IMG/VR virus record: IMGVR_UViG_3300020193_000026 | Span: 1-56,048 of that record | Source of the DNA: a virus | Direction: 5' to 3' (one strand) | Length of the DNA: 56,048 nt | Part shown: piece by piece, positions 1-56,048 of the stretch | Numbering within the stretch: position 1 is the first letter of the stretch | Layout of the letters: every line of letters begins with the position of its first letter | Notes under the pieces: model-generated | Told to the model about the DNA's origin: nothing | What the model saw: the letters and a program-made list of their open reading frames with translations, nothing else | Database searches by the model: none | Translations under genes and position numbers: made by a program

Positions 1-47
1 TAGTACGCCTAAATACTAGACGTTTAGAGATGGTTGGAGGCTAAAAT

Positions 48-890
48 ATGCAGGGATATTCACAGATGAACAGGGGTTATAATGAGCAGCCCGGAATCAA
101 CTGGGGTAAGGTTGCCCTCTATGGTGCAGGTGCAGCAGCAGGCTATGGTCTCATTCGCGCAGGAGCGATGAAGCTGAGGCCCCATCTAAATACAGGAATG
201 CAGAGCGGGAAGGCAATTGGTGGTGGAATCCTTGGTCTAAACATGGAGGGGGGATGGAAGGGCTTCCAAAAATTAGGGGCCTTATCCTGGGATCCTTCGC
301 TCGGAGAAAGGGCTACTGGATTGGCACAAGCCGCAAAGACGAATCAAATCATGGCGCTAAAAAAAGAGTCGCAGGAGGCGGTTAGAGCCGGTAGGGCAAA
401 AGATGCAAGACAATCAGCCAAAATTGCGTCAACTTACCAGCAAGCTGAGAGTATTGCGAGACAGCAAAAGATGGTCAACAGTCAGATTGAAATGGGCGCA
501 TCTAAAAGCAATCTGACCAAGCTCAATGCGGAGAAGGCTGCTTTGGCAGAGAGAATGACCAACACAGGCGCTCTTTTCTCTGCTCAGAATAAGGCACAGG
601 AGCTAATTAGAGCTAAAGCCGCCACAGAGAAGGCTGGGTTTGCAGGGAGACTGAAGACTTTGAAGGCCGCCCCATTGGATACACAGGCGTATATGGGTCA
701 AGCGATAGAAGAGGGGGGAGCGTTGGCCCGCTATGGATCTGCGGCAACGGGCTTCTTCGGTGCCATGGATTATGCAACGGAAGGTGGGATGAAGCGTTTT
801 GGTGTAGGTGCTGCTCGTGTAGGCCTTGCCGCAGCCGGAATTGGTCTCGGAATGAAGGCGCTAGGAGCGCTAAATCCATTTAGCGATTAA
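48..890 (+). CDS. Unknown Gly/Ala-rich protein upstream of terminase
   Basis: 280 aa, not recognised as a family. The ATG is preceded by GGAGG with a 7-nt spacer, which fixes the start. Two Gly/Ala-rich apolar stretches lie near the ends (about residues 20-45 and 250-275), each long enough to insert into or cross a membrane. The middle (about 95-200) is charged, rich in Ala, Gln, Lys and Glu, and probably helical or coiled coil. It ends 8 nt before the terminase start. A small terminase usually sits here, but I see no DNA-binding helix-turn-helix, so I do not call one. The apolar-helical-apolar plan resembles parts of the giant tail-module proteins further along, so an internal or ejected virion protein is possible. 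That is inference from composition only. Confidence 0.8.
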   Translation: MQGYSQMNRGYNEQPGINWGKVALYGAGAAAGYGLIRAGAMKLRPHLNTGMQSGKAIGGGILGLNMEGGWKGFQKLGALSWDPSLGERATGLAQAAKTNQIMALKKESQEAVRAGRAKDARQSAKIASTYQQAESIARQQKMVNSQIEMGASKSNLTKLNAEKAALAERMTNTGALFSAQNKAQELIRAKAATEKAGFAGRLKTLKAAPLDTQAYMGQAIEEGGALARYGSAATGFFGAMDYATEGGMKRFGVGAARVGLAAAGIGLGMKALGALNPFSD

Positions 891-898
891 GGTGGTCC

Positions 899-3800
899 GT
901 GGGTTTTCAGAAAGAAGAGCAACTGCACCCAGGGTGCGTTTTGTGCAAGCAGAAGAATGTAGCCCAGTCGGATGTTATCGACCAGGAGACTGGTCGTATA
1001 TTGGTCAAGAAGGGTGATTTTGCGATCCAGTGCAAGGGCATCCCTCTAGATCCTGTTGAGCAGGTAGTCCAGATTACCGAAAGAGCAGGGGTGAGGGATG
1101 AGCTTACTGATGGCGACATCAAAGCAATGGCGACTGTTCGTGACCCAGTCCTCTGGGCTCACGATAACGTAACCACTCTATCTGAGGAGACCGGACAGAG
1201 AGGGCCTTGGGTCCCACAAGGAGCGTCAGAGCAGAACATCGCAACCTATGGGCTAGACCCAAGTTCTGCATATTACCAAGAACTAATGGTGAAGTGCACA
1301 GCCCGACGCCAAGTCCTAAGACTGGGGCGGCGTTGCTTAGCCGCTGGCGAAATGGTTGCAATGGCGGACGGGACTTTTAAAGCCATTGATCAAATCTCTG
1401 TAGGAGATAGGGTGCTGTCTCGAAATATGTCGAGAGGGACATTCGTGTCAAAGAATGTCACGGCGATATATGAGAATGGGATTCAGAACATCTATCGGAT
1501 TACACTGAACGATGGAAGCGCCATCCGATGCACCGCTAACCACCCACTATTAAAATCTGTGGCTGGCCCTGAGGGCAGGGGGCGCTCACTTCAGTGGCAC
1601 TCGATCGAGAGCGGGCTCTCTGTCGGAGACAAGGTCCTGGTGGCGAGGGAGCTTGCTGTCTTTGGCTCAGACTCATTTGTTAACGAGGCCCGCCTTTTGG
1701 GGTATCTAGTCACAGATGGCTATCTGCCAGAGAAAGGTCAAACCCCAAAATTTACAAACACAAACCCAGCCTATCTGGAGGAAGTCGACAATTTAACTAA
1801 TGCTATTTTTGGCCAGCGAGGGCGGGTTCGTAACAAGCAAAGCAAGACATTACCGGCCTGGGATTATCACTTTACCGATGGGGATCACAGCACCCCCTCG
1901 TTCATTCGTAGCTGGCTAGAGGAATATCAGCTAATTGGAGCAAAGGCGTCGAATAAGACAGTACCAAAGAGATTATTTAGCGCCGACAAAGAAACAGTTG
2001 CACAGTTCATAAACAGATGTTGGAGTGGAGATGGTTGCGTGTTTGTGGGCCAGCCCAGGCTTGGTCGACAGCCTCAACTAGAGCTGACGCTGACAAGTGC
2101 AAGCATAGAGCTTTTAAAAGGCACCAGGTTGCTTCTAAAAAAACTTGGAGTACATTCTCGTATAAAAGAGGAGAAAGGGAGGAGCAACTGGAAGCTTTGC
2201 GTGACGGGCAAAACAGATTTAGAAGCCTTCCTGAACACTGTAGGTGATATTTTTGGGAAAGAAGCCAGATCTCAGGAAATGCGAAAAGTTTTAGGGCTTA
2301 TCACAAGACAGGCCAGAAACAAAGGGCATGCGACTGCGCGTTTGGCGAAGGTGGCTTCTATCACAAGAGATGGCAGCGAGCCAACTTTCGACATAACAGT
2401 TGATAAGTGGCATAACTTCGTGGTGGATGGGATCGTTAATCACAATAGCGGGAAGTCGTGGACGATTACGATCAAGGCATTACATAAAATGGTAACCAAC
2501 AAAGGTTACCGTGTCATGGTCATCACGCCCGCACAGGCCCAGCTAGATCTTATCTTTGATAGAGTCGATGATTTCATTGAGAACTCTACCTCTCTGAAAG
2601 CAAGCAAGGAGACCTACCGAAAGACCCCACAGAGATATATTGAGCTAACTAACGGTTCTTTCATGATCGGATTCGTTAGCGGCAATGATGGTATGCGCGG
2701 ACAGGCCGCGGATATGATCATTATTGATGAAGCTGATTATCTGGATACAGATGACCTCTCTGCCATCACTGCAATCTTGACAGAACACAACAACACAATC
2801 CTCATCGTTGCATCTACCCCAACCGGTAAGCGAGAACAGTTCTATAAGTGGGATCACGATCCGGCATTTAGGTCCTTCCACTTCCCCTCCATGTGTCGTC
2901 CAAATTGGAACGAAGGCATGGAGTTGGAGATGAAGAAGGAGAACCCTGGCGTCAAGTATCTCCATGAAATCCTTAGTGATTATGGCGAAATTGCAGACGG
3001 TGTTTTCCAGCACAGTCATATCGACAGAGCTCTGACTTACGGGGATTACCTATATGTGGATAATGAGCGGAGAGACGGTTGTATATATTGCGTAGGGGTC
3101 GACTGGAACCCTGTGCATGGAACAGAGATCGTTGTCGTCGAGACCGATCCCAAATATGGCAGGGCACAATACAAAGTTGTTGATTGTGGCCAAGTCTTCC
3201 GCGAAGGGAACACACAGATACAGGCCATCAATGAGATCATAAGACTAAACAGGAAATGGCAGCCAGAATTCATCTATGTTGATAGAGGCGCTGGCAATGT
3301 GCAGATTGAGCTGTTGCAGGAACTTGGAAGCCAGGCAGAGCCAAACACTCCAGATAAGCGCCTAGAAAATATCGTTAAGGCTGTTGACTTTGGAAGCAAG
3401 ATAGAGATGCGTCATCCGGTTGAGGGGACTGTATATAAAGAGTACGCTAAGCCTGCGGTAGTCGAGAATGCAATTCGTTACCTGGAGGCAGATCAGATTG
3501 TTCTGTCAAAGTATGACACCAACTTGATAAGAGCCTTGCGTGGCTACATCGTGCATAAGGTTAGTGCTAACGGCAGGCCCGTATACAAGATGGTCACCGA
3601 TGACATCGAAGACCATCGCCTGGACGCTTGGATGTTGGCGATGTTTGCTTTCACGATGGAATTCTCTAAGCTCGGTACGCCTCATATTGTCCCAACTGTT
3701 GCCTTTACGGGTATGTTTGGCGATGCTGTTAAGCGGGTTTCGTCTCACATTTCAGTTCCGATAGATGACAATAAGCCAACCTCTAGAGCTTTAGGGGCAA

Positions 3801-4021
3801 AAGAGCAAATAAAAATCGACCAGAGAGAACTAGCCAGAGAGAAAGAGTTGAATTATTTGCCTTCTCATACTATTATCGAGCCTACCTGGGAGAACGGACA
3901 GCGAGTCAATACAAAGATATACGATCGCACAGAGACTCTCCCGCGTAGATCTATCGGCGGTCGTCGCGACGAGAGCTCGACAAGAGGCCGAGCCCCAATA
4001 AAACGGAGTATGTTCAAATAA
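899..4021 (+). CDS. terL: Terminase large subunit (ATPase-nuclease) interrupted by an intein
   Basis: DNA-packaging motor of 1040 aa as encoded, 669 aa after removal of an intein at residues 146-516. The joined extein restores a Walker A of the form GRR-SGKS. Walker B is IIIDEAD with D610 and E611, followed by a coupling motif ASTPTG near residue 640. The RNase H-like nuclease follows with acidic residues in VGVDW (D735), FIYVDRG (D795) and DHRLDAW (D905, D909). The N-terminus has a CxxC pair at residues 13-16, possibly a small metal site. It starts at GTG behind AAGGTGG with a short spacer. ATP hydrolysis drives DNA through the portal, and the nuclease cuts the concatemer. The stop overlaps the next ATG by one base (TAATG), so the two are translationally linked. 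Confidence 0.97.
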   Translation: MGFQKEEQLHPGCVLCKQKNVAQSDVIDQETGRILVKKGDFAIQCKGIPLDPVEQVVQITERAGVRDELTDGDIKAMATVRDPVLWAHDNVTTLSEETGQRGPWVPQGASEQNIATYGLDPSSAYYQELMVKCTARRQVLRLGRRCLAAGEMVAMADGTFKAIDQISVGDRVLSRNMSRGTFVSKNVTAIYENGIQNIYRITLNDGSAIRCTANHPLLKSVAGPEGRGRSLQWHSIESGLSVGDKVLVARELAVFGSDSFVNEARLLGYLVTDGYLPEKGQTPKFTNTNPAYLEEVDNLTNAIFGQRGRVRNKQSKTLPAWDYHFTDGDHSTPSFIRSWLEEYQLIGAKASNKTVPKRLFSADKETVAQFINRCWSGDGCVFVGQPRLGRQPQLELTLTSASIELLKGTRLLLKKLGVHSRIKEEKGRSNWKLCVTGKTDLEAFLNTVGDIFGKEARSQEMRKVLGLITRQARNKGHATARLAKVASITRDGSEPTFDITVDKWHNFVVDGIVNHNSGKSWTITIKALHKMVTNKGYRVMVITPAQAQLDLIFDRVDDFIENSTSLKASKETYRKTPQRYIELTNGSFMIGFVSGNDGMRGQAADMIIIDEADYLDTDDLSAITAILTEHNNTILIVASTPTGKREQFYKWDHDPAFRSFHFPSMCRPNWNEGMELEMKKENPGVKYLHEILSDYGEIADGVFQHSHIDRALTYGDYLYVDNERRDGCIYCVGVDWNPVHGTEIVVVETDPKYGRAQYKVVDCGQVFREGNTQIQAINEIIRLNRKWQPEFIYVDRGAGNVQIELLQELGSQAEPNTPDKRLENIVKAVDFGSKIEMRHPVEGTVYKEYAKPAVVENAIRYLEADQIVLSKYDTNLIRALRGYIVHKVSANGRPVYKMVTDDIEDHRLDAWMLAMFAFTMEFSKLGTPHIVPTVAFTGMFGDAVKRVSSHISVPIDDNKPTSRALGAKEQIKIDQRELAREKELNYLPSHTIIEPTWENGQRVNTKIYDRTETLPRRSIGGRRDESSTRGRAPIKRSMFK
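1334..2446 (+). mobile_element. LAGLIDADG intein in the terminase P-loop
   Basis: 371-residue intein (protein residues 146-516). It starts at Cys146 and ends ...VNHN516 with Ser517 as the +1 nucleophile, so both splice junctions are canonical. Block A follows Cys1 (ADGTFKAIDQISVGD). Block B contains the TxxH-type segment CTANHP. Blocks F and G are FDITVDKWHNFVVDG and VNHN, with the usual penultimate His. A two-motif homing endonuclease lies between, with LLGYLVTDGYL and NRCWSGDGC each keeping an acidic residue. The insertion falls inside Walker A, between GRR and SGKS, so the ATPase can work only after splicing. P-loop sites are known favourites for inteins because the DNA target is conserved. 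Confidence 0.95.
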
Positions 4022-4521
4022 TGATTTCAATCTATAAACTAAATGATGGGACAGGGGCTTTTGAGCCTGTATCAAGCGGCGACTTTGAAGCTCCCGCCAC
4101 ATTTAACATCTCCCCTGGCGGAAGCGCTCTTACAAAGAAGTTCTTTATCCGCAATGATGATGAGACAAAGTTCTATACAGGATTGGTCCTAAGGCCATCA
4201 GTCAATAATTCTCCGATCAGCGGTTTGTCCCTAAAGGTGAAATTACTGTCAGGCGACAAGGCCCCGTCAGACACTCGCTGGGCTGCTGTAGCAGCTAACG
4301 GTTCTCTGTCAGAGCTAGATCCAGGGGAGGCTGCTGTCCTGCAGTCGCCTCTCGATGGCGGGGCAATCGACACCAGGCTCCCGAACTTGGGGACAAAAAA
4401 CGCCGCAGACACAAAGTACTACCCGTTCTGGATCAGAATCGAAGCAGCAAAGGGCTCTCCAATTGGAGCTGTCTCTTGTGAATTGATTCTCACATACACA
4501 GAGGGCTTAGTAGATGACTAA
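4021..4521 (+). CDS. Unknown small beta-rich protein
   Basis: 166 aa, no family recognised. It starts on an ATG that shares its A with the terminase stop, so its ribosomes are probably supplied by terminase translation. The sequence alternates short apolar strands with Gly, Ser and Asp turns and has no obvious helices or membrane segments. This suggests a compact beta-sandwich, perhaps a virion accessory protein. It overlaps the following gene by 8 bases (ATGACTAA). Its place between terminase and portal suggests a head or packaging role, but nothing in the sequence shows a specific activity. Confidence 0.8.
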   Translation: MISIYKLNDGTGAFEPVSSGDFEAPATFNISPGGSALTKKFFIRNDDETKFYTGLVLRPSVNNSPISGLSLKVKLLSGDKAPSDTRWAAVAANGSLSELDPGEAAVLQSPLDGGAIDTRLPNLGTKNAADTKYYPFWIRIEAAKGSPIGAVSCELILTYTEGLVDD

Positions 4522-4945
4522 AGCATTCGATATGCTCATCGTAATCGCTCCAAAGAAAGAGGCCAAGCCCTTAAGCGGAGTCGAGCGAGACGCATTATTT
4601 AAGAAGCCAGATCTTGTCGACAGAAGAGCTAGAAAGGCCGGCTCCGTTCCACGGGCCGTGCTTGTTGACACAAAGGAGGAACCTTCAAGTCTTCCTCTTG
4701 AGGACATATCGACAGGATACACAGAGCTTATCGCAAGAGCCAACGGGCTCCTTTCATTACTGAGCAGCCGTGTGGGCGAGCTAACCTACGAATTCTTGCC
4801 AGAAGACAAGCCCGCCCTATCTGAAGCGATTGCTGAGACGTTCAAGGGTGAGCATCGTCGTATTACCTACCAGATGTATCTGCAGGCACTGCGATTGGAC
4901 GCCGACTTGGCTGTCGCCATAGGCGAGCAGTCCCATGGCCTTTGA
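4514..4945 (+). CDS. Unknown protein between terminase and portal
   Basis: 143 aa, no family recognised. The ATG overlaps the previous stop by 8 bases, a translational-coupling arrangement. The N-terminal third is basic (KKEAKP, RRARK) and the C-terminal half is predicted helical and acidic. No cysteines or membrane segments are visible. It is co-directional and contiguous with the packaging genes, so a role in head assembly or as a small virion protein is plausible. A small terminase subunit cannot be excluded on size (T4 gp16-like proteins are about 160 aa), but I see no supporting motif. Confidence 0.78.
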   Translation: MTKAFDMLIVIAPKKEAKPLSGVERDALFKKPDLVDRRARKAGSVPRAVLVDTKEEPSSLPLEDISTGYTELIARANGLLSLLSSRVGELTYEFLPEDKPALSEAIAETFKGEHRRITYQMYLQALRLDADLAVAIGEQSHGL

Positions 4946-4959
4946 TTCGGGAAATTGAT

Positions 4960-5397
4960 ATGGGATTAGCACATCCGGTCTTAGAATTACTTTTAAACAG
5001 AAGCGCAGCGAGCTACTTAACAGAGCAGATCCGCAAGTTGTATATGCGTCTATATCCATATATGGTCTACGATTTTGGCCATATTGGAGACATAAACGAA
5101 TCACTAATCCAACTGGACGCCAAGATAGATGCATTAGCGAAGCTCCTGAGTACTCATGTTCACCCGGTTCCGCCGGGCGCTGCCGTTTCCTCTGTCGCTG
5201 CCGTTCAGCTACCAGCCCTACCTCCGACTGTTATGGCAAATGATATCGCACTAGGCTTAGTGATATTGCCCGGCGTCCCTCAGCCAACGGGCGAGGCGCT
5301 TCCGGCAGTGTTGCCGTCTAGGGTAGGCCCTCCGACGGAAATCATCGCGACTCCGCCACTAAACCCAGCTGACATCACAGGGACTGGTATAGTTTAA
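4960..5397 (+). CDS. Unknown protein with Pro/Ala-rich C-terminus
   Basis: 145 aa from the ATG at 4960. A longer reading from a TTG at 4942 is possible, but it overlaps the previous gene and has no ribosome site, whereas the ATG has GGGA seven bases upstream. The first 70 residues look helical (LLLNRSAASYLTEQIRKLY) and include a segment with the pattern of an alpha-helical oligomerisation region. The rest is low-complexity Pro, Ala, Val and Thr, probably an extended linker or tail. It overlaps the next ATG by one base. No known family is recognised. Confidence 0.78.
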   Translation: MGLAHPVLELLLNRSAASYLTEQIRKLYMRLYPYMVYDFGHIGDINESLIQLDAKIDALAKLLSTHVHPVPPGAAVSSVAAVQLPALPPTVMANDIALGLVILPGVPQPTGEALPAVLPSRVGPPTEIIATPPLNPADITGTGIV

Positions 5398-6782
5398 TGA
5401 ACATCGATTATGCCCTAGCGCGCAGAAAAGACTTACAGCTAATCATAAAGGCATACGAAGACTTTCTAAGGACCCAATTGCTCAGAAGCCCAAATCGGAT
5501 GAAGGTGGCAGAGGCACTCGGGACAAAAGATATTGTCCGGACTATTGCCATGTCTGAAGTCTCCAGGTCTAGGGTCGATAGGATCATTAAGCCAAGTGAA
5601 AGCCCTCAGGGCCTTGAGGCAACATCACAACCTCTGGTAGAGGAAGCTGCTTCCTTGGGACGTGGCCTTCAGCCCATAGGCGGATCATCTGCGGGCAGGA
5701 GCGAAAGCGACCGCCTATTTAAGGATCTTTCAGAGTGTATCCCGTGCAATCTGAAGTGGGCGTTGGGCGACTTCGACTGGGATCGTTTGAAAGAGATTTT
5801 GATGCTGGATCTAAAAGCCAGGCTGGGATTCCTGGACGGGCTGGAGAGCCTCTTTAAAGGTAACCCTGTATTAGACGAACTCTGTCGGATATTGCATGCA
5901 TTTCGAGACCTTTGTCCACAGGACCTGCTAGTCCTAATTGGGATTTTGACCGCATTCATAGGGAGAGTACTAGAGTCAATTAATTTCAATCTGATGTCAG
6001 CCCTGAGTGACATATTAAGCAGTCTTCTTAGGCCTTACATTGGCGGATTAGAAGACTTCTTGAACATGTACTTACAATTCTTGTTAGATCAGGTCGATTG
6101 TATTTTGAATAGCATCGAAAACTCGGCACGGAGTCTGAGCGGCTTGAGCATTTCGAATGACCACGGCCCAAAGGCATTGCATTTCAAAAAGAAGTTGACC
6201 TCTGACGCAGCGGACGCTCAGCTTGACGATATTGCCGACACAGCCAGGCGCACAAACGAAAACATTCACGATTTTGCCAAGCAGCTAACTGGCACCCCTG
6301 ACGATATTGTTAGTTATATCCGCTCCGTTGGGCAGGAGGCTATTGATTGGATTGAGCTGAAGCTCACAAAGGTCCAAGATGCTCTGATCGACTTGTTAGG
6401 TGGTGAATGGCTAGTTACCCAGGACAACATCAGTTGGTATGAGCAGGTTAAAGCCGTAGCCACTATAATTGACATTTGTGAGGTAATTGTAAAGCTCGGG
6501 ACTCAAGAAGAACTATGTACTGAAGAGAACGCAAGGCAAATCATTGATCAGCTAAACGACCGCATTCCAAATGGGACTGTGATATCTATCAATGAGACAC
6601 CTGATTCTTCGGCAGGACGAAGTTCGGCAATTCCGGGAACGGACTCGGAGCGCACGACTAGGTCGGGGCTCTCTGAGTCAACAGTCAAGCAATTCAACTT
6701 TGCCTTAAAAAACTGTCTTCAAAAGGCCAATCCGGACGAAGAAGCTTTGTTGAGGCAATGGGCTATTGAGCTAGGGGGTTAA
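5397..6782 (+). CDS. Unknown large helical protein upstream of portal
   Basis: 461 aa, no family recognised. It starts in a TAATG overlap with the preceding gene. The N-terminal 100 residues are basic then Ser/Gly-rich. Residues about 110-260 hold a Cys-containing region (CIPCNLKW, later CRIL and CPQD) followed by long amphipathic and apolar helices, and the remainder is mainly helical. The CxxC could bind metal or form a disulfide, but the other cysteines do not form a clear ribbon. It ends directly before the portal start, with the SD-like run of G residues for the portal overlapping its last codons. This suggests coordinated expression with head genes. Confidence 0.8.
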   Translation: MNIDYALARRKDLQLIIKAYEDFLRTQLLRSPNRMKVAEALGTKDIVRTIAMSEVSRSRVDRIIKPSESPQGLEATSQPLVEEAASLGRGLQPIGGSSAGRSESDRLFKDLSECIPCNLKWALGDFDWDRLKEILMLDLKARLGFLDGLESLFKGNPVLDELCRILHAFRDLCPQDLLVLIGILTAFIGRVLESINFNLMSALSDILSSLLRPYIGGLEDFLNMYLQFLLDQVDCILNSIENSARSLSGLSISNDHGPKALHFKKKLTSDAADAQLDDIADTARRTNENIHDFAKQLTGTPDDIVSYIRSVGQEAIDWIELKLTKVQDALIDLLGGEWLVTQDNISWYEQVKAVATIIDICEVIVKLGTQEELCTEENARQIIDQLNDRIPNGTVISINETPDSSAGRSSAIPGTDSERTTRSGLSESTVKQFNFALKNCLQKANPDEEALLRQWAIELGG

Positions 6783-6783
6783 T

Positions 6784-9700
6784 GTGGAAGACATCATCGA
6801 ATTAGATCGACCAGTAAGGGATCTTCAAGAGGTTAAGCCTAGTATCAATCTGATGAAGGCCCTTTCCCCTGCGATTAAGCGTCCGACATTCACGTATAGG
6901 CTCCCTGCAAACTCTAATACACGCAAGAGTGGTGAGGCCTGGTATCCGGCTGAATATGATTTCGTCGATATTGGGATGGCAGAAGACACGGACTCTTTTG
7001 TCTATCAGGCCAACTTCAAGAAGCTTGCGCTAGCCATAAAGGCTGGGTGGGCATTTGTCTCCAGGGATCAGACATCGCTAGATTACATCAAACGACGCAT
7101 TTCCGAGATAGAGATCGCCCAGGGCCAGAGCTTTTGGGCTTTGCAGGTCGAGGTACTGAGCAACCTACTCAGATACCACAATTGCTTCCTGATTAAGGCG
7201 AGAGATATATCGACGTCAAGCGGGAAGGTAAGGAACGTTGACGGCTTCAAACTGAAGCCTATCGCTGGTTACTTCGTAGCTAGCCCAGAAACCATGCTCT
7301 TCCAGATTGGTAAGGACTATCACATTAAGGGCTACAAGCACATTATGCCGGATGGACGTGAGAAGGTATTCGCGCCAGAGGATGTAGTCCATTTCCATAT
7401 CTATAGAAAAACACATCATTTAGCAGGGACTCCATCATGGGTCCCAGTTCTCGATGACATAACCGCTCTTCGCCGCATCGAAGAAAACATCGAGAACTTA
7501 GTTCACCAACACATTCACCCCTTGTTTCAATACAAGGTAGGCACCGAACAAGCGCCAATGAAGCGTTACGAGGATGGCCTTACTGAATGTGACGTAGTCA
7601 GAGCCAAAATTCAGGATATGGCAAATGACGGTATGATCATTACTCCTGAGCGTCATGAGATAAAAGGCCTCGGCTCTGAAAGCCGGGCCTTAAGAGCTGA
7701 GACCTATCTTGAGTACTTTAAGAAGAGGGTGATCTCTGGCGCAGGTTTGTCAGAACTGGATTTCGGCTACGGGGACTGTTATGACGCACTGACAGAGACC
7801 CTCACCGAGACTGGATGGAAGAGACACTGGGAGATAGACCACACAGTAGAGAAGATCGCTACATTCAACCCAGAGACCTCTAAGATTGAATTCCATCTAC
7901 CAAATTACAAATACGAAGCCCAATATGTCGGAGATATGATTCAGTTCAGAGGAAAGCATATCGATATAAAGGTTACCCCGAACCATAAGATGTGGGCTCG
8001 TGCTCGTAATGTTGGAAGCCAATGGCAAAAGGTTGAGGCCCATGAACTCTACCACGGTAAGTGGAGCGAGTTCTATTTGCTAGAGTCAGCAGAATTTGAT
8101 AGCCAGGACATAAACGAACGCTTTACGATTAAAGCAGAAAAGCAGAAGAGGGGCCCCGCACCGACTGCGGTAGACTGCGATCTAGAATCTTTTGCGAAAG
8201 TCTTAGGGTACTTTGTCTCTGAGGGATGTCTTGACAAAGGTCGAGCCCGCAATGGTGCCTACCGAATCAATATTTCACAAAATAGAGGCGAGTCTTTCGA
8301 CAGAATTGTTGAAGCCATCTCTGATTGTGGCCTTAGTTTCAGCACGTACTTTCACCACTCCAGACCAGACGAAGGTCATATAACTATATATGGAAAGACA
8401 TTATATCACTGGTTAGAGCAGCATATCGCCCACGGCGCCCGCAACAAGAATCTGCCACAAATGGTTTTGGGCTGGCCAAAACTCGCTCGCAATGCCTTGC
8501 TCGAGGCTTTGATTGACGGTGATGGAACAGTTGACAAAAACGAGGGTGCGACAAATCGGACCTATTATACGACTAGCTCACAACTAGCTAACGATGTTCA
8601 GGTCCTTGCTCTGTCACTGGGGCTGAAAGCTAAGGTTAAGCTAACGCGACAATCCTCCGAAGCATATGGAGAATCTATCTATCGAGTCCACATCTCCGGC
8701 AGAGCCGGAGAAGAGAATAGCCGTATTGTCACAATGGATATGATCTCCAAGGTCGCATGTGATGAGCCGATCTATTGTTACAACGTCCCCAACCATCTCT
8801 TCCTGACCAGACGAAACGGGAAAGTGACAGTTCAGGGAAATACGAGCAATCGGGCGTGCTATTCGGAAGACACCGAGACGCTAACCGAGAATGGCTGGAA
8901 GCATTATTCGGAGATCTTGCCTGGAGAAAAGATCGCGACATTCAATCCGGCAAACAACCAGCTCGAATACCATGAGCCTGATGGTGGAATCTTCCTATAT
9001 GATTACGAAGGGCCAATGTACCATTTTAAAAACAGGAATGTTGACACATTGGTCACGCCAGATCACGACATGTGGGTCGAACATCGGCTTTGGAAGAGGA
9101 GTGAGTGGACGAAGGTACACGCCGAGGATATCAAATTTGAAAGATTTGGCTTCCGGACAGGTGGTATTGAGTGGGCCGGCGTAGATCCAGGGGACTTCTT
9201 ATTGCCCCATGTTCCCTACGGGCCAAATGTAAAGTGTCCAAACCAGGGGCCCTTCGAAAGAATTGACATATCTGATTGGTTGGAGTTTTTGGGATACTAC
9301 GTCTCTGAGGGCTATTTAGCAAAGGCCAGAAACAAGTGGGCCGTAACCATCAGCCAAAATAGCGTCGTAAATGCCGCAAAAACAGAGAAGATACGAAGGT
9401 GTCTTACGAGATTGCCGTTCAAGTTCAATGAGTACACAGATTCGAATGACCACACAACCCGATTCTGGATACACTGCAAGTCTCTTTACCTATACCTACA
9501 GGAGAATTGTAAAGATCATTCATACCTGAAGCAATTCCCGGAAGAGATCCTTTCGTATTCTGAGGAGTATTTAAGAATCGCCTTTGAGGCTGCCATGGCG
9601 GGTGACGGCACTTCTGACGGAAGAGAGGGTGGGTCAAGCCGAACGTACTATTCGACTTCAGACAATTTGATTGACCAGATGCAAGAAATCGCAATCAAGC

Positions 9701-10908
9701 TGGGATACCGAGCGCATGTATTGCCGGGTGCCAAGTGCAGCCGGGTCTGTATATCTATCGGAGCAGAATCGGAAGTTAATCAGAGCCAAGTCGAAGTCGT
9801 AGACTATAGAGGCAAGGTATATTGCTTTAGGGTCCCCAATCATCTCTTCTTCACACGAAGAAACGGTCGCATCGGAATCCATGGGAACACAGCTGACACC
9901 ATGTCTAAGCTAGCCATCGATAACGTCAAGTTCTATCAACAGTGCATGGCAGATGTGATCAACTTCCAGGTGGTTAGGGAGCTGATGCTGGAAAGCACAT
10001 TCCCATATGACCATTCCGATGATGAACAGCGAGTTGAGTTGCAGTTCAATGAAATCGATCTTGAGTCCCAAATCAAGATGGAAAACCACTTCATGCTTAT
10101 GTACCAGGGGAATACGATTACGGAGACGGAAGCTCGCAGGCACATGGGCAGAGAGCCTTTGAGAGACGACAAGAGAGAAGATACATTCCTGCACAGAATT
10201 GACAAGCCAAGGGTCGAGTGGCAGGTTGAAGCGGATCTCAACAAGGCCAAAGCCCAAGCTGCCAACAAGCAGCAGCCAACCAACCAGCACGGCAAGAAGT
10301 CAGGTCCTACAAAGAGGAAGTCGTCCGTAGAAAGAGACGGTGTCGCGACAGAGGCTTACAACGAGCTGGCAGAGGACATCAGGAGAGCAAGAGGGAGAAC
10401 AGTTAATCTGGGATTCATTAACCAGCTCTTTCTCGCAACAGCAGAGCGGACTAAATCCCTTTTTCAATCCTCAATCGAATCTGCCGTATTCAGAGGATCC
10501 CGCTCTTACCCCCCGTCTTTCGCTCTTCGCCTAGAACTCGAAGCAATCAACAAGCGGATCAGAAGAGACTTTGAAAACGATGTAGATCGCTTATTCAGAG
10601 ATGCTGCTATCGAGACACAAGCGCAATTAATAGAAAAGAAAGCCGACCGTTTGGCAATAGACGTATTAGAATATCGCATGCGATTCATTGAACACACTCT
10701 ACTGCACAAAGCCTATATACTGGGCAAAGTTGCTGCCATGCGTAGCAGTGGCGTCCAGCGAGCAAGAATCAAATCTGACCCAGAGGGTGAAGACTACCAA
10801 ATTTGGCACAATATCGTTATTGATCTGAATGATATCTCACTCGAGAACTTGCCGCCTTACCATCCAAACTGTGAGTGCGACCTAGAACCGGAGCCACTAA
10901 ATGTCTGA
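6784..10908 (+). CDS. Portal protein with two inteins, fused to a Mu F-like domain
   Basis: 1374 aa as encoded, 675 aa after removal of inteins at residues 332-686 and 692-1035. The first 331 residues are portal-like (SFWALQVEVL, the VHFHIYRKTHHLAGTPSW type segment, then a segment ending SELDFGYGD). After splicing the sequence would read GD-TSNRA-TADTMSK, a conserved-looking portal stretch. The C-terminal region ends LPPYHPNCECD. The HPNCxC pattern is the hallmark end of Mu gpF/SPP1 gp7-type minor head proteins, so this looks like a portal-minor head fusion. The start is GTG at 6784 behind a run of five G residues. Its stop overlaps the protease start by 8 bases. It forms the dodecameric DNA gate at the head vertex. 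Confidence 0.92.
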   Translation: MEDIIELDRPVRDLQEVKPSINLMKALSPAIKRPTFTYRLPANSNTRKSGEAWYPAEYDFVDIGMAEDTDSFVYQANFKKLALAIKAGWAFVSRDQTSLDYIKRRISEIEIAQGQSFWALQVEVLSNLLRYHNCFLIKARDISTSSGKVRNVDGFKLKPIAGYFVASPETMLFQIGKDYHIKGYKHIMPDGREKVFAPEDVVHFHIYRKTHHLAGTPSWVPVLDDITALRRIEENIENLVHQHIHPLFQYKVGTEQAPMKRYEDGLTECDVVRAKIQDMANDGMIITPERHEIKGLGSESRALRAETYLEYFKKRVISGAGLSELDFGYGDCYDALTETLTETGWKRHWEIDHTVEKIATFNPETSKIEFHLPNYKYEAQYVGDMIQFRGKHIDIKVTPNHKMWARARNVGSQWQKVEAHELYHGKWSEFYLLESAEFDSQDINERFTIKAEKQKRGPAPTAVDCDLESFAKVLGYFVSEGCLDKGRARNGAYRINISQNRGESFDRIVEAISDCGLSFSTYFHHSRPDEGHITIYGKTLYHWLEQHIAHGARNKNLPQMVLGWPKLARNALLEALIDGDGTVDKNEGATNRTYYTTSSQLANDVQVLALSLGLKAKVKLTRQSSEAYGESIYRVHISGRAGEENSRIVTMDMISKVACDEPIYCYNVPNHLFLTRRNGKVTVQGNTSNRACYSEDTETLTENGWKHYSEILPGEKIATFNPANNQLEYHEPDGGIFLYDYEGPMYHFKNRNVDTLVTPDHDMWVEHRLWKRSEWTKVHAEDIKFERFGFRTGGIEWAGVDPGDFLLPHVPYGPNVKCPNQGPFERIDISDWLEFLGYYVSEGYLAKARNKWAVTISQNSVVNAAKTEKIRRCLTRLPFKFNEYTDSNDHTTRFWIHCKSLYLYLQENCKDHSYLKQFPEEILSYSEEYLRIAFEAAMAGDGTSDGREGGSSRTYYSTSDNLIDQMQEIAIKLGYRAHVLPGAKCSRVCISIGAESEVNQSQVEVVDYRGKVYCFRVPNHLFFTRRNGRIGIHGNTADTMSKLAIDNVKFYQQCMADVINFQVVRELMLESTFPYDHSDDEQRVELQFNEIDLESQIKMENHFMLMYQGNTITETEARRHMGREPLRDDKREDTFLHRIDKPRVEWQVEADLNKAKAQAANKQQPTNQHGKKSGPTKRKSSVERDGVATEAYNELAEDIRRARGRTVNLGFINQLFLATAERTKSLFQSSIESAVFRGSRSYPPSFALRLELEAINKRIRRDFENDVDRLFRDAAIETQAQLIEKKADRLAIDVLEYRMRFIEHTLLHKAYILGKVAAMRSSGVQRARIKSDPEGEDYQIWHNIVIDLNDISLENLPPYHPNCECDLEPEPLNV
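7777..8841 (+). mobile_element. Portal intein 1 (LAGLIDADG type)
   Basis: 355 residues (332-686 of the portal precursor). It starts at Cys in GD|CYDALTETLT and ends VTVQGN| followed by Thr+1. Block B is ITPNHKMWA-like (VTPNHK). The endonuclease motifs are LGYFVSEG and LIDGDGTVD, both retaining an acidic residue. Block F is CYNVPNHLFLTRRNGK. The penultimate residue is Gly instead of the usual His, a variation also seen in the second portal intein. The sequence is clearly related to portal intein 2 (shared ETLTE-GWK and KIATFNP at the start, VPNHLF-TRRNG near the end). Confidence 0.93.
8842..8856 (+). other. Five-residue micro-extein TSNRA between two inteins
   Basis: Fifteen bases encode T-S-N-R-A, the only portal sequence between intein 1 (ending GN) and intein 2 (starting CYS). 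Thr687 must act as the +1 nucleophile for intein 1, and Ala691 is the -1 residue for intein 2. If both inteins splice, the portal reads GD-TSNRA-TADTM. If the N-half of intein 1 pairs with the C-half of intein 2, these five residues would be lost with both inteins. Confidence 0.9.
8857..9888 (+). mobile_element. Portal intein 2 (LAGLIDADG type)
   Basis: 344 residues (692-1035 of the precursor). It starts at Cys in RA|CYSEDTETLT and ends IGIHGN| with Thr+1. Block B is VTPDHDMWV. The endonuclease motifs are LGYYVSEGYL and AAMAGDGTSD. The second keeps the Asp, although its preceding positions are less typical. Block F is CFRVPNHLFFTRRNGR. The same Gly replaces the penultimate His as in intein 1. 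The two inteins are homologous along their length but clearly diverged, so this is not a recent duplication. Confidence 0.93.
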
Positions 10909-12793
10909 CATCATACACCCATCTAAATGGGCAAAGCCCATTGTTGACTTCAGAGACTTCTCAAGCTTTGTCGCTACCCCAATAGCTATCGAGCCCGGTA
11001 AGCAGCGTCTCTTCGAGACAAAAGACAGCACCGAGCCTTCTGGATACCGTCTACGTGCAAAGGTTAGAATGACCTTTGCGGGGATTCGGACAAGGAACAG
11101 GGCCGTCTACCTTCCCGACGAGCACTACAAGTCTGCTATCAGCTTCATCAAACCATACCCAAAGCCGATTCAGCTTCACCATCAGGATGATAAAGATCCT
11201 ATCGGTCGTGTTATAGATGTAAGATACGTTGATACCGCAAACGAAGCAATCAATGTTGACAGCAGAGTAGGCGGCATCATGAAGGTCTTTAAGGACTCAA
11301 AGTCTAAGCCGATCTCACGTCTCGCCACAATCCCCACATTCCTGAGTATGTCCCAGAATGATCAGTATCATGGCGTGGGGCATATCCTCGGACTGTGGGA
11401 CGTGACAGATCCTGATGCAATCCGCAAGATTCTGGACGGAAGATATCTCACAGTCTCAACAGGAATGGCTCCCAGAAACTGCTACTGTTCATCATGTGCA
11501 TTACAGGGAGAGCTAATCGACTGGACGAAGCAGGTTTGCGATCACGAGCCTGGAGAGATAGTCGACGGTGTTGAGTGCGTAAAGATCCCGACAAATTATT
11601 ACTGGGAGGAAGTTTCCCCTGTTAATCACCCAGCAGCACAGCAGGCTCGGATCATTGAGGTCGGAAACGAATTGAGCTTCGCAGATGCTGTGCGGAGAGT
11701 CGAGCCAGTCGCGCATACAATCTTTGAAGACTTTGTCGCAGTGAAGAATGATACTGTTGTCAGGCTAACAGATTCAGCAAATCCCCAGGGGGCTGATCTT
11801 TTTGATTGGACAAACGTAAATAAGTTGGATAACAATGCAAATACCCCACACATTCGCCAAGCTAATGTAATTGGAGAAATTAAACAAGATCGGGGACTTG
11901 ACCAAAAAGGACTAACAATGAAACTAACTGAACTTACAAAGGATACAGCCTCCAATTATGAGGCAATCGCAAAGCACCTTGAGGGTGCTGCACGCCTCAC
12001 TGGCGATCTTTTGAAGGACCTCGAGGACTCCGTCTTCATCGGCCCAAACCGCACGTTCCCAATCCGTGACCTAAAGCACGCAGAAGCGATTAGGTCATTA
12101 CTCAGCGAAGTTGAGGACTCAGATTCTAAGGCGGCTATCCTGGAGTCCCTGGACGACAAGGTCGCATCCTTCACCCCCGCTCAGGTCTCTGCAGAAGAAC
12201 CAACAGAGACTAGCGTCGAAGACTCGGCGGCCGAAAGAGAGGGACCTGTATCAGATACGGTCTCGATCACCAAAGAAGCCCTTGCTCTCTATGAAGCAAA
12301 TGCGGAGAAGATCGCGGATCTGACGGCAGAGAGGGATATCCTAAAGCAGCGTGTCGCCTCCTTGAAGGCTGAGGCCCAGTCATTAGTGGCTTCGCAAGCC
12401 GACACCCTAAAAGCCTATAAGGGCATGCTGGCGGATGCCCTTGTGGATGCACAGCTCTCACATGGCTTCAAGATCGAAGACAAGGTCGAGATGGCCAGAT
12501 TGTTCTCCGAGCGGAGCATTGACTCGCTGAGAAATTCACTACAAGACCTAAAGGCCCAGGCCGTAAGTGGAACATCTCGTAAGCCAACCGGTGAGCGTGT
12601 TGAAGACCCTAGAACCACAGATTCGACAGAACCGAGAGAGCAGGCAGAGAGCGCAGATAAGTCACGCTACGCAAGCATTCTCAGTCGTTATTATGAACTA
12701 TACTATGGCCCCCAGGGCGGACCGATTAGAGCAAATCAATATCTTCAGGATGCGCGTGTAAGGGGACTAATCCCAGCTAACGTACAGCCATAA
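10901..12793 (+). CDS. Prohead protease-scaffold fusion
   Basis: 630 aa. The N-terminal half looks like a head-maturation serine protease. It has a His pair in IQLHHQD (H93/H94), an LTVSTG segment with candidate Ser186, and a following cysteine cluster (CYCSSC, then VCDHEPG and C) of the kind seen in myovirus prohead proteases, perhaps binding a metal. After about residue 340 the protein is charged and coiled-coil-like (heptad region about 460-510), as expected for a scaffold. It overlaps the portal stop by 8 bases and precedes the capsid genes. Expected role: the scaffold guides shell assembly, then the protease removes it and trims head proteins. Catalytic residue assignment is inferred from pattern. 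Confidence 0.88.
   Translation: MSDIIHPSKWAKPIVDFRDFSSFVATPIAIEPGKQRLFETKDSTEPSGYRLRAKVRMTFAGIRTRNRAVYLPDEHYKSAISFIKPYPKPIQLHHQDDKDPIGRVIDVRYVDTANEAINVDSRVGGIMKVFKDSKSKPISRLATIPTFLSMSQNDQYHGVGHILGLWDVTDPDAIRKILDGRYLTVSTGMAPRNCYCSSCALQGELIDWTKQVCDHEPGEIVDGVECVKIPTNYYWEEVSPVNHPAAQQARIIEVGNELSFADAVRRVEPVAHTIFEDFVAVKNDTVVRLTDSANPQGADLFDWTNVNKLDNNANTPHIRQANVIGEIKQDRGLDQKGLTMKLTELTKDTASNYEAIAKHLEGAARLTGDLLKDLEDSVFIGPNRTFPIRDLKHAEAIRSLLSEVEDSDSKAAILESLDDKVASFTPAQVSAEEPTETSVEDSAAEREGPVSDTVSITKEALALYEANAEKIADLTAERDILKQRVASLKAEAQSLVASQADTLKAYKGMLADALVDAQLSHGFKIEDKVEMARLFSERSIDSLRNSLQDLKAQAVSGTSRKPTGERVEDPRTTDSTEPREQAESADKSRYASILSRYYELYYGPQGGPIRANQYLQDARVRGLIPANVQP
11918..12793 (+). CDS. Nested scaffold protein (internal start in the protease gene)
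   Basis: In-frame ATG at codon 340 of the protease-scaffold gene, preceded by AAAAAGGA with a 6-nt spacer, one of the stronger ribosome sites in the window. It would give a 291-aa protein holding only the acidic, coiled-coil scaffold half. The arrangement copies the lambda C/Nu3 and similar protease-scaffold genes, where the free scaffold is made in excess over the fused protease. No separate scaffold gene is visible before the capsid protein, which supports the reading. Use of this start is inferred. Confidence 0.65.
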   Translation: MKLTELTKDTASNYEAIAKHLEGAARLTGDLLKDLEDSVFIGPNRTFPIRDLKHAEAIRSLLSEVEDSDSKAAILESLDDKVASFTPAQVSAEEPTETSVEDSAAEREGPVSDTVSITKEALALYEANAEKIADLTAERDILKQRVASLKAEAQSLVASQADTLKAYKGMLADALVDAQLSHGFKIEDKVEMARLFSERSIDSLRNSLQDLKAQAVSGTSRKPTGERVEDPRTTDSTEPREQAESADKSRYASILSRYYELYYGPQGGPIRANQYLQDARVRGLIPANVQP

Positions 12794-12813
12794 TTTTGGA
12801 GGACATTTAAGAA

Positions 12814-13950
12814 ATGGCAGTTTACAACCCAACAATTAAGAGGTACGCAAGAGACTTCGGTACGATGGTCCCAAATGTGGAATTCTGTCCAACAGAATAT
12901 CCTCGTTTGCATGCACACGTAGCCCCATACTTGCCGCTTCAGCTTTTTATGGAAAAGCACAGTGAGTACTATGTTGTCCTTCAGGGCAAGGTAGTCGCCC
13001 TTGACAGCATGGGCTTCCTCGTCCCAGCAGGCTACGCCATTGAGCAGGAAGCCGCGGAGGGCCTAGCGAACTGGGGCAGTGGTAACGTTGACTTCAGATC
13101 AGCAAACGCCAACGCCGACTTCATCCGCTACGCTCAGGCAGACGTTGACAACCTCGTAAAGAACTCACGCGGTGTCCTCGTGACGCTGAATGAGCCAGTT
13201 GTCTATTCAATGATCCGCAAGGGTGGTGTTGCACTTCAGGCCTATGACGACAGTGACGCAACTGTGGACTGCAACGGCGTTATGACGTTTGCGGTCACGA
13301 TTGGTGATCACATCGGCTGCGCATCTGGATCGTGGCTCCGCACTTCGATGGATACCATCAGCCGCGCCGCAAATGCCCACCTGTTCAATACTGGAGCAGC
13401 GACAGGCATGGAGGCTCGCAAGGCTGAGGACGACGGCACTCTCGAGCGCAATGAGCACTGGCGTCTACAGATGGAGCCCAAGACTGTTCGTACGAACTAC
13501 TGCTTGGTCCTCCCTGTAGTAGATAGCTACGATCCGCTGATCGCTGGTCAGGTGGTGGCTGTTGCCGATGATATCAATGATTTTGCTCGTGGCGCCCGTG
13601 TCACCTTCAATCGCGACTCGAACATCATCGTGGCAGAGCCGGATGCCGTTACGGTTGGCAGCCTGGCCGGCGACGATGCCGCAGACCAGGTCAATGTCCA
13701 GGCGGCCATCGACGCGACCATCGCAAGCCTCAAGAAGTATCACAGCCGTATCGTTGGCCAGGTCATCAAGATCGACACTCGTCATCCGAAGTCACTCCTG
13801 GATAAGGTGAAGACTCGCTGGGATGCATCGATTCCTGGCTTCGAGACCGTGGACCGCATGCCAGGCTCCGCAACCAGTGGCTACCCAGACAACATGCACA
13901 AGGCACAGTCAACAATGGGCGAAGTCGTAATCAGCCTATTCATGCGCTAA
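12814..13950 (+). CDS. Probable capsid-associated structural protein
   Basis: 378 aa, family not recognised with certainty. It lies between scaffold and major capsid protein, is preceded by GGAGG, and shares the codon style of the major capsid gene, suggesting an abundant protein. The N-terminal region has strand-rich motifs (YYVVLQGKVVALDSMGFLVPAG) of the kind found in capsid decoration or stabilising proteins. The middle has Asn-rich and helical parts. There is no signal peptide or membrane segment. A second shell component, such as a vertex or cement protein, is the best guess. A second HK97-type capsid protein is less likely because the typical C-terminal strand pattern is not evident. 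Confidence 0.75.
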   Translation: MAVYNPTIKRYARDFGTMVPNVEFCPTEYPRLHAHVAPYLPLQLFMEKHSEYYVVLQGKVVALDSMGFLVPAGYAIEQEAAEGLANWGSGNVDFRSANANADFIRYAQADVDNLVKNSRGVLVTLNEPVVYSMIRKGGVALQAYDDSDATVDCNGVMTFAVTIGDHIGCASGSWLRTSMDTISRAANAHLFNTGAATGMEARKAEDDGTLERNEHWRLQMEPKTVRTNYCLVLPVVDSYDPLIAGQVVAVADDINDFARGARVTFNRDSNIIVAEPDAVTVGSLAGDDAADQVNVQAAIDATIASLKKYHSRIVGQVIKIDTRHPKSLLDKVKTRWDASIPGFETVDRMPGSATSGYPDNMHKAQSTMGEVVISLFMR

Positions 13951-13963
13951 GGAGTAAAACAAG

Positions 13964-15271
13964 ATGGCTATTAGAGATTTAAATCAGCTCAGAAAGATGC
14001 CATTCCACGAAGTGGACGCAAAGGCTGATGTAAAGTTTAAGGACTTTGAATATGCGTGGCGTTCGCCAGCGCATCAGCTTCCAGATGGCAAACCACTACA
14101 GATGAAGGACGTCTTGACGATGTGGGAGTCGCCTCTGTGGGTCCCCAAGGTCATTAATAACAACATGCAGGAAGCTATTGAGCCTATGCTCATTGCCACA
14201 AACATGTTGCAGCGTCTTCCATTCAATGGTTATGGCACCTTCGTCGACATGCCAGTAATGGGTGCCGTAGATGGTGACTTCGAGGTTGGCGAACTGGAGG
14301 CGTATCCTGAGTTGCGTGTGACCTACGGGCCAGCAGCTCAGATCGCCAACGCGCCAGCCAAGTACGGTCTCGCCGTGAAGTTCTCGGACGAAGTACTTCG
14401 TTACTCTCAGTTCGACGTAATCACAATGGCAACCCGTCAGGCCGCACGCGCTCTGGCCCGCAACAAGGAAGAGAAGATCTGGAACATGTGGAGCAAGCTT
14501 GCTCGTGTTACCCACGACAACCTTATGCCATTGAACTCGGCTTTCGGGACGACAACTGGTCGTGATCTAACGGGCGCCCAGAACGGAACTCTCACAATGG
14601 ATGACATCTTTGAGATGTACGCTCAGGTCCTTGCTCATGGTTACACACCTGACTTGATGTTTGTGCACCCACTAACCTGGATGATGTTCCTTCAGGATGC
14701 TCAGCTCCGTCAGTTCGCTCTTGTTAATCAGTCAGCATGGTACCCGCAGCAGTTCAACGGAAACCCTGCATTCCAGCAGTGGCCAGGTGGCTTCGGTGGG
14801 CGTGCGCTACCAGGGGGCGAGTACCGTTCGTGGCCAAATAGCGCCCACACTCCTAAGAGTGGAGATGGTGATGCCCTTCCGATCGGTGCAGATGGTGAGT
14901 ACCAGAACTTGCAGGCATCTCCTGTCCTGCCAAGCTACCTTGGACTCCCGTTCCGTATTGTTGTAAGCCCTTGGGTTCCTTACGATGTGGCTTCGAACAC
15001 CACGAGCATCATCATGGCAGACAGCAAGGAGCTTGGTTATTACATTGAAGAGCACGGGCCGAAGTCGAACGAATGGACTGATCCCGAGACCGATATCCTG
15101 AAGATCAAGATCTCTGAGCGTTACTTGATCCGTCCGAAGGATAGAGGCCTTGGTTTGGCGATCGCGAAGAACATTGTCGTAGACAGCAACAAGATCATCC
15201 TCCCAGCAATGGCACAGATTGATGTGGCCGGTAGTATCAGTGCTGCAACCCGTAACGTAGCTGTTCCCTAA
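13964..15271 (+). CDS. Major capsid protein (HK97 fold)
   Basis: 435 aa. The order fits an HK97-fold shell protein: an N-terminal segment (about 1-60) that may be a delta domain or cleaved arm, a spine-helix region (TMATRQAARALARNKEEKIW), a middle with DLMFVHPLTWMMFLQD (the A-domain strand-helix, 'VxxPxxW' type), and a C-terminal part with the ADSKELGYYIEE strand and the GLGLAIAKNIVV end typical of these capsids. It starts at ATG behind AAGGAG. The gene sits directly after scaffold and a candidate accessory capsid gene, and is closed by a palindrome and a strong terminator, consistent with heavy expression. Confidence 0.9.
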   Translation: MAIRDLNQLRKMPFHEVDAKADVKFKDFEYAWRSPAHQLPDGKPLQMKDVLTMWESPLWVPKVINNNMQEAIEPMLIATNMLQRLPFNGYGTFVDMPVMGAVDGDFEVGELEAYPELRVTYGPAAQIANAPAKYGLAVKFSDEVLRYSQFDVITMATRQAARALARNKEEKIWNMWSKLARVTHDNLMPLNSAFGTTTGRDLTGAQNGTLTMDDIFEMYAQVLAHGYTPDLMFVHPLTWMMFLQDAQLRQFALVNQSAWYPQQFNGNPAFQQWPGGFGGRALPGGEYRSWPNSAHTPKSGDGDALPIGADGEYQNLQASPVLPSYLGLPFRIVVSPWVPYDVASNTTSIIMADSKELGYYIEEHGPKSNEWTDPETDILKIKISERYLIRPKDRGLGLAIAKNIVVDSNKIILPAMAQIDVAGSISAATRNVAVP

Positions 15272-15280
15272 CTAGTTAGG
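15267..15280. repeat. 14-bp perfect palindrome across the capsid gene stop codon
   Basis: CCTAACTAGTTAGG reads the same on both strands. It begins two bases before the stop codon of the major capsid gene. A near-identical palindrome overlaps the stop of the next gene at 15829. Confidence 0.85.
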
Positions 15281-15295
15281 CTGAACTGAATATTG

Positions 15296-15329
15296 GGGCC
15301 CTCGCCTGATAAGGTGTCAGGGCCCTTTT
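15296..15329 (+). terminator. Rho-independent terminator after the major capsid gene
   Basis: GGGCCCT pairs with AGGGCCC. The inner CGCCT/AGGTG pairs close a GATA loop, with a two-base bulge, and the stem is followed directly by TTTT. It lies 25 bases after the capsid stop, in the leader of the next gene. The short T-run implies partial read-through, so downstream genes can still be transcribed. Confidence 0.88.
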
Positions 15330-15344
15330 CATTAGGAGTGAAAA

Positions 15345-15833
15345 ATGTCACAGGTTGATTATTCAAGAAAAGCAATTGTCGAAAGAGTCGACGATTTAGA
15401 GGATGACGCAGCAGCAGCAAGCAATCGTAATGACGCTCTTGAGTCAGATGTTGCGGACCTGCAGGTTGGCCTTATCTACGCGTCTTTGTCAGCTGCCGCT
15501 GAGATAGCCAATGTCCGTGCGGTCACAATTCAGGCGAAGGACTTCACCGGAACCAACGTTGCAGCAGCCTGCAAGTTTCATTGTCAGGTATTTGACGGGA
15601 ACATGTTGGCGGCCGTTGTTGGCTCTTGGCGCTTGGCAGAGACAGGTGCGGGATTAGAAATTACCGCAACAGCAAAGCCGTCTCTAATTGTCCAGACTGA
15701 TGCCAATGGCGTAGCCGTGGTCTCGGTCACAGACGTTGGTGGCGCTTCAAACACGACTGTATACCTGAAGGTTAGTCCGTTGGGTCTCTTCGGTCGCGAT
15801 GAGTATGTTGCGCTAACCTTCGATAACGCCTAA
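15345..15833 (+). CDS. Capsid decoration or head-fibre-type protein
   Basis: 162 aa. The first 45 residues are acidic and heptad-like (VERVDDLEDDAAAASN), resembling a short trimeric coiled coil. The remaining part is strand-rich (VTIQAKDFTGTNVAAACKFHCQVFDG, then VQTDANGVAVVSVTDVGGAS), with the TDxxGxAxVxV pattern of Ig-like (Big_1/invasin-type) domains. It starts at ATG behind AGGAG. Lying immediately after the major capsid gene and its terminator, it is best read as a head decoration or short fibre protein. The assignment is by context and fold pattern, not by close family recognition. Confidence 0.78.
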   Translation: MSQVDYSRKAIVERVDDLEDDAAAASNRNDALESDVADLQVGLIYASLSAAAEIANVRAVTIQAKDFTGTNVAAACKFHCQVFDGNMLAAVVGSWRLAETGAGLEITATAKPSLIVQTDANGVAVVSVTDVGGASNTTVYLKVSPLGLFGRDEYVALTFDNA

Positions 15834-15842
15834 TTAATTAGG
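15829..15842. repeat. Second 14-bp palindrome across a stop codon
   Basis: CCTAATTAATTAGG is perfectly palindromic and matches the palindrome after the capsid gene at 12 of 14 positions. As there, it begins two bases before the TAA of the upstream gene. No T-run follows, so it is not by itself a classical terminator. It could act as an RNA hairpin end or a protein-binding site. Confidence 0.8.
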
Positions 15843-15911
15843 TTTAGTACTGGACAAGGTTAATTCAGCAGACATATACTTACTCTGGTTAACCTCGATT
15901 GGAGTAAATAT

Positions 15912-16451
15912 ATGCATATCTATCTAAATTCCTCACGCGCCTTTTGGCAAATCCCAGATACCAACATCACTTTGATGAAAGTCAAGCCTCTGAGAGAAAT
16001 CTCAGAGGCTGAACTGTCTTCTCTGTCTCCTGAGCAAAGGGCCGTTCTGGACAGGTCATTGGAAGCAGGAGTCGTGAGCCAGGTCAATGACCCGGACAGC
16101 CTTCTTAAGCTCACGGGAGCCGGTGATTTGGACATCTTATCCCTATCTGCAGCAGAAATTCAGCGTAAACATATTTCGAGAATTGTGTTAAAAGGCAGAG
16201 ATACCCTTCCTGAATTACAGTCTTTGCTTGAGAGAGAGAAGGCAAAGACTTCTCCTCGCGAGGACGTCCTTACTGTCATCAGATATGGAATGGAGCGCAT
16301 CCGTTCTGCCTACCCAGAACCCTTAGAGGATAAGTTCTATCGAGAGATAGAGATTATTGAGGATATTATTGAGCCAGAGGTCCCGGCGGAAGCCCCTAAG
16401 AAGAAGGGCCGCGCAAGAACTAACAAACTGGTGGATACGGAGACTAACTAA
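15912..16451 (+). CDS. Unknown charged helical protein
   Basis: 179 aa, no family recognised. It starts at ATG behind GGAG with a 9-nt spacer, after a 78-base gap that contains two AGGTTAA/GGTTAAC-like elements. The sequence is acidic and helical in the middle, with a basic KKKGRARTNK patch near the C-terminus. There is no membrane segment. It heads a set of small structural-looking genes between capsid and tail, so it may be a head completion or internal protein. This is inference from location only. Confidence 0.78.
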   Translation: MHIYLNSSRAFWQIPDTNITLMKVKPLREISEAELSSLSPEQRAVLDRSLEAGVVSQVNDPDSLLKLTGAGDLDILSLSAAEIQRKHISRIVLKGRDTLPELQSLLEREKAKTSPREDVLTVIRYGMERIRSAYPEPLEDKFYREIEIIEDIIEPEVPAEAPKKKGRARTNKLVDTETN

Positions 16452-16453
16452 CG

Positions 16454-17035
16454 ATGAAGCAGCCCTATTTAAACTCGTTAATGGCAACCCTCCTCGCCGA
16501 ACCCTCGTTTATCGCAGGCGGTTTCGGTGATAATAACGTCAATGCTACGATCACTGAAACAAAGACTTTTCTGAGGAACTCGGCAGATGAAGACTCGGAC
16601 GTTCTCTTCACCAGAGAGATAGAGAAGAACGCAGCCGGAGATGTCCTTTCTATCTCGGCCTGGTCTATCACGAACGCACCGACGATAACCGATGTTGTCA
16701 CAGATCAAATTGATGACGCAACAATAGCCGGGTTGGGGACCACAGGGCTTACCATCACAGGCACAAATTTTGGCGCCGAAGATGGAGATATCGAGGTCTA
16801 TGTCTTTGTTAGACAAAAGAATAAGATTGACTGTATCGCGCCTACTGCATTTAAGAATCGCATTCGAATCCCCGCTACTATAACAAATATAGCAGTGGGT
16901 GATAATGAAATCACGGCTGAGGTCACGCTGGAGAGCCTATATGGCTACGACCCAGGACCAGGACCCTGTGAGGTCCTGGTCTTCAACAATAAGCGCCTCC
17001 TCGTCTCAGAAGAGTTTGCGTTAACGGTACCGTAA
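16454..17035 (+). CDS. Protein with an IPT/TIG (Ig-like) domain
   Basis: 193 aa. Residues about 75-190 have the pattern of an IPT/TIG immunoglobulin-like fold. The tell-tale segment LTITGTNFG is followed by alternating strands and a closing strand at the C-terminus. The N-terminal 70 residues are separate and unknown. Such domains decorate capsids or fibres and often bind carbohydrate or cell surfaces. It starts two bases after the preceding stop, in the same run of genes. A decoration or head-fibre role is the likeliest. The exact place in the virion cannot be read from the sequence. Confidence 0.78.
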   Translation: MKQPYLNSLMATLLAEPSFIAGGFGDNNVNATITETKTFLRNSADEDSDVLFTREIEKNAAGDVLSISAWSITNAPTITDVVTDQIDDATIAGLGTTGLTITGTNFGAEDGDIEVYVFVRQKNKIDCIAPTAFKNRIRIPATITNIAVGDNEITAEVTLESLYGYDPGPGPCEVLVFNNKRLLVSEEFALTVP

Positions 17036-17036
17036 A

Positions 17037-17489
17037 ATGCGCAGACATTCGTATCTTCGGGCGGGGGCACTCAGCTCTCAGGGCGGTTCGTCGGGAGGCA
17101 CGATTATTATCACCCCTGGTGAGGATGGGATCTGGACTTGCAATCCAAGTCTTGCCTTAAACTCCCTTGTTTACATCTCGGCCTCAAACACAGTTGACGA
17201 GGCATCTGCCTCGTCAGAAGACACGATGACAGCGATAGGATTCGCCACTACCAAGAACGGTTCGGCCTGCAGTGTTCAGTCTGCAGGAGAACTCCCTGGC
17301 TTTAACGGTTTACTCCCGGGCCGGACCTATTATGCAGGCAAAGAGCCAGGTACAATTTGGACCCCGACAGAAGAAGATGAAACTTTTCCTCTCGTCATAC
17401 AGGTCGTGGGTAAGGCAAAAACTGATGAAGTTCTGCTAGTTATGATCAACCCGGGCCCATTCGTCTTAGTTCCTCCAATATCCCCTTAA
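17037..17489 (+). CDS. Small strand-rich structural protein
   Basis: 150 aa, no firm family. A short basic, Gly/Ser-rich N-terminus leads into a compact beta domain. The segments LNSLVYISASNTVDEA, AIGFATTKNG and GLLPGRTYYAG resemble the small beta domain that often caps phage fibre and head-fibre proteins. It follows the previous stop by one base. It is followed by a 110-base gap with two hairpins before the next gene. A fibre-tip or decoration role is inferred. Confidence 0.75.
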   Translation: MRRHSYLRAGALSSQGGSSGGTIIITPGEDGIWTCNPSLALNSLVYISASNTVDEASASSEDTMTAIGFATTKNGSACSVQSAGELPGFNGLLPGRTYYAGKEPGTIWTPTEEDETFPLVIQVVGKAKTDEVLLVMINPGPFVLVPPISP

Positions 17490-17502
17490 AATACAAGCCT
17501 GC

Positions 17503-17514
17503 ATAGTTATTGGT
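17503..17514 (+). promoter_or_regulatory. Shared 12-bp motif ATAGTTATTGGT, copy 1
   Basis: The same 12 bases occur at 23044-23055, in another of the few intergenic gaps. Both copies follow a stop codon by 13-30 bases. It is not a sigma-70 -10/-35 pair, so if it is a promoter it would be a phage-specific one. Chance recurrence cannot be ruled out. Confidence 0.3.
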
Positions 17515-17570
17515 TCCCTGAAGCTTGGCGAGCACATTTCGTGCTGGTTGTCAAGTAACTTTCTTATAGT

Positions 17571-17587
17571 GCTTATAAGGTATAAGC
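17571..17587 (+). promoter_or_regulatory. Inverted repeat before the ribosome site of the fibre gene
   Basis: GCTTATA, three bases, TATAAGC: a perfect 7-bp inverted repeat ending next to the GGGGAG ribosome site of the gene at 17600. A second small hairpin, AGCAC-loop-GTGCT, lies at 17531-17545. Together they could form a structured leader that stabilises the message or sets its translation rate. Confidence 0.45.
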
Positions 17588-17599
17588 GGGGAGACACAA

Positions 17600-19321
17600 A
17601 TGGCAAAGGCATATACATTTAGCGCATCAGGTGGTCTGGTTCCTGTAGACGCTCTAGAGGCTGCTACCTCGATCAATATTGCAAGTAGCGCCTTCGTGGC
17701 TAACTCGTCGGGCATCACAATGGGCTCGGACAAGGATATCACCCTCTCGGGCGGTGGTGAGATCCTGGGCCTTCCTTCTACTCCATCGGATGCAACCGCA
17801 GCTGCTTCGATGGCCTATGTCCAGTCATATGCGGACAGTGTAGCTTCGGGCCTGGATGTTAAGAAGAGCGTACATCTGGCGACTGCAGAAGCCCTCGCTG
17901 CTTGTACCTACGCAAACGGCACATCGGGTGTTGGAGCAACGTTGACATCCGATGCGAACGATTTTTTATTTGTAGATGGTATTGCCGTGGAGGTGGGCGA
18001 TCGTGTCCTCGTTAAGGATCAGGCGGCTAGTTTCGAGAACGGTATCTATGTTGTTACGGGAGGCGGCAGCTCCTTGACCGCATTCGTATTGACCCGCGCA
18101 AGTGACGCCGATACTGGTGGCGTAAGCGGCGAGTTGACCCCAGGTGCCTTCACTTTCGTGGAAGCCGGCAACGTAAACGCAGACACAGGCTGGGTTGTAA
18201 GCTCTCCCGACAGTGCTATCAACATTGGCACAACAGCCATTAGCTGGACACAATTCTCGAGCGCAGGTATTATCTCAGCGGGCGCTGGTCTTATCAAGAC
18301 CGGAAACACCATCGATGTTGTTTCAGGTAACTCGGCTATTGTGGTGAATGCCAACGATATTACCCTGTTCCTAGGACCGATGTCTGGCTTAGAGATCACT
18401 TCAGGTTTGAAGATCGATCTGGACGTCAACCCAGGTCTTGCGCTTGGTGCCGATGGTCTCAAGGTTGATGTGAATGCCCTCTCTGATGCTGCTACAGAAT
18501 TCAGCGCCGCCTCCGTCGGTATCGACTACTTCCCATTCTACGATGCGGCCAACAGTGCGACAAAGAGAGTCTCGTTCGCTCAGCTAGCCAGCGTAATGGC
18601 AGGCACCGGCATCAGCGCCTCGAACGGCATCTTTGCAGCAGCCCTGAGTGAGCTTGATTCAAAGGGTTCGCCTGATTCGTTGGATCTGATTGTTATCGTC
18701 GACGGTACTGACAGCGACAGCAAGAAGGCATCGATGACGTCGATTGCTTCCGTCCTGGCAAGCTTGCTCGACGGTTCTGGCCTTGGTGTTATGGCAGGTG
18801 AGTTGGTTGTGAATGTCGATAACAGCACAATCGAAATTGACTCGGACTCTCTTCGTTTGAAGGATGGAGGTATCACGGCTGGAAAGCTTGGGACCGGCTC
18901 TGTCACAGCAGTCAAGATGGAGCTCGTGAACAGTGTATCCAGCTTGGTATCGGCAGCAGCAGTAACCGCCCCAGAGTGCAAGGCGGTTTATCTTGTCGCT
19001 GCTTCTGGTAAGGTCAACCTGTCGGAGAACTCACAGGCTGGTGCACACGTACAGGGCCTCTTCGCCAATAGCTCAGACATTGCTGGTGCAGACGAGAATG
19101 TCGATCTCTACACAGTCGATGGTTCGTTCTTGACGATTCCTTCGGCTGCCCGGGCTGCTGCAAGCTTCACAAAGGGCGCAATTGTTTATGCGATTGCATC
19201 TGGAATCTTGACGACTGACTTCAGTGGTCAGTCAAGTGGCGACTGGCTCTGCCCAGTCGGAACTTCGGTCGACACCAACAAGCTGATCTTGCGTATTGGC
19301 TCGCCGTTCCAGAAGGCCTAA
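17600..19321 (+). CDS. Fibre-type structural protein
   Basis: 573 aa, strand-rich with many Ser, Ala, Gly and Asp repeats, no membrane segment. Residues about 89-215 form a recognisable fibre domain (VHLATAEALAAC, then GDRVLVKDQAASFENGIYVVT, then LTRASDAD). A diverged copy of this domain is also inserted in the tail sheath. Afterwards come regular short repeats of the type GLKIDLDVNPGLAL, typical of phage fibre shafts, and a compact C-terminal domain. The gene is led by GGGGAG and closed by a strong terminator, so it is probably abundant. A head fibre or long surface fibre fits its position between head and tail modules. A tail-fibre role is the alternative. Confidence 0.83.
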   Translation: MAKAYTFSASGGLVPVDALEAATSINIASSAFVANSSGITMGSDKDITLSGGGEILGLPSTPSDATAAASMAYVQSYADSVASGLDVKKSVHLATAEALAACTYANGTSGVGATLTSDANDFLFVDGIAVEVGDRVLVKDQAASFENGIYVVTGGGSSLTAFVLTRASDADTGGVSGELTPGAFTFVEAGNVNADTGWVVSSPDSAINIGTTAISWTQFSSAGIISAGAGLIKTGNTIDVVSGNSAIVVNANDITLFLGPMSGLEITSGLKIDLDVNPGLALGADGLKVDVNALSDAATEFSAASVGIDYFPFYDAANSATKRVSFAQLASVMAGTGISASNGIFAAALSELDSKGSPDSLDLIVIVDGTDSDSKKASMTSIASVLASLLDGSGLGVMAGELVVNVDNSTIEIDSDSLRLKDGGITAGKLGTGSVTAVKMELVNSVSSLVSAAAVTAPECKAVYLVAASGKVNLSENSQAGAHVQGLFANSSDIAGADENVDLYTVDGSFLTIPSAARAAASFTKGAIVYAIASGILTTDFSGQSSGDWLCPVGTSVDTNKLILRIGSPFQKA

Positions 19322-19344
19322 TCCCTTCTAGTTGGTGGTTTTCT

Positions 19345-19378
19345 AAAAGGGGAGCTTGCGCTCCCCTTTTTCTTTTTC
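19345..19378 (+). terminator. Rho-independent terminator after the fibre gene
   Basis: AAAAGGGGAGC, loop TTGC, GCTCCCCTTTT, continuing TCTTTTTC. A perfect 11-bp stem with a T-rich tail, 24 bases after the fibre stop. Because the stem is flanked by A and T runs it may work on both strands. Confidence 0.93.
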
Positions 19379-19384
19379 TATAAT
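19356..19384 (+). promoter_or_regulatory. Possible sigma-70-like promoter
   Basis: A perfect TATAAT at 19379-19384 with TTGCGC 17 bases upstream. The -35 element matches consensus only in its first three bases and lies in the loop of the terminator. It would restart transcription for the genes from 19436 on. The weak -35 keeps confidence low. Confidence 0.35.
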
Positions 19385-19435
19385 CCCATCAGACCAAGTC
19401 ATTGGTGTTACTATCAAACTTGTAAGAGGATAAAC

Positions 19436-19807
19436 ATGATTGAGAAAAAGAAGATTCCGGATGCGGATATAGAGATTATTCGTAGCATGGATGAGCAATT
19501 AGAGTCTATAGCCAAGGTTCACCACAAAGTCCGCAAAGACTTCCTTCGAGCAGAGGCCGTTCTCTTGAGAGAGCACGGAACTTGTGAGCGGGAACTAAAG
19601 ACATTTGTGATCGGAGTAGGAAGGTCTCTCGATATAACAGAGGCTGACATCAAAGATTGGAAGTTGGATCTGGAGGCTGGCGAATTCATCAAGACGGCGT
19701 CAGCCCCAGAGGCTGAGCCTGAATTAGAGGTTCCTGAAGAAGTAGAGCCAGAGGTGTCGAAAGAGGAAAGGGCCCTCCAAGAAATTCGTAAGAAGTATCA
19801 GAGGTAA
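19436..19807 (+). CDS. Unknown acidic-tailed small protein
   Basis: 123 aa, no family recognised. Residues 1-85 are helical and charged (MDEQLESIAKVHHKVRKDFLRAE). The last 40 are Glu/Pro-rich (EAEPELEVPEEVEPE) followed by a basic end. It starts at ATG behind AGAGGA, right after the terminator and possible promoter. Small acidic-tailed helical proteins near neck genes are often assembly factors or internal proteins, but nothing specific is shown here. Confidence 0.75.
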   Translation: MIEKKKIPDADIEIIRSMDEQLESIAKVHHKVRKDFLRAEAVLLREHGTCERELKTFVIGVGRSLDITEADIKDWKLDLEAGEFIKTASAPEAEPELEVPEEVEPEVSKEERALQEIRKKYQR

Positions 19808-19809
19808 GA

Positions 19810-20811
19810 ATGGAAATTTCTGCCACCAGCCCAGAGCATGAAGATGAAGGCCGCCCACTAAATACAGTCGTATCTGTCACCTTTGACGAAGAAATCGATT
19901 TGGATAGTATCAATTCAGGCGCTTTCATCGTAACGACTAGTGCCAGTAAGCTGGTGGTTGGGGGTCCCTCGTTTGAGAACCTCACCCCAGAGCCTCCGCA
20001 CAGCTACTTGACTTCGGATGTGTTTACTGGGATCGTTCAGGGGGCGATAACGACAGAGGATAATCTAACCTTCCTGTTTACCCCTGCCTCCCCCTTGTTT
20101 CCAAACGCCACTTACAAGGTGATCCTAGGAACCAAGATTCTCACCAAAACAATTGGCGCAGTCGAAGAGGGAGGCGGCAATACCTCGACTGGTGAGGTCA
20201 CCCTAAAGGGGCCCTACGTCGGAGAAAACGACACATTCGTCATCACCGTTAGGGGTAATGGCTCGTTAGGGACAGCAACATTCTCTTACCATAAGACATC
20301 AGGCGGTTTAGAATCACCAGTCATGGTGACCGACCGATTGACGGAGTTAGAGGATGGGGTGTTCGCGATCTTCAAAGCGGGGACTTTCGTCCTGGGGGAC
20401 ACCTTCACATTTAACGTATTTGAAGGGATTCCTCTCGATGAAATCTACAGCTTCACGTTCTACACAGGAGCTCCTTCTTATGTTGAAGTGAGCGACGAGA
20501 TTCCGTCATTCAAAATTGAGCAACGAGAGATCGAAGGCTTTAGGCGAATCGATAACATCCCGTCTATTGACAGTAGCGAATTCGCCCTAGTCAGCATCAT
20601 TCCGTCCGATCGAGCCTCGAATATCCCACTTGGCTTTGAAACAATCACTTTAACATTCAATAAGGATATTGACCCAGATTCAATATCTGACGCTTTTATT
20701 GAAATCCTGATGGAGAACTTGCCACTCGACGAGACCGAACAGATGTCGGTCCCGCTATCTGTCTCAAAGACCGTTAGTGGTAAGAAACTCATACTAAGAT
20801 TTCAGGGGTAA
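19810..20811 (+). CDS. Protein with Big_5-type Ig-like domains
   Basis: 333 aa. Two regions carry the pattern of SbsA/Big_5 Ig-like domains. The N-terminal one (about 1-110) reads ATSPEHEDEGRPLNTVVSVTFDEEIDLDSI, with its closing strand near YKVIL. The C-terminal one (about 258-333) reads IIPSDRASNIPLGFETITLTFNKDIDPDSI. A separate strand-rich domain lies between. These folds act as spacers or surface decorations. It starts two bases after the previous stop. Its place between fibre and neck genes suggests a virion surface or connector-associated protein. Confidence 0.8.
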   Translation: MEISATSPEHEDEGRPLNTVVSVTFDEEIDLDSINSGAFIVTTSASKLVVGGPSFENLTPEPPHSYLTSDVFTGIVQGAITTEDNLTFLFTPASPLFPNATYKVILGTKILTKTIGAVEEGGGNTSTGEVTLKGPYVGENDTFVITVRGNGSLGTATFSYHKTSGGLESPVMVTDRLTELEDGVFAIFKAGTFVLGDTFTFNVFEGIPLDEIYSFTFYTGAPSYVEVSDEIPSFKIEQREIEGFRRIDNIPSIDSSEFALVSIIPSDRASNIPLGFETITLTFNKDIDPDSISDAFIEILMENLPLDETEQMSVPLSVSKTVSGKKLILRFQG

Positions 20812-20815
20812 ATAT

Positions 20816-21385
20816 ATGGCGGCCACAATAATTATCAATGAATGGAATGGCACAGTTGGGGGACAGTCAGCAACATCAAAAGCAGGCGCTATCGTAAAGT
20901 TTAAGTCGGCAGATAATGCAGTTGTCGACAACAACAATCCCCTGATCAGACCCAACGCTGGGGTCTACAGATCCTACGAGAAATGGCTAAGATGCTATAT
21001 CGAAGACCTAGGAGATTCAGAGTCCATCTCAAATATCGAGGTCTTTACAACCGGAACCCCGAATACGGGGGTCTCGGTCTGGGTATCAACTTTTGGGAGC
21101 TACTGTAATGCTGAGGGTAATGGTGGAGCAGATCCCAACTCTCCTAGGGCCGGAGGTCGCAGTAGCGCCAACGCTATGCCACAGCCGAAAACAAACCTCT
21201 TCTTGGCGACATCTGAAAATCCAATCTCCCTAGGAGCCGGGCCCTTTGACGCCAATCAAAATGATGGAAATATAGAAGGGACTGGGATCGGTAACTACCT
21301 CGCATTGCAGATGGAAGTCCTTCCAAGCGCGACAATAGGATCTACAAGAAGCTATCAGGTGATTGTCCGATACGACGAGGAATAA
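20816..21385 (+). CDS. Unknown strand-rich structural protein
   Basis: 189 aa, no family recognised. The sequence alternates short strands and Asn/Gly/Asp turns, with a Gly- and Ser-rich loop around residues 100-125 and no membrane segment. It overlaps the next gene by one base (TAATG) and lies in the run of genes leading to the neck. A head-tail joining or decoration role is possible but not shown. Confidence 0.77.
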   Translation: MAATIIINEWNGTVGGQSATSKAGAIVKFKSADNAVVDNNNPLIRPNAGVYRSYEKWLRCYIEDLGDSESISNIEVFTTGTPNTGVSVWVSTFGSYCNAEGNGGADPNSPRAGGRSSANAMPQPKTNLFLATSENPISLGAGPFDANQNDGNIEGTGIGNYLALQMEVLPSATIGSTRSYQVIVRYDEE

Positions 21386-21771
21386 TGACTAAGGACAGAT
21401 TCAAATGGCACTTCACCTTTAGGACTCATCCATTAGACAAAGTCACCGTAGAAGAGGACCATCCAGACCTGGACTTTCTGAAGACACTAAACGGTTGCGA
21501 TCTTATTACGGCAACATTAGTAGACGTGGATAAATTCTCTATCTTTGACGAAGAGGAAAAGCAGATACAGTCAGTTATCCACTCTATATCGCTAGATCCA
21601 TGCAAGCTGTCTCGGGTGTTTAGAAGGGTCGAAATGAATTTAAGCACAGGAGGCAGACGTATTATTCCTGCCTTCACCTATAGAGATGAGACTGAACACT
21701 ACTGTTTTGCTTTTCCGGATGTGGTCGTCCTGACAGATAACTCAAGATTCTCGAGAGAGGCGTGGGGGTGA
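21385..21771 (+). CDS. Unknown small protein in the connector region
   Basis: 128 aa, no family recognised. It has a mix of strands and helices, two conserved-looking acidic stretches (EEDHPDLDF and DEEEKQ) and three isolated cysteines. The ATG shares a base with the previous stop, and the next gene starts two bases after its own stop. This tight linkage places it with the neck or connector genes. It could be a head-tail connector subunit, although I cannot show this from sequence. Confidence 0.75.
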   Translation: MTKDRFKWHFTFRTHPLDKVTVEEDHPDLDFLKTLNGCDLITATLVDVDKFSIFDEEEKQIQSVIHSISLDPCKLSRVFRRVEMNLSTGGRRIIPAFTYRDETEHYCFAFPDVVVLTDNSRFSREAWG

Positions 21772-21772
21772 G

Positions 21773-22465
21773 ATGATTGATTTTTCCTTAGAAGCTACAA
21801 TTGCTCCTGGCAGGCCAGTCAACAACAGGATTGTCTTTATCACAGTATCTGGTGTCCGGGCAGCAGACGGGTCTTCGTTGAATGGCGCAATCACTACACA
21901 CTTTACTACGGCCTTCACTCCATTCTATTCTAATGTAATGCGAGTGCGCATAATTGCTGGTGAATTCCTAACAGACGTCCCAGACGACACTGTAAACCAG
22001 CTAGTCCATTACTTCTCCCATCAGGCAGACCTCTTGAACTTCTTACCGGAGGTCGCAGCAATAAACCGAGCGACCTATGCAAACTATCGAAGCAGATGGG
22101 TCACAGCGTCTGTTATCATTGGCCTATTGTCAGGAAGCTCGGTTAATACCATGATGCAGAAGAGGCTCGGCGACTTTATGGTTAAGAGAGATAAGGCGGC
22201 CCACGATATCTACAAAGCTCAGCTCGAAGAGCTTAAAGAGCTGACTGACATCCTACAAGACGGTGGCCACTATGGCCGTACTCTTGATACTGCGGTGAAA
22301 GGGATCAACAACCCAGATACACCAGACTTCGGCCGCCTGTGGGCCCGCCCTGAGGCCTATACAGGGCAAACAATCCCTGCCGCCAACTCGAGAGCCGTCT
22401 ACGTCAGGAGCTCTGATGGAGCTATCCAGAGACGGAGTAAGAAAGCTTTCAGGGATAGATACTAA
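21773..22465 (+). CDS. Connector-region protein with Ig-like remnant
   Basis: 230 aa. The first 50 residues end in ADGSSLNGAITTHFTTAFTPFYS, which looks like the last strands of a Big_5-type Ig domain. The rest is helical (residues about 55-170), including a moderately apolar segment VTASVIIGLLSGSS, then a basic C-terminus (RRSKKAFRDRY). The helical part could be a head-completion/connector fold such as those of gp6-like adaptors, inferred from position just before the neck and tail genes. Family membership is not established. Confidence 0.74.
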   Translation: MIDFSLEATIAPGRPVNNRIVFITVSGVRAADGSSLNGAITTHFTTAFTPFYSNVMRVRIIAGEFLTDVPDDTVNQLVHYFSHQADLLNFLPEVAAINRATYANYRSRWVTASVIIGLLSGSSVNTMMQKRLGDFMVKRDKAAHDIYKAQLEELKELTDILQDGGHYGRTLDTAVKGINNPDTPDFGRLWARPEAYTGQTIPAANSRAVYVRSSDGAIQRRSKKAFRDRY

Positions 22466-23014
22466 ATGAGATCCTTTAAACCTTTTAAAGATACAGCAGG
22501 CCGCCTTGAACTTGATCTCCGAAAAGAACTAAACAAGTTCATGTTTGGAGCATCTGACGAGATCGGGAAGGGTGGTCTCTTTATTCTGCGGAAGACGGAC
22601 ACAAGGTCGGGAATCGTTTATCCCAACTCCGAAGCAGATCTGATTCAATGCGAGTGCAAAGACAGGCCGGAAAACGAACCAGAGATCGATTACAAGTGTG
22701 ATAAATGTGATGGAGAGGGGTACCTGTTTAAGGACATTATAGTTCCTGGGTACAAGACAAATAGATTTGAATATCAAGATGTCGAGAAATACAAGCAATG
22801 GGGAAAGCACACGATATCAATGTCCTTCTTCTATGTAGAGTACTTCGACCCCATCTCCCACTATGACAAAATCTTAGAGCCAACGATTGACTTAGAGGGT
22901 AAAATCGTAACGCCAGTAGAAATACTGCTTTCACATAATATCCATATGGCAGAGCGCTTTCGTGGTGATCATGGACGAACTGAGTACTGGAGGCTCTCGT
23001 GCTTTTCGGAGTAA
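22466..23014 (+). CDS. Neck or head-closure candidate with a zinc-ribbon-like motif
   Basis: 182 aa. Residues about 52-76 contain CEC followed by CDKCDGEGYLF, a treble of cysteines resembling a small zinc ribbon (the CxxCxGxG part is DnaJ-like). Around it the protein is strand-rich (VEYFDPISHYDKIL). No enzyme motif is seen. It lies just before the candidate tail terminator and sheath, where head-closure and neck proteins usually sit. A structural zinc site in a connector protein is the best reading. Confidence 0.74.
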   Translation: MRSFKPFKDTAGRLELDLRKELNKFMFGASDEIGKGGLFILRKTDTRSGIVYPNSEADLIQCECKDRPENEPEIDYKCDKCDGEGYLFKDIIVPGYKTNRFEYQDVEKYKQWGKHTISMSFFYVEYFDPISHYDKILEPTIDLEGKIVTPVEILLSHNIHMAERFRGDHGRTEYWRLSCFSE

Positions 23015-23043
23015 TTCTGAATACGGCACATTAACCCACCCAA

Positions 23044-23055
23044 ATAGTTATTGGT
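23044..23055 (+). promoter_or_regulatory. Shared 12-bp motif ATAGTTATTGGT, copy 2
   Basis: Identical to 17503-17514. It lies seven bases upstream of the TTG start of the next gene, very close for a promoter unless that message is nearly leaderless, and may overlap the translation-initiation region. Confidence 0.3.
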
Positions 23056-23061
23056 AAAACA

Positions 23062-23748
23062 TTGGAAACTAAACAGATCCTTGAAGCAACAATTGATAAT
23101 TATCTGGCCCAACTAGCTAGTCAGGCCGCAGAAGAGGCTCGTAATCCGAGATTGCGAACGCCGCTACCGGCAACAGACATAGATGGATTCTTTAGACTGG
23201 TCGGACAAGCCCTCAAGCGTCAGCAAGAAATTGACGGCGCCAAAAAGGAAATCTTCTATACAGAAGAGTTCCCAGAGAAGGATGATAACATCAATGGTGA
23301 AGTTATTACTTATAGTGTAGTAAGTAGATTACCTGGCACCTACGAGAGAAAGACAGTAGGAGCTGTGATGAATGAGGGAAATATCCGTCAGCGACGTAAG
23401 TTACTGCGAGAGTCCATCATAGATCCAGATCACCCAGGCTCTAGAATCTTTACATTTGGGCAATGGTTCGATAATAGAGTCCAATTCGATATCGTGGCCC
23501 AAAATAACAAAACCGCAAATCAACGGGCTCTTTGGTTCGAAGATTTTATAGATTCATGGATGTGGTTTTTTGAGGCAAATGGCATCAATCATATAAGGTA
23601 CGAGGGACGTGGCGCAGATTTAGTCGTCGCACCAGAGAACAAAAAGATTGTCATCCGCCCCCTGATATACTATGTTCATACAGAAAAAGTAACAGTTGTT
23701 CGTGAACACACGCTTCGCAGCTTAATCGTTGCAAGTTCCCTAAGTTAA
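23062..23748 (+). CDS. Candidate tail terminator/completion protein
   Basis: 228 aa from a TTG start. No ATG is available within the first 100 codons, and upstream an in-frame TAA at 23032 blocks a longer reading. No good ribosome site is visible, so initiation is weak or unusual. The sequence is mixed alpha/beta with a Trp/Phe-rich core (FGQWFDNRV, WFEDFIDSWMWFFEANGI) and a final strand region (IVIRPLIYYVHTEKVTVV). Tail terminator or completion proteins of contractile-tailed phages typically lie directly upstream of the sheath gene, as here (12 bases). Function is inferred from position and size. Confidence 0.72.
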   Translation: METKQILEATIDNYLAQLASQAAEEARNPRLRTPLPATDIDGFFRLVGQALKRQQEIDGAKKEIFYTEEFPEKDDNINGEVITYSVVSRLPGTYERKTVGAVMNEGNIRQRRKLLRESIIDPDHPGSRIFTFGQWFDNRVQFDIVAQNNKTANQRALWFEDFIDSWMWFFEANGINHIRYEGRGADLVVAPENKKIVIRPLIYYVHTEKVTVVREHTLRSLIVASSLS

Positions 23749-23760
23749 GGAGCACTACTA

Positions 23761-26649
23761 ATGGCAGATAAGTTCCCAAATATCCCAGGTATCACAGTAG
23801 GTATCCGTGACGGCAGCCTTCGTCCAGAAGCAGCTCCGGCCGGCCCAACTGTTGTCGTACTCGGCACAGCAAAGAAGGGTCCTTCTAAGAATGCAGCAAG
23901 AACCATTTCTGGTAGCTCTGCTCTATCAAGATTCGGATTAAGTGGCACCTTAGGACGCGGCCTCGTCGAGGTCTTCCAGGGGGGAGGCGATAACGCTCTA
24001 GCGTTCCGTGTTCTCGCTACAAAGGCTAAGCTTTCACATATCGGCGACATCACAGGCGAAGGTGGCTATGTCGTAGAGACTGTAGGTGAGGGCTCTGACG
24101 CTCTCGCCAAGATCAGTGTCCTTTACGATAACGCAGACGACATCCTGAAGGTCTTTGATGTTGCTTCGAGCCAGCTTGTGTATTCGAATGACCCAAATCT
24201 TCCCGTCAACCTCGGCGTTGTTGAGGTAACGGGCGAGAAGGCCGTCGACAATCCTTCTGGTAGCATCGGAAAGGCAATCAAGCTTCGCACCGACGAGAGC
24301 CTCCAGCGTGCGACACGTTCGGGAGATGATGTCCTCACCATCGTTGCAGGCAGCAATCTGTCCCTGTTGAGATTCGACGAAACGTCGAATCCTTGCAAGG
24401 TCCAGGTTCTCAGCGGCCTGAGTGGCGCCACGAAGAAGATCGCTGTTCATTTGGCAACTGCGGCAGAATTGGCTGCTAGCGCCTACAACAACGTCGCCGG
24501 TACCCTCACAGCAAATGCTGCCGGTCAGTCAGACATCGACGGAACTGCAGTGGTGGTGAATAACAGAATCTTGGTTAAGAACCAGGCAGCTCCGGCCCAG
24601 AATGGTATCTACACTGTGACGACTGTCGGGGCACCCGGGGTTGCCCAGGTTCTGACAAGAGCTCCTGACGCTGCTGCTGCTGACGAATTCTCTGAAGGAA
24701 TGTATGTCGAGGTTACCGCCGGTGCCACGAACAGCGGAAACGGCTACTGTCTGACAACCGACGCACCAGATGACGGGTATGTCCTCGGGGTGACAGCTCT
24801 GACGTTCGCCGAAATTGACCTAGACCCAGACAACTGGCTGGTCGAAGCCAATGTGATCGCAGTCAATACTGCCAATGGTACGTTCGACATTGATAGTACC
24901 GTAAGCGCAACTTCATTCCCAGCAATCCCGCACAAGGTTCGTTTCATCAGCAGCATTAGCGGTCAACGTGCCGACAAGATCCTGCACAACAGGCTATTCC
25001 TTCTTGAGGCAGACGCAGACAATGCTGGAGTCCAGCCGCTGATTGTGCTTCCAGGTTCGGACTTCAACGGCCTTCCAAAGGTCAGCAATGATTTTGGTTT
25101 CGCTGTCGATGTTGAAGATTCGGAAGGTGTTCTGGCTCTAGAAGAGGTGTCCCCTGCAAAGATGAACATGTTCGAGGCGATGGAAGACGCCTTCTTGGCA
25201 CTGGAGGCAACTGAGTTCTCTGTCATCGTCATACCTGGCGTGTACGCAAACGATCCGGCACTCGACGGCCTGACTTCGGGCGCAACAGCACTTCCAAGTG
25301 CCGCTCTCAGCGGGATCGATAAGGTCAATACAATCGCAGGTTTTGCTGATAGAGTAGACGTAACATTCGATGTCGGCGCTCGTAATGCCGCAGTTGTCGT
25401 TCTTGAGACTGGTGGACGCGGTGCCTTCTGGGCAGTATTTAACACTCTTCAGGGGGCAGGCTTCGGTGAAAACCTTGTTGAGGGCGAGTTGGTTCGTACG
25501 GCTCGTGTCTTGAACTGGGCAGAAGATGCGGATGATGAGACTGTCCTTAGACTCTTCTTTGACCGCGATCTGGGCTTCTCTGTTGATGACAACGGTGTCG
25601 TGGTCGGAAGCAATGAGCCAGAGATGACTGTATATCAGACAGACCTTCTCTTCTACCATCGTGCAGTCGAGGTCGACGGTAAGCTTCGTCACATGTGGTA
25701 TCCTGAGACTTCAGATGAAGACGGCTTTACGTACAATGAGGTCAACTTCGCTTATCGTCTCGCTAGATTCTGTCAGGAGATGACCGAGAACGAGATTGCC
25801 ATCAACGGTGTCATCGGTGTTCGTCCTCCGACGAACCACTTCAGCTCCGCTGCTTTGGCGCAGTGGATCGGAAAGTCGCCAACCTTCTTCGAGGGAGACG
25901 TTAACGTGAATGGCACGGGTCTGTTGGGCAACAAGTTTGTCGCCGGCCTATTGATGGAGGACAACTCGCAGTTCGACCCTGGCTACAAGGCAACTGAGTC
26001 CGGAGAACTCGATGACGAAGAGATCTTGCTCGATGCCAACAACTTTGAAGTTGATATGGGCAAGTTCTTGAGCACGGTCGCAACATGGCCAATCTTGAGC
26101 AATGAGGCAGACATCTCGGGTCTAGGCTACATCAACTCTGGAGCTGCAGTCTACGCAGGCTTACTTGCCGGACTTCCTTCCTGGAGAGGCGCAACAGCTA
26201 AGTTTGTCGGTGGCCGTGGAATCCGACTCGCAATGAAGCTCGCAAAGCGTCATCAAGATTCTTTAACAAAAGCGCGCTATGTTGTGTTTGATCAGCGGCC
26301 AGAGGGTGTAATTGTAGTAGACGCACCCTCTTCTGCTCTGCCAACCTCTGACTTCACACGCAATATGACAGTGAGGTTGGTTTCTGAGGCAGTCAAGATT
26401 TGTCGCGATGTCTCTCGTCCGTTCCTTGGCGACCCACTCAGCGGGATCAAGAAGGCCGGTCTAGAGACAGCCCTTAAGAAGGGTCTGTCGGATCTGCAGA
26501 GAGCTTCTGGTGGCGCCCTCGAGGCATTCGACCTGAGCCTTACACAGACTAAACTGGATAAGATTCGCGGCACTGCAAAGTTAACCCTAACACTACAGGT
26601 CATCAATGAGCTACGTAAGATCTCTGTAGACGTTGCTCTTACTCAGTAA
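23761..26649 (+). CDS. Tail sheath protein with an inserted fibre-type domain
   Basis: 962 aa, contractile sheath subunit. The N-terminus (FPNIPGITVGIRDGSLR, then VVLGTAKKGP) and the C-terminal half (EIAINGVIGVRPPTNHFS, the RGIRLAMKLAKRHQ region, the final TAKLTLTLQVINELRKISVDVAL) are typical of myovirus sheaths. Residues about 224-357 are an insertion (VHLATAAELAAS, ILVKNQAAPAQNGIYTVT, LTRAPDAAA) homologous to residues about 89-215 of the fibre protein at 17600. It would decorate the outside of the sheath. The size exceeds the usual 480-660 aa of sheaths partly because of this insert. It starts behind AAGGAG and shares the codon style of the capsid gene. Confidence 0.92.
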   Translation: MADKFPNIPGITVGIRDGSLRPEAAPAGPTVVVLGTAKKGPSKNAARTISGSSALSRFGLSGTLGRGLVEVFQGGGDNALAFRVLATKAKLSHIGDITGEGGYVVETVGEGSDALAKISVLYDNADDILKVFDVASSQLVYSNDPNLPVNLGVVEVTGEKAVDNPSGSIGKAIKLRTDESLQRATRSGDDVLTIVAGSNLSLLRFDETSNPCKVQVLSGLSGATKKIAVHLATAAELAASAYNNVAGTLTANAAGQSDIDGTAVVVNNRILVKNQAAPAQNGIYTVTTVGAPGVAQVLTRAPDAAAADEFSEGMYVEVTAGATNSGNGYCLTTDAPDDGYVLGVTALTFAEIDLDPDNWLVEANVIAVNTANGTFDIDSTVSATSFPAIPHKVRFISSISGQRADKILHNRLFLLEADADNAGVQPLIVLPGSDFNGLPKVSNDFGFAVDVEDSEGVLALEEVSPAKMNMFEAMEDAFLALEATEFSVIVIPGVYANDPALDGLTSGATALPSAALSGIDKVNTIAGFADRVDVTFDVGARNAAVVVLETGGRGAFWAVFNTLQGAGFGENLVEGELVRTARVLNWAEDADDETVLRLFFDRDLGFSVDDNGVVVGSNEPEMTVYQTDLLFYHRAVEVDGKLRHMWYPETSDEDGFTYNEVNFAYRLARFCQEMTENEIAINGVIGVRPPTNHFSSAALAQWIGKSPTFFEGDVNVNGTGLLGNKFVAGLLMEDNSQFDPGYKATESGELDDEEILLDANNFEVDMGKFLSTVATWPILSNEADISGLGYINSGAAVYAGLLAGLPSWRGATAKFVGGRGIRLAMKLAKRHQDSLTKARYVVFDQRPEGVIVVDAPSSALPTSDFTRNMTVRLVSEAVKICRDVSRPFLGDPLSGIKKAGLETALKKGLSDLQRASGGALEAFDLSLTQTKLDKIRGTAKLTLTLQVINELRKISVDVALTQ

Positions 26650-26661
26650 GGAGTTTAGTCA

Positions 26662-27321
26662 ATGGCAAATTCGCAACTCAGCAGCCAGTTTATCAGATCA
26701 TACAATAGCTTCGGCGGTGTCGATATTCGTGCTGTATTTGGCAATAAGGTAATTGGCACGCTCCAGGGCATCTCCTGGAGCGTAACCCGCGAGAAGGCTC
26801 CCATCTATACGATGGGAGATCCTGACCCTCGAGCTTTCGCCAGAGGAAAGCGTGGTATCGCTGGTTCGTTGGTATTCATCCAGTTTGACCGCCATGCTCT
26901 GCTCCATGAAATGGAGTTGACAAAGTTCTGGGCAGACAAGGACAGCCTGCGCCCCGACGGTCATCTTGACCCAACCATCTCACCTCTAGACCAGAGCTCT
27001 AGTAATAAGCCAGGTGCTACGGCATTCGAGGCTGAGACAAGCTTTGGCCAGCCTGCGAACCCACGGGATGACCAGGTCTCAACTAAGCCTTGGTTCTCAG
27101 ATCAAATTCCTCCGTTCGACATCACACTTGCAGCAGCCAACGAGTATGGTGCGGCAGCAACGATGCGTATCTACGGCGTAGAGATCCTGAACGAGGGCTC
27201 GGGTGTCTCTATCGACGACATTGTCCTAGAGCATCAGATGACGTTCGTCTGTCGCACAATTGATCCATGGCGCACGCCCCATCCCCCATTCGTAGACCCT
27301 AACGATAACAGTGTTACTTGA
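26662..27321 (+). CDS. Tail tube protein
   Basis: 219 aa. It follows the sheath by 12 bases with an AAGGAG site, the usual place for the tube gene. Pattern: FIRSYNSFGGVDIRAVF, then a strand with KAPIYTMGD, then GIAGSLVFIQFDRHALL, and a C-terminal PPFDITLAAANEYGAAATMRIYGVEIL. The same framework recurs in the next two proteins. This is the tail-tube fold, forming hexameric rings around the DNA channel. It is followed by a strong terminator, suggesting that sheath and tube, the most abundant tail products, are transcribed above the level of later genes. Confidence 0.87.
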   Translation: MANSQLSSQFIRSYNSFGGVDIRAVFGNKVIGTLQGISWSVTREKAPIYTMGDPDPRAFARGKRGIAGSLVFIQFDRHALLHEMELTKFWADKDSLRPDGHLDPTISPLDQSSSNKPGATAFEAETSFGQPANPRDDQVSTKPWFSDQIPPFDITLAAANEYGAAATMRIYGVEILNEGSGVSIDDIVLEHQMTFVCRTIDPWRTPHPPFVDPNDNSVT

Positions 27322-27349
27322 CATATAAAAGGATCTTCTGTAATTGAAA

Positions 27350-27386
27350 GGGTGGGTTCCGTCAGGGAACTCACCCTTTTTCTTTT
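27350..27386 (+). terminator. Rho-independent terminator after the tail tube gene
   Basis: GGGTGGGTTCC and GGAACTCACCC form an 11-pair stem (one G-T pair) with a five-base loop, followed by TTTTTCTTTT. It starts 28 bases after the tube stop and ends 11 bases before the next ATG. This also shows that a TTG reading of the next gene, which would translate the hairpin, is wrong. Confidence 0.95.
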
Positions 27387-27397
27387 CTGGAGACCCG

Positions 27398-28060
27398 ATG
27401 GCCGATCCAACCTTCCAAGAGAGCATCTTTTCCCCGTCATATAATTCGTATGCAGGTACGGATATCCGCGCAATGATATCCATGCCAGCGGCAAACGGCC
27501 TAGATCCTATCCTCAAGGTCTTGCCCAATCTACAAACGATTTCGTACAGCATCTTTCGCGAGAAATATCCGGTACGCGCTCTTGGTCATGTTGGCGAAAA
27601 GGGGCGCACACGAGGAACTCGTACCATCGCCGGGTCGATGGTTTTCACCGTCTTCGACCGACACGTCCTCTTCGATATGTTGCGAAGAAGTCCAGGGGAC
27701 ATGAATACGAATGCAGTCTCGGCTGCCAGCCTCGCCGATCTTTCTTATGTGATGGTAGATCAGCTTCCGCAATTTGATATCATTATTCACTTTGCTAATG
27801 AGTATGGTCACGCCTCTGAGTTGGTAATCTTCGGGGCCGAAATTTCTGCTGAAGGCCAGGTCATGTCTGTTGAAGATCTTATTACAGAGAACACGGTCCA
27901 GTATACGGCCACCCATATGGCACTTATGCGCCCAGGTGGTTACTTCTCTGCCCAACAGTCACCTACGGAATTCAACGATAACTTCACATCTCTTATGAAC
28001 AAAGAAGCTTCACCAGCAATGGAAGCGCTTATTCGTAAGACTCGTAATCCTTACAGGTAA
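27398..28060 (+). CDS. Second tail-tube-fold protein (tube initiator/baseplate tube)
   Basis: 220 aa from the ATG at 27398, which has GGAG five bases upstream. The reading frame is open to a TTG at 27344, but that would run through the terminator, so the ATG is chosen. It is related to the tail tube: YNSYAGTDIRAMI, KYPVRALGHVGEK, RTIAGSMVFTVFDRHVLF, LPQFDIIIHFANEYGHASELVIFGAEI. Myoviruses often have baseplate-proximal tube-like proteins (as T4 gp54/gp48) that start tube polymerisation. A similar role, or a second tube layer, is inferred. Confidence 0.83.
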   Translation: MADPTFQESIFSPSYNSYAGTDIRAMISMPAANGLDPILKVLPNLQTISYSIFREKYPVRALGHVGEKGRTRGTRTIAGSMVFTVFDRHVLFDMLRRSPGDMNTNAVSAASLADLSYVMVDQLPQFDIIIHFANEYGHASELVIFGAEISAEGQVMSVEDLITENTVQYTATHMALMRPGGYFSAQQSPTEFNDNFTSLMNKEASPAMEALIRKTRNPYR

Positions 28061-28065
28061 GACAG

Positions 28066-29340
28066 ATGGCAGACAGACATGGCGAAACATTTAGCTTAAG
28101 TCAGGTCGATTGGGACAGGCTGACCCCACAACAGAGAAATCAGGTAAGATCTGCGAAGACTCTATCAATGGCCAGGATGATTGCATCTGCTGCGGCACAA
28201 AATAATAGGGCCGTAGACGCAGCCAGAGCCCAAGGTGTTACAAATGGATACTATGAGGCTACTGTCTCAAACGGAAACGTTTCAGATGTAGTTGCCAGAA
28301 ACATTACTCCAGACGAGACAGTAAGTCGTTCAAACCCTCGAAGGCCAACCCCAGAAGCATCTACAACCCCCACCCCCACCAATCCAGCCCCGCCTCCTAG
28401 AACCATAAGCAGAGACAGTTCAGCACGGTTGTCCGCTGAACAGCAAACACAGGTAGACGCGGTCCTGGCCGCCGTGGACCAAAGCCTCACCCTCCCTTCG
28501 TCGTCCCTAGAAGACTTCGCAGTCACAAGCAAGGCGATAGAAAACATCTCCTCGAGAAGCAACCTAAGAGGAGCACAGTCTTTCGAGGAATGGCAGGCTC
28601 AAGAAGAGCGTGAGCGCCAAGAGGAAGTCGAAAGGCTAAGCAAGAGAGCTGCAGCCGCATACGTCCCACAATACTATAGCGGCACACAGGCTCAAATCTA
28701 TTTTGACGATGTCCTTGTTGACGAGATTGTCCAGATCCAATACGCAACAGCAACTAACAAGATGCCAATCTACGGGTATGCGTCAGAGCTATTCGATACA
28801 GTGGCTAGTGGGAATCTGCTTGTTCAGGGGAGCTTTGTGATCAACTTCATCGAGGCAGGGTATTTGGCGATTATTGCTGCGGCGATGCTTGAAAGGAAGT
28901 TCGGGGCCAATGCCATTGGACGAAGGTCGGAGCGTCGCTGGGTTGACGCCAAACGAAGAGGCGCACTAAACTCAAGACTGGAAGTGACGACAAGACCCAC
29001 AAGCATTCTCACCCCTGGTTCTTATCTAAGTAATCAAGCAATCAACCAAGTACGCGGACTTGGGAACAAGGAGTTTAGAGAGCTAGCAAGAGAACTAAAC
29101 ATCAACAAATTGAGCAAATCAAATCAATACTCCGGAACCCCAGAGGGATACGCCTCCAGGTTTGACTTAATGGCCCCATTCGACATATATCTTGTTCTCG
29201 GAGATTATACAGACCCAAATGCAGACCATACAGTCCGTAAACTAAAGAATGTCCACTTGACAGGACAATCACAAACAATTATATCTAGTGGTGAGCCTGT
29301 GGGCGAGGTCTATAATTTTATAGCAAGGACAATTGAATAA
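28066..29340 (+). CDS. Third tail-tube-related protein, enlarged
   Basis: 424 aa. The N-terminal 190 residues are low-complexity and helical (Pro/Thr-rich stretch around residues 95-115, then charged heptads). After that the tube framework reappears: QAQIYFDDVLVDEIVQIQYA, KMPIYGYASELFD, LVQGSFVINFIEAGYLAII, then APFDIYLVLGDYTDP and a closing strand with ISSGEPVGEVYNFIART. An insertion lies between the two halves of the fold. The extension suggests a tail-tip, adaptor or inner-tube role. It follows the second tube protein by five bases. Confidence 0.8.
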   Translation: MADRHGETFSLSQVDWDRLTPQQRNQVRSAKTLSMARMIASAAAQNNRAVDAARAQGVTNGYYEATVSNGNVSDVVARNITPDETVSRSNPRRPTPEASTTPTPTNPAPPPRTISRDSSARLSAEQQTQVDAVLAAVDQSLTLPSSSLEDFAVTSKAIENISSRSNLRGAQSFEEWQAQEERERQEEVERLSKRAAAAYVPQYYSGTQAQIYFDDVLVDEIVQIQYATATNKMPIYGYASELFDTVASGNLLVQGSFVINFIEAGYLAIIAAAMLERKFGANAIGRRSERRWVDAKRRGALNSRLEVTTRPTSILTPGSYLSNQAINQVRGLGNKEFRELARELNINKLSKSNQYSGTPEGYASRFDLMAPFDIYLVLGDYTDPNADHTVRKLKNVHLTGQSQTIISSGEPVGEVYNFIARTIE

Positions 29341-29349
29341 AGGATACCA

Positions 29350-29838
29350 ATGAAAGTAACACAAAAGACAGCAGTAAACGAGTTTCTAGAAGTAGACGAA
29401 CCGGAAGTGAAGACGGAAGTTCCCGAAGAAGAGGAAGAAATCCTTGACCCATTGGATGCAATGGCTAGGCAGTTCCCAGATGCTCCGCCAAGAAAGATGG
29501 TAGAAGGTTGGAAGGAGCTATATGGAGACGTCTACGCCTTCGTCCCGGATCCCACATCTCTATATCTTTTGAGGCCACTCCGCCGTATTGAGCACAAGAA
29601 CATCGCCAAGGAGATAAGAGCCTTCTCTGATGGCCCAACAGCAAGAGAAGATCCTGCCCTGGTCGAAGAGATGATGCACGAGAAAGTTGTTATGCTTTGT
29701 CTGTTGCATCCCAGCGCGTCACCAACATTCCTTACAATGAGCAAGGCCGGATTGATGCCAACTCTGTTCAACCTCGTGATGGAGCACTCAAAGTTCCTCT
29801 CACAGCAGAAGGCATTGGAAGTTTGCTACAGACTCTAA
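29350..29838 (+). CDS. Candidate tail assembly chaperone 1
   Basis: 162 aa. An acidic N-terminus (residues 15-35, PEVKTEVPEEEEE) is followed by a helical domain with LRPLRRIEHKNIAKEIRAF and a Met/Leu-rich end. Small helical proteins between tube and tape measure are typically tail assembly chaperones, which coat the tape measure before tube growth. I looked for a slippery sequence joining it to the next reading frame and found none convincing. It starts behind AAAGGA. Confidence 0.76.
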   Translation: MKVTQKTAVNEFLEVDEPEVKTEVPEEEEEILDPLDAMARQFPDAPPRKMVEGWKELYGDVYAFVPDPTSLYLLRPLRRIEHKNIAKEIRAFSDGPTAREDPALVEEMMHEKVVMLCLLHPSASPTFLTMSKAGLMPTLFNLVMEHSKFLSQQKALEVCYRL

Positions 29839-29848
29839 GGAGAAACAA

Positions 29849-30097
29849 ATGAATCCCGATAGGAGATTTGTAAGAGCCTACAGAGGCTTTAAATGGACAG
29901 AAAAAATCTCATTCGAATGCCTTGGAGAGGGAGACGTGTTCTGCCTCTTTGAGGCAGACGGAGAGCAGGTTACGGGAGAAAAGGCCGGTAAGACCTTCAG
30001 GGTCTTTAGAGCCACAAGCTCTCCTCGCAAGGTAAGCGGTGTCTGGAGTATTGACACAGAGGTATATACTGGAACTGTCCCAGAGATCAGACAATGA
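29849..30097 (+). CDS. Small unknown protein in the chaperone region
   Basis: 82 aa, no family. It starts at ATG behind AAGGAG. A basic N-terminus leads into a strand-rich core (FECLGEGDVFCLFEADGEQVTG, FRVFRATSS), giving the look of a small beta barrel. The stop overlaps an ATG by the ATGA arrangement that opens a 23-codon frame. It sits between the two tail-chaperone candidates, so a tail role is likely. Confidence 0.7.
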   Translation: MNPDRRFVRAYRGFKWTEKISFECLGEGDVFCLFEADGEQVTGEKAGKTFRVFRATSSPRKVSGVWSIDTEVYTGTVPEIRQ

Positions 30098-30165
30098 GTC
30101 AATCAACTATCCCAACTGAAGGGCAGGTAAAGAAGACGACAAGAGACGTCCCTATCAGACGCTGA
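30094..30165 (+). CDS. Possible 23-residue peptide
   Basis: ATGA overlap with the previous stop opens a 23-codon frame, MSQSTIPTEGQ... ending IRR, which closes 22 bases before the next gene. Basic, no predicted fold. It could be a leader peptide that couples translation to the gene at 30188, or simply chance. Low confidence. Confidence 0.3.
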   Translation: MSQSTIPTEGQVKKTTRDVPIRR

Positions 30166-30171
30166 CCAACA

Positions 30172-30186
30172 CTGAGGTTCTCTCAG
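30172..30186 (+). promoter_or_regulatory. Small hairpin covering the ribosome site of the next gene
   Basis: CTGAG, loop GTTCT, CTCAG, ending one base before the ATG at 30188. The GAGG of the ribosome site lies in and beside the 5' arm, so the hairpin could hold initiation down unless upstream translation opens it. It is only five base pairs, and the effect is inferred. Confidence 0.35.
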
Positions 30187-30187
30187 A

Positions 30188-30919
30188 ATGCATTATTTAA
30201 CAAGCAAGGTAGCGAATTCGTCGCTATACCAAACTCTATTCGACGATGGCTACGTTGTTTGGACTCCCCTCCCCTGGTCAGAGTACAAAAAGCTTCGTGA
30301 AGCGCGCCTCATAAGAGGCGCCAGCCTAGACATCGACCTAGAAGAATTCGTATACAACAAGTGTGTCATCTTCTCCTCTTATGACGAGGAACCTCCAGCC
30401 GAATTAGAGTTAGAGGAGAAGATGCTTTTTATCGAAGATAGCCGCTTGGACCAGCCCGCTGGCGTAGTCGCAACGGTTGTCAAGTCCATCTTATATTTCT
30501 CTGGGGCCCTTAAAGCTGAGAATATCATTCAGCAATTAGATGCCCAGCGCGGAATTATAGACAACATAGAGGACCAACTAGTGGTCGCTATATGTCGAGC
30601 CTTTCCTTCCTATACGCCCGAGGATATAGAGAAGATGGAGTGGCAGACAGTTTTGAAGAGAGCCGCTCAGGCTGAAGCCACATTAATGGGCCGCATGATT
30701 GAACCTCCTTTCCGAATAGTTACTGAAGAGGATGTTGAGAGAGAGAAGCGTAAGCATAAGATCGACATTCAAAAGGAGATCAAGGAGATGACCAGAGAGC
30801 TGCAGGGCTTCGAGGACCCTCGTCAACTCCAAAAAGAAGCTGATCTTGCAAGGCAGGAGAGGCAATACGAGCAAGCCCAGCTGCGACAAGAATTCTTTAG
30901 GCAGAGAGGGATTAAGTAA
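30188..30919 (+). CDS. Candidate tail assembly chaperone 2
   Basis: 243 aa, mostly helical and charged, with a long Glu/Lys/Arg/Gln heptad region at residues 180-240 (KEIKEMTRELQGFED, ADLARQERQYEQAQLRQEF). It is immediately before the giant genes, where the second chaperone of contractile-tailed phages lies. It could equally be a baseplate or tail structural component. The start ATG is preceded by a small hairpin. It ends next to the ATG of the tape-measure candidate (TAAATG). Confidence 0.72.
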   Translation: MHYLTSKVANSSLYQTLFDDGYVVWTPLPWSEYKKLREARLIRGASLDIDLEEFVYNKCVIFSSYDEEPPAELELEEKMLFIEDSRLDQPAGVVATVVKSILYFSGALKAENIIQQLDAQRGIIDNIEDQLVVAICRAFPSYTPEDIEKMEWQTVLKRAAQAEATLMGRMIEPPFRIVTEEDVEREKRKHKIDIQKEIKEMTRELQGFEDPRQLQKEADLARQERQYEQAQLRQEFFRQRGIK

Positions 30920-33900
30920 ATGCCTAAAGACACCCCTATTCCAGGAGTCGATCGTCGTCCATATATTGAAGTCACCGACCACAAACAGGCCGACTACAAT
31001 AGATGGAGTAATGCGCTCAAATACGCTGCTTTCGGTTCTATCGCAATAGTGGGTGTCCGCTGGAGTTCAACTGCCATCAAATTTCAGATAGATCCTGCGA
31101 AGTTCAGATATCTGTCTGACGGTCTCAATAAACCCGGGGTGACCCCCTGGTATGAGGTTCGAGGAAAGACGCTTGATCCCGTAACAGGCAAGATCGAAGC
31201 CACACTTGGCGATGTCTTTCTGGAGCTGACCAAACGTGCTGAGGAAATCGCTGGCGGCATCCCTCGTACATTCGACGTTCATAGCTTCCTCAGTCGACGA
31301 ATTACAACAACGCCCACTTCAAGTCTCCGCATTAATAAAGAGCACCTAGAAGGGGCAGAGAGCCACTACCAGGCCCTCTTGGGCAGGAAGTTGACTCCAG
31401 AGGAGTCCGTCTTTGGATTTCAGGTCGGACCTTTTTCAAAGGACGACCTCGAGGCATATGTCAGGGCCCGCGCATCAAGAGAATCTTTAACGCTCTCAGA
31501 TGCCGAGGTGATGAAAGAAGTTGACGAGATGATTGCCGAGGGGCGCGCCGCTCCAGGAAAAGCCCCGGGCATGTTCTCCGTCCATCCCGACGGAACACTC
31601 AAAGAGCTAGTGGTCCCAGATGTTAAAATTGCAGAGCGTTTGTGGAATCCAGATGGACCTATCGATCCATCTACTGGGCTTCCGAAGTACAGACACGTAA
31701 TGAGAAGCACGGACGTTCTTACGGAGTCGATGGGCGGGAAACCGATCAGTCACACGAATGAACTCCCGTACATAGTATACAAAACGCCCGAATCAACCAA
31801 GCTTACAGGTACAACAAGGGAGCTTGTAGAGGCCTTCATTGACCCAAAGATCATAGAAGGTGCAGCCGATAAGGTAATGGGAAACACAGCCAGGGCTGTC
31901 GCTCAGGAGGGAGAGGTCTTTGCCAAGAAGATGTCAGAGAGATATCTTCGTATGTTGGATCAACCATTAGAGGCCATTGAAGACCTATTCAACAAGCAAG
32001 ATCTGTTTGCTGGGGTCCGTAAGACGAAGAGCTATTCTTTCTTGAAGAACCTATTCGGTACGGGCGGCGACTACTCAGGCACGACGATGGATCTGTGGGG
32101 AAAGCACTTAAAGCGCATCGCCCCACTAGCACTTGGCCTAACAGCTGCATATGAGCTAGGCAGCCGAGTCACAGAACTTGTCGCAGATAAGTCACTGGCT
32201 CAGGTCGGGGGCTCTGCGATAGGGGCGACACAAAGGATCTATGCGAGCATCTCCGACAAACTCGGGCTAACGACACTTAACAAAGCCCAGGAGCGAGAGG
32301 CAGAGGGGTCCCATAGATTACTTGGGGTGTTAGCGTTCCCAATGGCTGGTGCTTTGACCGGCGCCACTGTCGCCTCTTTTATGAATCCGGTTGTTGCTGA
32401 TGCAGGAAAGACCGGCTGGTTAACGGCAAGAGAGGCAGTCCATGAACTCCCAGACTCTTTAGGGGCCCTCAAGAAAGATCTCCCCATAGTCGGGGACCTA
32501 AGTAAGCCGATGACTCGAGCCAAGAAGTTTGCGGTTATCGGGGCTGCGATTGGAGGAGCTCTGAGTCTTCCGTTCTTGCTTGGATCCTTGGGATCTAACA
32601 AGACCTATGACGAGACGGTCGCAGAGCAGCGTGGGGAGACTGAGGTCGCGGTGCGCAAGGGTGCATTCTGGGAAATGGGTCGTACAGACATCGAAGGAGA
32701 GCAGACCCAATACTACCGTCCAAATTGGTTCGCGCGTCTTATGGATGCCCCAGCGGATGAGTTGCAGTTTGGCGACTACGCAGACAAGCCTTTTACTAGA
32801 TTACTGAAAGGGGTTATAGACCCATACTGGAGAGAAAAGGAACTCTACTATCAGCGCCCCTATCCGATCACAGGACCTGACACGAGTGGGTTCGGTCCAT
32901 TGGGGACCCTCTGGGGCATGACCATCGGACGCGTTATTAAGCCGCCGAAGATTATGCATGCGGACGAAGTCTCTCCAGGCGGTCGCGAAGGTGTATCCGC
33001 TGGAGAAACCGTCCAGTTTGGGAGAAACGTTTCTGAGGCCCCTAGCGAGGCATTAGGGGGCATTGGAGCCCAGGCTGTTGGCTCACCATACGACCAGTCG
33101 TTTCTTGCCGGGGAAATGGCCTACAAGGCCACGGAAGCCTCTGGCTTGCCAGGTTTCGTCTTCTCTGCTGTGAAGAAGGCGATAACCGGAACCGGTGACT
33201 TTGGAGTCGACGACCCGGTCTTAGCAAGCTTTGCTGATGTTGGATCGATGCGAGATAGGTTCTGGGACTCAAATGTTGGCGGTGGCTTTACAACGACAGA
33301 GGCACTCAGGCGCTTCATCCCGAAAGAACGATTCCAATTGGAGAAGGTGAACCCAATCCGCAATGAGATGCCATCGTGGATGCCTGGTCCGGGAGGCTAC
33401 GTTGATTTTACCCACGGAGATCCGTACCAAGCAATTCCGGAGGGTGAGTATCGCTTGCCGGGGAGTGGTTATGAATCCCGATTTAAGGAGCTTGCCGGTG
33501 TAAATCCTGAGGATTATCCCGACATTCATAAGTACAGGATCCTAGGAGACGTCGCCCCTTACTCTCAAGAGTTCAAGGATATCTCTCGAAAGGTTGAAAG
33601 TCTTGCACAGTCGAATCGTCTTTCTGAGAAAGACAGGACTCTGTATGAAGGAACGAAAGCAGAATTCCGAGAAAGAGAGGACAAGGTCAAGACCAGAGAA
33701 GACCCCGACTCCTTCGTCGGAAAGTATTGGGCAGCCATTACGAAAGCGGGAAGGATGAACCCCGTCGAACACCTTCTCCCCATCTCCCCTGTTCACAAGT
33801 TTGCCGGTTCAGTAGATATGATAACAGAGTACGAGGACCGGAACCTTTACAGCACAAGATCCCCAGGATGGGACAGCCCGATAGAGGATTTTGTCAAACC

Positions 33901-34828
33901 CGCATTGTACAATGCTGCTCACATCTTTGGCTATGAAGGGGTGCCAGCCAGCGTCCAGGAGAAGAGAGACCTCACCGAGTATTTCGATAAGCTAGAGTAC
34001 ATGAAGTACAAGCGCCTTGAAGCCAACGCAAGAGGACAGGGGGAGGGTAGAGCGGCGTTCGCTTTTGCCAGAAAGGCCGAGTACACAATGTTCGGCGCAG
34101 ATCCATATACGGACATGGACACGGTTAAGAAGATACTCCCTCGAGAAGAGCTCCCATTCTTTGAGAAGTTTGTCAGTGCAGACTCCCCAGAAGAGAAAGG
34201 GCGAATCCTCGAGATGGTCCCTCGCTACACTCGAAAGTTTTATACCGCTCAATGGCAAAAGCAGATCTATGCAGGCTTAGCCGCCAAAGGGGACCTGACA
34301 TCTGATGAGCAGTCAGCAGTTATGGCGATTGAGGCATCTAGGGCGACAGAAGGAGAGGCGACGAACACGAACACATGGAACGAGTATATTGGTAAAGTAG
34401 AAGGGGGAAAGGTTAGAAGCAATACGTTCCCCGACTACATAAGAGCGAAGAGGCTGGAGTCTTACTTTGACGAATCGCCGTTCGACGCACCAAAGGCCGA
34501 CTGGATTGGCTATCACCCTGGGGTGGCAATGGATGACGTGAAGCTGAAGGTTGTTCAGGCTCAGGGGCTCGACTATCACGACTTTGATCTGTGGGAAAAC
34601 GATGAGCGCATGGCCGCAAGGAAGCCATATTTGGACGAAGCCGCCAACGACCTAATGAGTCCATCGATTATGCGAGAGGACATTTTGCAGTCATTGACTG
34701 CACTGAGGCTTAACGATTTAAATGTGGAAATTGTTCCAACAACAGGAGATCAAACAAGAATCACTCTTGACGTTGGGACAAACAGAAGGAAAGAACTAGA
34801 CAGGGAAATGAAGAGGTATAATAGGTAA
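30920..34828 (+). CDS. Probable tape measure protein
   Basis: 1302 aa. This is the first of three giant genes after the chaperones, the expected tape-measure position. Gly/Ala-rich apolar segments lie at about residues 33-49, 396-418, 467-489 and 534-558, of the kind found in tape measures that insert into the host membrane during ejection. The other parts are long, hydrophilic and mixed. A conserved tape-measure signature is not visible. The alternative is an ejected virion protein, with the 1851-aa neighbour acting as tape measure. The stop overlaps the next ATG by one base. Confidence 0.62.
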   Translation: MPKDTPIPGVDRRPYIEVTDHKQADYNRWSNALKYAAFGSIAIVGVRWSSTAIKFQIDPAKFRYLSDGLNKPGVTPWYEVRGKTLDPVTGKIEATLGDVFLELTKRAEEIAGGIPRTFDVHSFLSRRITTTPTSSLRINKEHLEGAESHYQALLGRKLTPEESVFGFQVGPFSKDDLEAYVRARASRESLTLSDAEVMKEVDEMIAEGRAAPGKAPGMFSVHPDGTLKELVVPDVKIAERLWNPDGPIDPSTGLPKYRHVMRSTDVLTESMGGKPISHTNELPYIVYKTPESTKLTGTTRELVEAFIDPKIIEGAADKVMGNTARAVAQEGEVFAKKMSERYLRMLDQPLEAIEDLFNKQDLFAGVRKTKSYSFLKNLFGTGGDYSGTTMDLWGKHLKRIAPLALGLTAAYELGSRVTELVADKSLAQVGGSAIGATQRIYASISDKLGLTTLNKAQEREAEGSHRLLGVLAFPMAGALTGATVASFMNPVVADAGKTGWLTAREAVHELPDSLGALKKDLPIVGDLSKPMTRAKKFAVIGAAIGGALSLPFLLGSLGSNKTYDETVAEQRGETEVAVRKGAFWEMGRTDIEGEQTQYYRPNWFARLMDAPADELQFGDYADKPFTRLLKGVIDPYWREKELYYQRPYPITGPDTSGFGPLGTLWGMTIGRVIKPPKIMHADEVSPGGREGVSAGETVQFGRNVSEAPSEALGGIGAQAVGSPYDQSFLAGEMAYKATEASGLPGFVFSAVKKAITGTGDFGVDDPVLASFADVGSMRDRFWDSNVGGGFTTTEALRRFIPKERFQLEKVNPIRNEMPSWMPGPGGYVDFTHGDPYQAIPEGEYRLPGSGYESRFKELAGVNPEDYPDIHKYRILGDVAPYSQEFKDISRKVESLAQSNRLSEKDRTLYEGTKAEFREREDKVKTREDPDSFVGKYWAAITKAGRMNPVEHLLPISPVHKFAGSVDMITEYEDRNLYSTRSPGWDSPIEDFVKPALYNAAHIFGYEGVPASVQEKRDLTEYFDKLEYMKYKRLEANARGQGEGRAAFAFARKAEYTMFGADPYTDMDTVKKILPREELPFFEKFVSADSPEEKGRILEMVPRYTRKFYTAQWQKQIYAGLAAKGDLTSDEQSAVMAIEASRATEGEATNTNTWNEYIGKVEGGKVRSNTFPDYIRAKRLESYFDESPFDAPKADWIGYHPGVAMDDVKLKVVQAQGLDYHDFDLWENDERMAARKPYLDEAANDLMSPSIMREDILQSLTALRLNDLNVEIVPTTGDQTRITLDVGTNRRKELDREMKRYNR

Positions 34829-37800
34829 TGGGAGACTTTTTTGGTGATTATGTAGCACCCGGAATACTCTTGACAGGTGCAGGCGTAACAGCATACCGCA
34901 CATACAAAGATATCTCTGCGAAGGGAACCATGACCGCACCATGGCGTATCCAGAAGCAGTCATCAGCCCTCTATTCAAAGATCAAAGGACTGCACGAAAA
35001 CAGGTATAGGCCAACTGCAGCCTCTATCGCAGAACTATTCTTTCCAGATTTTATCAATATCTTTCCTGGGTCTACCCCAGAGACCCGCACGGCCGGGCAG
35101 GAGATGATGGGGAGGATCCGATCATCCGCCGTCAGCGGACTTATATCCAACCATCAGCTCAAAGCAAGAGCAATTGAGCTGGGTATCACACCAGAAACAA
35201 TGGGCGGACTTACTCCTGACAAGATTGCAGCCCTACTCGGGGCCACTCCTGACAACCCATATGGGATCGATGCATATAGAGAGTATCTGTCAAGAGTCGC
35301 CAGAACCAACGACCTCGGAAGGCTAAAGACAGGGGGTGAAGGGGCTCTTAAGTCTTTAGTCGAAGCTAACCAGAGTGTTGCAAGAAATAGTGGTCTTGGA
35401 GAGACACTGAGTGCCATGAAGTCGAAGGGGGCGTTTTCTGGAAGCTCGACCAAGGCTGGTTTCGAGAACGTCCAGTATACTCAGCGAAAGCTCATGGCAG
35501 GGCTGCCAGGTCGGGACGACCTTGTCATGAAGGTTCATCAGGTCTATGAACGGGTCCGGGCACTTGCTGCTGAGAATCCTAAGGCAGGGCTCTCAATGAG
35601 CCTAACAACCTTACAAGAAGCCGGAGAAACAATCTATACAGGATATACGATTAGATCTGGGAAGAAGGTTTTGTCCCTTCCCTTCGAGAACGCAAATGGG
35701 ATAGTTCGGACAGGGCCGGGAGGCAGAACTCGAAGTGTGGCAAAGTGGGCGCTCGCCGAGAATATTGAAAGCATCCTTGGGACATTCACTGATGTTAGTC
35801 AGATCGCTCGCCGGGCAGATGTTGCCATCACGGACTACATGCTGAATGGAGGCTTACAAGATTTCGTAAAGGGGACACTATCAAACAGCCACCTGACTAA
35901 GCAGCTGTGGAGTAAGAACAAGGATGATCTAGGAAAACTCTTTGTTCCTACTGTTGCTAACGAAGCATCAGTCCGCCGTCAGCGAGGGATCTTGTCAACA
36001 GCTCGCTCTGCTGTAAACCCCGCACTCTCCCCTGCCCAGATCGAAGTCCTCAAGAGACGACTGATAGACATTGGGCACCCGGCTGTTGCGGGGCTGAGCG
36101 CTAATCAAGTTACGGGTGGTAATATATTTATTGGGGACTATGTTTACGGCTCGTCTCCGATTGGACCAAGTTCAGACGCCAAGGCTGTGGCGCAGAGCAT
36201 GAGAGAAGGCGTCTTCTCCGGGCTCGGAAGTAAGAATCGCAGCACCCCGGCAATTTTTGGCAAAAAGCAGAAAGCGATGGGGGACATAAGAGCCAGGCTC
36301 AGAGTTATGTCTGTCCCCGAGTCTGTGGCTAATGCTTTCTTATCTCTGGCAGGAAGAGCAGATGTCCACCTGCACGAAGACGAGCTGATGCTACTGGACA
36401 ACAATCTTCCATACACAAAGTTCCATTCAACAGGAACCATCGGCGAGAATGCGGTCATGTCCGAGAAGATCGCCAAGATAGGAAAAGCAGAGACCCCACA
36501 GATGCAACGGCTTCAGACGATGCTGCGCACAGGCCTCACCGCAGACGGGATTGGTTGGTTGGAAGCGGAAAGAGAGGGATTGATACAGCTTGCCAATTCT
36601 CCGGGAATAGACGATGCCAAGAGGATCGCATACATTGACGAGGCACACGGCATCAATGAGATGCTTGAGACGATCCGGTTTAAGCCGGGAGAGTTTATTG
36701 GAATGACAGAAGACGGGGTTATGCTCAATGTTCCGAGCAATGCTGGCACTTACACAATCAGGAGTATGACTGATGATGGGGTTAAAGGGCTAAAGCTTGA
36801 GGCACTAATCGACAGAAAGCTCGGTCTTGGGGACAAGGTCTTCGGCACGAAGGGCATTATCAAGGAGGAGGCAGCAGCCCGTTTTGGTCATAAGATGGGG
36901 GCTATGTGGGAGTATCTAAGAGAGACCCCTGAGATGATTGAGGCTCTGGAGAAGGGGGACCACGAGAAGATGAAGGGGGTACTGGAGCCGACCTATAAAC
37001 AGATTGTGGCTGCTGAAAAGGCCGCTCTTGGGAGGGGTGAGGACCTGCCTGACCTCTGGAAGGTTATCGACAGTGAACAGTGGCGGGCGGCTACAAGAGA
37101 GACGCGCGGGGCTCAACTCCTGTCGGTACAGGGGACAAAGAAGATCGGTGATGCGAACATGGGGGCACTAGTCCAAGGGCTAATGGAAGAGCTACACGCT
37201 GAACTCCCTGGCATAGGTAAGGCCGGGGTGGAGCTACTCGACAAGGCTCGTTGGCGAGACACGACCTTGGACGAGTTTCTTCAAATGTCCCCAGAAGATC
37301 AGCTCGTTCGCAAGAGCCAAATAGAAGCACTGCAGACTTCGAAAGCGCTTGGTCTCGAGGAAAAAGAATTTGCCTCTTTAACAAAGCGAAGAGAGGGGAT
37401 ACTGAGCCTGGGCTTTGACGACAGCAACGGCGCCGTCACTATCATCGACGATGGCTCCCATAAGATGACAGACAGATTTGACAAGGTTGTAGAACTAACG
37501 GTCCAGTCCCCGGGACGACGAGGGAGGTGGAGCTCTGAGAGATTTTGGGTGGACCTGGAAAATAACAAGGACTTCTTCAGTACTTTGCCAGAGACATTCA
37601 GACAGGAAGTTGGGTCCTTGTCGGGGATCAAGGATAAGAGAGTCCGGATGGGAAAGTCGATCCGTCTATACAAAGAAGCGATGGAAAGCGGACTTTTTGC
37701 AACCGAGACTGGCCGCAAGGCACGCATTGCCGCTCTCGAACCACAGCTTCAGTTTGGGGCTTTGAACAGAGACGTGACTCCGCACGGCAGTCCAATCCTT

Positions 37801-40383
37801 ACTGGTGGTGCTGGCAGAGAAGGATCGTTTTCTCTGCAAACACTACTGCACACTCAAGCACAAAGAGGCGCTGTCGCAGAGGCAGGACTTGAGGCCATGG
37901 GCCGAATGTCTGGCAACACCCGTGACGAGGCCATGGAAATTTATAAGAGAAACGCATACTTCGATAGAACTTCAGATTATGCTGGTGCCATAAAGGTCTC
38001 GGACATGAGCAAGGTGGCCCCGAGTACGATTGAAGGCCTCTTCTCCCCTAGCCAAGAGACACGAGACGCAGCTTTTGGGGAGATGCGCAAGACCTTTAAT
38101 GTAAAGGGCGACCTTGTCTTCGACACCGGGAATGCTGAGAAGAGGTTTATCTACCATCCTCAAGGTCTGAGCACACACACGGGAGGATATACTGTTGCGT
38201 CGAATATGCACATTCCGACAGAGATGGACGCCGCACTGCAAGGGATCCTCGAAGGGGGAAGGCTTGGGAACAGGCTTGACCAGGGCCTGCTCGGATCGTA
38301 TGCCCAATCACTGGCAGATATAACTTTGACAAGAGATCAGAATGTTTCGAGGGCGTTCTCAGGGCACGTCCAGGGGTCGATGCGCATGCAGGCTCGCTCT
38401 GGCGCTAACGCAGACTTCTTTGAGTTCTTGGCAACGGATAAGAATTACAGTCACAAGGTCGGAATAAAAGAGAGTAACTTAATAGAGATGATGGACTCTG
38501 CAGGTATCGCGGGAGACGCCGCAGACGAAATGGTCAATGAACTCAAGGGCGGGAGATTGGCGGGACTTATACATCGTGCTCCAGACACAGAATTGCACCG
38601 TATTACAGGGGCAACGGCATTTAGCCTAGACGAAGCTTTGGGGAAGTACGCAAATTCTATGATGGATGGTCAAAAGAAGAACATTGATCTTCTCCACTGG
38701 CTTCGAGAGATGAGCAAGTCAAAGCATGATCAGGTGACGACTAGAATTGTAGAAGACGCAGCCAAGTCTCAGGAACTTCTGGAGAAGATTAACGACTTAA
38801 GCGCTACCGTGAAAAAGAGGTACAAGCCTTCGCTTCTCAGAAGGAAGTCAAAGGAGTTTATTCAAGAGCTTCAGACTAGGAAAAACAACGCAAGGGCGGC
38901 CCTTGACCAGATCTTGGCCGATAACGGCATCAATCTTGAGGGGAAGGCTGGCCCAGAAGGAGGTTGGAACAACTTCTTCAGGAAGCGGAACGCGACTAAT
39001 GAGAGACGATTTCTAGAGGAGGCTGTCCGTGACGTCTATAAAACAAAACATAAGGGGGCTGCCATGTGGCTTCCTAAGTCTTTTGAAGGAGTACTTGGGG
39101 CCGACTTCGACGACGACGCAATAAACTTCTTTCTCGTCAAAAACGAGAATACAAGATACGACTTACGAGAGAGGGTCTTGCATTCCGAGAAGCTGAAGGC
39201 TGAGTGGGGTAATCAATCCGCGAGTGGTGCTCCAGAGGAGGCGCTTGTCGAGAGATTGCGTCCACGGAACGCAACAATTGATCAGCTACATGGAGAAGAG
39301 GACTTCCTCTATAATGTGAGACAGAAAGAGCTGTATGCCAACCTGAAGAGCAAAGATCCGTCCGTGATCACCCCAGAGGCTTTGGACCCATCGAGTGAAG
39401 TTTGGAAGATGAGACAGCGAGCCCAGAATCAGATGGCCATGATCGAGAAGGCTCAAATCGGCTCTATGAGCAATGCTACAGATTTCGCACGAGCGATGGC
39501 TAGAGCCAGCGGCGCAGCCTCTCCAACGGCTCACGCCAATTCTAGACTCTTCGCCGAGATGTTGCTGGGCATTATGCCAGAAAGCATCTTGAAAGTTCGA
39601 CAGGTCCCTATCAACCAAGTCGAAGCTGTTGGTAACTATGCGAAGAGCATGGAAGATGCCCTTCGCGGTGAGCACGGAGCGGGTGCAGGGGCTGTGGCAG
39701 AATTCCGTGAGAACTTCAGACGTCTTCACGGAGTGAAGTCCGGGAGCATAGTGGACAAGATCGCTTCTGACGAAAATATTAAGGCCATCTTGGAAGCTGG
39801 AGTCATGGCCAAGAAGAACAGGCACGAGTATAGCCTTCTAACTGCTCTAAAGAATACAGAGGTGACAGACGCAACGAGGCAAGCAGCCATGAATGCTGCA
39901 AGAGAATTCGGTGGAACAACAATGCAACATGAACTCTACCGAGATGCAACCAGGGGAATAGTAGAGGAAGTTACTCCGCTGCAGAGGAATTTGAAGAACA
40001 CCGCATCGTCATTCTCCGAAGCTTATGATATTATGCTAAAGCACAAGAAGCCACTGGTTCTTGGTGCTGGGTTGGCCATTGCAACGTCGATGCTTCTGGG
40101 CTCACCAGGCAGTATCTCCTCAGAGGAGGCAGACGCTGCTGGCGCCAGGCACTCCACGGGCTCGCCTACGACCCCACCAACGGACATGGGGCACTCTGCA
40201 AGAGTCGCTACAAATACCGGTAGGGCAGTCAGAATCAGAGGAAGTTCTAATGGGGATGTTGACCCGAGTGTAATTGCAGCAAAGCTGGGAGAGCGGTTCC
40301 CCGGTTCTAGTGTGAACTTCACAGTGAACGACTATCGTGAGCGGATTAACCAAGAATATATTAGGAAGAAGTTAGACAGATGA
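34828..40383 (+). CDS. Putative virion-associated two-barrel RNA polymerase
   Basis: 1851 aa. Three segments, in order, fit a single-chain RNA polymerase of the double-psi-barrel class. (1) Residues 663-678: RKLGLGDK-x4-KG-II, like the beta-subunit lysine motif RKLxVGDK...NKGVI, with K670 and K675. (2) Residues 1422-1435: VLGADFDDDAINFF, keeping the three metal-binding Asp of DFDGD (D1426, D1428, D1430) between apolar strands. (3) Residues 1541-1555: KAQIGSMSNATDFAR, like the conserved helix after DFDGD in two-barrel polymerases. The 750-residue spacing is close to that across a joined beta-beta-prime pair. The N-terminus and residues 1741-1758 are membrane-like. It lies between tape measure and hub and overlaps the hub by 4 bases. 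DFDxD is described for crAss-like phage virion RNA polymerase. The polymerase call is inference from motifs. Confidence 0.7.
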   Translation: MGDFFGDYVAPGILLTGAGVTAYRTYKDISAKGTMTAPWRIQKQSSALYSKIKGLHENRYRPTAASIAELFFPDFINIFPGSTPETRTAGQEMMGRIRSSAVSGLISNHQLKARAIELGITPETMGGLTPDKIAALLGATPDNPYGIDAYREYLSRVARTNDLGRLKTGGEGALKSLVEANQSVARNSGLGETLSAMKSKGAFSGSSTKAGFENVQYTQRKLMAGLPGRDDLVMKVHQVYERVRALAAENPKAGLSMSLTTLQEAGETIYTGYTIRSGKKVLSLPFENANGIVRTGPGGRTRSVAKWALAENIESILGTFTDVSQIARRADVAITDYMLNGGLQDFVKGTLSNSHLTKQLWSKNKDDLGKLFVPTVANEASVRRQRGILSTARSAVNPALSPAQIEVLKRRLIDIGHPAVAGLSANQVTGGNIFIGDYVYGSSPIGPSSDAKAVAQSMREGVFSGLGSKNRSTPAIFGKKQKAMGDIRARLRVMSVPESVANAFLSLAGRADVHLHEDELMLLDNNLPYTKFHSTGTIGENAVMSEKIAKIGKAETPQMQRLQTMLRTGLTADGIGWLEAEREGLIQLANSPGIDDAKRIAYIDEAHGINEMLETIRFKPGEFIGMTEDGVMLNVPSNAGTYTIRSMTDDGVKGLKLEALIDRKLGLGDKVFGTKGIIKEEAAARFGHKMGAMWEYLRETPEMIEALEKGDHEKMKGVLEPTYKQIVAAEKAALGRGEDLPDLWKVIDSEQWRAATRETRGAQLLSVQGTKKIGDANMGALVQGLMEELHAELPGIGKAGVELLDKARWRDTTLDEFLQMSPEDQLVRKSQIEALQTSKALGLEEKEFASLTKRREGILSLGFDDSNGAVTIIDDGSHKMTDRFDKVVELTVQSPGRRGRWSSERFWVDLENNKDFFSTLPETFRQEVGSLSGIKDKRVRMGKSIRLYKEAMESGLFATETGRKARIAALEPQLQFGALNRDVTPHGSPILTGGAGREGSFSLQTLLHTQAQRGAVAEAGLEAMGRMSGNTRDEAMEIYKRNAYFDRTSDYAGAIKVSDMSKVAPSTIEGLFSPSQETRDAAFGEMRKTFNVKGDLVFDTGNAEKRFIYHPQGLSTHTGGYTVASNMHIPTEMDAALQGILEGGRLGNRLDQGLLGSYAQSLADITLTRDQNVSRAFSGHVQGSMRMQARSGANADFFEFLATDKNYSHKVGIKESNLIEMMDSAGIAGDAADEMVNELKGGRLAGLIHRAPDTELHRITGATAFSLDEALGKYANSMMDGQKKNIDLLHWLREMSKSKHDQVTTRIVEDAAKSQELLEKINDLSATVKKRYKPSLLRRKSKEFIQELQTRKNNARAALDQILADNGINLEGKAGPEGGWNNFFRKRNATNERRFLEEAVRDVYKTKHKGAAMWLPKSFEGVLGADFDDDAINFFLVKNENTRYDLRERVLHSEKLKAEWGNQSASGAPEEALVERLRPRNATIDQLHGEEDFLYNVRQKELYANLKSKDPSVITPEALDPSSEVWKMRQRAQNQMAMIEKAQIGSMSNATDFARAMARASGAASPTAHANSRLFAEMLLGIMPESILKVRQVPINQVEAVGNYAKSMEDALRGEHGAGAGAVAEFRENFRRLHGVKSGSIVDKIASDENIKAILEAGVMAKKNRHEYSLLTALKNTEVTDATRQAAMNAAREFGGTTMQHELYRDATRGIVEEVTPLQRNLKNTASSFSEAYDIMLKHKKPLVLGAGLAIATSMLLGSPGSISSEEADAAGARHSTGSPTTPPTDMGHSARVATNTGRAVRIRGSSNGDVDPSVIAAKLGERFPGSSVNFTVNDYRERINQEYIRKKLDR

Positions 40384-43300
40384 CATTGCCAGAACAATCA
40401 GCAGGAGCTCCTGTTAACCGGGAGAATGATGAGCCATTAGTCTACGACCCAGAAAGTTATGAGCTGCCTCGCCAGGGGGCCATTACCAGAGGTCTATTCG
40501 AAATCAACGGGATCAGATTCCCTGTCCCTCCTCAGGGCATCTCTATCACAGAGCAGAACCAGAACTTCAATTTTGAGACCCTAAGAACGCGAGAGTCTAC
40601 CAAGATCAGATCCGGTCACGGACGGGTGGATATCACAGTGGTGGCCCTGTTTACCGGCAATACAACCGCTAGCGTCGAATTAGTCGAGAACGCCCCTGCC
40701 CCGGCAGACCCATTGACGGCAATTAATGAAACATTGATGCCGATTCTTTACAGCCTAAAGAAGATGCCCCTATGCTTCTTGGACAATGAACTCCTAAGGG
40801 CGACCCTGCCGATCGTTCCCGGGGAGGTCATCGGAGCCTTTGTCCGCTCTGTTAACGTGGGGACAGTTCCGGGCATGCCATACACGCTCTCGGTAGAATT
40901 TCAATTTGTCTGGTTCAACCATCGCCCTTTCACCCCTCGCCTGCGATTCAGAAAAGAGTGGTATGATCCTGCTAATACAGTAGATCATTTCACAGGACTC
41001 TATCACCAAAACACCTCTCAATACAAAGAGAGTGTCGGTGCCGAGGACGACAGTGGTAGGTTCCAGTTCATCAAGGACTACGGTCATCCCAGTACGGTAT
41101 TTAACGCCACGGCTGTCCATACCTCGACAGAGAACATAAGAGAGGCCCGCCCTCTCCTCGAGTGGCTTTGGCCTTATCGTTATAAGTCAACAAACCGGGC
41201 CATTCGCTCAGAAGATCAGCCAGGCGGTCGTGGTGAAGAGCGCCCCTACACAGAGAGAGCATTGGCCGCAATGCCTCCGTTCAAGCTGGAAAGTTTCGAC
41301 CACAGTGTCGCCTTCCAGTTTATGATTCCACAAGCGCCAGGAGTGATCGAAACCCCAGAGGGGAAGAGGTCCCTGACAGATATTATCAGCAAGTTCGCCC
41401 CAGCACAGAAGCCAATCCCCGAACCGGCGCCAAGGAATGCTAATGTCAACGCCAATGCATCCAATCCAGCACCTTCTGGTGGCGCCTCCATCCTCGACTG
41501 GTGGAGACCATACGTCGGAGCTGGACAGTCTGGAGAAGATGTAATCGCGACATATAATAACCCGAATACCAAAAAGCCGGTCACACCCGCAGAAAAAGCA
41601 CAAGCAATGCTCATCTACACAAGGATGATGGACGAAGGATATACTCCAGCATTTGCTATTGCTGCGATGGTTCATGCATCTTTTGAGGCAAGCTTAAAAC
41701 CAGAGAGTTCACACCCGCGTGGTATTGCACACGGACTCTTCCAGCTGAATAGGTACGTTGACAAAAAGGGGAAGAGTCGGGGCGCAGGGGCCTCAGACCC
41801 TAGTTTTATGGAGGGGAGGATTGCTGGCACAAGGCAGGAGGCTGAAGCACATCCAGAGAAATACTATAATGCACATAACGCAAATATAAACATTTCAAGG
41901 ATCATCTCCCTGATCAAAGTCGAAAAAAACCTGAGAGCCGTAGCAAAGAATAAGAACCTGTCACCGGCAGAATGTTTTGAGGCCTTCTTCTGGTCTGGTG
42001 TTGGCGCTGGCTATAGGAAAATTAGTGCATCAAGAGACGCAGAAGAACTTGCAGAGTATGAGAAACTTTATGCAGGAAGAATCGGAATGGCCGAAAGGCG
42101 TATCCCTGGGTGGAACGACCCTAGCTTCAACCTTGGCAGCAGGGCAACCCTGCCGGGAAGGATCACGGCCTCCGACTTGAGCATCGCTACAGCGGATATC
42201 CCGCTAGAGCAACGCTTCAGCGAAATCTATAACTCCGAAGAGGCCCTCCGTATTGCCATGGAGAACCATCTACCAGAATCGAGCATGATGCCAACTCAAG
42301 AGGAATTGGTGCAGCTGGCCCTTGACCTTGCCGGGAAGACTTCTGACAGACAACTCGCATCAGAGCTGTCCGCTCTAGCAGCCGCTGTCTCACAGAACGT
42401 ACTAGTCGTAAAGCACGCGATTACGGGGAAGATCGCCCAGCTCGGTTTCTATGAATTAGACATAGCCGACTTTATCGGTGCAGTTGTGCCAATGAACCTC
42501 GCAGTTACGTTCGGCACGAACTTCGCCATGATGCCGCTCGACGGACATCGTTTCGCCACAACTCAGTATGTAGGCGGACAGCAGACGGCAGCCACAATCA
42601 GCTTCAGGGTCCTGACCCCAATCGGCAGGCAGTTTGTCAGAGAGTTTCAGTCAATGATCAATGCCTACGAGAATTCAGCGATTCATTTTAGAGAATTTGC
42701 AAAACAAAGAGGCATCGAGATCTTCAACCCCCTGCTCAACTCGATGAATATCAGCAACGTCTTACTAGAGACCTCTAGCATAGACACAGTAACAGGCGCC
42801 CCCGACGATCTCAATATTGTACTGAGACTCGTAAACAATACCATCAACGACAAGAGTCGCAATACGCTGCTCCCAGTAGAAGAAGTTGGCTACGACTCTC
42901 TTGGGGCTAAGGTCCTGGATCTTTTGCTAAAAAAGAACTTCATCAGCGCAGTTTATACACTATTAGACTTAGACAAGGGGGATGAAGAGAATCGGAAGTC
43001 GGCTCATATGGTTACAGAGACGTATGAGGATGGACTGATTGTTACTGCGCCAGGATGGAATGTTGAAGGGAAGTCGAACTTGTTGGAGAGATTGCTAAAG
43101 GAGAGGACTGCCTTCGCCCTCGACTATCTCCCTTTTCGCCGCCGTGAGCGACTTTCGGACGGACGCTACAAGTTCTTCTACAAAGACGGACAAACAACAA
43201 TTATATCAGACAGTGAAAGGGACCCTCTCAGCTATCCAGAGAGAACAACTGTTGTATCGAACAAGGTCGCCGAAAAATTAAAGCAGACGCTGTCTATCAA

Positions 43301-46300
43301 ATTCGAGGCCTTGAGTTATGGGAAGGGGGACGTAGCCAAAGAGGCGATAACTAAGCTATTGGAAATGTCCGGGTTTAGGGAAGACTTTGCTGCGAACATT
43401 GGTGACGGGAGTGAGGTCCTGACTCCAGTCCAATACGGGACCGAGATCGGAAGGGCAATTTCCGCAACCACATCAATGCCTAGAGCAGTATTTCAGCTCC
43501 TCTATGGAGACCAAGTTAGCAAGGGTGTCATCTCGACTGATAAATTTAATCGCTGGAGTATCGGCCCGGCTCGCAGAGTCCTGAGCGCCCTCGGTCGGCC
43601 CAACGGGACAGAAGCGGCAGACCCTGACTTCGCTGCTTTGTTCGCCTCTTCAATGAGGGGAGTCGGATACCAGAAGACAAACCAGGCTTACCCAGATCTC
43701 CTATTGCCTCCGAATCCAATCTCGGGCTTGTGTATCGACACCAACCCCGACTTCTTCTTGGTAAACGAGTCTGACGTAAAACTCTGCAATACCGAAACAC
43801 TGAAGATAGTTCACGGTGCAGGCGCGACAACAACAGGCGTCAAGGGTATTGGGTTTGCCAAGGGTAGTGCGGCAATTGACTATGGCCATGAGAATTTCAA
43901 GGACATCTATGGAGTAGGGACGGGGACAGGACTCGCTCCGGCCAATGCAGGACGTGACAACATGTACATTGGCAACACGGACGGCAGGGCGGCTGTAAAC
44001 AACGGAGTCTTTAAGACAAAGGTTGATGGTGAGGTTGTAAAACGTAGCGACACGCTACCGCAGACGGATTATACCTTGGCGGCCTTGCCCGGCAGAGAAG
44101 CCAAGGTGCAGAACAATATTGCAGAGCGCAAAACAAATGAAAAGTATAAGCGTGATTTGTCGATGGAGGTCCACTACGCAGAATCGGCCTACAAGAAGGA
44201 TCTAACAGATGGCTTCCTTTCTGGTACCTCTGAGGGGGAACAGTTGGAGAACCTGAATAAGATCCAGCACGTCTTTAGCCCAAATACCTACAACGAATTA
44301 TTTAAGACATTTTGTGATAGGTACAAGAGTGACCATTATGCAGTGCGTCGTGCGTTCCCTACATTTAAGGTCTTCTTCATTGAGGAAGATGGAGAACTCG
44401 ACTTCGCCACACCGGAAGGAGTGGCAGGAGATGTTGTAAACAAGCTGGCATCCGCCCCATCACTAGATGATTTCTATGGGGTTAATGCAATCAAGGAGAT
44501 AAGCATCGTCCACAATAAGGACAGCGCCGTCTCAACCTGTGTCATTCAGGTATTGGACTTAGATGGTGTCTTGTATAACAGGAAGTTCGATGCGGGGAAG
44601 GGCGGTGACGCGCTGAAGGATCTTAGGGGGTCCATCAATTCAGATGGCAGCAGGGTCATGGAAAACAAGCTCACAGACGATAATAACCCGTTCTACAGCA
44701 CCATGATCAAAGAGGGCATGAAGGTTATCGTCAAGTTTGGTTACTGTAATGACCCCACGGAGCTGGACACAATATTCATTGGCCAAGTTGCTCAATATGA
44801 AGGCAACCAGGTCATCACAATTGTATGTCAAAGCTATGGGGCAGAGCTCGTGGCAAAGACATTCGGCAGCGACCCAACGAAGAACGTAGACCTTTGGAAT
44901 ACGACCACGGCAGACTTAGTCCACGATACGATGGATCGCGAGGAAGTCCGTCACTTCGGACGTTGGCGCTTGTCTGATATTGACATTACCGGAGAGCTAT
45001 TTGGGCATCAAAAGATGAGGCCAGATGGCAGGGTCAAGACAGTCTGGACCTGGAGGCCAAGTGTTGTAGACGACAACATCTTCGTCCCCCCTGTCGAAGA
45101 ATACTCAAGCCTGTGGGCACGCCTTTGGGGTGACCTCCACTATGTCTTCTGGAACACAACCATTTGGGACGTGTTCAAAGAAATGGAATTACGCCACCCA
45201 GATTATGTGGCCTACCCAGTGCCTTACGGGCAGGGGGCGGACGCTCGAATGACGATGTTCTTCGGCCACCCTGATATGGAGTACCTGTCTAGGCCAGCCT
45301 TGGATAAGTTCGAAAGAGACGGAGAGTTTACAGCAGGAAACGTAAGCCAGATGGAACTGCATGATGCGCTCTTGAAGGTCGACAGGCTGGTAAATCGTTC
45401 AACTAACGGAGGGCCAGTGAGAGAAGAAGTCGCCCTGGCACGAGCGATAGAGGCTACGACGGTCGGCTTCAACGCGCGCGTCTTCGATGCGGCAACGGGG
45501 GTCTACGTTGAGGTCGACGACCCAGCCCAGACAGAGCAGAACCTTCGTGCACTAGCAAAGCAGATTGGGGCCAAGGAGGAGCTATTTGTTACATGGCACC
45601 CAAACGGCAAGAGGGCTTTTGCTGAACTTTCTCGACTAGAGGCTGAGGCTAGGGCAAAGGCAGAGTCAGAGCAGAACTTGAGTTCTGGCTCTCTAGGAAA
45701 AGATTACTCCAGAGTAGACAGTGACTCCCTCTACCGGACAACAGTCGCCTGGCAGGGAACTCGTTTGCGTCCATTCAGAAACTATGAATTGGTGACCAGT
45801 CTGCATGACATCCTGAAGAACAACATTCGTACAGATATCTCAGACTCGTACAATAGTGTTGAGCTGCATTACTCTGACAGCACGGTGAACTTTGGTACGT
45901 TTGACGAAACAGAGCCTGAGACATTGGTGGTTAATGCCGACGATAATATTAAAGAGCATCACATTAGGCGCACGATTGAGGCGTGGCCAAACTGCACGAC
46001 TACAGACTTGGCTAGACGTTACGCATCCCAGCTATTGGCGAACTCATTAAAGAAGAGCTATAGAGGTGAACTTGTCATCCTGGGCAAACCGCAGCTGAAG
46101 CCATATGACATTATTTGGTTAAATGATACATATAGCGACATGGCAGGGCCGATAGAGATAGAAGAGGTTGTTCATACCTTCTCTCAAGAGACCGGGTTCA
46201 TCTCAGAGGTGGTTCCGAACATGATTGTATCGGTTGCTGGAGACGCCAAGATGTTGATGGTGGATGCTGTAGGAAAGTTTTTCGATACGACAGCCAAGGA

Positions 46301-46982
46301 CTTTACCAATGGAGCTATGCTAGGCTTGAGTATTGGAACGGCGTTTGCCGGAGGGGCGATTGCCCTTAGCGCTGCAAAGACCGTCGGCAAAGCTGCCACT
46401 AGCGCAGGGACGGTCGGACAAAAGGCTGCCAGCCTCGGTGGAAGACTAGGGAAGTCTTTCAATATCATTTCGGAAGAGGGCAAGCAGCAGGTGGCAAATC
46501 TAATAGCAAAGGCGAGGGGTCTCGGGCCAAATCTATTAGCCCCATCCACAGGAAGCTCAGCAGCAGGAGTGGGCGGGATTCCCGTCGTAATTGGCGCGGC
46601 CGGTGCGACCACCGTCGCCCTTAACGAGCCAGAGATTAGCAGTGAATCGATTGCCGGATTTGCGACAGGGCTTGGCGTGGCTGGCCTTGCAACAATTCTG
46701 CCTATTACAATAGGTGTCTCTGCAATTGTTGCTGGTGCGTTGCTTTATAAATTCTTAAAGTACAACACAACCAGAGAGCCAGTCATTATTACACCTTTGA
46801 TCAAGGACGGGAAGCCGTATATAATTGGCCTCGAAGGGTTCGAAACTGACGGTTTGTTGTGTACGAACTTTGATGGCGTCAAGAAGACAGCCGGAGGGAA
46901 GTGGGTCCACTTCATGGATGGTATCAGCGAGGCGAACAACATTGTCGCTACTGGATGGGCAAATTTCTGGGCAGGTGACTAA
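40380..46982 (+). CDS. Baseplate hub protein with lysozyme-like domain
   Basis: 2200 aa, multidomain. Residues about 30-200 form an N-terminal tail-attachment-like domain. Residues about 375-600 are a lysozyme/transglycosylase-like domain (AIAAMVHASFEASL with candidate catalytic E436, then GIAHGLFQLNR). At 690-830 is a second tail-like domain that resembles the first. Residues about 1400-1960 are hub-type, ending PYDIIWLND and then IEEVVHTFSQETGFISEV, the pattern of late-control gpD/gp27-like hubs. Residues 1978-2125 are Gly/Ala-rich apolar with at least two membrane-length stretches. This is the central baseplate needle base that digests peptidoglycan. The apolar C-terminus may enter the host membrane. 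It overlaps the previous gene by ATGA. Confidence 0.87.
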   Translation: MTLPEQSAGAPVNRENDEPLVYDPESYELPRQGAITRGLFEINGIRFPVPPQGISITEQNQNFNFETLRTRESTKIRSGHGRVDITVVALFTGNTTASVELVENAPAPADPLTAINETLMPILYSLKKMPLCFLDNELLRATLPIVPGEVIGAFVRSVNVGTVPGMPYTLSVEFQFVWFNHRPFTPRLRFRKEWYDPANTVDHFTGLYHQNTSQYKESVGAEDDSGRFQFIKDYGHPSTVFNATAVHTSTENIREARPLLEWLWPYRYKSTNRAIRSEDQPGGRGEERPYTERALAAMPPFKLESFDHSVAFQFMIPQAPGVIETPEGKRSLTDIISKFAPAQKPIPEPAPRNANVNANASNPAPSGGASILDWWRPYVGAGQSGEDVIATYNNPNTKKPVTPAEKAQAMLIYTRMMDEGYTPAFAIAAMVHASFEASLKPESSHPRGIAHGLFQLNRYVDKKGKSRGAGASDPSFMEGRIAGTRQEAEAHPEKYYNAHNANINISRIISLIKVEKNLRAVAKNKNLSPAECFEAFFWSGVGAGYRKISASRDAEELAEYEKLYAGRIGMAERRIPGWNDPSFNLGSRATLPGRITASDLSIATADIPLEQRFSEIYNSEEALRIAMENHLPESSMMPTQEELVQLALDLAGKTSDRQLASELSALAAAVSQNVLVVKHAITGKIAQLGFYELDIADFIGAVVPMNLAVTFGTNFAMMPLDGHRFATTQYVGGQQTAATISFRVLTPIGRQFVREFQSMINAYENSAIHFREFAKQRGIEIFNPLLNSMNISNVLLETSSIDTVTGAPDDLNIVLRLVNNTINDKSRNTLLPVEEVGYDSLGAKVLDLLLKKNFISAVYTLLDLDKGDEENRKSAHMVTETYEDGLIVTAPGWNVEGKSNLLERLLKERTAFALDYLPFRRRERLSDGRYKFFYKDGQTTIISDSERDPLSYPERTTVVSNKVAEKLKQTLSIKFEALSYGKGDVAKEAITKLLEMSGFREDFAANIGDGSEVLTPVQYGTEIGRAISATTSMPRAVFQLLYGDQVSKGVISTDKFNRWSIGPARRVLSALGRPNGTEAADPDFAALFASSMRGVGYQKTNQAYPDLLLPPNPISGLCIDTNPDFFLVNESDVKLCNTETLKIVHGAGATTTGVKGIGFAKGSAAIDYGHENFKDIYGVGTGTGLAPANAGRDNMYIGNTDGRAAVNNGVFKTKVDGEVVKRSDTLPQTDYTLAALPGREAKVQNNIAERKTNEKYKRDLSMEVHYAESAYKKDLTDGFLSGTSEGEQLENLNKIQHVFSPNTYNELFKTFCDRYKSDHYAVRRAFPTFKVFFIEEDGELDFATPEGVAGDVVNKLASAPSLDDFYGVNAIKEISIVHNKDSAVSTCVIQVLDLDGVLYNRKFDAGKGGDALKDLRGSINSDGSRVMENKLTDDNNPFYSTMIKEGMKVIVKFGYCNDPTELDTIFIGQVAQYEGNQVITIVCQSYGAELVAKTFGSDPTKNVDLWNTTTADLVHDTMDREEVRHFGRWRLSDIDITGELFGHQKMRPDGRVKTVWTWRPSVVDDNIFVPPVEEYSSLWARLWGDLHYVFWNTTIWDVFKEMELRHPDYVAYPVPYGQGADARMTMFFGHPDMEYLSRPALDKFERDGEFTAGNVSQMELHDALLKVDRLVNRSTNGGPVREEVALARAIEATTVGFNARVFDAATGVYVEVDDPAQTEQNLRALAKQIGAKEELFVTWHPNGKRAFAELSRLEAEARAKAESEQNLSSGSLGKDYSRVDSDSLYRTTVAWQGTRLRPFRNYELVTSLHDILKNNIRTDISDSYNSVELHYSDSTVNFGTFDETEPETLVVNADDNIKEHHIRRTIEAWPNCTTTDLARRYASQLLANSLKKSYRGELVILGKPQLKPYDIIWLNDTYSDMAGPIEIEEVVHTFSQETGFISEVVPNMIVSVAGDAKMLMVDAVGKFFDTTAKDFTNGAMLGLSIGTAFAGGAIALSAAKTVGKAATSAGTVGQKAASLGGRLGKSFNIISEEGKQQVANLIAKARGLGPNLLAPSTGSSAAGVGGIPVVIGAAGATTVALNEPEISSESIAGFATGLGVAGLATILPITIGVSAIVAGALLYKFLKYNTTREPVIITPLIKDGKPYIIGLEGFETDGLLCTNFDGVKKTAGGKWVHFMDGISEANNIVATGWANFWAGD

Positions 46983-47336
46983 ATGAAGAAAACGAACAAA
47001 GAGATTAAAAGAGCCCAGGCCCAGCTATCCCATGTAGGGTTTAGGCCTCCGATCCCAGTAGTCGTGAGAGAGGTTTTTAGAGCCGAGAATAGGGTCACTG
47101 TGCAACTTGTTTCGAATGAAGGTACAGCTTTCGATGGTCTTCAGATCAAGGGCGTAAAGTTCCCCCTTCTCGCACCCATCGATATGAGCATGGCGTCATT
47201 GGTGAAGCCAGGGGTTCACGCCCTTCTATTCTATTTTGGTTGGCAGATGTCCAAGGGTTATGTAATGCTGGCCCACACAGAAGGGACAGAGCAGTCAGTC
47301 ACCTATATGCCCATCCGGCATTCATGGAGCGTTTAA
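46983..47336 (+). CDS. Small baseplate protein, spike/OB-fold candidate
   Basis: 117 aa. It starts directly after the hub stop. After a basic N-terminus, the sequence is strand-rich (VVVREVFRAENRVTVQLV, GVKFPLLAPIDMSMASLVKPGVHALLFYF, GYVMLAHTEG), fitting an OB-like barrel as in the N-terminal domain of gpV/gp45/gp5 spikes. In contractile phages this gene usually lies next to the hub and carries the spike. The following gene overlaps its stop by one base and could be the rest of the spike module. Confidence 0.75.
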   Translation: MKKTNKEIKRAQAQLSHVGFRPPIPVVVREVFRAENRVTVQLVSNEGTAFDGLQIKGVKFPLLAPIDMSMASLVKPGVHALLFYFGWQMSKGYVMLAHTEGTEQSVTYMPIRHSWSV

Positions 47337-47773
47337 TGGCGGTACTCGAAAAACTTAAGACATCAAAAGATGAGCAAAACCAGACGATGAAAGATTTGGC
47401 GGGGAAGATGCGGAAGCTTCGGTACACCGAGTCGAAGCTAATCAAGGCATCTCCCTCAGGACGCGCTGCCATTATGATTTCGCCGGACATAATCGACCTA
47501 TCTGCGCCAGATACAGATGACGCCAAGAGTACTGTCGGCATCTCTGTCATCGGCAAAACTGGAACAGTCCTACGGGGACCATTAGGACTAACAGCTAGCC
47601 CAGGAGAGATTCGTATCGCAGGGATGTGGGCTTTTAATGATATGCTGCTCTCGGCGGCCCCCTCGACAATACTGACGCCGATCCCGGTTCTTCGGTTTTC
47701 TCTCCCCCTCGGAGATGTACAAGAGCTCCTAACAACGACAATAGCTATTGGCGCCCTTGCGGCTCTAGGATAA
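47336..47773 (+). CDS. Baseplate protein after the spike candidate
   Basis: 145 aa from the ATG at 47336, which overlaps the previous stop (TAATG) and has GGAG seven bases upstream. A longer frame from 47240 exists, but its first 32 codons lie inside the preceding gene and read as shadow sequence. The first 45 residues are helical. Then come strand repeats (RAAIMISPDIIDLS, STVGISVIGKTGTVLRGP) that may form part of a beta-helix or OB spike, then an apolar C-terminus (TIAIGALAALG). It is probably a baseplate spike or hub component. Confidence 0.72.
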   Translation: MAVLEKLKTSKDEQNQTMKDLAGKMRKLRYTESKLIKASPSGRAAIMISPDIIDLSAPDTDDAKSTVGISVIGKTGTVLRGPLGLTASPGEIRIAGMWAFNDMLLSAAPSTILTPIPVLRFSLPLGDVQELLTTTIAIGALAALG

Positions 47774-47775
47774 AC

Positions 47776-48189
47776 ATGGCTGCTGCAGATAAGATAGATC
47801 TATGGTTTACTGCTGAAGGAGATTTCGAGATCGACGCAAACGGAGATCTCAAAGACACGTCTGAGGTTTATGGACGATCGCTAGTCCAAGAAATCCGAAC
47901 ACGGCTAAGAGCCAGCACAGGTGATTGGGTTCTCAACAGAACGCTAGGGGCCAATCTGGAGAGCTTTACGGGCGAGCCAGGAACCCAGGCGAACATTAAT
48001 GCAATTTCGCTAGCAATAAGAGGCGCCCTCACTTCTGACCTACTTATCCCGCCAGGGGACCTAGAAGTCATCGCGATGCCGTTAAGCGATAGCGTTTGTA
48101 TGTTCCGTATAATTGTCCTCACCCCAAGAGGCGAATTGACCGAGACCATGGCATATGATTCTGACCATGCCAAATTCTTAGGATTATAA
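47776..48189 (+). CDS. Baseplate wedge protein, gp25-like
   Basis: 137 aa. Pattern of the gp25/DUF2634-type wedge: a short strand region ending GDLKDTSE, then YGRSLVQEIRTRLRASTGDWVLNRTLGANLESFTGE and the C-terminal strand pair. The segment 'IRTRLRASTGDW' is the usual 'lxxrLxtxxGew' of this family. T4 gp25 seeds sheath polymerisation at the baseplate. It starts two bases after the previous stop and is followed by the gpJ-like wedge, the standard order in contractile tails. Confidence 0.86.
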   Translation: MAAADKIDLWFTAEGDFEIDANGDLKDTSEVYGRSLVQEIRTRLRASTGDWVLNRTLGANLESFTGEPGTQANINAISLAIRGALTSDLLIPPGDLEVIAMPLSDSVCMFRIIVLTPRGELTETMAYDSDHAKFLGL

Positions 48190-48191
48190 TT

Positions 48192-49409
48192 ATGGCAAAT
48201 ACTATTACAGAAAACGCAGATCAGATTCTTGGCCGAGCCATCGACCAGCTTAAGGCGAACTCCCAGATCACTAGATTTACCCCAGGAGCAAAGGCTCGCA
48301 CCCTTTTGGGAATTCTCTCTTCAGAGCTAGAGAGGTTAGAGGACACACTCACCTCTTCTTTGGTGTTAGGTTTAGTTAACGGAGCTAGTGGCATTTACTT
48401 AGACTTCCTCGGAGAGCTGGTTGGGCTTCAGCGAACCCCCCGCTCTGCGGCCGGGGTCTCGGTGGTAGATCAGACAATAGTCGTTTATGTAGACGATCCA
48501 CTCACTTTTGGAGATTTGAATGGCGGCCGCCCAATTATCATTCCTCCTGGAACTGTCATCTCATCTGCAGACGGAACGATCCGATACAGTACCCTAACCC
48601 GTCTCGTTCTCTCCCCAAACGGGAGAGAACAGTTTGTAGGTGCCAGCTCTCTCCGCTTTGGGGCTGGAGGTAATGTCGCCAAGGATGTTCTGACAAAGAT
48701 CAATTTTGAATCCTACGAAACTTTCCCCGTCACGCAACTAAAGGTACGAAATCTTTCTTCTATTGAGAACGGGCAGGAGCCGGACGCAGACAGCTTTTAC
48801 CGACATAAGATAACGAATGCCCTTCTAGCAGCAGAGACCGGAAATTTGACAGCTGTTAGGCTGGCGGCCCTCACAGTTCAATCGGTAGCAGACGTCATCA
48901 TCCTTCCCCTGTTTAGAGGGGTCGGAACTGCAGACCTGATTCTCGACACAAAAGATGGCACGGTCTCTAATGTTCTACTAGAGAGCGTAACAAGATCTGT
49001 GTCCTTTGCTAAGTCCCTAGGAATGTACATACTGACCCGAGCTCCACAGTTGGTTGGGCTGGAGATTGCTCTTGATGTAAAGTATGTAAGAGGGGTGAGC
49101 ATTCCGGACAAACAACAGATTAACAGCAATATCCGTCAGTCTGTAATGGACTTAGTTGCAACCACCCACATGGGGCAGACCCTGAATCTGAACACAATTT
49201 CAAATGCGATTATGAATAGTGACAAAAGGATTGCAGACATCGGGGCCCCAGGAAGACCTCTCTCGGAAGTTATCCTTTGGAGGGATTCGTTAGTTACAGG
49301 AAGCCGACGGCCGGTCCTGGTCAGGGATGCCAACCTCCCGCTCCTAATAGACGAACGTTTAATATTAGAGGGAACCCCCAACGTCGCGATTAGGGTTATA
49401 GAAAAATGA
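48192..49409 (+). CDS. Baseplate J-like wedge protein
   Basis: 405 aa. N-terminal helical region (TRFTPGAKARTLLGILSSELERLEDTLTSSLVLGLVNGASGIYLDFLGELVGLQR), typical of baseplate J-family wedge proteins. Next are a central strand domain (IIIPPGTVISSADGTIRYSTLTRLVLSPNG) and a C-terminal helical/strand part. Equivalent to P2 gpJ/T4 gp6, it forms the wedge ring that triggers contraction. It overlaps the next gene by ATGA. The order gp25-like then J-like is a solid marker of this module. Confidence 0.9.
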   Translation: MANTITENADQILGRAIDQLKANSQITRFTPGAKARTLLGILSSELERLEDTLTSSLVLGLVNGASGIYLDFLGELVGLQRTPRSAAGVSVVDQTIVVYVDDPLTFGDLNGGRPIIIPPGTVISSADGTIRYSTLTRLVLSPNGREQFVGASSLRFGAGGNVAKDVLTKINFESYETFPVTQLKVRNLSSIENGQEPDADSFYRHKITNALLAAETGNLTAVRLAALTVQSVADVIILPLFRGVGTADLILDTKDGTVSNVLLESVTRSVSFAKSLGMYILTRAPQLVGLEIALDVKYVRGVSIPDKQQINSNIRQSVMDLVATTHMGQTLNLNTISNAIMNSDKRIADIGAPGRPLSEVILWRDSLVTGSRRPVLVRDANLPLLIDERLILEGTPNVAIRVIEK

Positions 49410-51343
49410 TTACATACAGCTTAGTCTCTCCAGATTCCCCAGCGGAAGCCGGAGAAATTAGCCTCCAGATTGATGCGACAAACGGCTCTGAGCCAACAGA
49501 TGGGATGCTGGACAGTATCGTCGTAAGCATCAACGACATCCCGGTATCAACAGAGACGGAAGTGGATGAGGACACTATCCACATCACTGCTAGCTTCATT
49601 GCAATCGGCAATCAGGAGATGAGGATCTCTATCCTCGGAGCGGACGAGAGCGGTCAGTCAACAGGGCATTTTAACTTGTTCGTGTCTCCTGAATCATTAT
49701 ATAGGACGCCAGACTATGTATATGCTCCATACATGGAGCAATTAGCTGCATACATGCCAGACTACACAAGGGCCGGCGTCGATCGATACTCAGTGTTCCA
49801 ACAGCTACTAAACCCCATCGCCCTCAAAATGGATAACATTCGCCAAAGAATACAGTCCCACAATCGCTCATTGCTAATCAACGCAGCAGACCTTCTGGAT
49901 CCTGATTGGCTGTATGAGTATGAGCTGTCTTCTGGTGAGAGGTTTAACTTTACCATAAGCAGTGAAGGAGACTCTTCGGTCGTTCCTCCTGTTGTATGGG
50001 GGTACTCTGGGGTGAATAGAGTTCAATTGACAGCCTGTGAGTCATTCAGGGACTTTTGGGAGGAAGCCGTCCCCACAAGGTTTGTTGTGGAAGAGTCAGT
50101 AAGTCCGGCGCTGACTACCCTGACGCCATCTGTCTCGATTAGAGAGCTAGCCTCTGTCAAGCCCTTCGACGTCCCAACAAATGGTAGAGTCCACATTGAT
50201 ATTCACTCAGTCGGGTCGGTCGTTGACATCACGGGTCGCGAGCTCGGCCAGACATACATTTTCCTCAAGGGTACAAGTGCAACGGGGGCAGCACAGGTGG
50301 AGGAGATCCTTATCCTAGAGGAAGGGACTGTTTCCAGCAAGCTGAACTGGTCCAGGGTTGACGCCGTGAGCCTAGAGACGAATATCGAATTGGCGACCGC
50401 AGAGGCGGTATTCGGGCTGTTTCCCCCTCGTCTTGGTGTCAGGACAGAGCCCTCGTTCAAGAGTGTCTTAAACAGGCGCACAGACACCATAAAGTGGCAA
50501 GTAGGGGAGGATGAGATTGGGAGCTTTATTGATAAGCTTTTGTCTGGAGAGGGGCACTTGATAGACATCGCCAGAGGGACCAGCTCCTTCCGTCCAGTCC
50601 AGCGATACAGACTTGCAGACATTAACGGAGAGGCCGTCTCGGTTGCCGACTATAGCATGAACTTGAGCGGGAACCTTTTCTATGGCATAGATGCAGATAA
50701 GATATATATTTGGGATAGGCGAGATCGGTTGCCGTCTAACTTGACGCTAATGACAGGAGCCACAGAGCAGCCTGAACAAACTTTTACATTGGTTGCTTAC
50801 GATCTACAAACGGTAGAAGACGACCTTCCAAACGTTACCTTGTCGATCGAGATGGAGAGGCCGATAGGCATTAAGACAGCTAGGTCTTGGATGTGGAGTG
50901 TGATCAAGCCGGATGGGGAGACTTTATATATTAAACCATCGACCGGAGAGTTTTTCGAGTATGAGTATTGGAATGATAATCCGATACCAATCAACTACTA
51001 TGGAATTAAAGAAAGGAACTTCGACCTAACCCTGGATGAAATCGGCGACTACATATTCGAATTGCAGGTTTTGTATACGGACGGCACGATCGAAGTGGTT
51101 CGCAGAGTATTTCAGTTGCATCAAAAGAATGCCATCGCTCAGTACGACCTCGGTCATCTTATTGACTTAATTGATGAAGTTAATCGCATCCATGTTACGG
51201 AAAATGGTGAGATCTGGGTTTCAAATGCAGAAACGATATACAATCTTCGTCCAGTCTACGATACCTTCATGATTGATGTCGATAACAACAAGCTTTACTT
51301 CAGAGAGGAATTTGATTCTATAGAGGTTGAGTTCAATGAGTAA
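49406..51343 (+). CDS. Baseplate/tail-tip protein
   Basis: 645 aa, no single family recognised. The first 100 residues have an Ig-like strand pattern (EAGEISLQIDATNGS, SIVVSINDIPVSTETEVDEDTIHITASF). A helical stretch (LLNPIALKMDNIRQRIQSHN) and a C-terminal part with several strand-rich domains follow. It has an ATGA overlap with the J-like gene, and the next gene overlaps its stop. In contractile tails the gene after gpJ is usually the second wedge partner (gpI/gp7 type), which is the best guess. The size is larger than P2 gpI. Confidence 0.74.
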   Translation: MITYSLVSPDSPAEAGEISLQIDATNGSEPTDGMLDSIVVSINDIPVSTETEVDEDTIHITASFIAIGNQEMRISILGADESGQSTGHFNLFVSPESLYRTPDYVYAPYMEQLAAYMPDYTRAGVDRYSVFQQLLNPIALKMDNIRQRIQSHNRSLLINAADLLDPDWLYEYELSSGERFNFTISSEGDSSVVPPVVWGYSGVNRVQLTACESFRDFWEEAVPTRFVVEESVSPALTTLTPSVSIRELASVKPFDVPTNGRVHIDIHSVGSVVDITGRELGQTYIFLKGTSATGAAQVEEILILEEGTVSSKLNWSRVDAVSLETNIELATAEAVFGLFPPRLGVRTEPSFKSVLNRRTDTIKWQVGEDEIGSFIDKLLSGEGHLIDIARGTSSFRPVQRYRLADINGEAVSVADYSMNLSGNLFYGIDADKIYIWDRRDRLPSNLTLMTGATEQPEQTFTLVAYDLQTVEDDLPNVTLSIEMERPIGIKTARSWMWSVIKPDGETLYIKPSTGEFFEYEYWNDNPIPINYYGIKERNFDLTLDEIGDYIFELQVLYTDGTIEVVRRVFQLHQKNAIAQYDLGHLIDLIDEVNRIHVTENGEIWVSNAETIYNLRPVYDTFMIDVDNNKLYFREEFDSIEVEFNE

Positions 51344-52655
51344 GATATTCTCAGGCACAGCCATAATCGATGGGACTTCTTATGAAGTTCGCGGGCCGTT
51401 CTCCGTTTCTGGTTCTAGACTAACAGGAACACTGTCCTTTGTTGAAGACGATCAATTCGTTTTACCAATAAATGCAAAGGTAGTTAACAATCAGCTAACA
51501 ACATCTCAAAATTTCTTTTTTCTGGATCCGACATCCACAGTGATAAAGGTATTTCCGATCCAGGCAGTAGATACTTCTATCGATAGCAATTTTACGGCGA
51601 TCAACATTGAAGCCGATATTCTGATTGGGCTTACCGAAGCAACGCTCGTCATTTCACTTAATTCGGAAGAGGCTAGAATCTCTGCAGACAGCCTCGATGA
51701 AGACAGTCTAGAAGAAGTAAACACGAGGACAAGGAAGACCCTGACACGAGTTCGAATCAATGAAGTGGGGAACTTGTTCGACCACTTCGGAGCGGTATTG
51801 TCACTTCCCCGAATTGAGGGTGAGCTAAACAAATCCTACGGTGGCCGCATAAGATCGCTCCCAGCCAAGAGACGTGGCTCAGATTACCGAGGGCTTCTAA
51901 ATGCAATCAACTTGGAGCTTGATCTCACAGAGCGAGAGGCAATTCGGATAACAATCCGAGAGAATCCGTCTTCTCCAGAAGGTAAATTGAGACTTGTTGT
52001 TGAGGAAGGGTCCATCAAACTATACAGCGAGTGGGTCAGCGAAGAGGACCAGCGCCAGGGCCTCCGTCCAGTTTTAGAACAAGAAGCCCTTCTCGGGCAG
52101 GAGCCAATCAAGACGGTTGGCAAGTTAGTAGACTGGATAAATGAAAGTGCAAACTTTAAGGCGAGTTTGATTGTGGACAGCAACCTCTCGACAGAGTTCA
52201 TCACCCAGTTCGATTCACGAATTGTAACCAGGGAGGAGCTGAATGGGCAGGAGATTATTAGTTTCAAATATAAGAATGTAGTCCCGGGCTCGGTCCTATT
52301 TGCAAGTGCGACGTCTCTGAGACGCGAGAGACCGCTTGAATCAACACTAGAAGCTGTTGGGGAATATAAGATCAACTATCCTGAAGGATTGCTTTATTGC
52401 TATTCTCCACCAGCAGAGCGAGTTAAGGTCTCATATCTGGTAGGTCTAAATGATTTCAAATTAACTATCTCAGATGTTAAGATAGTGGATCTCGCGACCA
52501 AGGGGGCCCAGTCTCTTTATTTTGAGCAAGTCGACAGGCCATTTTATAAGACATTGAGTGAAAGTACTGTCAATGGAATGCCAACAGAAAAGATGTACAA
52601 GATAATTCGAGAGATTCTGACTGCTGGAGACTTTGATCAGTATTGGGGTGAATAA
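51336..52655 (+). CDS. Baseplate-associated structural protein
   Basis: 439 aa from the ATG at 51336 (GAGG nine bases upstream). A TTG nine bases earlier is in frame but not needed. It overlaps the previous stop by 8 bases. The N-terminal third is strand-rich (FSVSGSRLTGTLSFVEDDQF, FPIQAVDTSIDSNFTAINIEADILIGLTEATLVI), the middle has a helix-turn part with a basic GGRIRSLPAKRRGSDYRG stretch, and the C-terminus returns to strands. No family recognised. The setting between wedge and fibre genes supports a baseplate or fibre-attachment role. Confidence 0.73.
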   Translation: MSKIFSGTAIIDGTSYEVRGPFSVSGSRLTGTLSFVEDDQFVLPINAKVVNNQLTTSQNFFFLDPTSTVIKVFPIQAVDTSIDSNFTAINIEADILIGLTEATLVISLNSEEARISADSLDEDSLEEVNTRTRKTLTRVRINEVGNLFDHFGAVLSLPRIEGELNKSYGGRIRSLPAKRRGSDYRGLLNAINLELDLTEREAIRITIRENPSSPEGKLRLVVEEGSIKLYSEWVSEEDQRQGLRPVLEQEALLGQEPIKTVGKLVDWINESANFKASLIVDSNLSTEFITQFDSRIVTREELNGQEIISFKYKNVVPGSVLFASATSLRRERPLESTLEAVGEYKINYPEGLLYCYSPPAERVKVSYLVGLNDFKLTISDVKIVDLATKGAQSLYFEQVDRPFYKTLSESTVNGMPTEKMYKIIREILTAGDFDQYWGE

Positions 52656-55435
52656 TGAGTGACGGTATAAATCAAGGCGGTGACCCAGTCCTATTCGGAG
52701 CCTTTAAGGTTGTAACCAAAAGCGAGAGTCACGCTCTGTTCAGAGACCTTCCTGGGTGGAAGTTTGACGAAGGGCTGTGGCAGTCTCCGGATATATTGAA
52801 CTCATTCTTTACCTTGCCTCTCGCAAGTGACCTAGACCTGACTCAGATTCCGGACACTTACTTCAAGTCGGGCATCGGTGGTGGCGCGGCGATAGAGCTA
52901 GACGAGATAAATTTCCTCGACGAAGGGTTTGTCCTTGGCTGGACCCCAGGAGTAATCCCTGGAGATTATTGGGTATTTAGAAACCCAGACTATCTTCATA
53001 GTTCCGAGAGCATATTGAACGTCCCTGCAAATGACATCACGTTCACGTATATTCCTGACACAGATCCGGGGACAGTGGACCAAGACTCTGTCCGGTCGCA
53101 CATAGACCTGGAATTCGAGCCGAGCCTCATCTCTCCTGTTATGGTTAAGCGTCTAACTCGTGACAAGAATTTTGCTATCAAGCATGGAGCCACCTTCACC
53201 CAGGTATCTAAGTTTACTGGCATTGCTACGAACGGAATCGAGCAGGACGGCGACGACTATAACAATACCGACAGAAGCAAGTTAGAGTTCAAGTTGGTCA
53301 AGAATGACTCTGACCCACACTGGAACGAACCAATCCTCCTCGGCAGGAATAGCGCACTTCAAGAGAACATACTACGCATAAAGATGGACGATCATCCGAT
53401 TCGAAGTTGGGGGACCAGATTCTCGAGAAAGGATCTCTTCAGAAGAGAACTGCCCTTTTCTACCTGGCACGAAAGATTCGTCGATCCGGATCAGTCCTTA
53501 GAGACGGGTGATTATGCAGTGGGCTATCAAGGAAGCAGTGGCGCCGGAACTGGCGTATGGCTTTGGAAGGGCGACTCAGACCTTCCCGCAAACCTCGGCA
53601 CCTTTAGCTATAAACCAAACAAGCCAATAAGACTACAATTCAATCAAGACATTCGTAGAGTCCATGACTCCATAGAGCTTACAGATCGCGTAGTCGGGAT
53701 TGACGGAGAGACCTTCTTCCTGCAACATTTTCCTGTATTAGACCTATCCAGCTTCGAGAATGAGGACTCTATTGGAGAGCTGACACTGGATACTGAAAGT
53801 CTTCAGCTCTATGTAGACGAAGTTCAGTGGACAAGGGTCCAGAGCCTAGAGGCCCTTACAGAAGAAGATGATCCGAATGTGTTTGAGTTGAACCCGCTAT
53901 GGGGAACTGTCCGTTTTGGAAATGGGGGCAACGTAGTAAATGCAGGATCCCCAATATACGGCAATCGACCAGACGGAACTGTAACTGCAACATGGACCTC
54001 AGTCCCATATATAAGGTATGACAGAAAGCACCGTGTCGGCATATTCTCAGACCCAACAGAAGATCTGGATCCACTAACGAATGCGTTGAAGCAAGGATTC
54101 CTGGTGCTGGATAATCGCCGCCTTGTCCCGTGGAAGATCATATTGACAACAAGCAGCCCATCAGAACTCAACAACATAGGGACCTTGTATCATGGAAAGT
54201 TGGTGGAAGGCGAACTCGAGGGCCTGGGCGTCCCTCCCACGTCAGAGGCAGACATTACAGTCCTGAGAGCACGAGTGGTCGCAATCGGGACTCCACCCCA
54301 AGGAGTTCCGAACGTTCCTGTAGAATTCGTTTGCGATGATGGGCTCCTGACATTCACCCAGTCTGCAGCAGTCACGGACGGAGATGGATATGCTTATACA
54401 GAGGCATTCGGCAAGAGCAACTTCAGTGAGTATGTCCTGAAGGTCCACCTCTTCAACGCAACAGAAGAGCCAATATTCAACCCGTTAGCAGCCAGCCTGA
54501 ATGCGGCCTTCACTCCCCTTGATCCTATCGTTACGGACAGAGAGCCAGAGGCTGCCGTTAACTGGAACGGGAGCGGGGCCAATTGGACAAAAAATGCCCT
54601 AATTATCACAGAGCAAGTAGACGACCCTGTCTCAGGAATCTATCTGTTCGTCGTAAGCACACCAGGGGCAACTACCATAGACGACTATGATGATGACCCC
54701 CGCGCCGCTGAAGACTATCTGACCCCATTCAATTCCACGACCCGAGATGGGGGTTTAGCCAAGGTCTGGTCCTACGCAGATGGGGATGCCAATAAGATCG
54801 TCCACCCAGTCGAAGTGGTCCAAATCTCGAATGAGCAAGCCATTCTAGTCTTTGACCGCGAGCTTCCTGCTGGGCAGCTCGTGATGGGTTACAGAGTAGT
54901 TATTGACAGAACCAGCACTGTTTATGCGAAGACGGTTGAGACCCCTGTCCTCTTAAGCAATGAGCTGAACTTCTACCTATCATTGAATGAAACAATGAAG
55001 GGACAGTGGAAGCTTCCTAACTTGCGAGGCGGAGATGCCGATGGCTTTCATGAGGATGACCCCGATGAGGAGAACGTTGATAGTTCGAGGATTGGGACTG
55101 CGACGTATATCTCTCCGAACGATTATCACGTTATCGAATTACGCAATGATGGTGACGAGGTGATAGTGAACGGGGAGGCCGGCATGACCCTTATTGTTGT
55201 AGGTGAGGGCTTTGTAAGCATAGACAACGGCCCTTCTGTCTACATCATTAAAACAAATGAGAATGGGACAATCGCTAGTTTGAAAGATATTACGTCATCA
55301 TCAACAGTGATTAACGCAAACAGAATTCAAATCGATAGTCTGCCGACCCCTCCCACAGGAAGTCTTGGAGATTATTATATTGCAGTTTCTAGCTTCAGTG
55401 GACATACTAGCAAGTTGTTCACTTATATAGGATAA
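52655..55435 (+). CDS. Large baseplate/fibre protein with Big_1-type domain
   Basis: 926 aa. It starts in a TAATG overlap. The protein is strand-rich and acidic throughout. Residues about 533-612 match a bacterial Ig-like (Big_1/invasin) pattern: VLRARVVAIGTPPQGVPNVPVEFVCDDG, then AAVTDGDGYAYTEA. The C-terminus includes short shaft-like repeats and a domain ending in the GSLGDYYIAVSSFSG type of segment common near fibre tips. This suggests an elongated baseplate arm or tail fibre with a host-binding tip. It is separated by four bases from the next gene. Confidence 0.77.
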   Translation: MSDGINQGGDPVLFGAFKVVTKSESHALFRDLPGWKFDEGLWQSPDILNSFFTLPLASDLDLTQIPDTYFKSGIGGGAAIELDEINFLDEGFVLGWTPGVIPGDYWVFRNPDYLHSSESILNVPANDITFTYIPDTDPGTVDQDSVRSHIDLEFEPSLISPVMVKRLTRDKNFAIKHGATFTQVSKFTGIATNGIEQDGDDYNNTDRSKLEFKLVKNDSDPHWNEPILLGRNSALQENILRIKMDDHPIRSWGTRFSRKDLFRRELPFSTWHERFVDPDQSLETGDYAVGYQGSSGAGTGVWLWKGDSDLPANLGTFSYKPNKPIRLQFNQDIRRVHDSIELTDRVVGIDGETFFLQHFPVLDLSSFENEDSIGELTLDTESLQLYVDEVQWTRVQSLEALTEEDDPNVFELNPLWGTVRFGNGGNVVNAGSPIYGNRPDGTVTATWTSVPYIRYDRKHRVGIFSDPTEDLDPLTNALKQGFLVLDNRRLVPWKIILTTSSPSELNNIGTLYHGKLVEGELEGLGVPPTSEADITVLRARVVAIGTPPQGVPNVPVEFVCDDGLLTFTQSAAVTDGDGYAYTEAFGKSNFSEYVLKVHLFNATEEPIFNPLAASLNAAFTPLDPIVTDREPEAAVNWNGSGANWTKNALIITEQVDDPVSGIYLFVVSTPGATTIDDYDDDPRAAEDYLTPFNSTTRDGGLAKVWSYADGDANKIVHPVEVVQISNEQAILVFDRELPAGQLVMGYRVVIDRTSTVYAKTVETPVLLSNELNFYLSLNETMKGQWKLPNLRGGDADGFHEDDPDEENVDSSRIGTATYISPNDYHVIELRNDGDEVIVNGEAGMTLIVVGEGFVSIDNGPSVYIIKTNENGTIASLKDITSSSTVINANRIQIDSLPTPPTGSLGDYYIAVSSFSGHTSKLFTYIG

Positions 55436-55439
55436 GAAA

Positions 55440-56048
55440 ATGGCCGACATACTTAGTGATATCTATCCCGTACCTGTAAGCTTTGTCGACGGTCAGCAGC
55501 CAACCGCACGCTTTCTGAATGCTTGGGCTGCACAGATCGACATCGCCTTTGCTGTACTTGCTCGTATCATCGGTGACTTTGACGGAGAGTCTAGTGAGCA
55601 GGCTACTTACATTTCCAACTTAGTCAGGACAATTGGAAGCATGGGATGGCTGGACTCCCGGTTGCCCCGTGGTCTGAAGTACGGACTCGCCGACTTTGAC
55701 AACACCTTTCCAACCTTGATTGAGACACTCTCGATTGGGACAAAGGAGACAGTTCTCAGCTTCATTCCAAGATCAGATGATACTACCATAGATGCAGGCA
55801 CCATCAGTGGTTGGCAAAAGGTTAATGTCGGGTCATCGACGAATCCAGGTTTGCGCCTTAGTGCGGTAAACCAGTGGACTCATTGGTCACGCAAAGTCTA
55901 TACAACCACCAACATTCCTGACGGAGCCAAAATTCAGTATGAGGTCGATCCTGATTCTGTCCCCGCTCGTGCACAGGATTACTACGACACATACGGTCCG
56001 AATTCAGGAGCTAATGTAGTTCCTAACATTTATGAGATTGCATCTGTA
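55440..56048 (+). CDS. Baseplate or tail-fibre protein (3' end cut by window)
   Basis: 203 codons open to the right edge without a stop, starting at the ATG after GATAAG. The first residues (MADILSDIYPVPVSFVDGQQPTARFLNAWAAQ) form a helical attachment region with a Trp. Later residues are strand-rich with Asn/Asp turns (TISGWQKVNVGSSTNPGLRL). It is probably the next baseplate or fibre protein in the late run. The truncated end prevents assignment. Confidence 0.7.
   Translation, partial: MADILSDIYPVPVSFVDGQQPTARFLNAWAAQIDIAFAVLARIIGDFDGESSEQATYISNLVRTIGSMGWLDSRLPRGLKYGLADFDNTFPTLIETLSIGTKETVLSFIPRSDDTTIDAGTISGWQKVNVGSSTNPGLRLSAVNQWTHWSRKVYTTTNIPDGAKIQYEVDPDSVPARAQDYYDTYGPNSGANVVPNIYEIASV

Follow-up and report, generated by a model that had tools for sequence, protein, structure and literature searches.

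The portal gene of one virus record raises the question of how two inteins came to lie in the same protein with only five residues between them, and whether they are one element copied in place or two elements that arrived, and leave the protein, independently of each other. The window, which is the whole stretch of 56,048 nucleotides that was analysed, provides an answer given with high confidence: the portal very probably carries two LAGLIDADG homing inteins that are non-allelic, belong to independent site-specific lineages, and would each excise on their own.

The portal gene and its empty relatives

The gene (6784..10908, plus strand, stop codon included) is an ORF of 1374 aa with a GTG start, open from end to end, whose layout is ...LDFGYGD/355 aa/TSNRA/344 aa/TADTM... 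(a slash marks each junction), and the regions flanking the inteins are those that match the portal family of PHROG (3.6e-32). The portal fold was recovered in L003, a relative whose portal is naturally empty of inteins and whose model (pLDDT 74.3, pTM 0.49) matches the lambda portal with Z 21.4 over 326 residues. The terminase (899-4021), the portal, the major head protein (13964-15271), and the tail sheath (23761-26649) follow one another in an order that fits a contractile-tailed phage; the closest named phages by portal are Acinetobacter phage ME3, Bacillus phage KLEB27-3, and Moorella phage MTATph1, with 31-38% identity. The tail-sheath match of ORF 23761-26649 is confined to its C-terminal part, and this ORF and the one at 17600-19321 have common matches to one group of tail-fibre/virion-protein families, a shared inserted domain. 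A third intein of 371 aa is located in the large terminase (window 1334-2446) at the Walker A motif, GRR/C...HN/SGKSWT, and its site is empty in L002 and L005.

The boundaries of the portal inteins are given by relatives that lack both. Five IMG/VR contigs encode a portal whose N-terminal part, counted over the sequenced part only, is 91-94% identical to that of the window; one of them, L005, ends before the site, and the exact empty sequence GYGDTSNRATADTM is found in all four that cover it (L002, L003, L004, and L006; 92-94% identity in the N-terminal extein), both sites being empty and both inserts in frame. Since these relatives read GYGDTSNRATADTM, both junctions are residue-exact and TSNRA is part of the mature protein. 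The N-extein (6784..7776, plus strand, 331 aa), delimited by alignment to the empty relatives (92%), ends in FGYGD, and the C-extein (9889..10908, plus strand, stop codon included) starts with TADTM and is 84-92% identical to them. The micro-extein TSNRA (8842..8856, plus strand, 15 bp) belongs to a conserved motif: of 66 motif counts, 61 have Asn at position 3 and 65 have Arg or Lys at position 4. A sequence-only reading of this DNA had proposed two in-frame inteins separated by TSNRA within the outer coordinates 7777-9888; these coordinates are exact, and the 15-bp micro-extein that it described is conserved across portals and must survive in the product.

In the L003 model, TSNRA corresponds to residues 332-336, between helices 298-319 and 343-370, and residues 333-338 have a pLDDT under 50. 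In SPP1 gp6, according to the accessible part of PMC9701221, the tunnel loop (347-368) comes after a stem segment (327-346). Judged by topology, TSNRA probably lies in the DNA-gripping tunnel loop of the portal, a location in which both inteins would have to splice exactly; in fact, an intein left in place there would obstruct or occupy the DNA channel, and strong selection for accurate splicing is therefore expected. A literature search joining inteins and the portal tunnel loop, with subscription papers mostly outside its coverage, found no paper.

Architecture and predicted splicing of the two inteins

Intein 1 (site 1; 7777..8841, plus strand) consists of 355 aa and intein 2 (site 2; 8857..9888, plus strand) of 344 aa, and both carry a LAGLIDADG endonuclease with the motifs LGYxVSEG and GDGT. 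By motif reading, these run from LGYFVSEG to GDGT in intein 1 (8203..8529, plus strand), where Pfam LAGLIDADG_3 also matches (2.6e-19 for the portal ORF), and from LGYYVSEG to GDGT in intein 2 (9289..9612, plus strand). Both inteins also have Cys1, a block B of the form TxxH (TPNH/TPDH), a block F reading YCxxVPNHLF, a terminal GN, and Thr at +1, and over the full length they share 34% identity (BLASTP 8e-54). This identity, the Pfam match, the PHROG match of the flanks, and the four of four empty relatives together indicate that the motif-bearing inserts are not due to chance. The model of intein 1 (pLDDT 90.6) is composed of HINT and LAGLIDADG domains and aligns along its whole length with inteins that bear an endonuclease: the same fold is found in TliVMA (7qsu; Z 28.3 over 321 residues, 21% identity) and in PI-PkoII (2cw7; Z 26.3 over 324 residues, 24% identity), both of which differ in host protein and site, and in PI-SceI (Z about 24), while the endonuclease fold matches I-DmoI (Z about 15). 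The HINT fold is assigned to intein 2 by its full-length homology to intein 1. Among mini-inteins, the structure nearest to the intein 1 model belongs to the class 3 AceL NrdHF intein (Z 19.4). The earlier description of a pair of complete inteins, both having their own Cys1, splicing blocks, and LAGLIDADG endonuclease, is thus borne out by motif reading.

The penultimate residue of inteins is usually His. Both inteins of the window have the residues of class 1 with Gly in that position, which counts against the preferred explanation, although the terminal GN is common to all 19 aligned inteins (relatives and window rows). As judged from these residues, each intein would most likely splice by the class 1 route, so that after translation each would remove itself by means of Cys1, the terminal Asn, and the following Thr to leave GD-TSNRA-TADTM. 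Block F (window 8773-8802 and 9820-9849) provides a Cys besides Cys1 in all 19 aligned inteins. The sequence-only reading had also regarded the short extein as a strong steric and kinetic constraint, a claim that is not supported: terminase inteins cloned between folded MBP and GFP spliced fast, as reported in the accessible part of PMC5050341, so that having a folded protein only a few residues off does not by itself prevent splicing.

Another outcome could be composite splicing, in which the N-terminal half of intein 1 and the C-terminal half of intein 2 would remove everything between them, TSNRA included, either as the principal outcome or as a regulated one. Homology between the two HINT domains makes cross-pairing conceivable, and an apparently composite arrangement exists in two other loci, L017 and L022. 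However, both inteins of the window have full motif sets, unlike the units of L017 and L022, and the conservation of TSNRA across portals implies that the shortened product would probably be dead; composite splicing is consequently considered very unlikely, and independent excision of each intein is preferred.

In L017 (2919-6998, with the units meeting at nt 5001) and L022 (2834-6910), two same-site inteins stand head to tail with zero residues between them. The first unit retains Cys1 and the endonuclease motifs and has lost the TxxH and block F residues, while in the second unit Ala or Ser replaces Cys1 and the rest is kept; the first units of the two loci are 61% alike and the second units 40%, these being two diverged phages. 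From its residues the tandem looks like a composite intein. Two inteins are also found in L018 and L019, 38 and 41 residues apart, and the host proteins of these four loci are probably portals of another family, judged by context. The zero-residue tandem is a stronger oddity than the five-residue pair, and it limits the latter to the shortest spacing between two complete inteins in this survey, not between intein-like units.

Intein lineages and homing at neighbouring sites

The homology of the two inteins, which are in one superfamily and 34% identical, could be explained by tandem duplication, that is, by one intein copied beside itself with later divergence of the copies. A tree of 48 rows, of which 27 "other" rows were hand-picked from the fetched intein loci and are not all of them, separates the two by site: 10/10 site-1 inteins are in one clade (97/99), that of intein 1 of the window, and 11/11 site-2 inteins are in another (97/85), that of intein 2, which also includes the intein of L137. 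The latter is inserted at NRA/TADT in another ORF, which, judged by motif alone, is probably a portal of another family. The two inteins of the window are therefore not sisters; each groups with same-site inteins of other phages' portals and not with its neighbour, and tandem duplication, extremely improbable, was rejected on this tree. In particular, intein 2 is 60-67% identical to same-site inteins elsewhere, with 67% to that of L109, whose host portal is 41% identical, and 60% to that of L053, whose host portal is 36% identical; intein 1 is up to 53% identical to the intein of L086. Inteins that are more alike than their host portals bear the mark of horizontal movement, and the two inteins would have arrived by separate homing or recombination events and not by duplication in place.

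The loss of the endonuclease with retention of splicing is a usual step of the homing cycle. Endonuclease motifs are lost and splicing residues kept in L088, L104, and L112 at site 1 and in L056, L139, and L140 at site 2, while both inteins of the window have the endonuclease motifs still intact. A weak co-conversion footprint is present around the sites: compared with L003, synonymous changes affect 19 of the 24 codons that lie no more than 10 codons from the sites, whereas the fraction for the full set of 577 codons is 0.484, and 2.5% of same-size windows are as high, although no signal appears with windows of 20, 30, or 50 codons.

The recognition sites of LAGLIDADG endonucleases span roughly 14-40 bp. 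With insertion sites only 15 bp apart, those of the two endonucleases probably overlap, and cleavage at either would be expected to eliminate the other. The proposal that either insertion affects the endonuclease site of the other is supported in part: the distance implies overlap, but a 15-bp spacer might still leave both enzymes with a full half-site. Interference in homing between the two inteins is plausible. In Haloferax, according to the accessible part of PMC10643990, two neighbouring inteins each home well if only one site is empty, but homing of the pair is very poor when the allele has neither site filled, an effect that the authors attribute to two nearby breaks. At overlapping sites, if both enzymes cut as predicted, an empty allele might instead receive a single break and both inteins might be copied together, co-homing as one unit, a possibility that is put forward only tentatively. 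If true, this would be the opposite of the interference reported for wider-spaced neighbours, and rivals for one target would become a joint element.

The Haloferax pair belongs to the haloarchaeal MCM-a and MCM-d inteins (PMC10643990, in its accessible part), which, like the portal pair, are two non-allelic LAGLIDADG inteins in a single gene, inserted at conserved sites that are neighbours and that are each also found occupied alone. The MCM host is a cellular helicase for which cleavage and homing were tested, whereas here the host is a phage portal with sites 15 bp apart and recognition sites that probably overlap. CDC21-1 and CDC21-2 of Pyrococcus abyssi (PMC6801210, in part) are likewise two close inteins in one protein, but they are mini-inteins without endonuclease, 27 residues apart, while the portal inteins both have an endonuclease and are separated by 5 residues. 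In mycobacteriophages (PMC5050341), as here, inteins occur in portal and terminase, and terminase inteins were shown to splice and some to cut; no mention of double intein occupancy was found in the accessible part of that paper. A search of the literature on adjacent, tandem, or consecutive inteins, with subscription papers mostly outside its coverage, found only the MCM paper and one on methylase insertion. The 27 residues of PMC6801210 are the closest published spacing among the literature passages found, with other multi-intein genes unmeasured; such genes are already known, and the five-residue spacing is not claimed as a record. The portal pair is a real, well-bounded, and rare double intein, useful chiefly for testing how homing proceeds where sites overlap. 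It represents a natural limit case, in which an essential virion protein contains two homing inteins with a common 15-bp flank. One small construct could ask what minimal extein length between two active inteins permits correct ligation, and the same double-intein construct could ask whether neighbouring homing elements cease to be rivals and become partners when their targets overlap.

Occupancy of the two sites among related portals

A portal profile search confirmed 193 loci, of which the best 80 were retained, and 93 portal records were placed by combining portal-search loci, intein-search loci, the three named phages, and the window, after the removal of contigs fetched twice (L134, L136, L163, and L164), of L005, which ends before the site, and of L144, which is another kind of portal. 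For three of the records, the occupancy state was read by eye. The 93 records, which form 65 groups at 90% identity, comprise 70 empty portals, 10 occupied at site 1 only plus one site-1 case cut short, 10 occupied at site 2 only (a count inflated by the intein-based searches), one double, and L007, which lacks the motif. Empty, site-1-only, and site-2-only portals therefore all exist, as emerged from the search of related portals that the earlier reading had proposed, and together with the tree they identify two non-allelic, site-specific lineages in one gene. Single-occupied alleles exist in relatives, and the double may have arisen through them in two steps. The best 80 of the 193 portal-search loci alone include 9 site-1, 3 site-2, and 68 empty portals; about 0.3 doubles would be expected in 80 under independent occupancy, so that one double overall is not remarkable by number.

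The double allele is found only in the window (1 of 93 records), a single metagenomic virus record, and this would also be expected if two single-occupied alleles had been joined into one contig by the assembly. Against such an artefact, the two inteins have no long stretch of identical DNA (the longest is about 80 bases at 71%) and thus give no evident point of joining, the ORF is uninterrupted, and neither intein was found alone in close relatives (about 92%); an assembly origin is accordingly rated as highly improbable, and a genuine double allele is retained.

Further doubles were sought in IMG/VR and GTDB by means of the double-junction signature [QH]-G-N-T-x-N-R-x-C-Y, which recovers the window itself, is blind to AGY serine and to second inteins not starting with CY, and may pass over records close to the window. 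Six IMG/VR and seven GTDB stretches matched, none of which is a double junction; one of them, L177, is the single-occupied L109 portal, reading GQGNTANRS/CY. A variant with Ser (TCN) at +1 gave 0 matches, and one with Lys for Arg gave 1, in a 10-residue frame that is not a junction.

As the survey of portals shows, the motif TxNRxTA is a hotspot for two separate intein lineages. In the L076 portal, both usual sites are empty and an intein is present at a third site, DEPY/C...GN/SAAS, near the C-terminal part. Related inteins are also inserted before Thr at NRA/TADT (L137:5001-6068), NHA/TAVE (L010:4329-5348), and TEA/TSKV (L144:3610-4584) in distant portal-like proteins, and the presence of a site-2-like motif in these proteins suggests a wider hotspot.

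Follow-up and report, generated by a model that had tools for sequence, protein, structure and literature searches.

A candidate single-chain two-barrel RNA polymerase encoded in the tail module of a virus with a contractile tail

Why should a very large protein with the appearance of a polymerase be encoded among the tail genes of a phage? The question is raised by the window analysed here, the whole 56,048 nucleotides of the virus record IMGVR_UViG_3300020193_000026, in which three open reading frames (ORFs) of 1302 aa (positions 30920..34828), 1851 aa (34828..40383) and 2200 aa (40380..46982) are arranged in tandem on the + strand. As the first-pass annotation of this DNA had claimed, the 1851-aa gene sits between the other two and overlaps both, sharing 1 base (TAATG) with the 1302-aa ORF and 4 bases (ATGA) with the 2200-aa ORF. 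Translation of the three genes as a unit, also proposed there, is plausible given these overlaps but is not a special feature, because short gene overlaps of such kind are frequent in phage late operons. The same strand carries a gene for the tail sheath (23761..26649; phrog_16991, E 3e-50), which makes the tail of the window phage a contractile one, and a gene for a Baseplate J-like protein (48192..49409; PF04865, E 4.2e-15). A 162-aa ORF (29350..29838, + strand) without a Pfam match stands, by position only, in place of ME3_33, which is annotated as a putative tail chaperonin.

The 2200-aa protein is a baseplate hub protein, as judged by its match to phrog_20474 (E 1.5e-51) and by tblastn matches to annotated hub/baseplate proteins. 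The lysozyme activity that had been attached to this hub has as its sole counterpart a weak Pfam match to Phage_lysozyme2 (E 0.014, below the cut-off). Its C-terminus is indeed apolar, with three 19-residue windows of at least 1.6 on the Kyte-Doolittle scale (aa 1978-1996, 2063-2081 and 2091-2109), all close to the end of the protein. The 1302-aa protein is a homologue of a virion protein (ME3_35 / 0305phi8-36 structural protein type) and contains two such windows (aa 467-485 and 537-555). The membrane-length segments ascribed to it are thus present, but its identity as the probable tape measure is uncertain, because in the related phage 0305phi8-36 the gene matching the 1851-aa ORF in position, orf146, is the one assigned as tape measure. 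This assignment was made on length, and orf146 lies directly upstream of the hub gene orf147 (passages on these genes in PMC2147016). The 1851-aa ORF therefore occupies the tape-measure slot, and either it or its upstream neighbour may be the tape.

The 1851-aa protein alone gave no significant match in Pfam, PHROG, PDB sequences, phage tblastn or viral contigs, and its relatives were reached via the neighbour genes. They form a very divergent, syntenic family in contractile-tail phages, comprising 80 IMG/VR loci, Acinetobacter phage ME3 and Bacillus phage KLEB27-3, in which a middle gene is kept between a gp145-like protein and the hub; the least certain members are L060, L064, L067, L069 and L073. 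We found no report of this family in the main texts of the papers searched, and Supplementary Data 4 of PMC10770324, a survey of phage RNA polymerases (RNAPs), may already list some members. Among 71 distinct middle proteins, 59 were taken as complete and 12 truncated by the locus end were left out. A DxDxD motif is present in 55 of the 59, where shuffled sequences give an expectation of 14.1, while the upstream proteins, used as control, have it in 11/73 (16 expected). Where one protein contained several D.D.D, the one nearest to the expected place was used.

In the window protein the motif is part of GADFDDD and spans D1426-F-D-D-D1430 (39103..39117, + strand), with aa 1426 as the putative first catalytic Asp and D1426, D1428 and D1430 as metal-binding residues. 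All three Asp are found in every row of the alignments A8 (32/32), A4 (26/26) and A7 (7/7). Ahead of it lies R1250-A-P1252 (HRAPDTELHRI; 38575..38583, + strand), an R-x-P motif whose R is kept in 31/32 and whose P in 32/32 rows of A8, and with both residues in 26/26 rows of A4 and 7/7 of A7. Alignment columns were used for this motif, since regular-expression counts of R-x-P are close to chance level in a segment of that size. R-x-P ahead of DxDxD is the motif of the beta'-type barrel of two-barrel RNAPs. For the beta-type barrel (DPBB-A), K670 and K675 in LGDKVFGTKGII (36835..36852, + strand) form a putative catalytic pair, with K at both columns in 32/32 rows of A8 and 4/4 of A5; in A4, which consists of relatives only, the first Lys is found in 25/26 and the second in 26/26 rows. 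The ends of A8 were set from picked Lys and Asp positions, so their register is partly by construction, while the rows of A4, A5 and A7 were cut from the Asp motif alone. An earlier alignment, A3 (41 rows), has the Asp motif in register and the Lys pair of the window out of it. Profile-profile comparison by hhalign of 210 pairs places DxDxD in exact register in all of the 26 top-probability pairs. All segments had been cut equally far from the motif, and such cutting may favour this register.

Database profiles reach the family here and there. In KLEB27-3, L081 and L077 (3 of 24 records), the middle gene is matched by PF00623, the beta' barrel family, with E between 7e-5 and 4.2e-4, and in a second set PF00623 matched it in none of 18 virus records, one of them shared with the first set. 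With all of Pfam searched, L077 gave E 0.09 at best and L080 no match. The A4 profile found no RNAP among PDB sequences.

Structure prediction points in the same direction as the motifs. The AlphaFold model of the window protein is weak (pLDDT 63.6, pTM 0.49; best Foldseek E 0.046), and its beta-like half has low pLDDT and no confident fold. The beta'-like half is predicted to have the two-barrel RNAP fold: aa 1170-1674 (38335..39849, + strand) align in VIA-align with the largest subunit of Pol IV (Z 11.7, rmsd 3.9, 256 aligned) and with E. coli beta' (Z 9.8, rmsd 3.6, 283 aligned), and the best 50 rows listed in the structure search are all RNAP chains, P74-26 gp62 among them. The model of the relative L029 is better (pLDDT 72.4, pTM 0.73) and is the only one in which the beta-type barrel is confidently modelled. 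Its residues 104-475 align with second-largest subunits of RNAPs (phage AR9 subunit C, Z 12.6, rmsd 4.9, 275 aligned), 574-1048 with the Pol IV largest subunit (Z 11.9, rmsd 4.1, 307 aligned) and 47-1061 with the single-chain maize RDR2 (Z 11.9, rmsd 4.5, 433 aligned); the best 50 Foldseek matches listed are again all RNAP structures. The polymerase candidate of the first-pass annotation thus stands, and the anatomy of an RNA polymerase, with Lys pair, R-x-P and DxDxD as its two-barrel signature, is well supported for the 1851-aa protein by alignments and models.

The polymerase had also been described as having a membrane-like segment near its end, and this segment is real but moderate. The best 19-residue window, aa 1743-1761 (40054..40110, + strand), scores 1.55 on the Kyte-Doolittle scale, slightly below the usual transmembrane cut-off of 1.6, and the best N-terminal window (aa 4-22) scores 1.16. 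In 47 of 55 relatives, hydrophobicity over the whole protein peaks in a window 90-170 aa away from the C-terminus, where 2.5 are expected, which argues that the feature is conserved. It is followed by a C-terminal module, aa 1782-1851 (40171..40380, + strand), which is widespread in the family in an alignment of the last 75 residues (57 members). Sequences and models thus show the anatomy of the superfamily and, as conserved features, the catalytic residues, the position in the tail operon and the C-terminal segment.

The four ORFs without DxDxD are those of MTATph1, L030, L031 and L050. The ORF of L050 is a piece of the gene upstream, and the ORF that follows it (1548 aa) carries the motif. 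In MTATph1, an IS21-like gene pair separates gene 27 from a downstream ORF bearing the C-terminal module; gene 27 was taken as it stands, neither joined nor repaired. MTATph1, L030 and L031 suggest that some members of the lineage can do without the enzyme. The middle proteins of L030 and L031 are without the RNAP signature and retain the C-terminal module, so that, on sequence, the RNAP appears to be a passenger separable from the rest.

As precedents, the T7 internal core proteins and the N4 virion RNAP had been named, which are large ejected or virion-borne proteins. They are not the closest ones, since the predicted fold is the two-barrel one shared by the cellular, P23-45 and crAss enzymes. 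A T7/N4-type polymerase was dropped as a candidate on fold and motifs; no such family is present among the Pfam matches of the 1851-aa protein or the fold matches listed, and a relation may exist. The T7 and N4 polymerases have an RRM-palm fold unrelated to the two-barrel one, and the virion RNAPs of phiKZ/AR9 type, which are two-barrel too, are multisubunit and split over several proteins (sections on these enzymes in PMC7824862); the AR9 subunit matched by the beta-like half of L029 is a non-virion one. The virion RNAP gp66 of the crAss-like phage phi14:2 (6VR4) is single-chain and two-barrel like the 1851-aa candidate; the phage of the window, by its sheath gene, is contractile-tailed. gp66 is absent among the structure matches listed and the PDB-sequence searches, and a relation may exist. 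Fusions of RNAP to large proteins in crAss-like phages are cited in the text on phage RNAPs of PMC10770324.

The best precedent is gp96 of the Thermus phage P23-45, a tape-measure protein fused to a two-barrel virion RNAP, as demonstrated in the parts of Chaban et al. 2024 (PMC10770324) that treat this protein. Like the 1851-aa candidate, it is a two-barrel RNAP with R-x-P before DxDxD (RNP about 37 residues ahead of DFDGD) in a large protein encoded in the tail module, and by eye it has a hydrophobic stretch near its C-terminus. The layouts differ. P23-45 is a siphophage and its 5002-aa gp96 has the RNAP at the N-terminus, whereas the 1851-aa protein belongs to a contractile-tail phage and has a predicted RNAP core that stops close to the C-terminus, with DxDxD at aa 1426 and about 425 residues after it. 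In hhalign, 15 family profiles or sequences gave nothing significant against gp96 1-1250 (best probability 10%). A common C-terminus, suggested by eye from a DxDP-V-A pattern, was rejected (probability 0.3%).

A virion or tail-delivered enzyme is the best reading of the 1851-aa protein, because the predicted RNAP anatomy, the tail-module position and the conserved C-terminal segment come together and the P23-45 case is demonstrated. We put at roughly three in four the probability that it is a single-chain two-barrel DNA-dependent RNAP built into a tail protein, packaged with the tail, delivered with the genome and transcribing early. We infer its presence in the virion, its tail location, catalysis, delivery and early transcription from sequence, models and analogy. 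The active site would be made up of K670/K675 from one barrel and, from the other, R1250-x-P1252 and D1426-x-D-x-D1430, and the hydrophobic aa 1743-1761, together with the conserved module that takes up roughly the last 70 residues, would anchor the polymerase in the tail, beside the hub. It would be synthesised late alongside the tail, become packaged in or on the tail lumen, be freed at the cell envelope along with the genome, and transcribe the first phage genes during DNA entry, as proposed for the P23-45 enzyme. A membrane channel and joint delivery with the neighbouring proteins, as first suggested, might be part of the same process.

It is conceivable, and in our view unlikely, that the protein is a true two-barrel RNAP that is made and acts late, for example on late genes, and is merely located in the tail operon. 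The virion claims are all indirect, and PF05183, matched in 5 of 24 records, marks a further RNAP encoded elsewhere in some relatives, so polymerases of this lineage can be non-virion ones; hhalign of the family with a relative's second RNAP gave no significant match. However, a soluble enzyme needs neither a C-terminal hydrophobic segment nor a tail module, the position between structural protein and hub is fixed in the relatives found, and P23-45 offers a precedent for a tail-borne enzyme. KLEB27-3 gp034 carries the annotation 'structural protein', which, with a passage in PMC2147016, points indirectly to presence in the virion.

Less probable still is a tape measure or tail-lumen scaffold with an exapted, dead RNAP-like fold. 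Such a protein would suit the position of the published tape measure orf146, the middle proteins without DxDxD and the fast overall divergence of sequence. But Lys, R-x-P and Asp are retained amid a mean column identity of 17% in A8, and retention of catalytic residues while almost all else changes argues that catalysis, rather than shape alone, is under selection. A two-barrel enzyme of other activity delivered with the genome, such as a primase or a PolD-like DNA polymerase, is very improbable, for although PolD has both barrels too (according to the text on two-barrel folds in PMC10770324) and the product cannot be told from sequence, the closest model matches, among those listed, are all RNA polymerases and the demonstrated tail-borne precedent makes RNA.

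Returning to a tail-delivered polymerase, we lean slightly towards a large, ancient contractile-tail lineage in which a two-barrel RNAP is the passenger of a tape-measure-slot protein, ahead of a C-terminal hydrophobic docking module, and was lost independently in some members. To our knowledge, fusion of RNAP and tape measure is known from one phage group, P23-45 and close relatives. If the lineage is real, the same idea in a different layout would extend to dozens of large myoviruses, and tail-borne transcription coupled to genome entry would be a common strategy rather than an oddity of Thermus phages. It would account for a start of transcription independent of the host enzyme in such phages and would give the two-barrel polymerases a further, very divergent branch. 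Proteins encoded beside the hub that now bear the label tape measure or hypothetical would deserve re-reading. The isolated phages ME3 and KLEB27-3 are among the relatives, which makes the proposal directly testable. The 'tape measure' orf146 of 0305phi8-36 would itself be such an enzyme; in that phage, an RNAi-type/YonO-like RNAP, orf99, is a separate gene lying apart in the right arm, unlike the tail-module gene of the window (passages on orf99 and orf146 in PMC2147016). According to the same passages, the last 60 residues of orf146 are the sole part alignable to BtI1, just as the C-terminal module is the part shared most widely in the family of the 1851-aa protein.

The 56,048-base IMG/VR virus record carries a head and contractile-tail module, in which the terminase (899-4021), the portal (6784-10908, 1374 aa), the tail sheath (phrog_16991, 3e-50) and Baseplate J are present. 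As the first-pass annotation had read from the window, ORFs of 1302, 1851 and 2200 aa lie in tandem; the first pair shares 1 base and the second pair 4. The 2200-aa protein is a hub, and the 1302-aa protein (30920-34828, gp145-like protein) has a homologue in ME3_35, whose annotation records homology with a virion structural protein of Bacillus phage 0305phi8-36. The 1851-aa protein between them (34828-40383, + strand) is the two-barrel RNA polymerase (RNAP) candidate, referred to here, together with its syntenic counterparts, as the middle protein.

Used as the sole query, the middle protein found nothing in viral contigs, phage tblastn or PDB sequences. Relatives were reached via the neighbouring genes in Acinetobacter phage ME3, Bacillus phage KLEB27-3, Moorella phage MTATph1 and IMG/VR contigs (80 of the 106 confirmed IMG/VR loci were kept). 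The KLEB27-3 and ME3 middle proteins are 2434 and 1603 aa long. In every relative locus that reaches far enough, the gp145-like gene is followed by a large ORF, usually no more than 20 bases away. The gp145-like protein of the window and its relatives contains a strongly conserved motif, NPIRNxMPSWMPG...HGDPY...GE.RLPG.GYE, which is unusual for a tape measure. Genes for it also occur in Paenibacillus sp. TCA20 and Oceanobacillus profundus DSM 18246 (contigs L089, L090), which are possible named hosts.

Analysis of 71 distinct middle proteins, 59 of which were taken as complete, reveals DxDxD in 55 of the 59 against 14.1 expected from shuffles; for the upstream protein, our control, the corresponding figures are 11 of 73 and 16. 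The four of the 59 that lack it are MTATph1 gene 27 and those of the relatives' loci L030, L031 and L050; the L050 ORF is part of a broken-off upstream gene sequence, and DxDxD is present in its next ORF. Several copies look, at the sequence level, like textbook beta' sites, such as NRYPTI...KADYDGDF in KLEB27-3 and RHPYIGPYS...AGDFDGDI in L018. In an alignment of 26 middle proteins other than that of the window, trimmed by reference to the Asp motif alone, every row has R-x-P, the three Asp and one Lys, and 25 of 26 have the other Lys. A 32-row alignment headed by the window protein has K670, K675, P1252 and D1426/1428/1430 in 32 of 32 rows and R1250 in 31, while column identity averages 17%; its rows were trimmed by reference to the Lys and Asp residues, and R-x-P alone is independent of that choice. 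Both Lys are also invariant in a four-row alignment (window, L010, L012 and L014) trimmed by the Asp motif. The RNAP core covers about residues 520-1700 of the window protein. The window motifs read GDKVFGTKG, HRAPDTELHRI and GADFDDD, the first two resembling the GDK...NKG motif of beta and the NRAPTLHRL motif of beta'.

When 21 family profiles or single sequences, their segments all cut at equal distance from DxDxD, were compared pairwise by hhalign, the top 26 of the 210 pairs by probability align this motif exactly, as do 99 pairs overall; the link of the window cluster runs via L014, at 95.6%. In a set of 24 records, the beta' barrel family PF00623 matches the middle gene of KLEB27-3 (7e-5), L081 (1.2e-4) and L077 (4.2e-4), these E-values being per one genome and one family. 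A second set, sharing the L012 record with the first, gave two PF00623 matches, both in bacterial genomes, and none in its 18 virus records, the closest relatives of the window among them. Against all of Pfam, L077 reaches E 0.09 (residues 1834-1917) and L080 has no RNAP match. The longer middle protein of L080 (13234-20148) matches 3'-5' exonuclease families at N-terminal residues 253-375 (RNase_H_2 2.5e-5, RNase_T 1.1e-4), which suggests an exonuclease fused to the RNAP candidate.

In the AlphaFold model of the L029 middle protein (1081 aa, pLDDT 72.4, pTM 0.73), residues 104-475 resemble second-largest RNAP subunits (AR9 subunit C, with Z 12.6 and rmsd 4.9 over 275 aligned residues), residues 574-1048 the largest subunit of Pol IV (Z 11.9 and rmsd 4.1 over 307) and residues 47-1061 the single-chain maize RDR2 (Z 11.9 and rmsd 4.5 over 433). 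Its top Foldseek match is Thermus beta' (3.6e-4). In the viral model library, rank 2 (3.7e-8) is held by the uncharacterized ME3 protein A0A172Q021, independently predicted in two pieces and presumably the middle protein of ME3, to judge by its length and its rank; viral RNAPs follow. The model of the window protein is weaker than that of L029 (pLDDT 63.6, pTM 0.49), and its beta-like half is modelled without confidence. Residues 1170-1674 of this model resemble the largest subunit of Pol IV (Z 11.7 and rmsd 3.9 over 256 aligned residues) as well as E. coli beta' (Z 9.8 and rmsd 3.6 over 283). All of the 50 matches listed are RNAP chains, including P74-26 gp62, a homologue of the non-virion RNAP of Thermus phage P23-45. 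Foldseek gave no significant match for the window model (best 0.046), and one of its top five is a helical protein of an unrelated kind.

The most hydrophobic 19-residue segment lies 90-170 residues from the C-terminal end in 47 of 55 proteins (2.5 expected), at residues 1743-1761 in the window protein, and is followed in most clusters by a C-terminal module. The middle proteins of L030 (12204-14441, 745 aa) and L031 (12630-15278, 882 aa) lack the DxDxD/RNAP signature but retain both segment and module. In MTATph1 (L008, 30512-37868), gene 27 (the N part of the middle gene, without DxDxD) is separated from a module-bearing ORF by an IS21-like transposase/ATPase pair. These arrangements give the RNAP core the look of a passenger carried by a tail protein. 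The P23-45 relatives G18 and phiFa likewise have a tape measure without the RNAP part (PMC10770324).

Orfs 143 and 144 of 0305phi8-36 (NC_009760) are termed the sole non-structure genes near the tape-measure genes in PMC2147016, which implies a place in the virion for gp146 of this phage. The annotation of KLEB27-3 gp034 is 'structural protein', with no domain named. The middle protein may itself be the tape measure, as the published assignment in 0305phi8-36 (orf146) falls on the middle gene. Alternatively, the 1302-aa protein may have this role, its gene being nearer to the chaperonin position than the middle gene and its product containing two membrane-length segments.

The product of a tail-operon gene would be expected late in infection, and an enzyme serving early genes would thus have to come with the virion. 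The analysis shows the anatomy and position of the middle protein; the most likely course, which is inferred, is that it would be packaged in the tail, anchored near the hub by its C-terminal segment, and would start on the first genes while the DNA is entering the cell. In 5 of 24 relatives (entries L091-L094), another RNAP, belonging to the RNAi/orf99 type (PF05183), is encoded elsewhere in the genome, recalling the virion and non-virion RNAP pair of P23-45. A tape-measure-fused two-barrel virion RNAP has already been published for P23-45 (PMC10770324), and our literature search, supplements aside, found no published report of such a family in contractile-tail phages.

Roughly at residues 146-517, the terminase large subunit ORF harbours an intein that includes a homing-endonuclease domain of the LAGLIDADG type (Intein_splicing 5.4e-13, LAGLIDADG_3 4.8e-18, TIGR01445/TIGR01443). 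A second intein is probable in the portal ORF, where LAGLIDADG_3 matches residues 570-640 (2.6e-19) and intein-containing NCBIfam profiles match from residue 427.

Follow-up and report, generated by a model that had tools for sequence, protein, structure and literature searches.

A putative two-barrel RNA polymerase encoded between tail genes of a contractile-tailed phage and of its relatives

In the crAss-like phage phi14:2, gp66 is reported to be a virion RNA polymerase that is injected and transcribes the early genes (Drobysheva et al., Nature, as cited in PMC7886860). In the Thermus phage P23-45, gp96 is a polymerase fused to the tape measure; its presence in virions has been shown, and transcription of the first genes during DNA entry is the role proposed for it. 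Beyond the DxDxD region, many polymerase families are without significant similarity in sequence (PMC10770324). Phage 0305phi8-36 has a putative polymerase, gp99 (PMC2147016; see also PMC7824862). Its orf146 precedes the hub gene and has been taken for the tape measure, mainly on account of the length of the tail (PMC2147016).

Here we analysed a viral DNA of 56,048 nucleotides (the window, meaning the whole stretch). One of its genes, placed among virion genes and flanked by the presumed tape measure and the hub, very probably encodes a single-chain RNA polymerase of the cellular type (two double-psi barrels) that would be a component of the contractile tail and be expelled with the DNA; catalysis, packaging and injection are the parts that we infer. 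In cellular enzymes, the beta subunit carries ILVGKxTPKGE and then GDKxAGRHGNKG, and the beta-prime subunit NRAPTLHR and then NADFDGD. Residues 619–630 of the window protein resemble, in our reading, the first of these beta motifs, and its HRAPDTELHR is taken to be the positional equivalent of NRAPTLHR. Upstream of DFDDD, the protein reads GDKVFGTKGII around K670 and K675.

The extent and length of the open reading frame and the positions of K670, K675 and D1426/D1428/D1430, as given in an earlier note on this DNA, were all verified, and so were K1541, G1545 and N1549 (Table 1). The DFDDD sequence is the sole DxDxD of the protein, and by composition 0.28 such motifs are expected in a protein of 1851 residues, so the motif alone is unremarkable. 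The gene is an open reading frame separate from the one upstream and is not a tape-measure fusion. The earlier note had also described a contractile-tail setting. The contractile nature of the tail was borne out by the sheath, the Baseplate_J protein and the hub encoded in the window; the tape measure is presumed only from the position and size of its gene. Elsewhere in the window, the large terminase gene (899–4021) contains an intein, which carries a LAGLIDADG endonuclease (PF14528, PF14890), and a 1374-residue open reading frame (6784–10908) with a LAGLIDADG domain (E 3e-19) and a weak intein splicing signal is probably a second intein-bearing gene.

Table 1. Candidate polymerase gene, its motifs and the neighbouring tail genes in the window.
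Feature	Position	Strand	Basis
Putative virion two-barrel RNA polymerase, 1851 aa, ATG start	34828..40383	+	ORF, 36 distinct relatives, structure models
Polymerase core as modelled, residues 475-1662	36250..39813	+	Alignment A7, AlphaFold2 model
Barrel B start, residues 619-630, KPGEFIGMTEDG	36682..36717	+	G625 and G630, each 36/37
Lysine motif GDKVFGTKGIIK of barrel B, with K670, K675 (and K679)	36829..36864	+	Alignments
HRAPDTELHR with R1250 and P1252	38572..38601	+	37-sequence alignment (34/37 each)
DFDDD, residues 1426-1430, putative metal-binding triad of barrel A	39103..39117	+	Three Asp, 37/37
EKAQIGSMSN, residues 1540-1549, helical region after the catalytic loop	39445..39474	+	Alignment, model
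Hydrophobic segment near residues 1741-1761; G1746 and P1760 conserved	40048..40110	+	Alignment and sequence
C-terminal segment with VNFTVNDYRERINQEYIRKKL, resembling the C-terminus of the upstream gene	40312..40380	+	Comparison of C-termini
Presumed tape measure protein, 1302 aa, ending in TRITLDVGTNRRKELDREMKRYNR	30920..34828	+	Position, size; PHROG 794, E 0.5
Baseplate hub / tail lysin, 2200 aa	40380..46982	+	Matches in KLEB27-3, MTATph1, ME3
Tail sheath	23761..26649	+	PHROG 16991, E 3e-50
Baseplate J-like protein	48192..49409	+	PF04865, E 4e-15

Searches with the putative polymerase against Pfam, PHROGs and PDB sequences gave no match, and neither did tblastn against phage records nor a scan of viral contigs. 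The collection of relatives therefore started from the adjacent hub gene, whose product matches the hub/lysin of Bacillus phage KLEB27-3, Moorella phage MTATph1 and Acinetobacter phage ME3. The gene directly before the hub carries GGDHDQD in ME3 and KADYDGD in KLEB27-3, where its product (gp034) is annotated as "structural protein". The KLEB27-3 protein led in turn to phage-like plasmids of 200–240 kb from Cytobacillus, Bacillus and Paenibacillus, the homologs of which carry GDFDGD, EDYDGD, ADSDGD and GDADGD at the equivalent place. Alignments of the hub, and one of the putative polymerase itself, served as queries against viral contigs and yielded 36 distinct relatives from metagenomic phages. 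Their gene is nearly always directly 5' of the hub and, in nearly all of them, between the presumed tape measure and the hub; the setting described in the earlier note is not peculiar to the window phage and is conserved across a large phage lineage. Pairwise similarity of the window protein reached 44, 29 and 24% with three relatives (L014, L018 and L015, respectively), with weaker C-terminal matches to further groups. Scans of genome contigs for hosts found none. Profile searches of the PDB with three family alignments (A3, A4 and A8) retrieved no polymerase and no curated family matched the family above its cut-off; the proven polymerases gp66 of phi14:2 and gp96 of P23-45 do not match any RNA polymerase family in Pfam either.

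Conservation was counted in an alignment of 37 sequences, the window protein and the 36 relatives. D1426, D1428 and D1430 were its only fully invariant columns (37/37), and DxDxD was present at the aligned position in 36/36 relatives, 369–496 residues from the C-terminus, with the residues between the Asp varying freely (F, Y, K, H, T, M, L, V, D, A, G and others). Next came G625 and G630 (36/37), K675, R1250 and P1252 (34/37) and K670 (27/37). Free variation of the Asp or Lys positions among homologs had been named beforehand as an argument against a polymerase; the Asp did not vary and K675 varied little, K670 being the less conserved of the two Lys. Across the family the lysine motif reads KxF...K, mostly KxFGxxK. 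In alignment A8 the two lysines (K267/K272 there) are conserved in at least 90%, with a few changes from K to R, and one alignment placed the second lysine at K679 instead. The Asp triad was also the sole invariant set in alignments A7–A10, barring Met1 and single Gly or Arg columns; these alignments include a different sampling with the ME3 and Bacillales proteins. Outside the motifs the sequence diverges very fast. The order GxxxxG, K..K, RxP and DxDxD presumably parallels that of the cellular motifs, beta followed by beta-prime.

Structure prediction with AlphaFold2 of the window fragment 475–1662 gave a pLDDT of 67 and a pTM of 0.49, the RxP and DxDxD regions being well predicted and the K670/K675 loop having a pLDDT below 50. 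All 50 of the 50 PDB matches listed for this model were RNA polymerase entries (best E 0.025). A compact relative (L041) was modelled with a pLDDT of 83.6 and a pTM of 0.83, and a Foldseek search of the PDB with it gave 54 matches at E ≤ 1e-3, the best 50 of which were all RNA polymerase entries (best E 1.3e-4, probability up to 1.00), the non-virion polymerases of phiKZ and AR9 included. Whole-chain TM-scores to beta-prime were low (0.10–0.15) because only part of each chain aligns, and the matches are thus local. In a viral library, an unnamed protein (E 2.7e-10) headed the matches of the L041 model together with two ME3 proteins that are uncharacterised, and the named ones below them were mostly RNA polymerase subunits of both the beta-prime and the beta type. 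One uncharacterised ME3 protein, of 798 residues (UniProt A0A172Q0S6), matched the model at E 2.3e-5; it is possibly the non-virion polymerase of ME3 or a part of ME3_36. In L041, K267/K272 fall in a six-strand group (219–278), and R696/P698 with D752/754/756 in another (689–762). The two separate strand clusters and the RNA polymerase matches of this relative are consistent with the two facing barrels proposed in the earlier note; the window protein is less certain in this respect, its lysine loop having been modelled at low confidence. We infer that the window protein folds like L041 in this loop, and equally that the enzyme chooses promoters. The RNA polymerase reading as a whole is supported by motifs, conservation and predicted fold.

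At sequence level, affinities with known families were faint. Pfam Rpb1 domain 2 (PF00623) matches KLEB27-3 gp034 from RYPT to DYDGD with 20.2 bits, below the cut-off of 25.3 (E 7e-5 in the genome search, 0.002 for the fragment against all Pfam), and it had no match in the window protein or in the 17 metagenomic phage records tested, which may be fragments or diverged. Similarly, PF05183 (YonO/QDE-1-like) had no match in the window protein or in 18 such records, to which the same applies. Comparison by hhalign of the family with phi14:2 gp66 and with P23-45 gp96 and gp64 gave nothing significant beyond DxDxD, in agreement with what has been reported for polymerase families (PMC10770324). The score with gp66 was no better than that of shuffled controls; the affinity with crAss gp66 suggested at the outset did not hold, as the window protein is not detectably closer to gp66 than to any other protein and has no significant profile match to it. 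Since there was no sequence match to gp66 or gp96, the family is, on this evidence, separate from both.

The presumed tape measure and the putative polymerase often end in a similar short motif, as in the window (VNFTVNDYRERI versus ITLDVGTNRRKEL), and in the window polymerase a hydrophobic segment precedes it. This similarity of the C-termini suggests a common docking site or partner in the tail. In the mechanism that we propose, barrel B (about residues 620–680) would supply K670 and K675, whereas R1250, the arginine of RxP, and D1426/D1428/D1430, which would bind Mg2+, would come from barrel A. The protein would be assembled into the tail together with the tape measure, probably by means of the tape-measure-like C-terminal motif. 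By analogy with the known systems, it would then be expelled into the cell with the phage DNA, where it may transcribe the first-entering genes before or instead of the host RNA polymerase. Phages of this family thus probably inject their own transcription enzyme along with their DNA.

Other explanations were considered. An unrelated tail protein in which DxDxD arose by chance or forms a Ca2+-binding loop would fit the expected frequency of the motif and the lack of family matches for the window protein. However, the triad is invariant, the K, R and P motifs stand in the right order and two separate models match RNA polymerases, so this reading is largely refuted and we give it hardly any credit; a chance motif in particular was rejected because of the conservation across the 37 sequences. 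The polymerase fold could also survive as a catalytically inactive relic with a structural role, either plugging the tail or acting as a second tape measure. The location of the gene in the tail module, the C-terminus resembling that of the neighbouring gene, the very fast divergence outside the motifs and the tape-measure assignment of 0305phi8-36 orf146, which occupies this position (PMC2147016), are all in its favour. Nevertheless, a relic is not expected to keep exactly three Asp in 37 divergent sequences while the intervening residues vary, and we regard it as improbable.

A two-barrel polymerase of other chemistry, namely a tail-carried DNA polymerase, primase or repair synthase, is unlikely too, if somewhat less so than a relic. 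It is favoured by archaeal PolD, a two-barrel enzyme that makes DNA (PMC10770324), and by the exonuclease of some members, which would then act in proofreading or end processing. In the N-terminal part of one member (L033:4534-9993), residues 234–389 match a 3'-5' exonuclease (PF01612, E 4e-27); weaker RNase_H_2 / DNA_pol_B_exo2 signals were found at the N-termini of Bacillales members (L009, L010 and L007), and DEDD-type motifs were seen by eye, with weak Pfam support, in the B. licheniformis and Paenibacillus members. On the other hand, most members, the window protein included, lack the exonuclease or gave no signal for it, and the Foldseek matches listed are RNA polymerases. To our knowledge, the phage two-barrel polymerases characterised so far all make RNA. 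As a separate observation, CDS0027 of Moorella phage MTATph1 (L003:4985-8914), located between the tail genes and the hub, has an RNase_T exonuclease domain (E 5e-5) and lacks DxDxD; the exonuclease has possibly been kept there and the polymerase lost.

Returning to the putative virion RNA polymerase, several phage-plasmids encode both a member of the family and a YonO-like polymerase. A PF05183-matching protein is present elsewhere in the Cytobacillus, B. licheniformis and B. velezensis phage-plasmids (above the cut-off in two of the three), and in a Paenibacillus plasmid a pattern search gave a protein with GGADNDGD. This second two-barrel polymerase lies away from the tail genes in the Bacillales phage-plasmids concerned (L091, L093, L094 and L098; motifs GGADFDGD, AGADHDGD and GGADNDGD). 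The PF05183 polymerase corresponds to gp99 of 0305phi8-36. In the same phage, orf146 may be a member of the tail-encoded family, on the basis of synteny with the ME3 annotation notes only.

The data support a family that is new and widespread within a known kind of enzyme. A polymerase gene in such a tail setting was not found described in the literature searched, which covers few subscription papers, so its novelty is uncertain. We lean slightly towards a broader proposal, in which a broad lineage of contractile-tailed phages shares a new family of RNA polymerases residing in the tail lumen. These would be loaded by means of a tape-measure-like docking peptide, and in some members fusion to a 3'-5' exonuclease would make an injected machine of polymerase and nuclease. 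The family may extend to orf146 of 0305phi8-36, which would then be accompanied by a separate YonO-like non-virion polymerase. If this proposal is true, injected cellular-type RNA polymerases extend beyond the crAss-like, phiKZ-like and Thermus P23-45-like phages and would be an ancestral trait of a large and poorly studied lineage of myoviruses. They would explain how transcription could begin in these phages without depending on the host. The 0305phi8-36 group would have a virion polymerase paired with a non-virion one, and the family would provide a rapidly evolving set of two-barrel enzymes whose catalytic residues alone stay constant. As the lineage includes, besides phage-plasmids of about 200 kb from Bacillales, the cultivable Acinetobacter phage ME3 and Bacillus phage KLEB27-3, the idea is testable at once.

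With respect to the known systems, the polymerases of AR9 and phiKZ belong to the two-barrel phage class and are among the structural matches, but they consist of several subunits and come from a different lineage. The YonO-like gp99 of 0305phi8-36 is a two-barrel single-chain polymerase, as the window protein is predicted to be, and occurs in the same broad phage lineage; however, its gene belongs to the non-structural right arm and, unlike the window family, gp99 matches PF05183. The virion protein gp66 of phi14:2 is large and single-chain and combines two barrels, which are predicted for the window protein, with DFDxD and RxP motifs in the order seen there, but it belongs to a different phage group and genome setting, the window gene being flanked by the presumed tape measure and the hub of a contractile tail. 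Finally, P23-45 gp96 resembles the window protein in the tie to the tail or tape measure, in a core of about 800 residues and in the two barrels, which in the window protein are predicted. It has DFDGD, and an RNP motif where the window family has RHP, only the DxDxD stretch aligns and the P23-45 tail is non-contractile. In P23-45 the tape measure has the polymerase as its N-terminal part, whereas the putative polymerase of the window phage is encoded separately and has a hydrophobic segment of its own and a C-terminal motif similar to that of the presumed tape measure.
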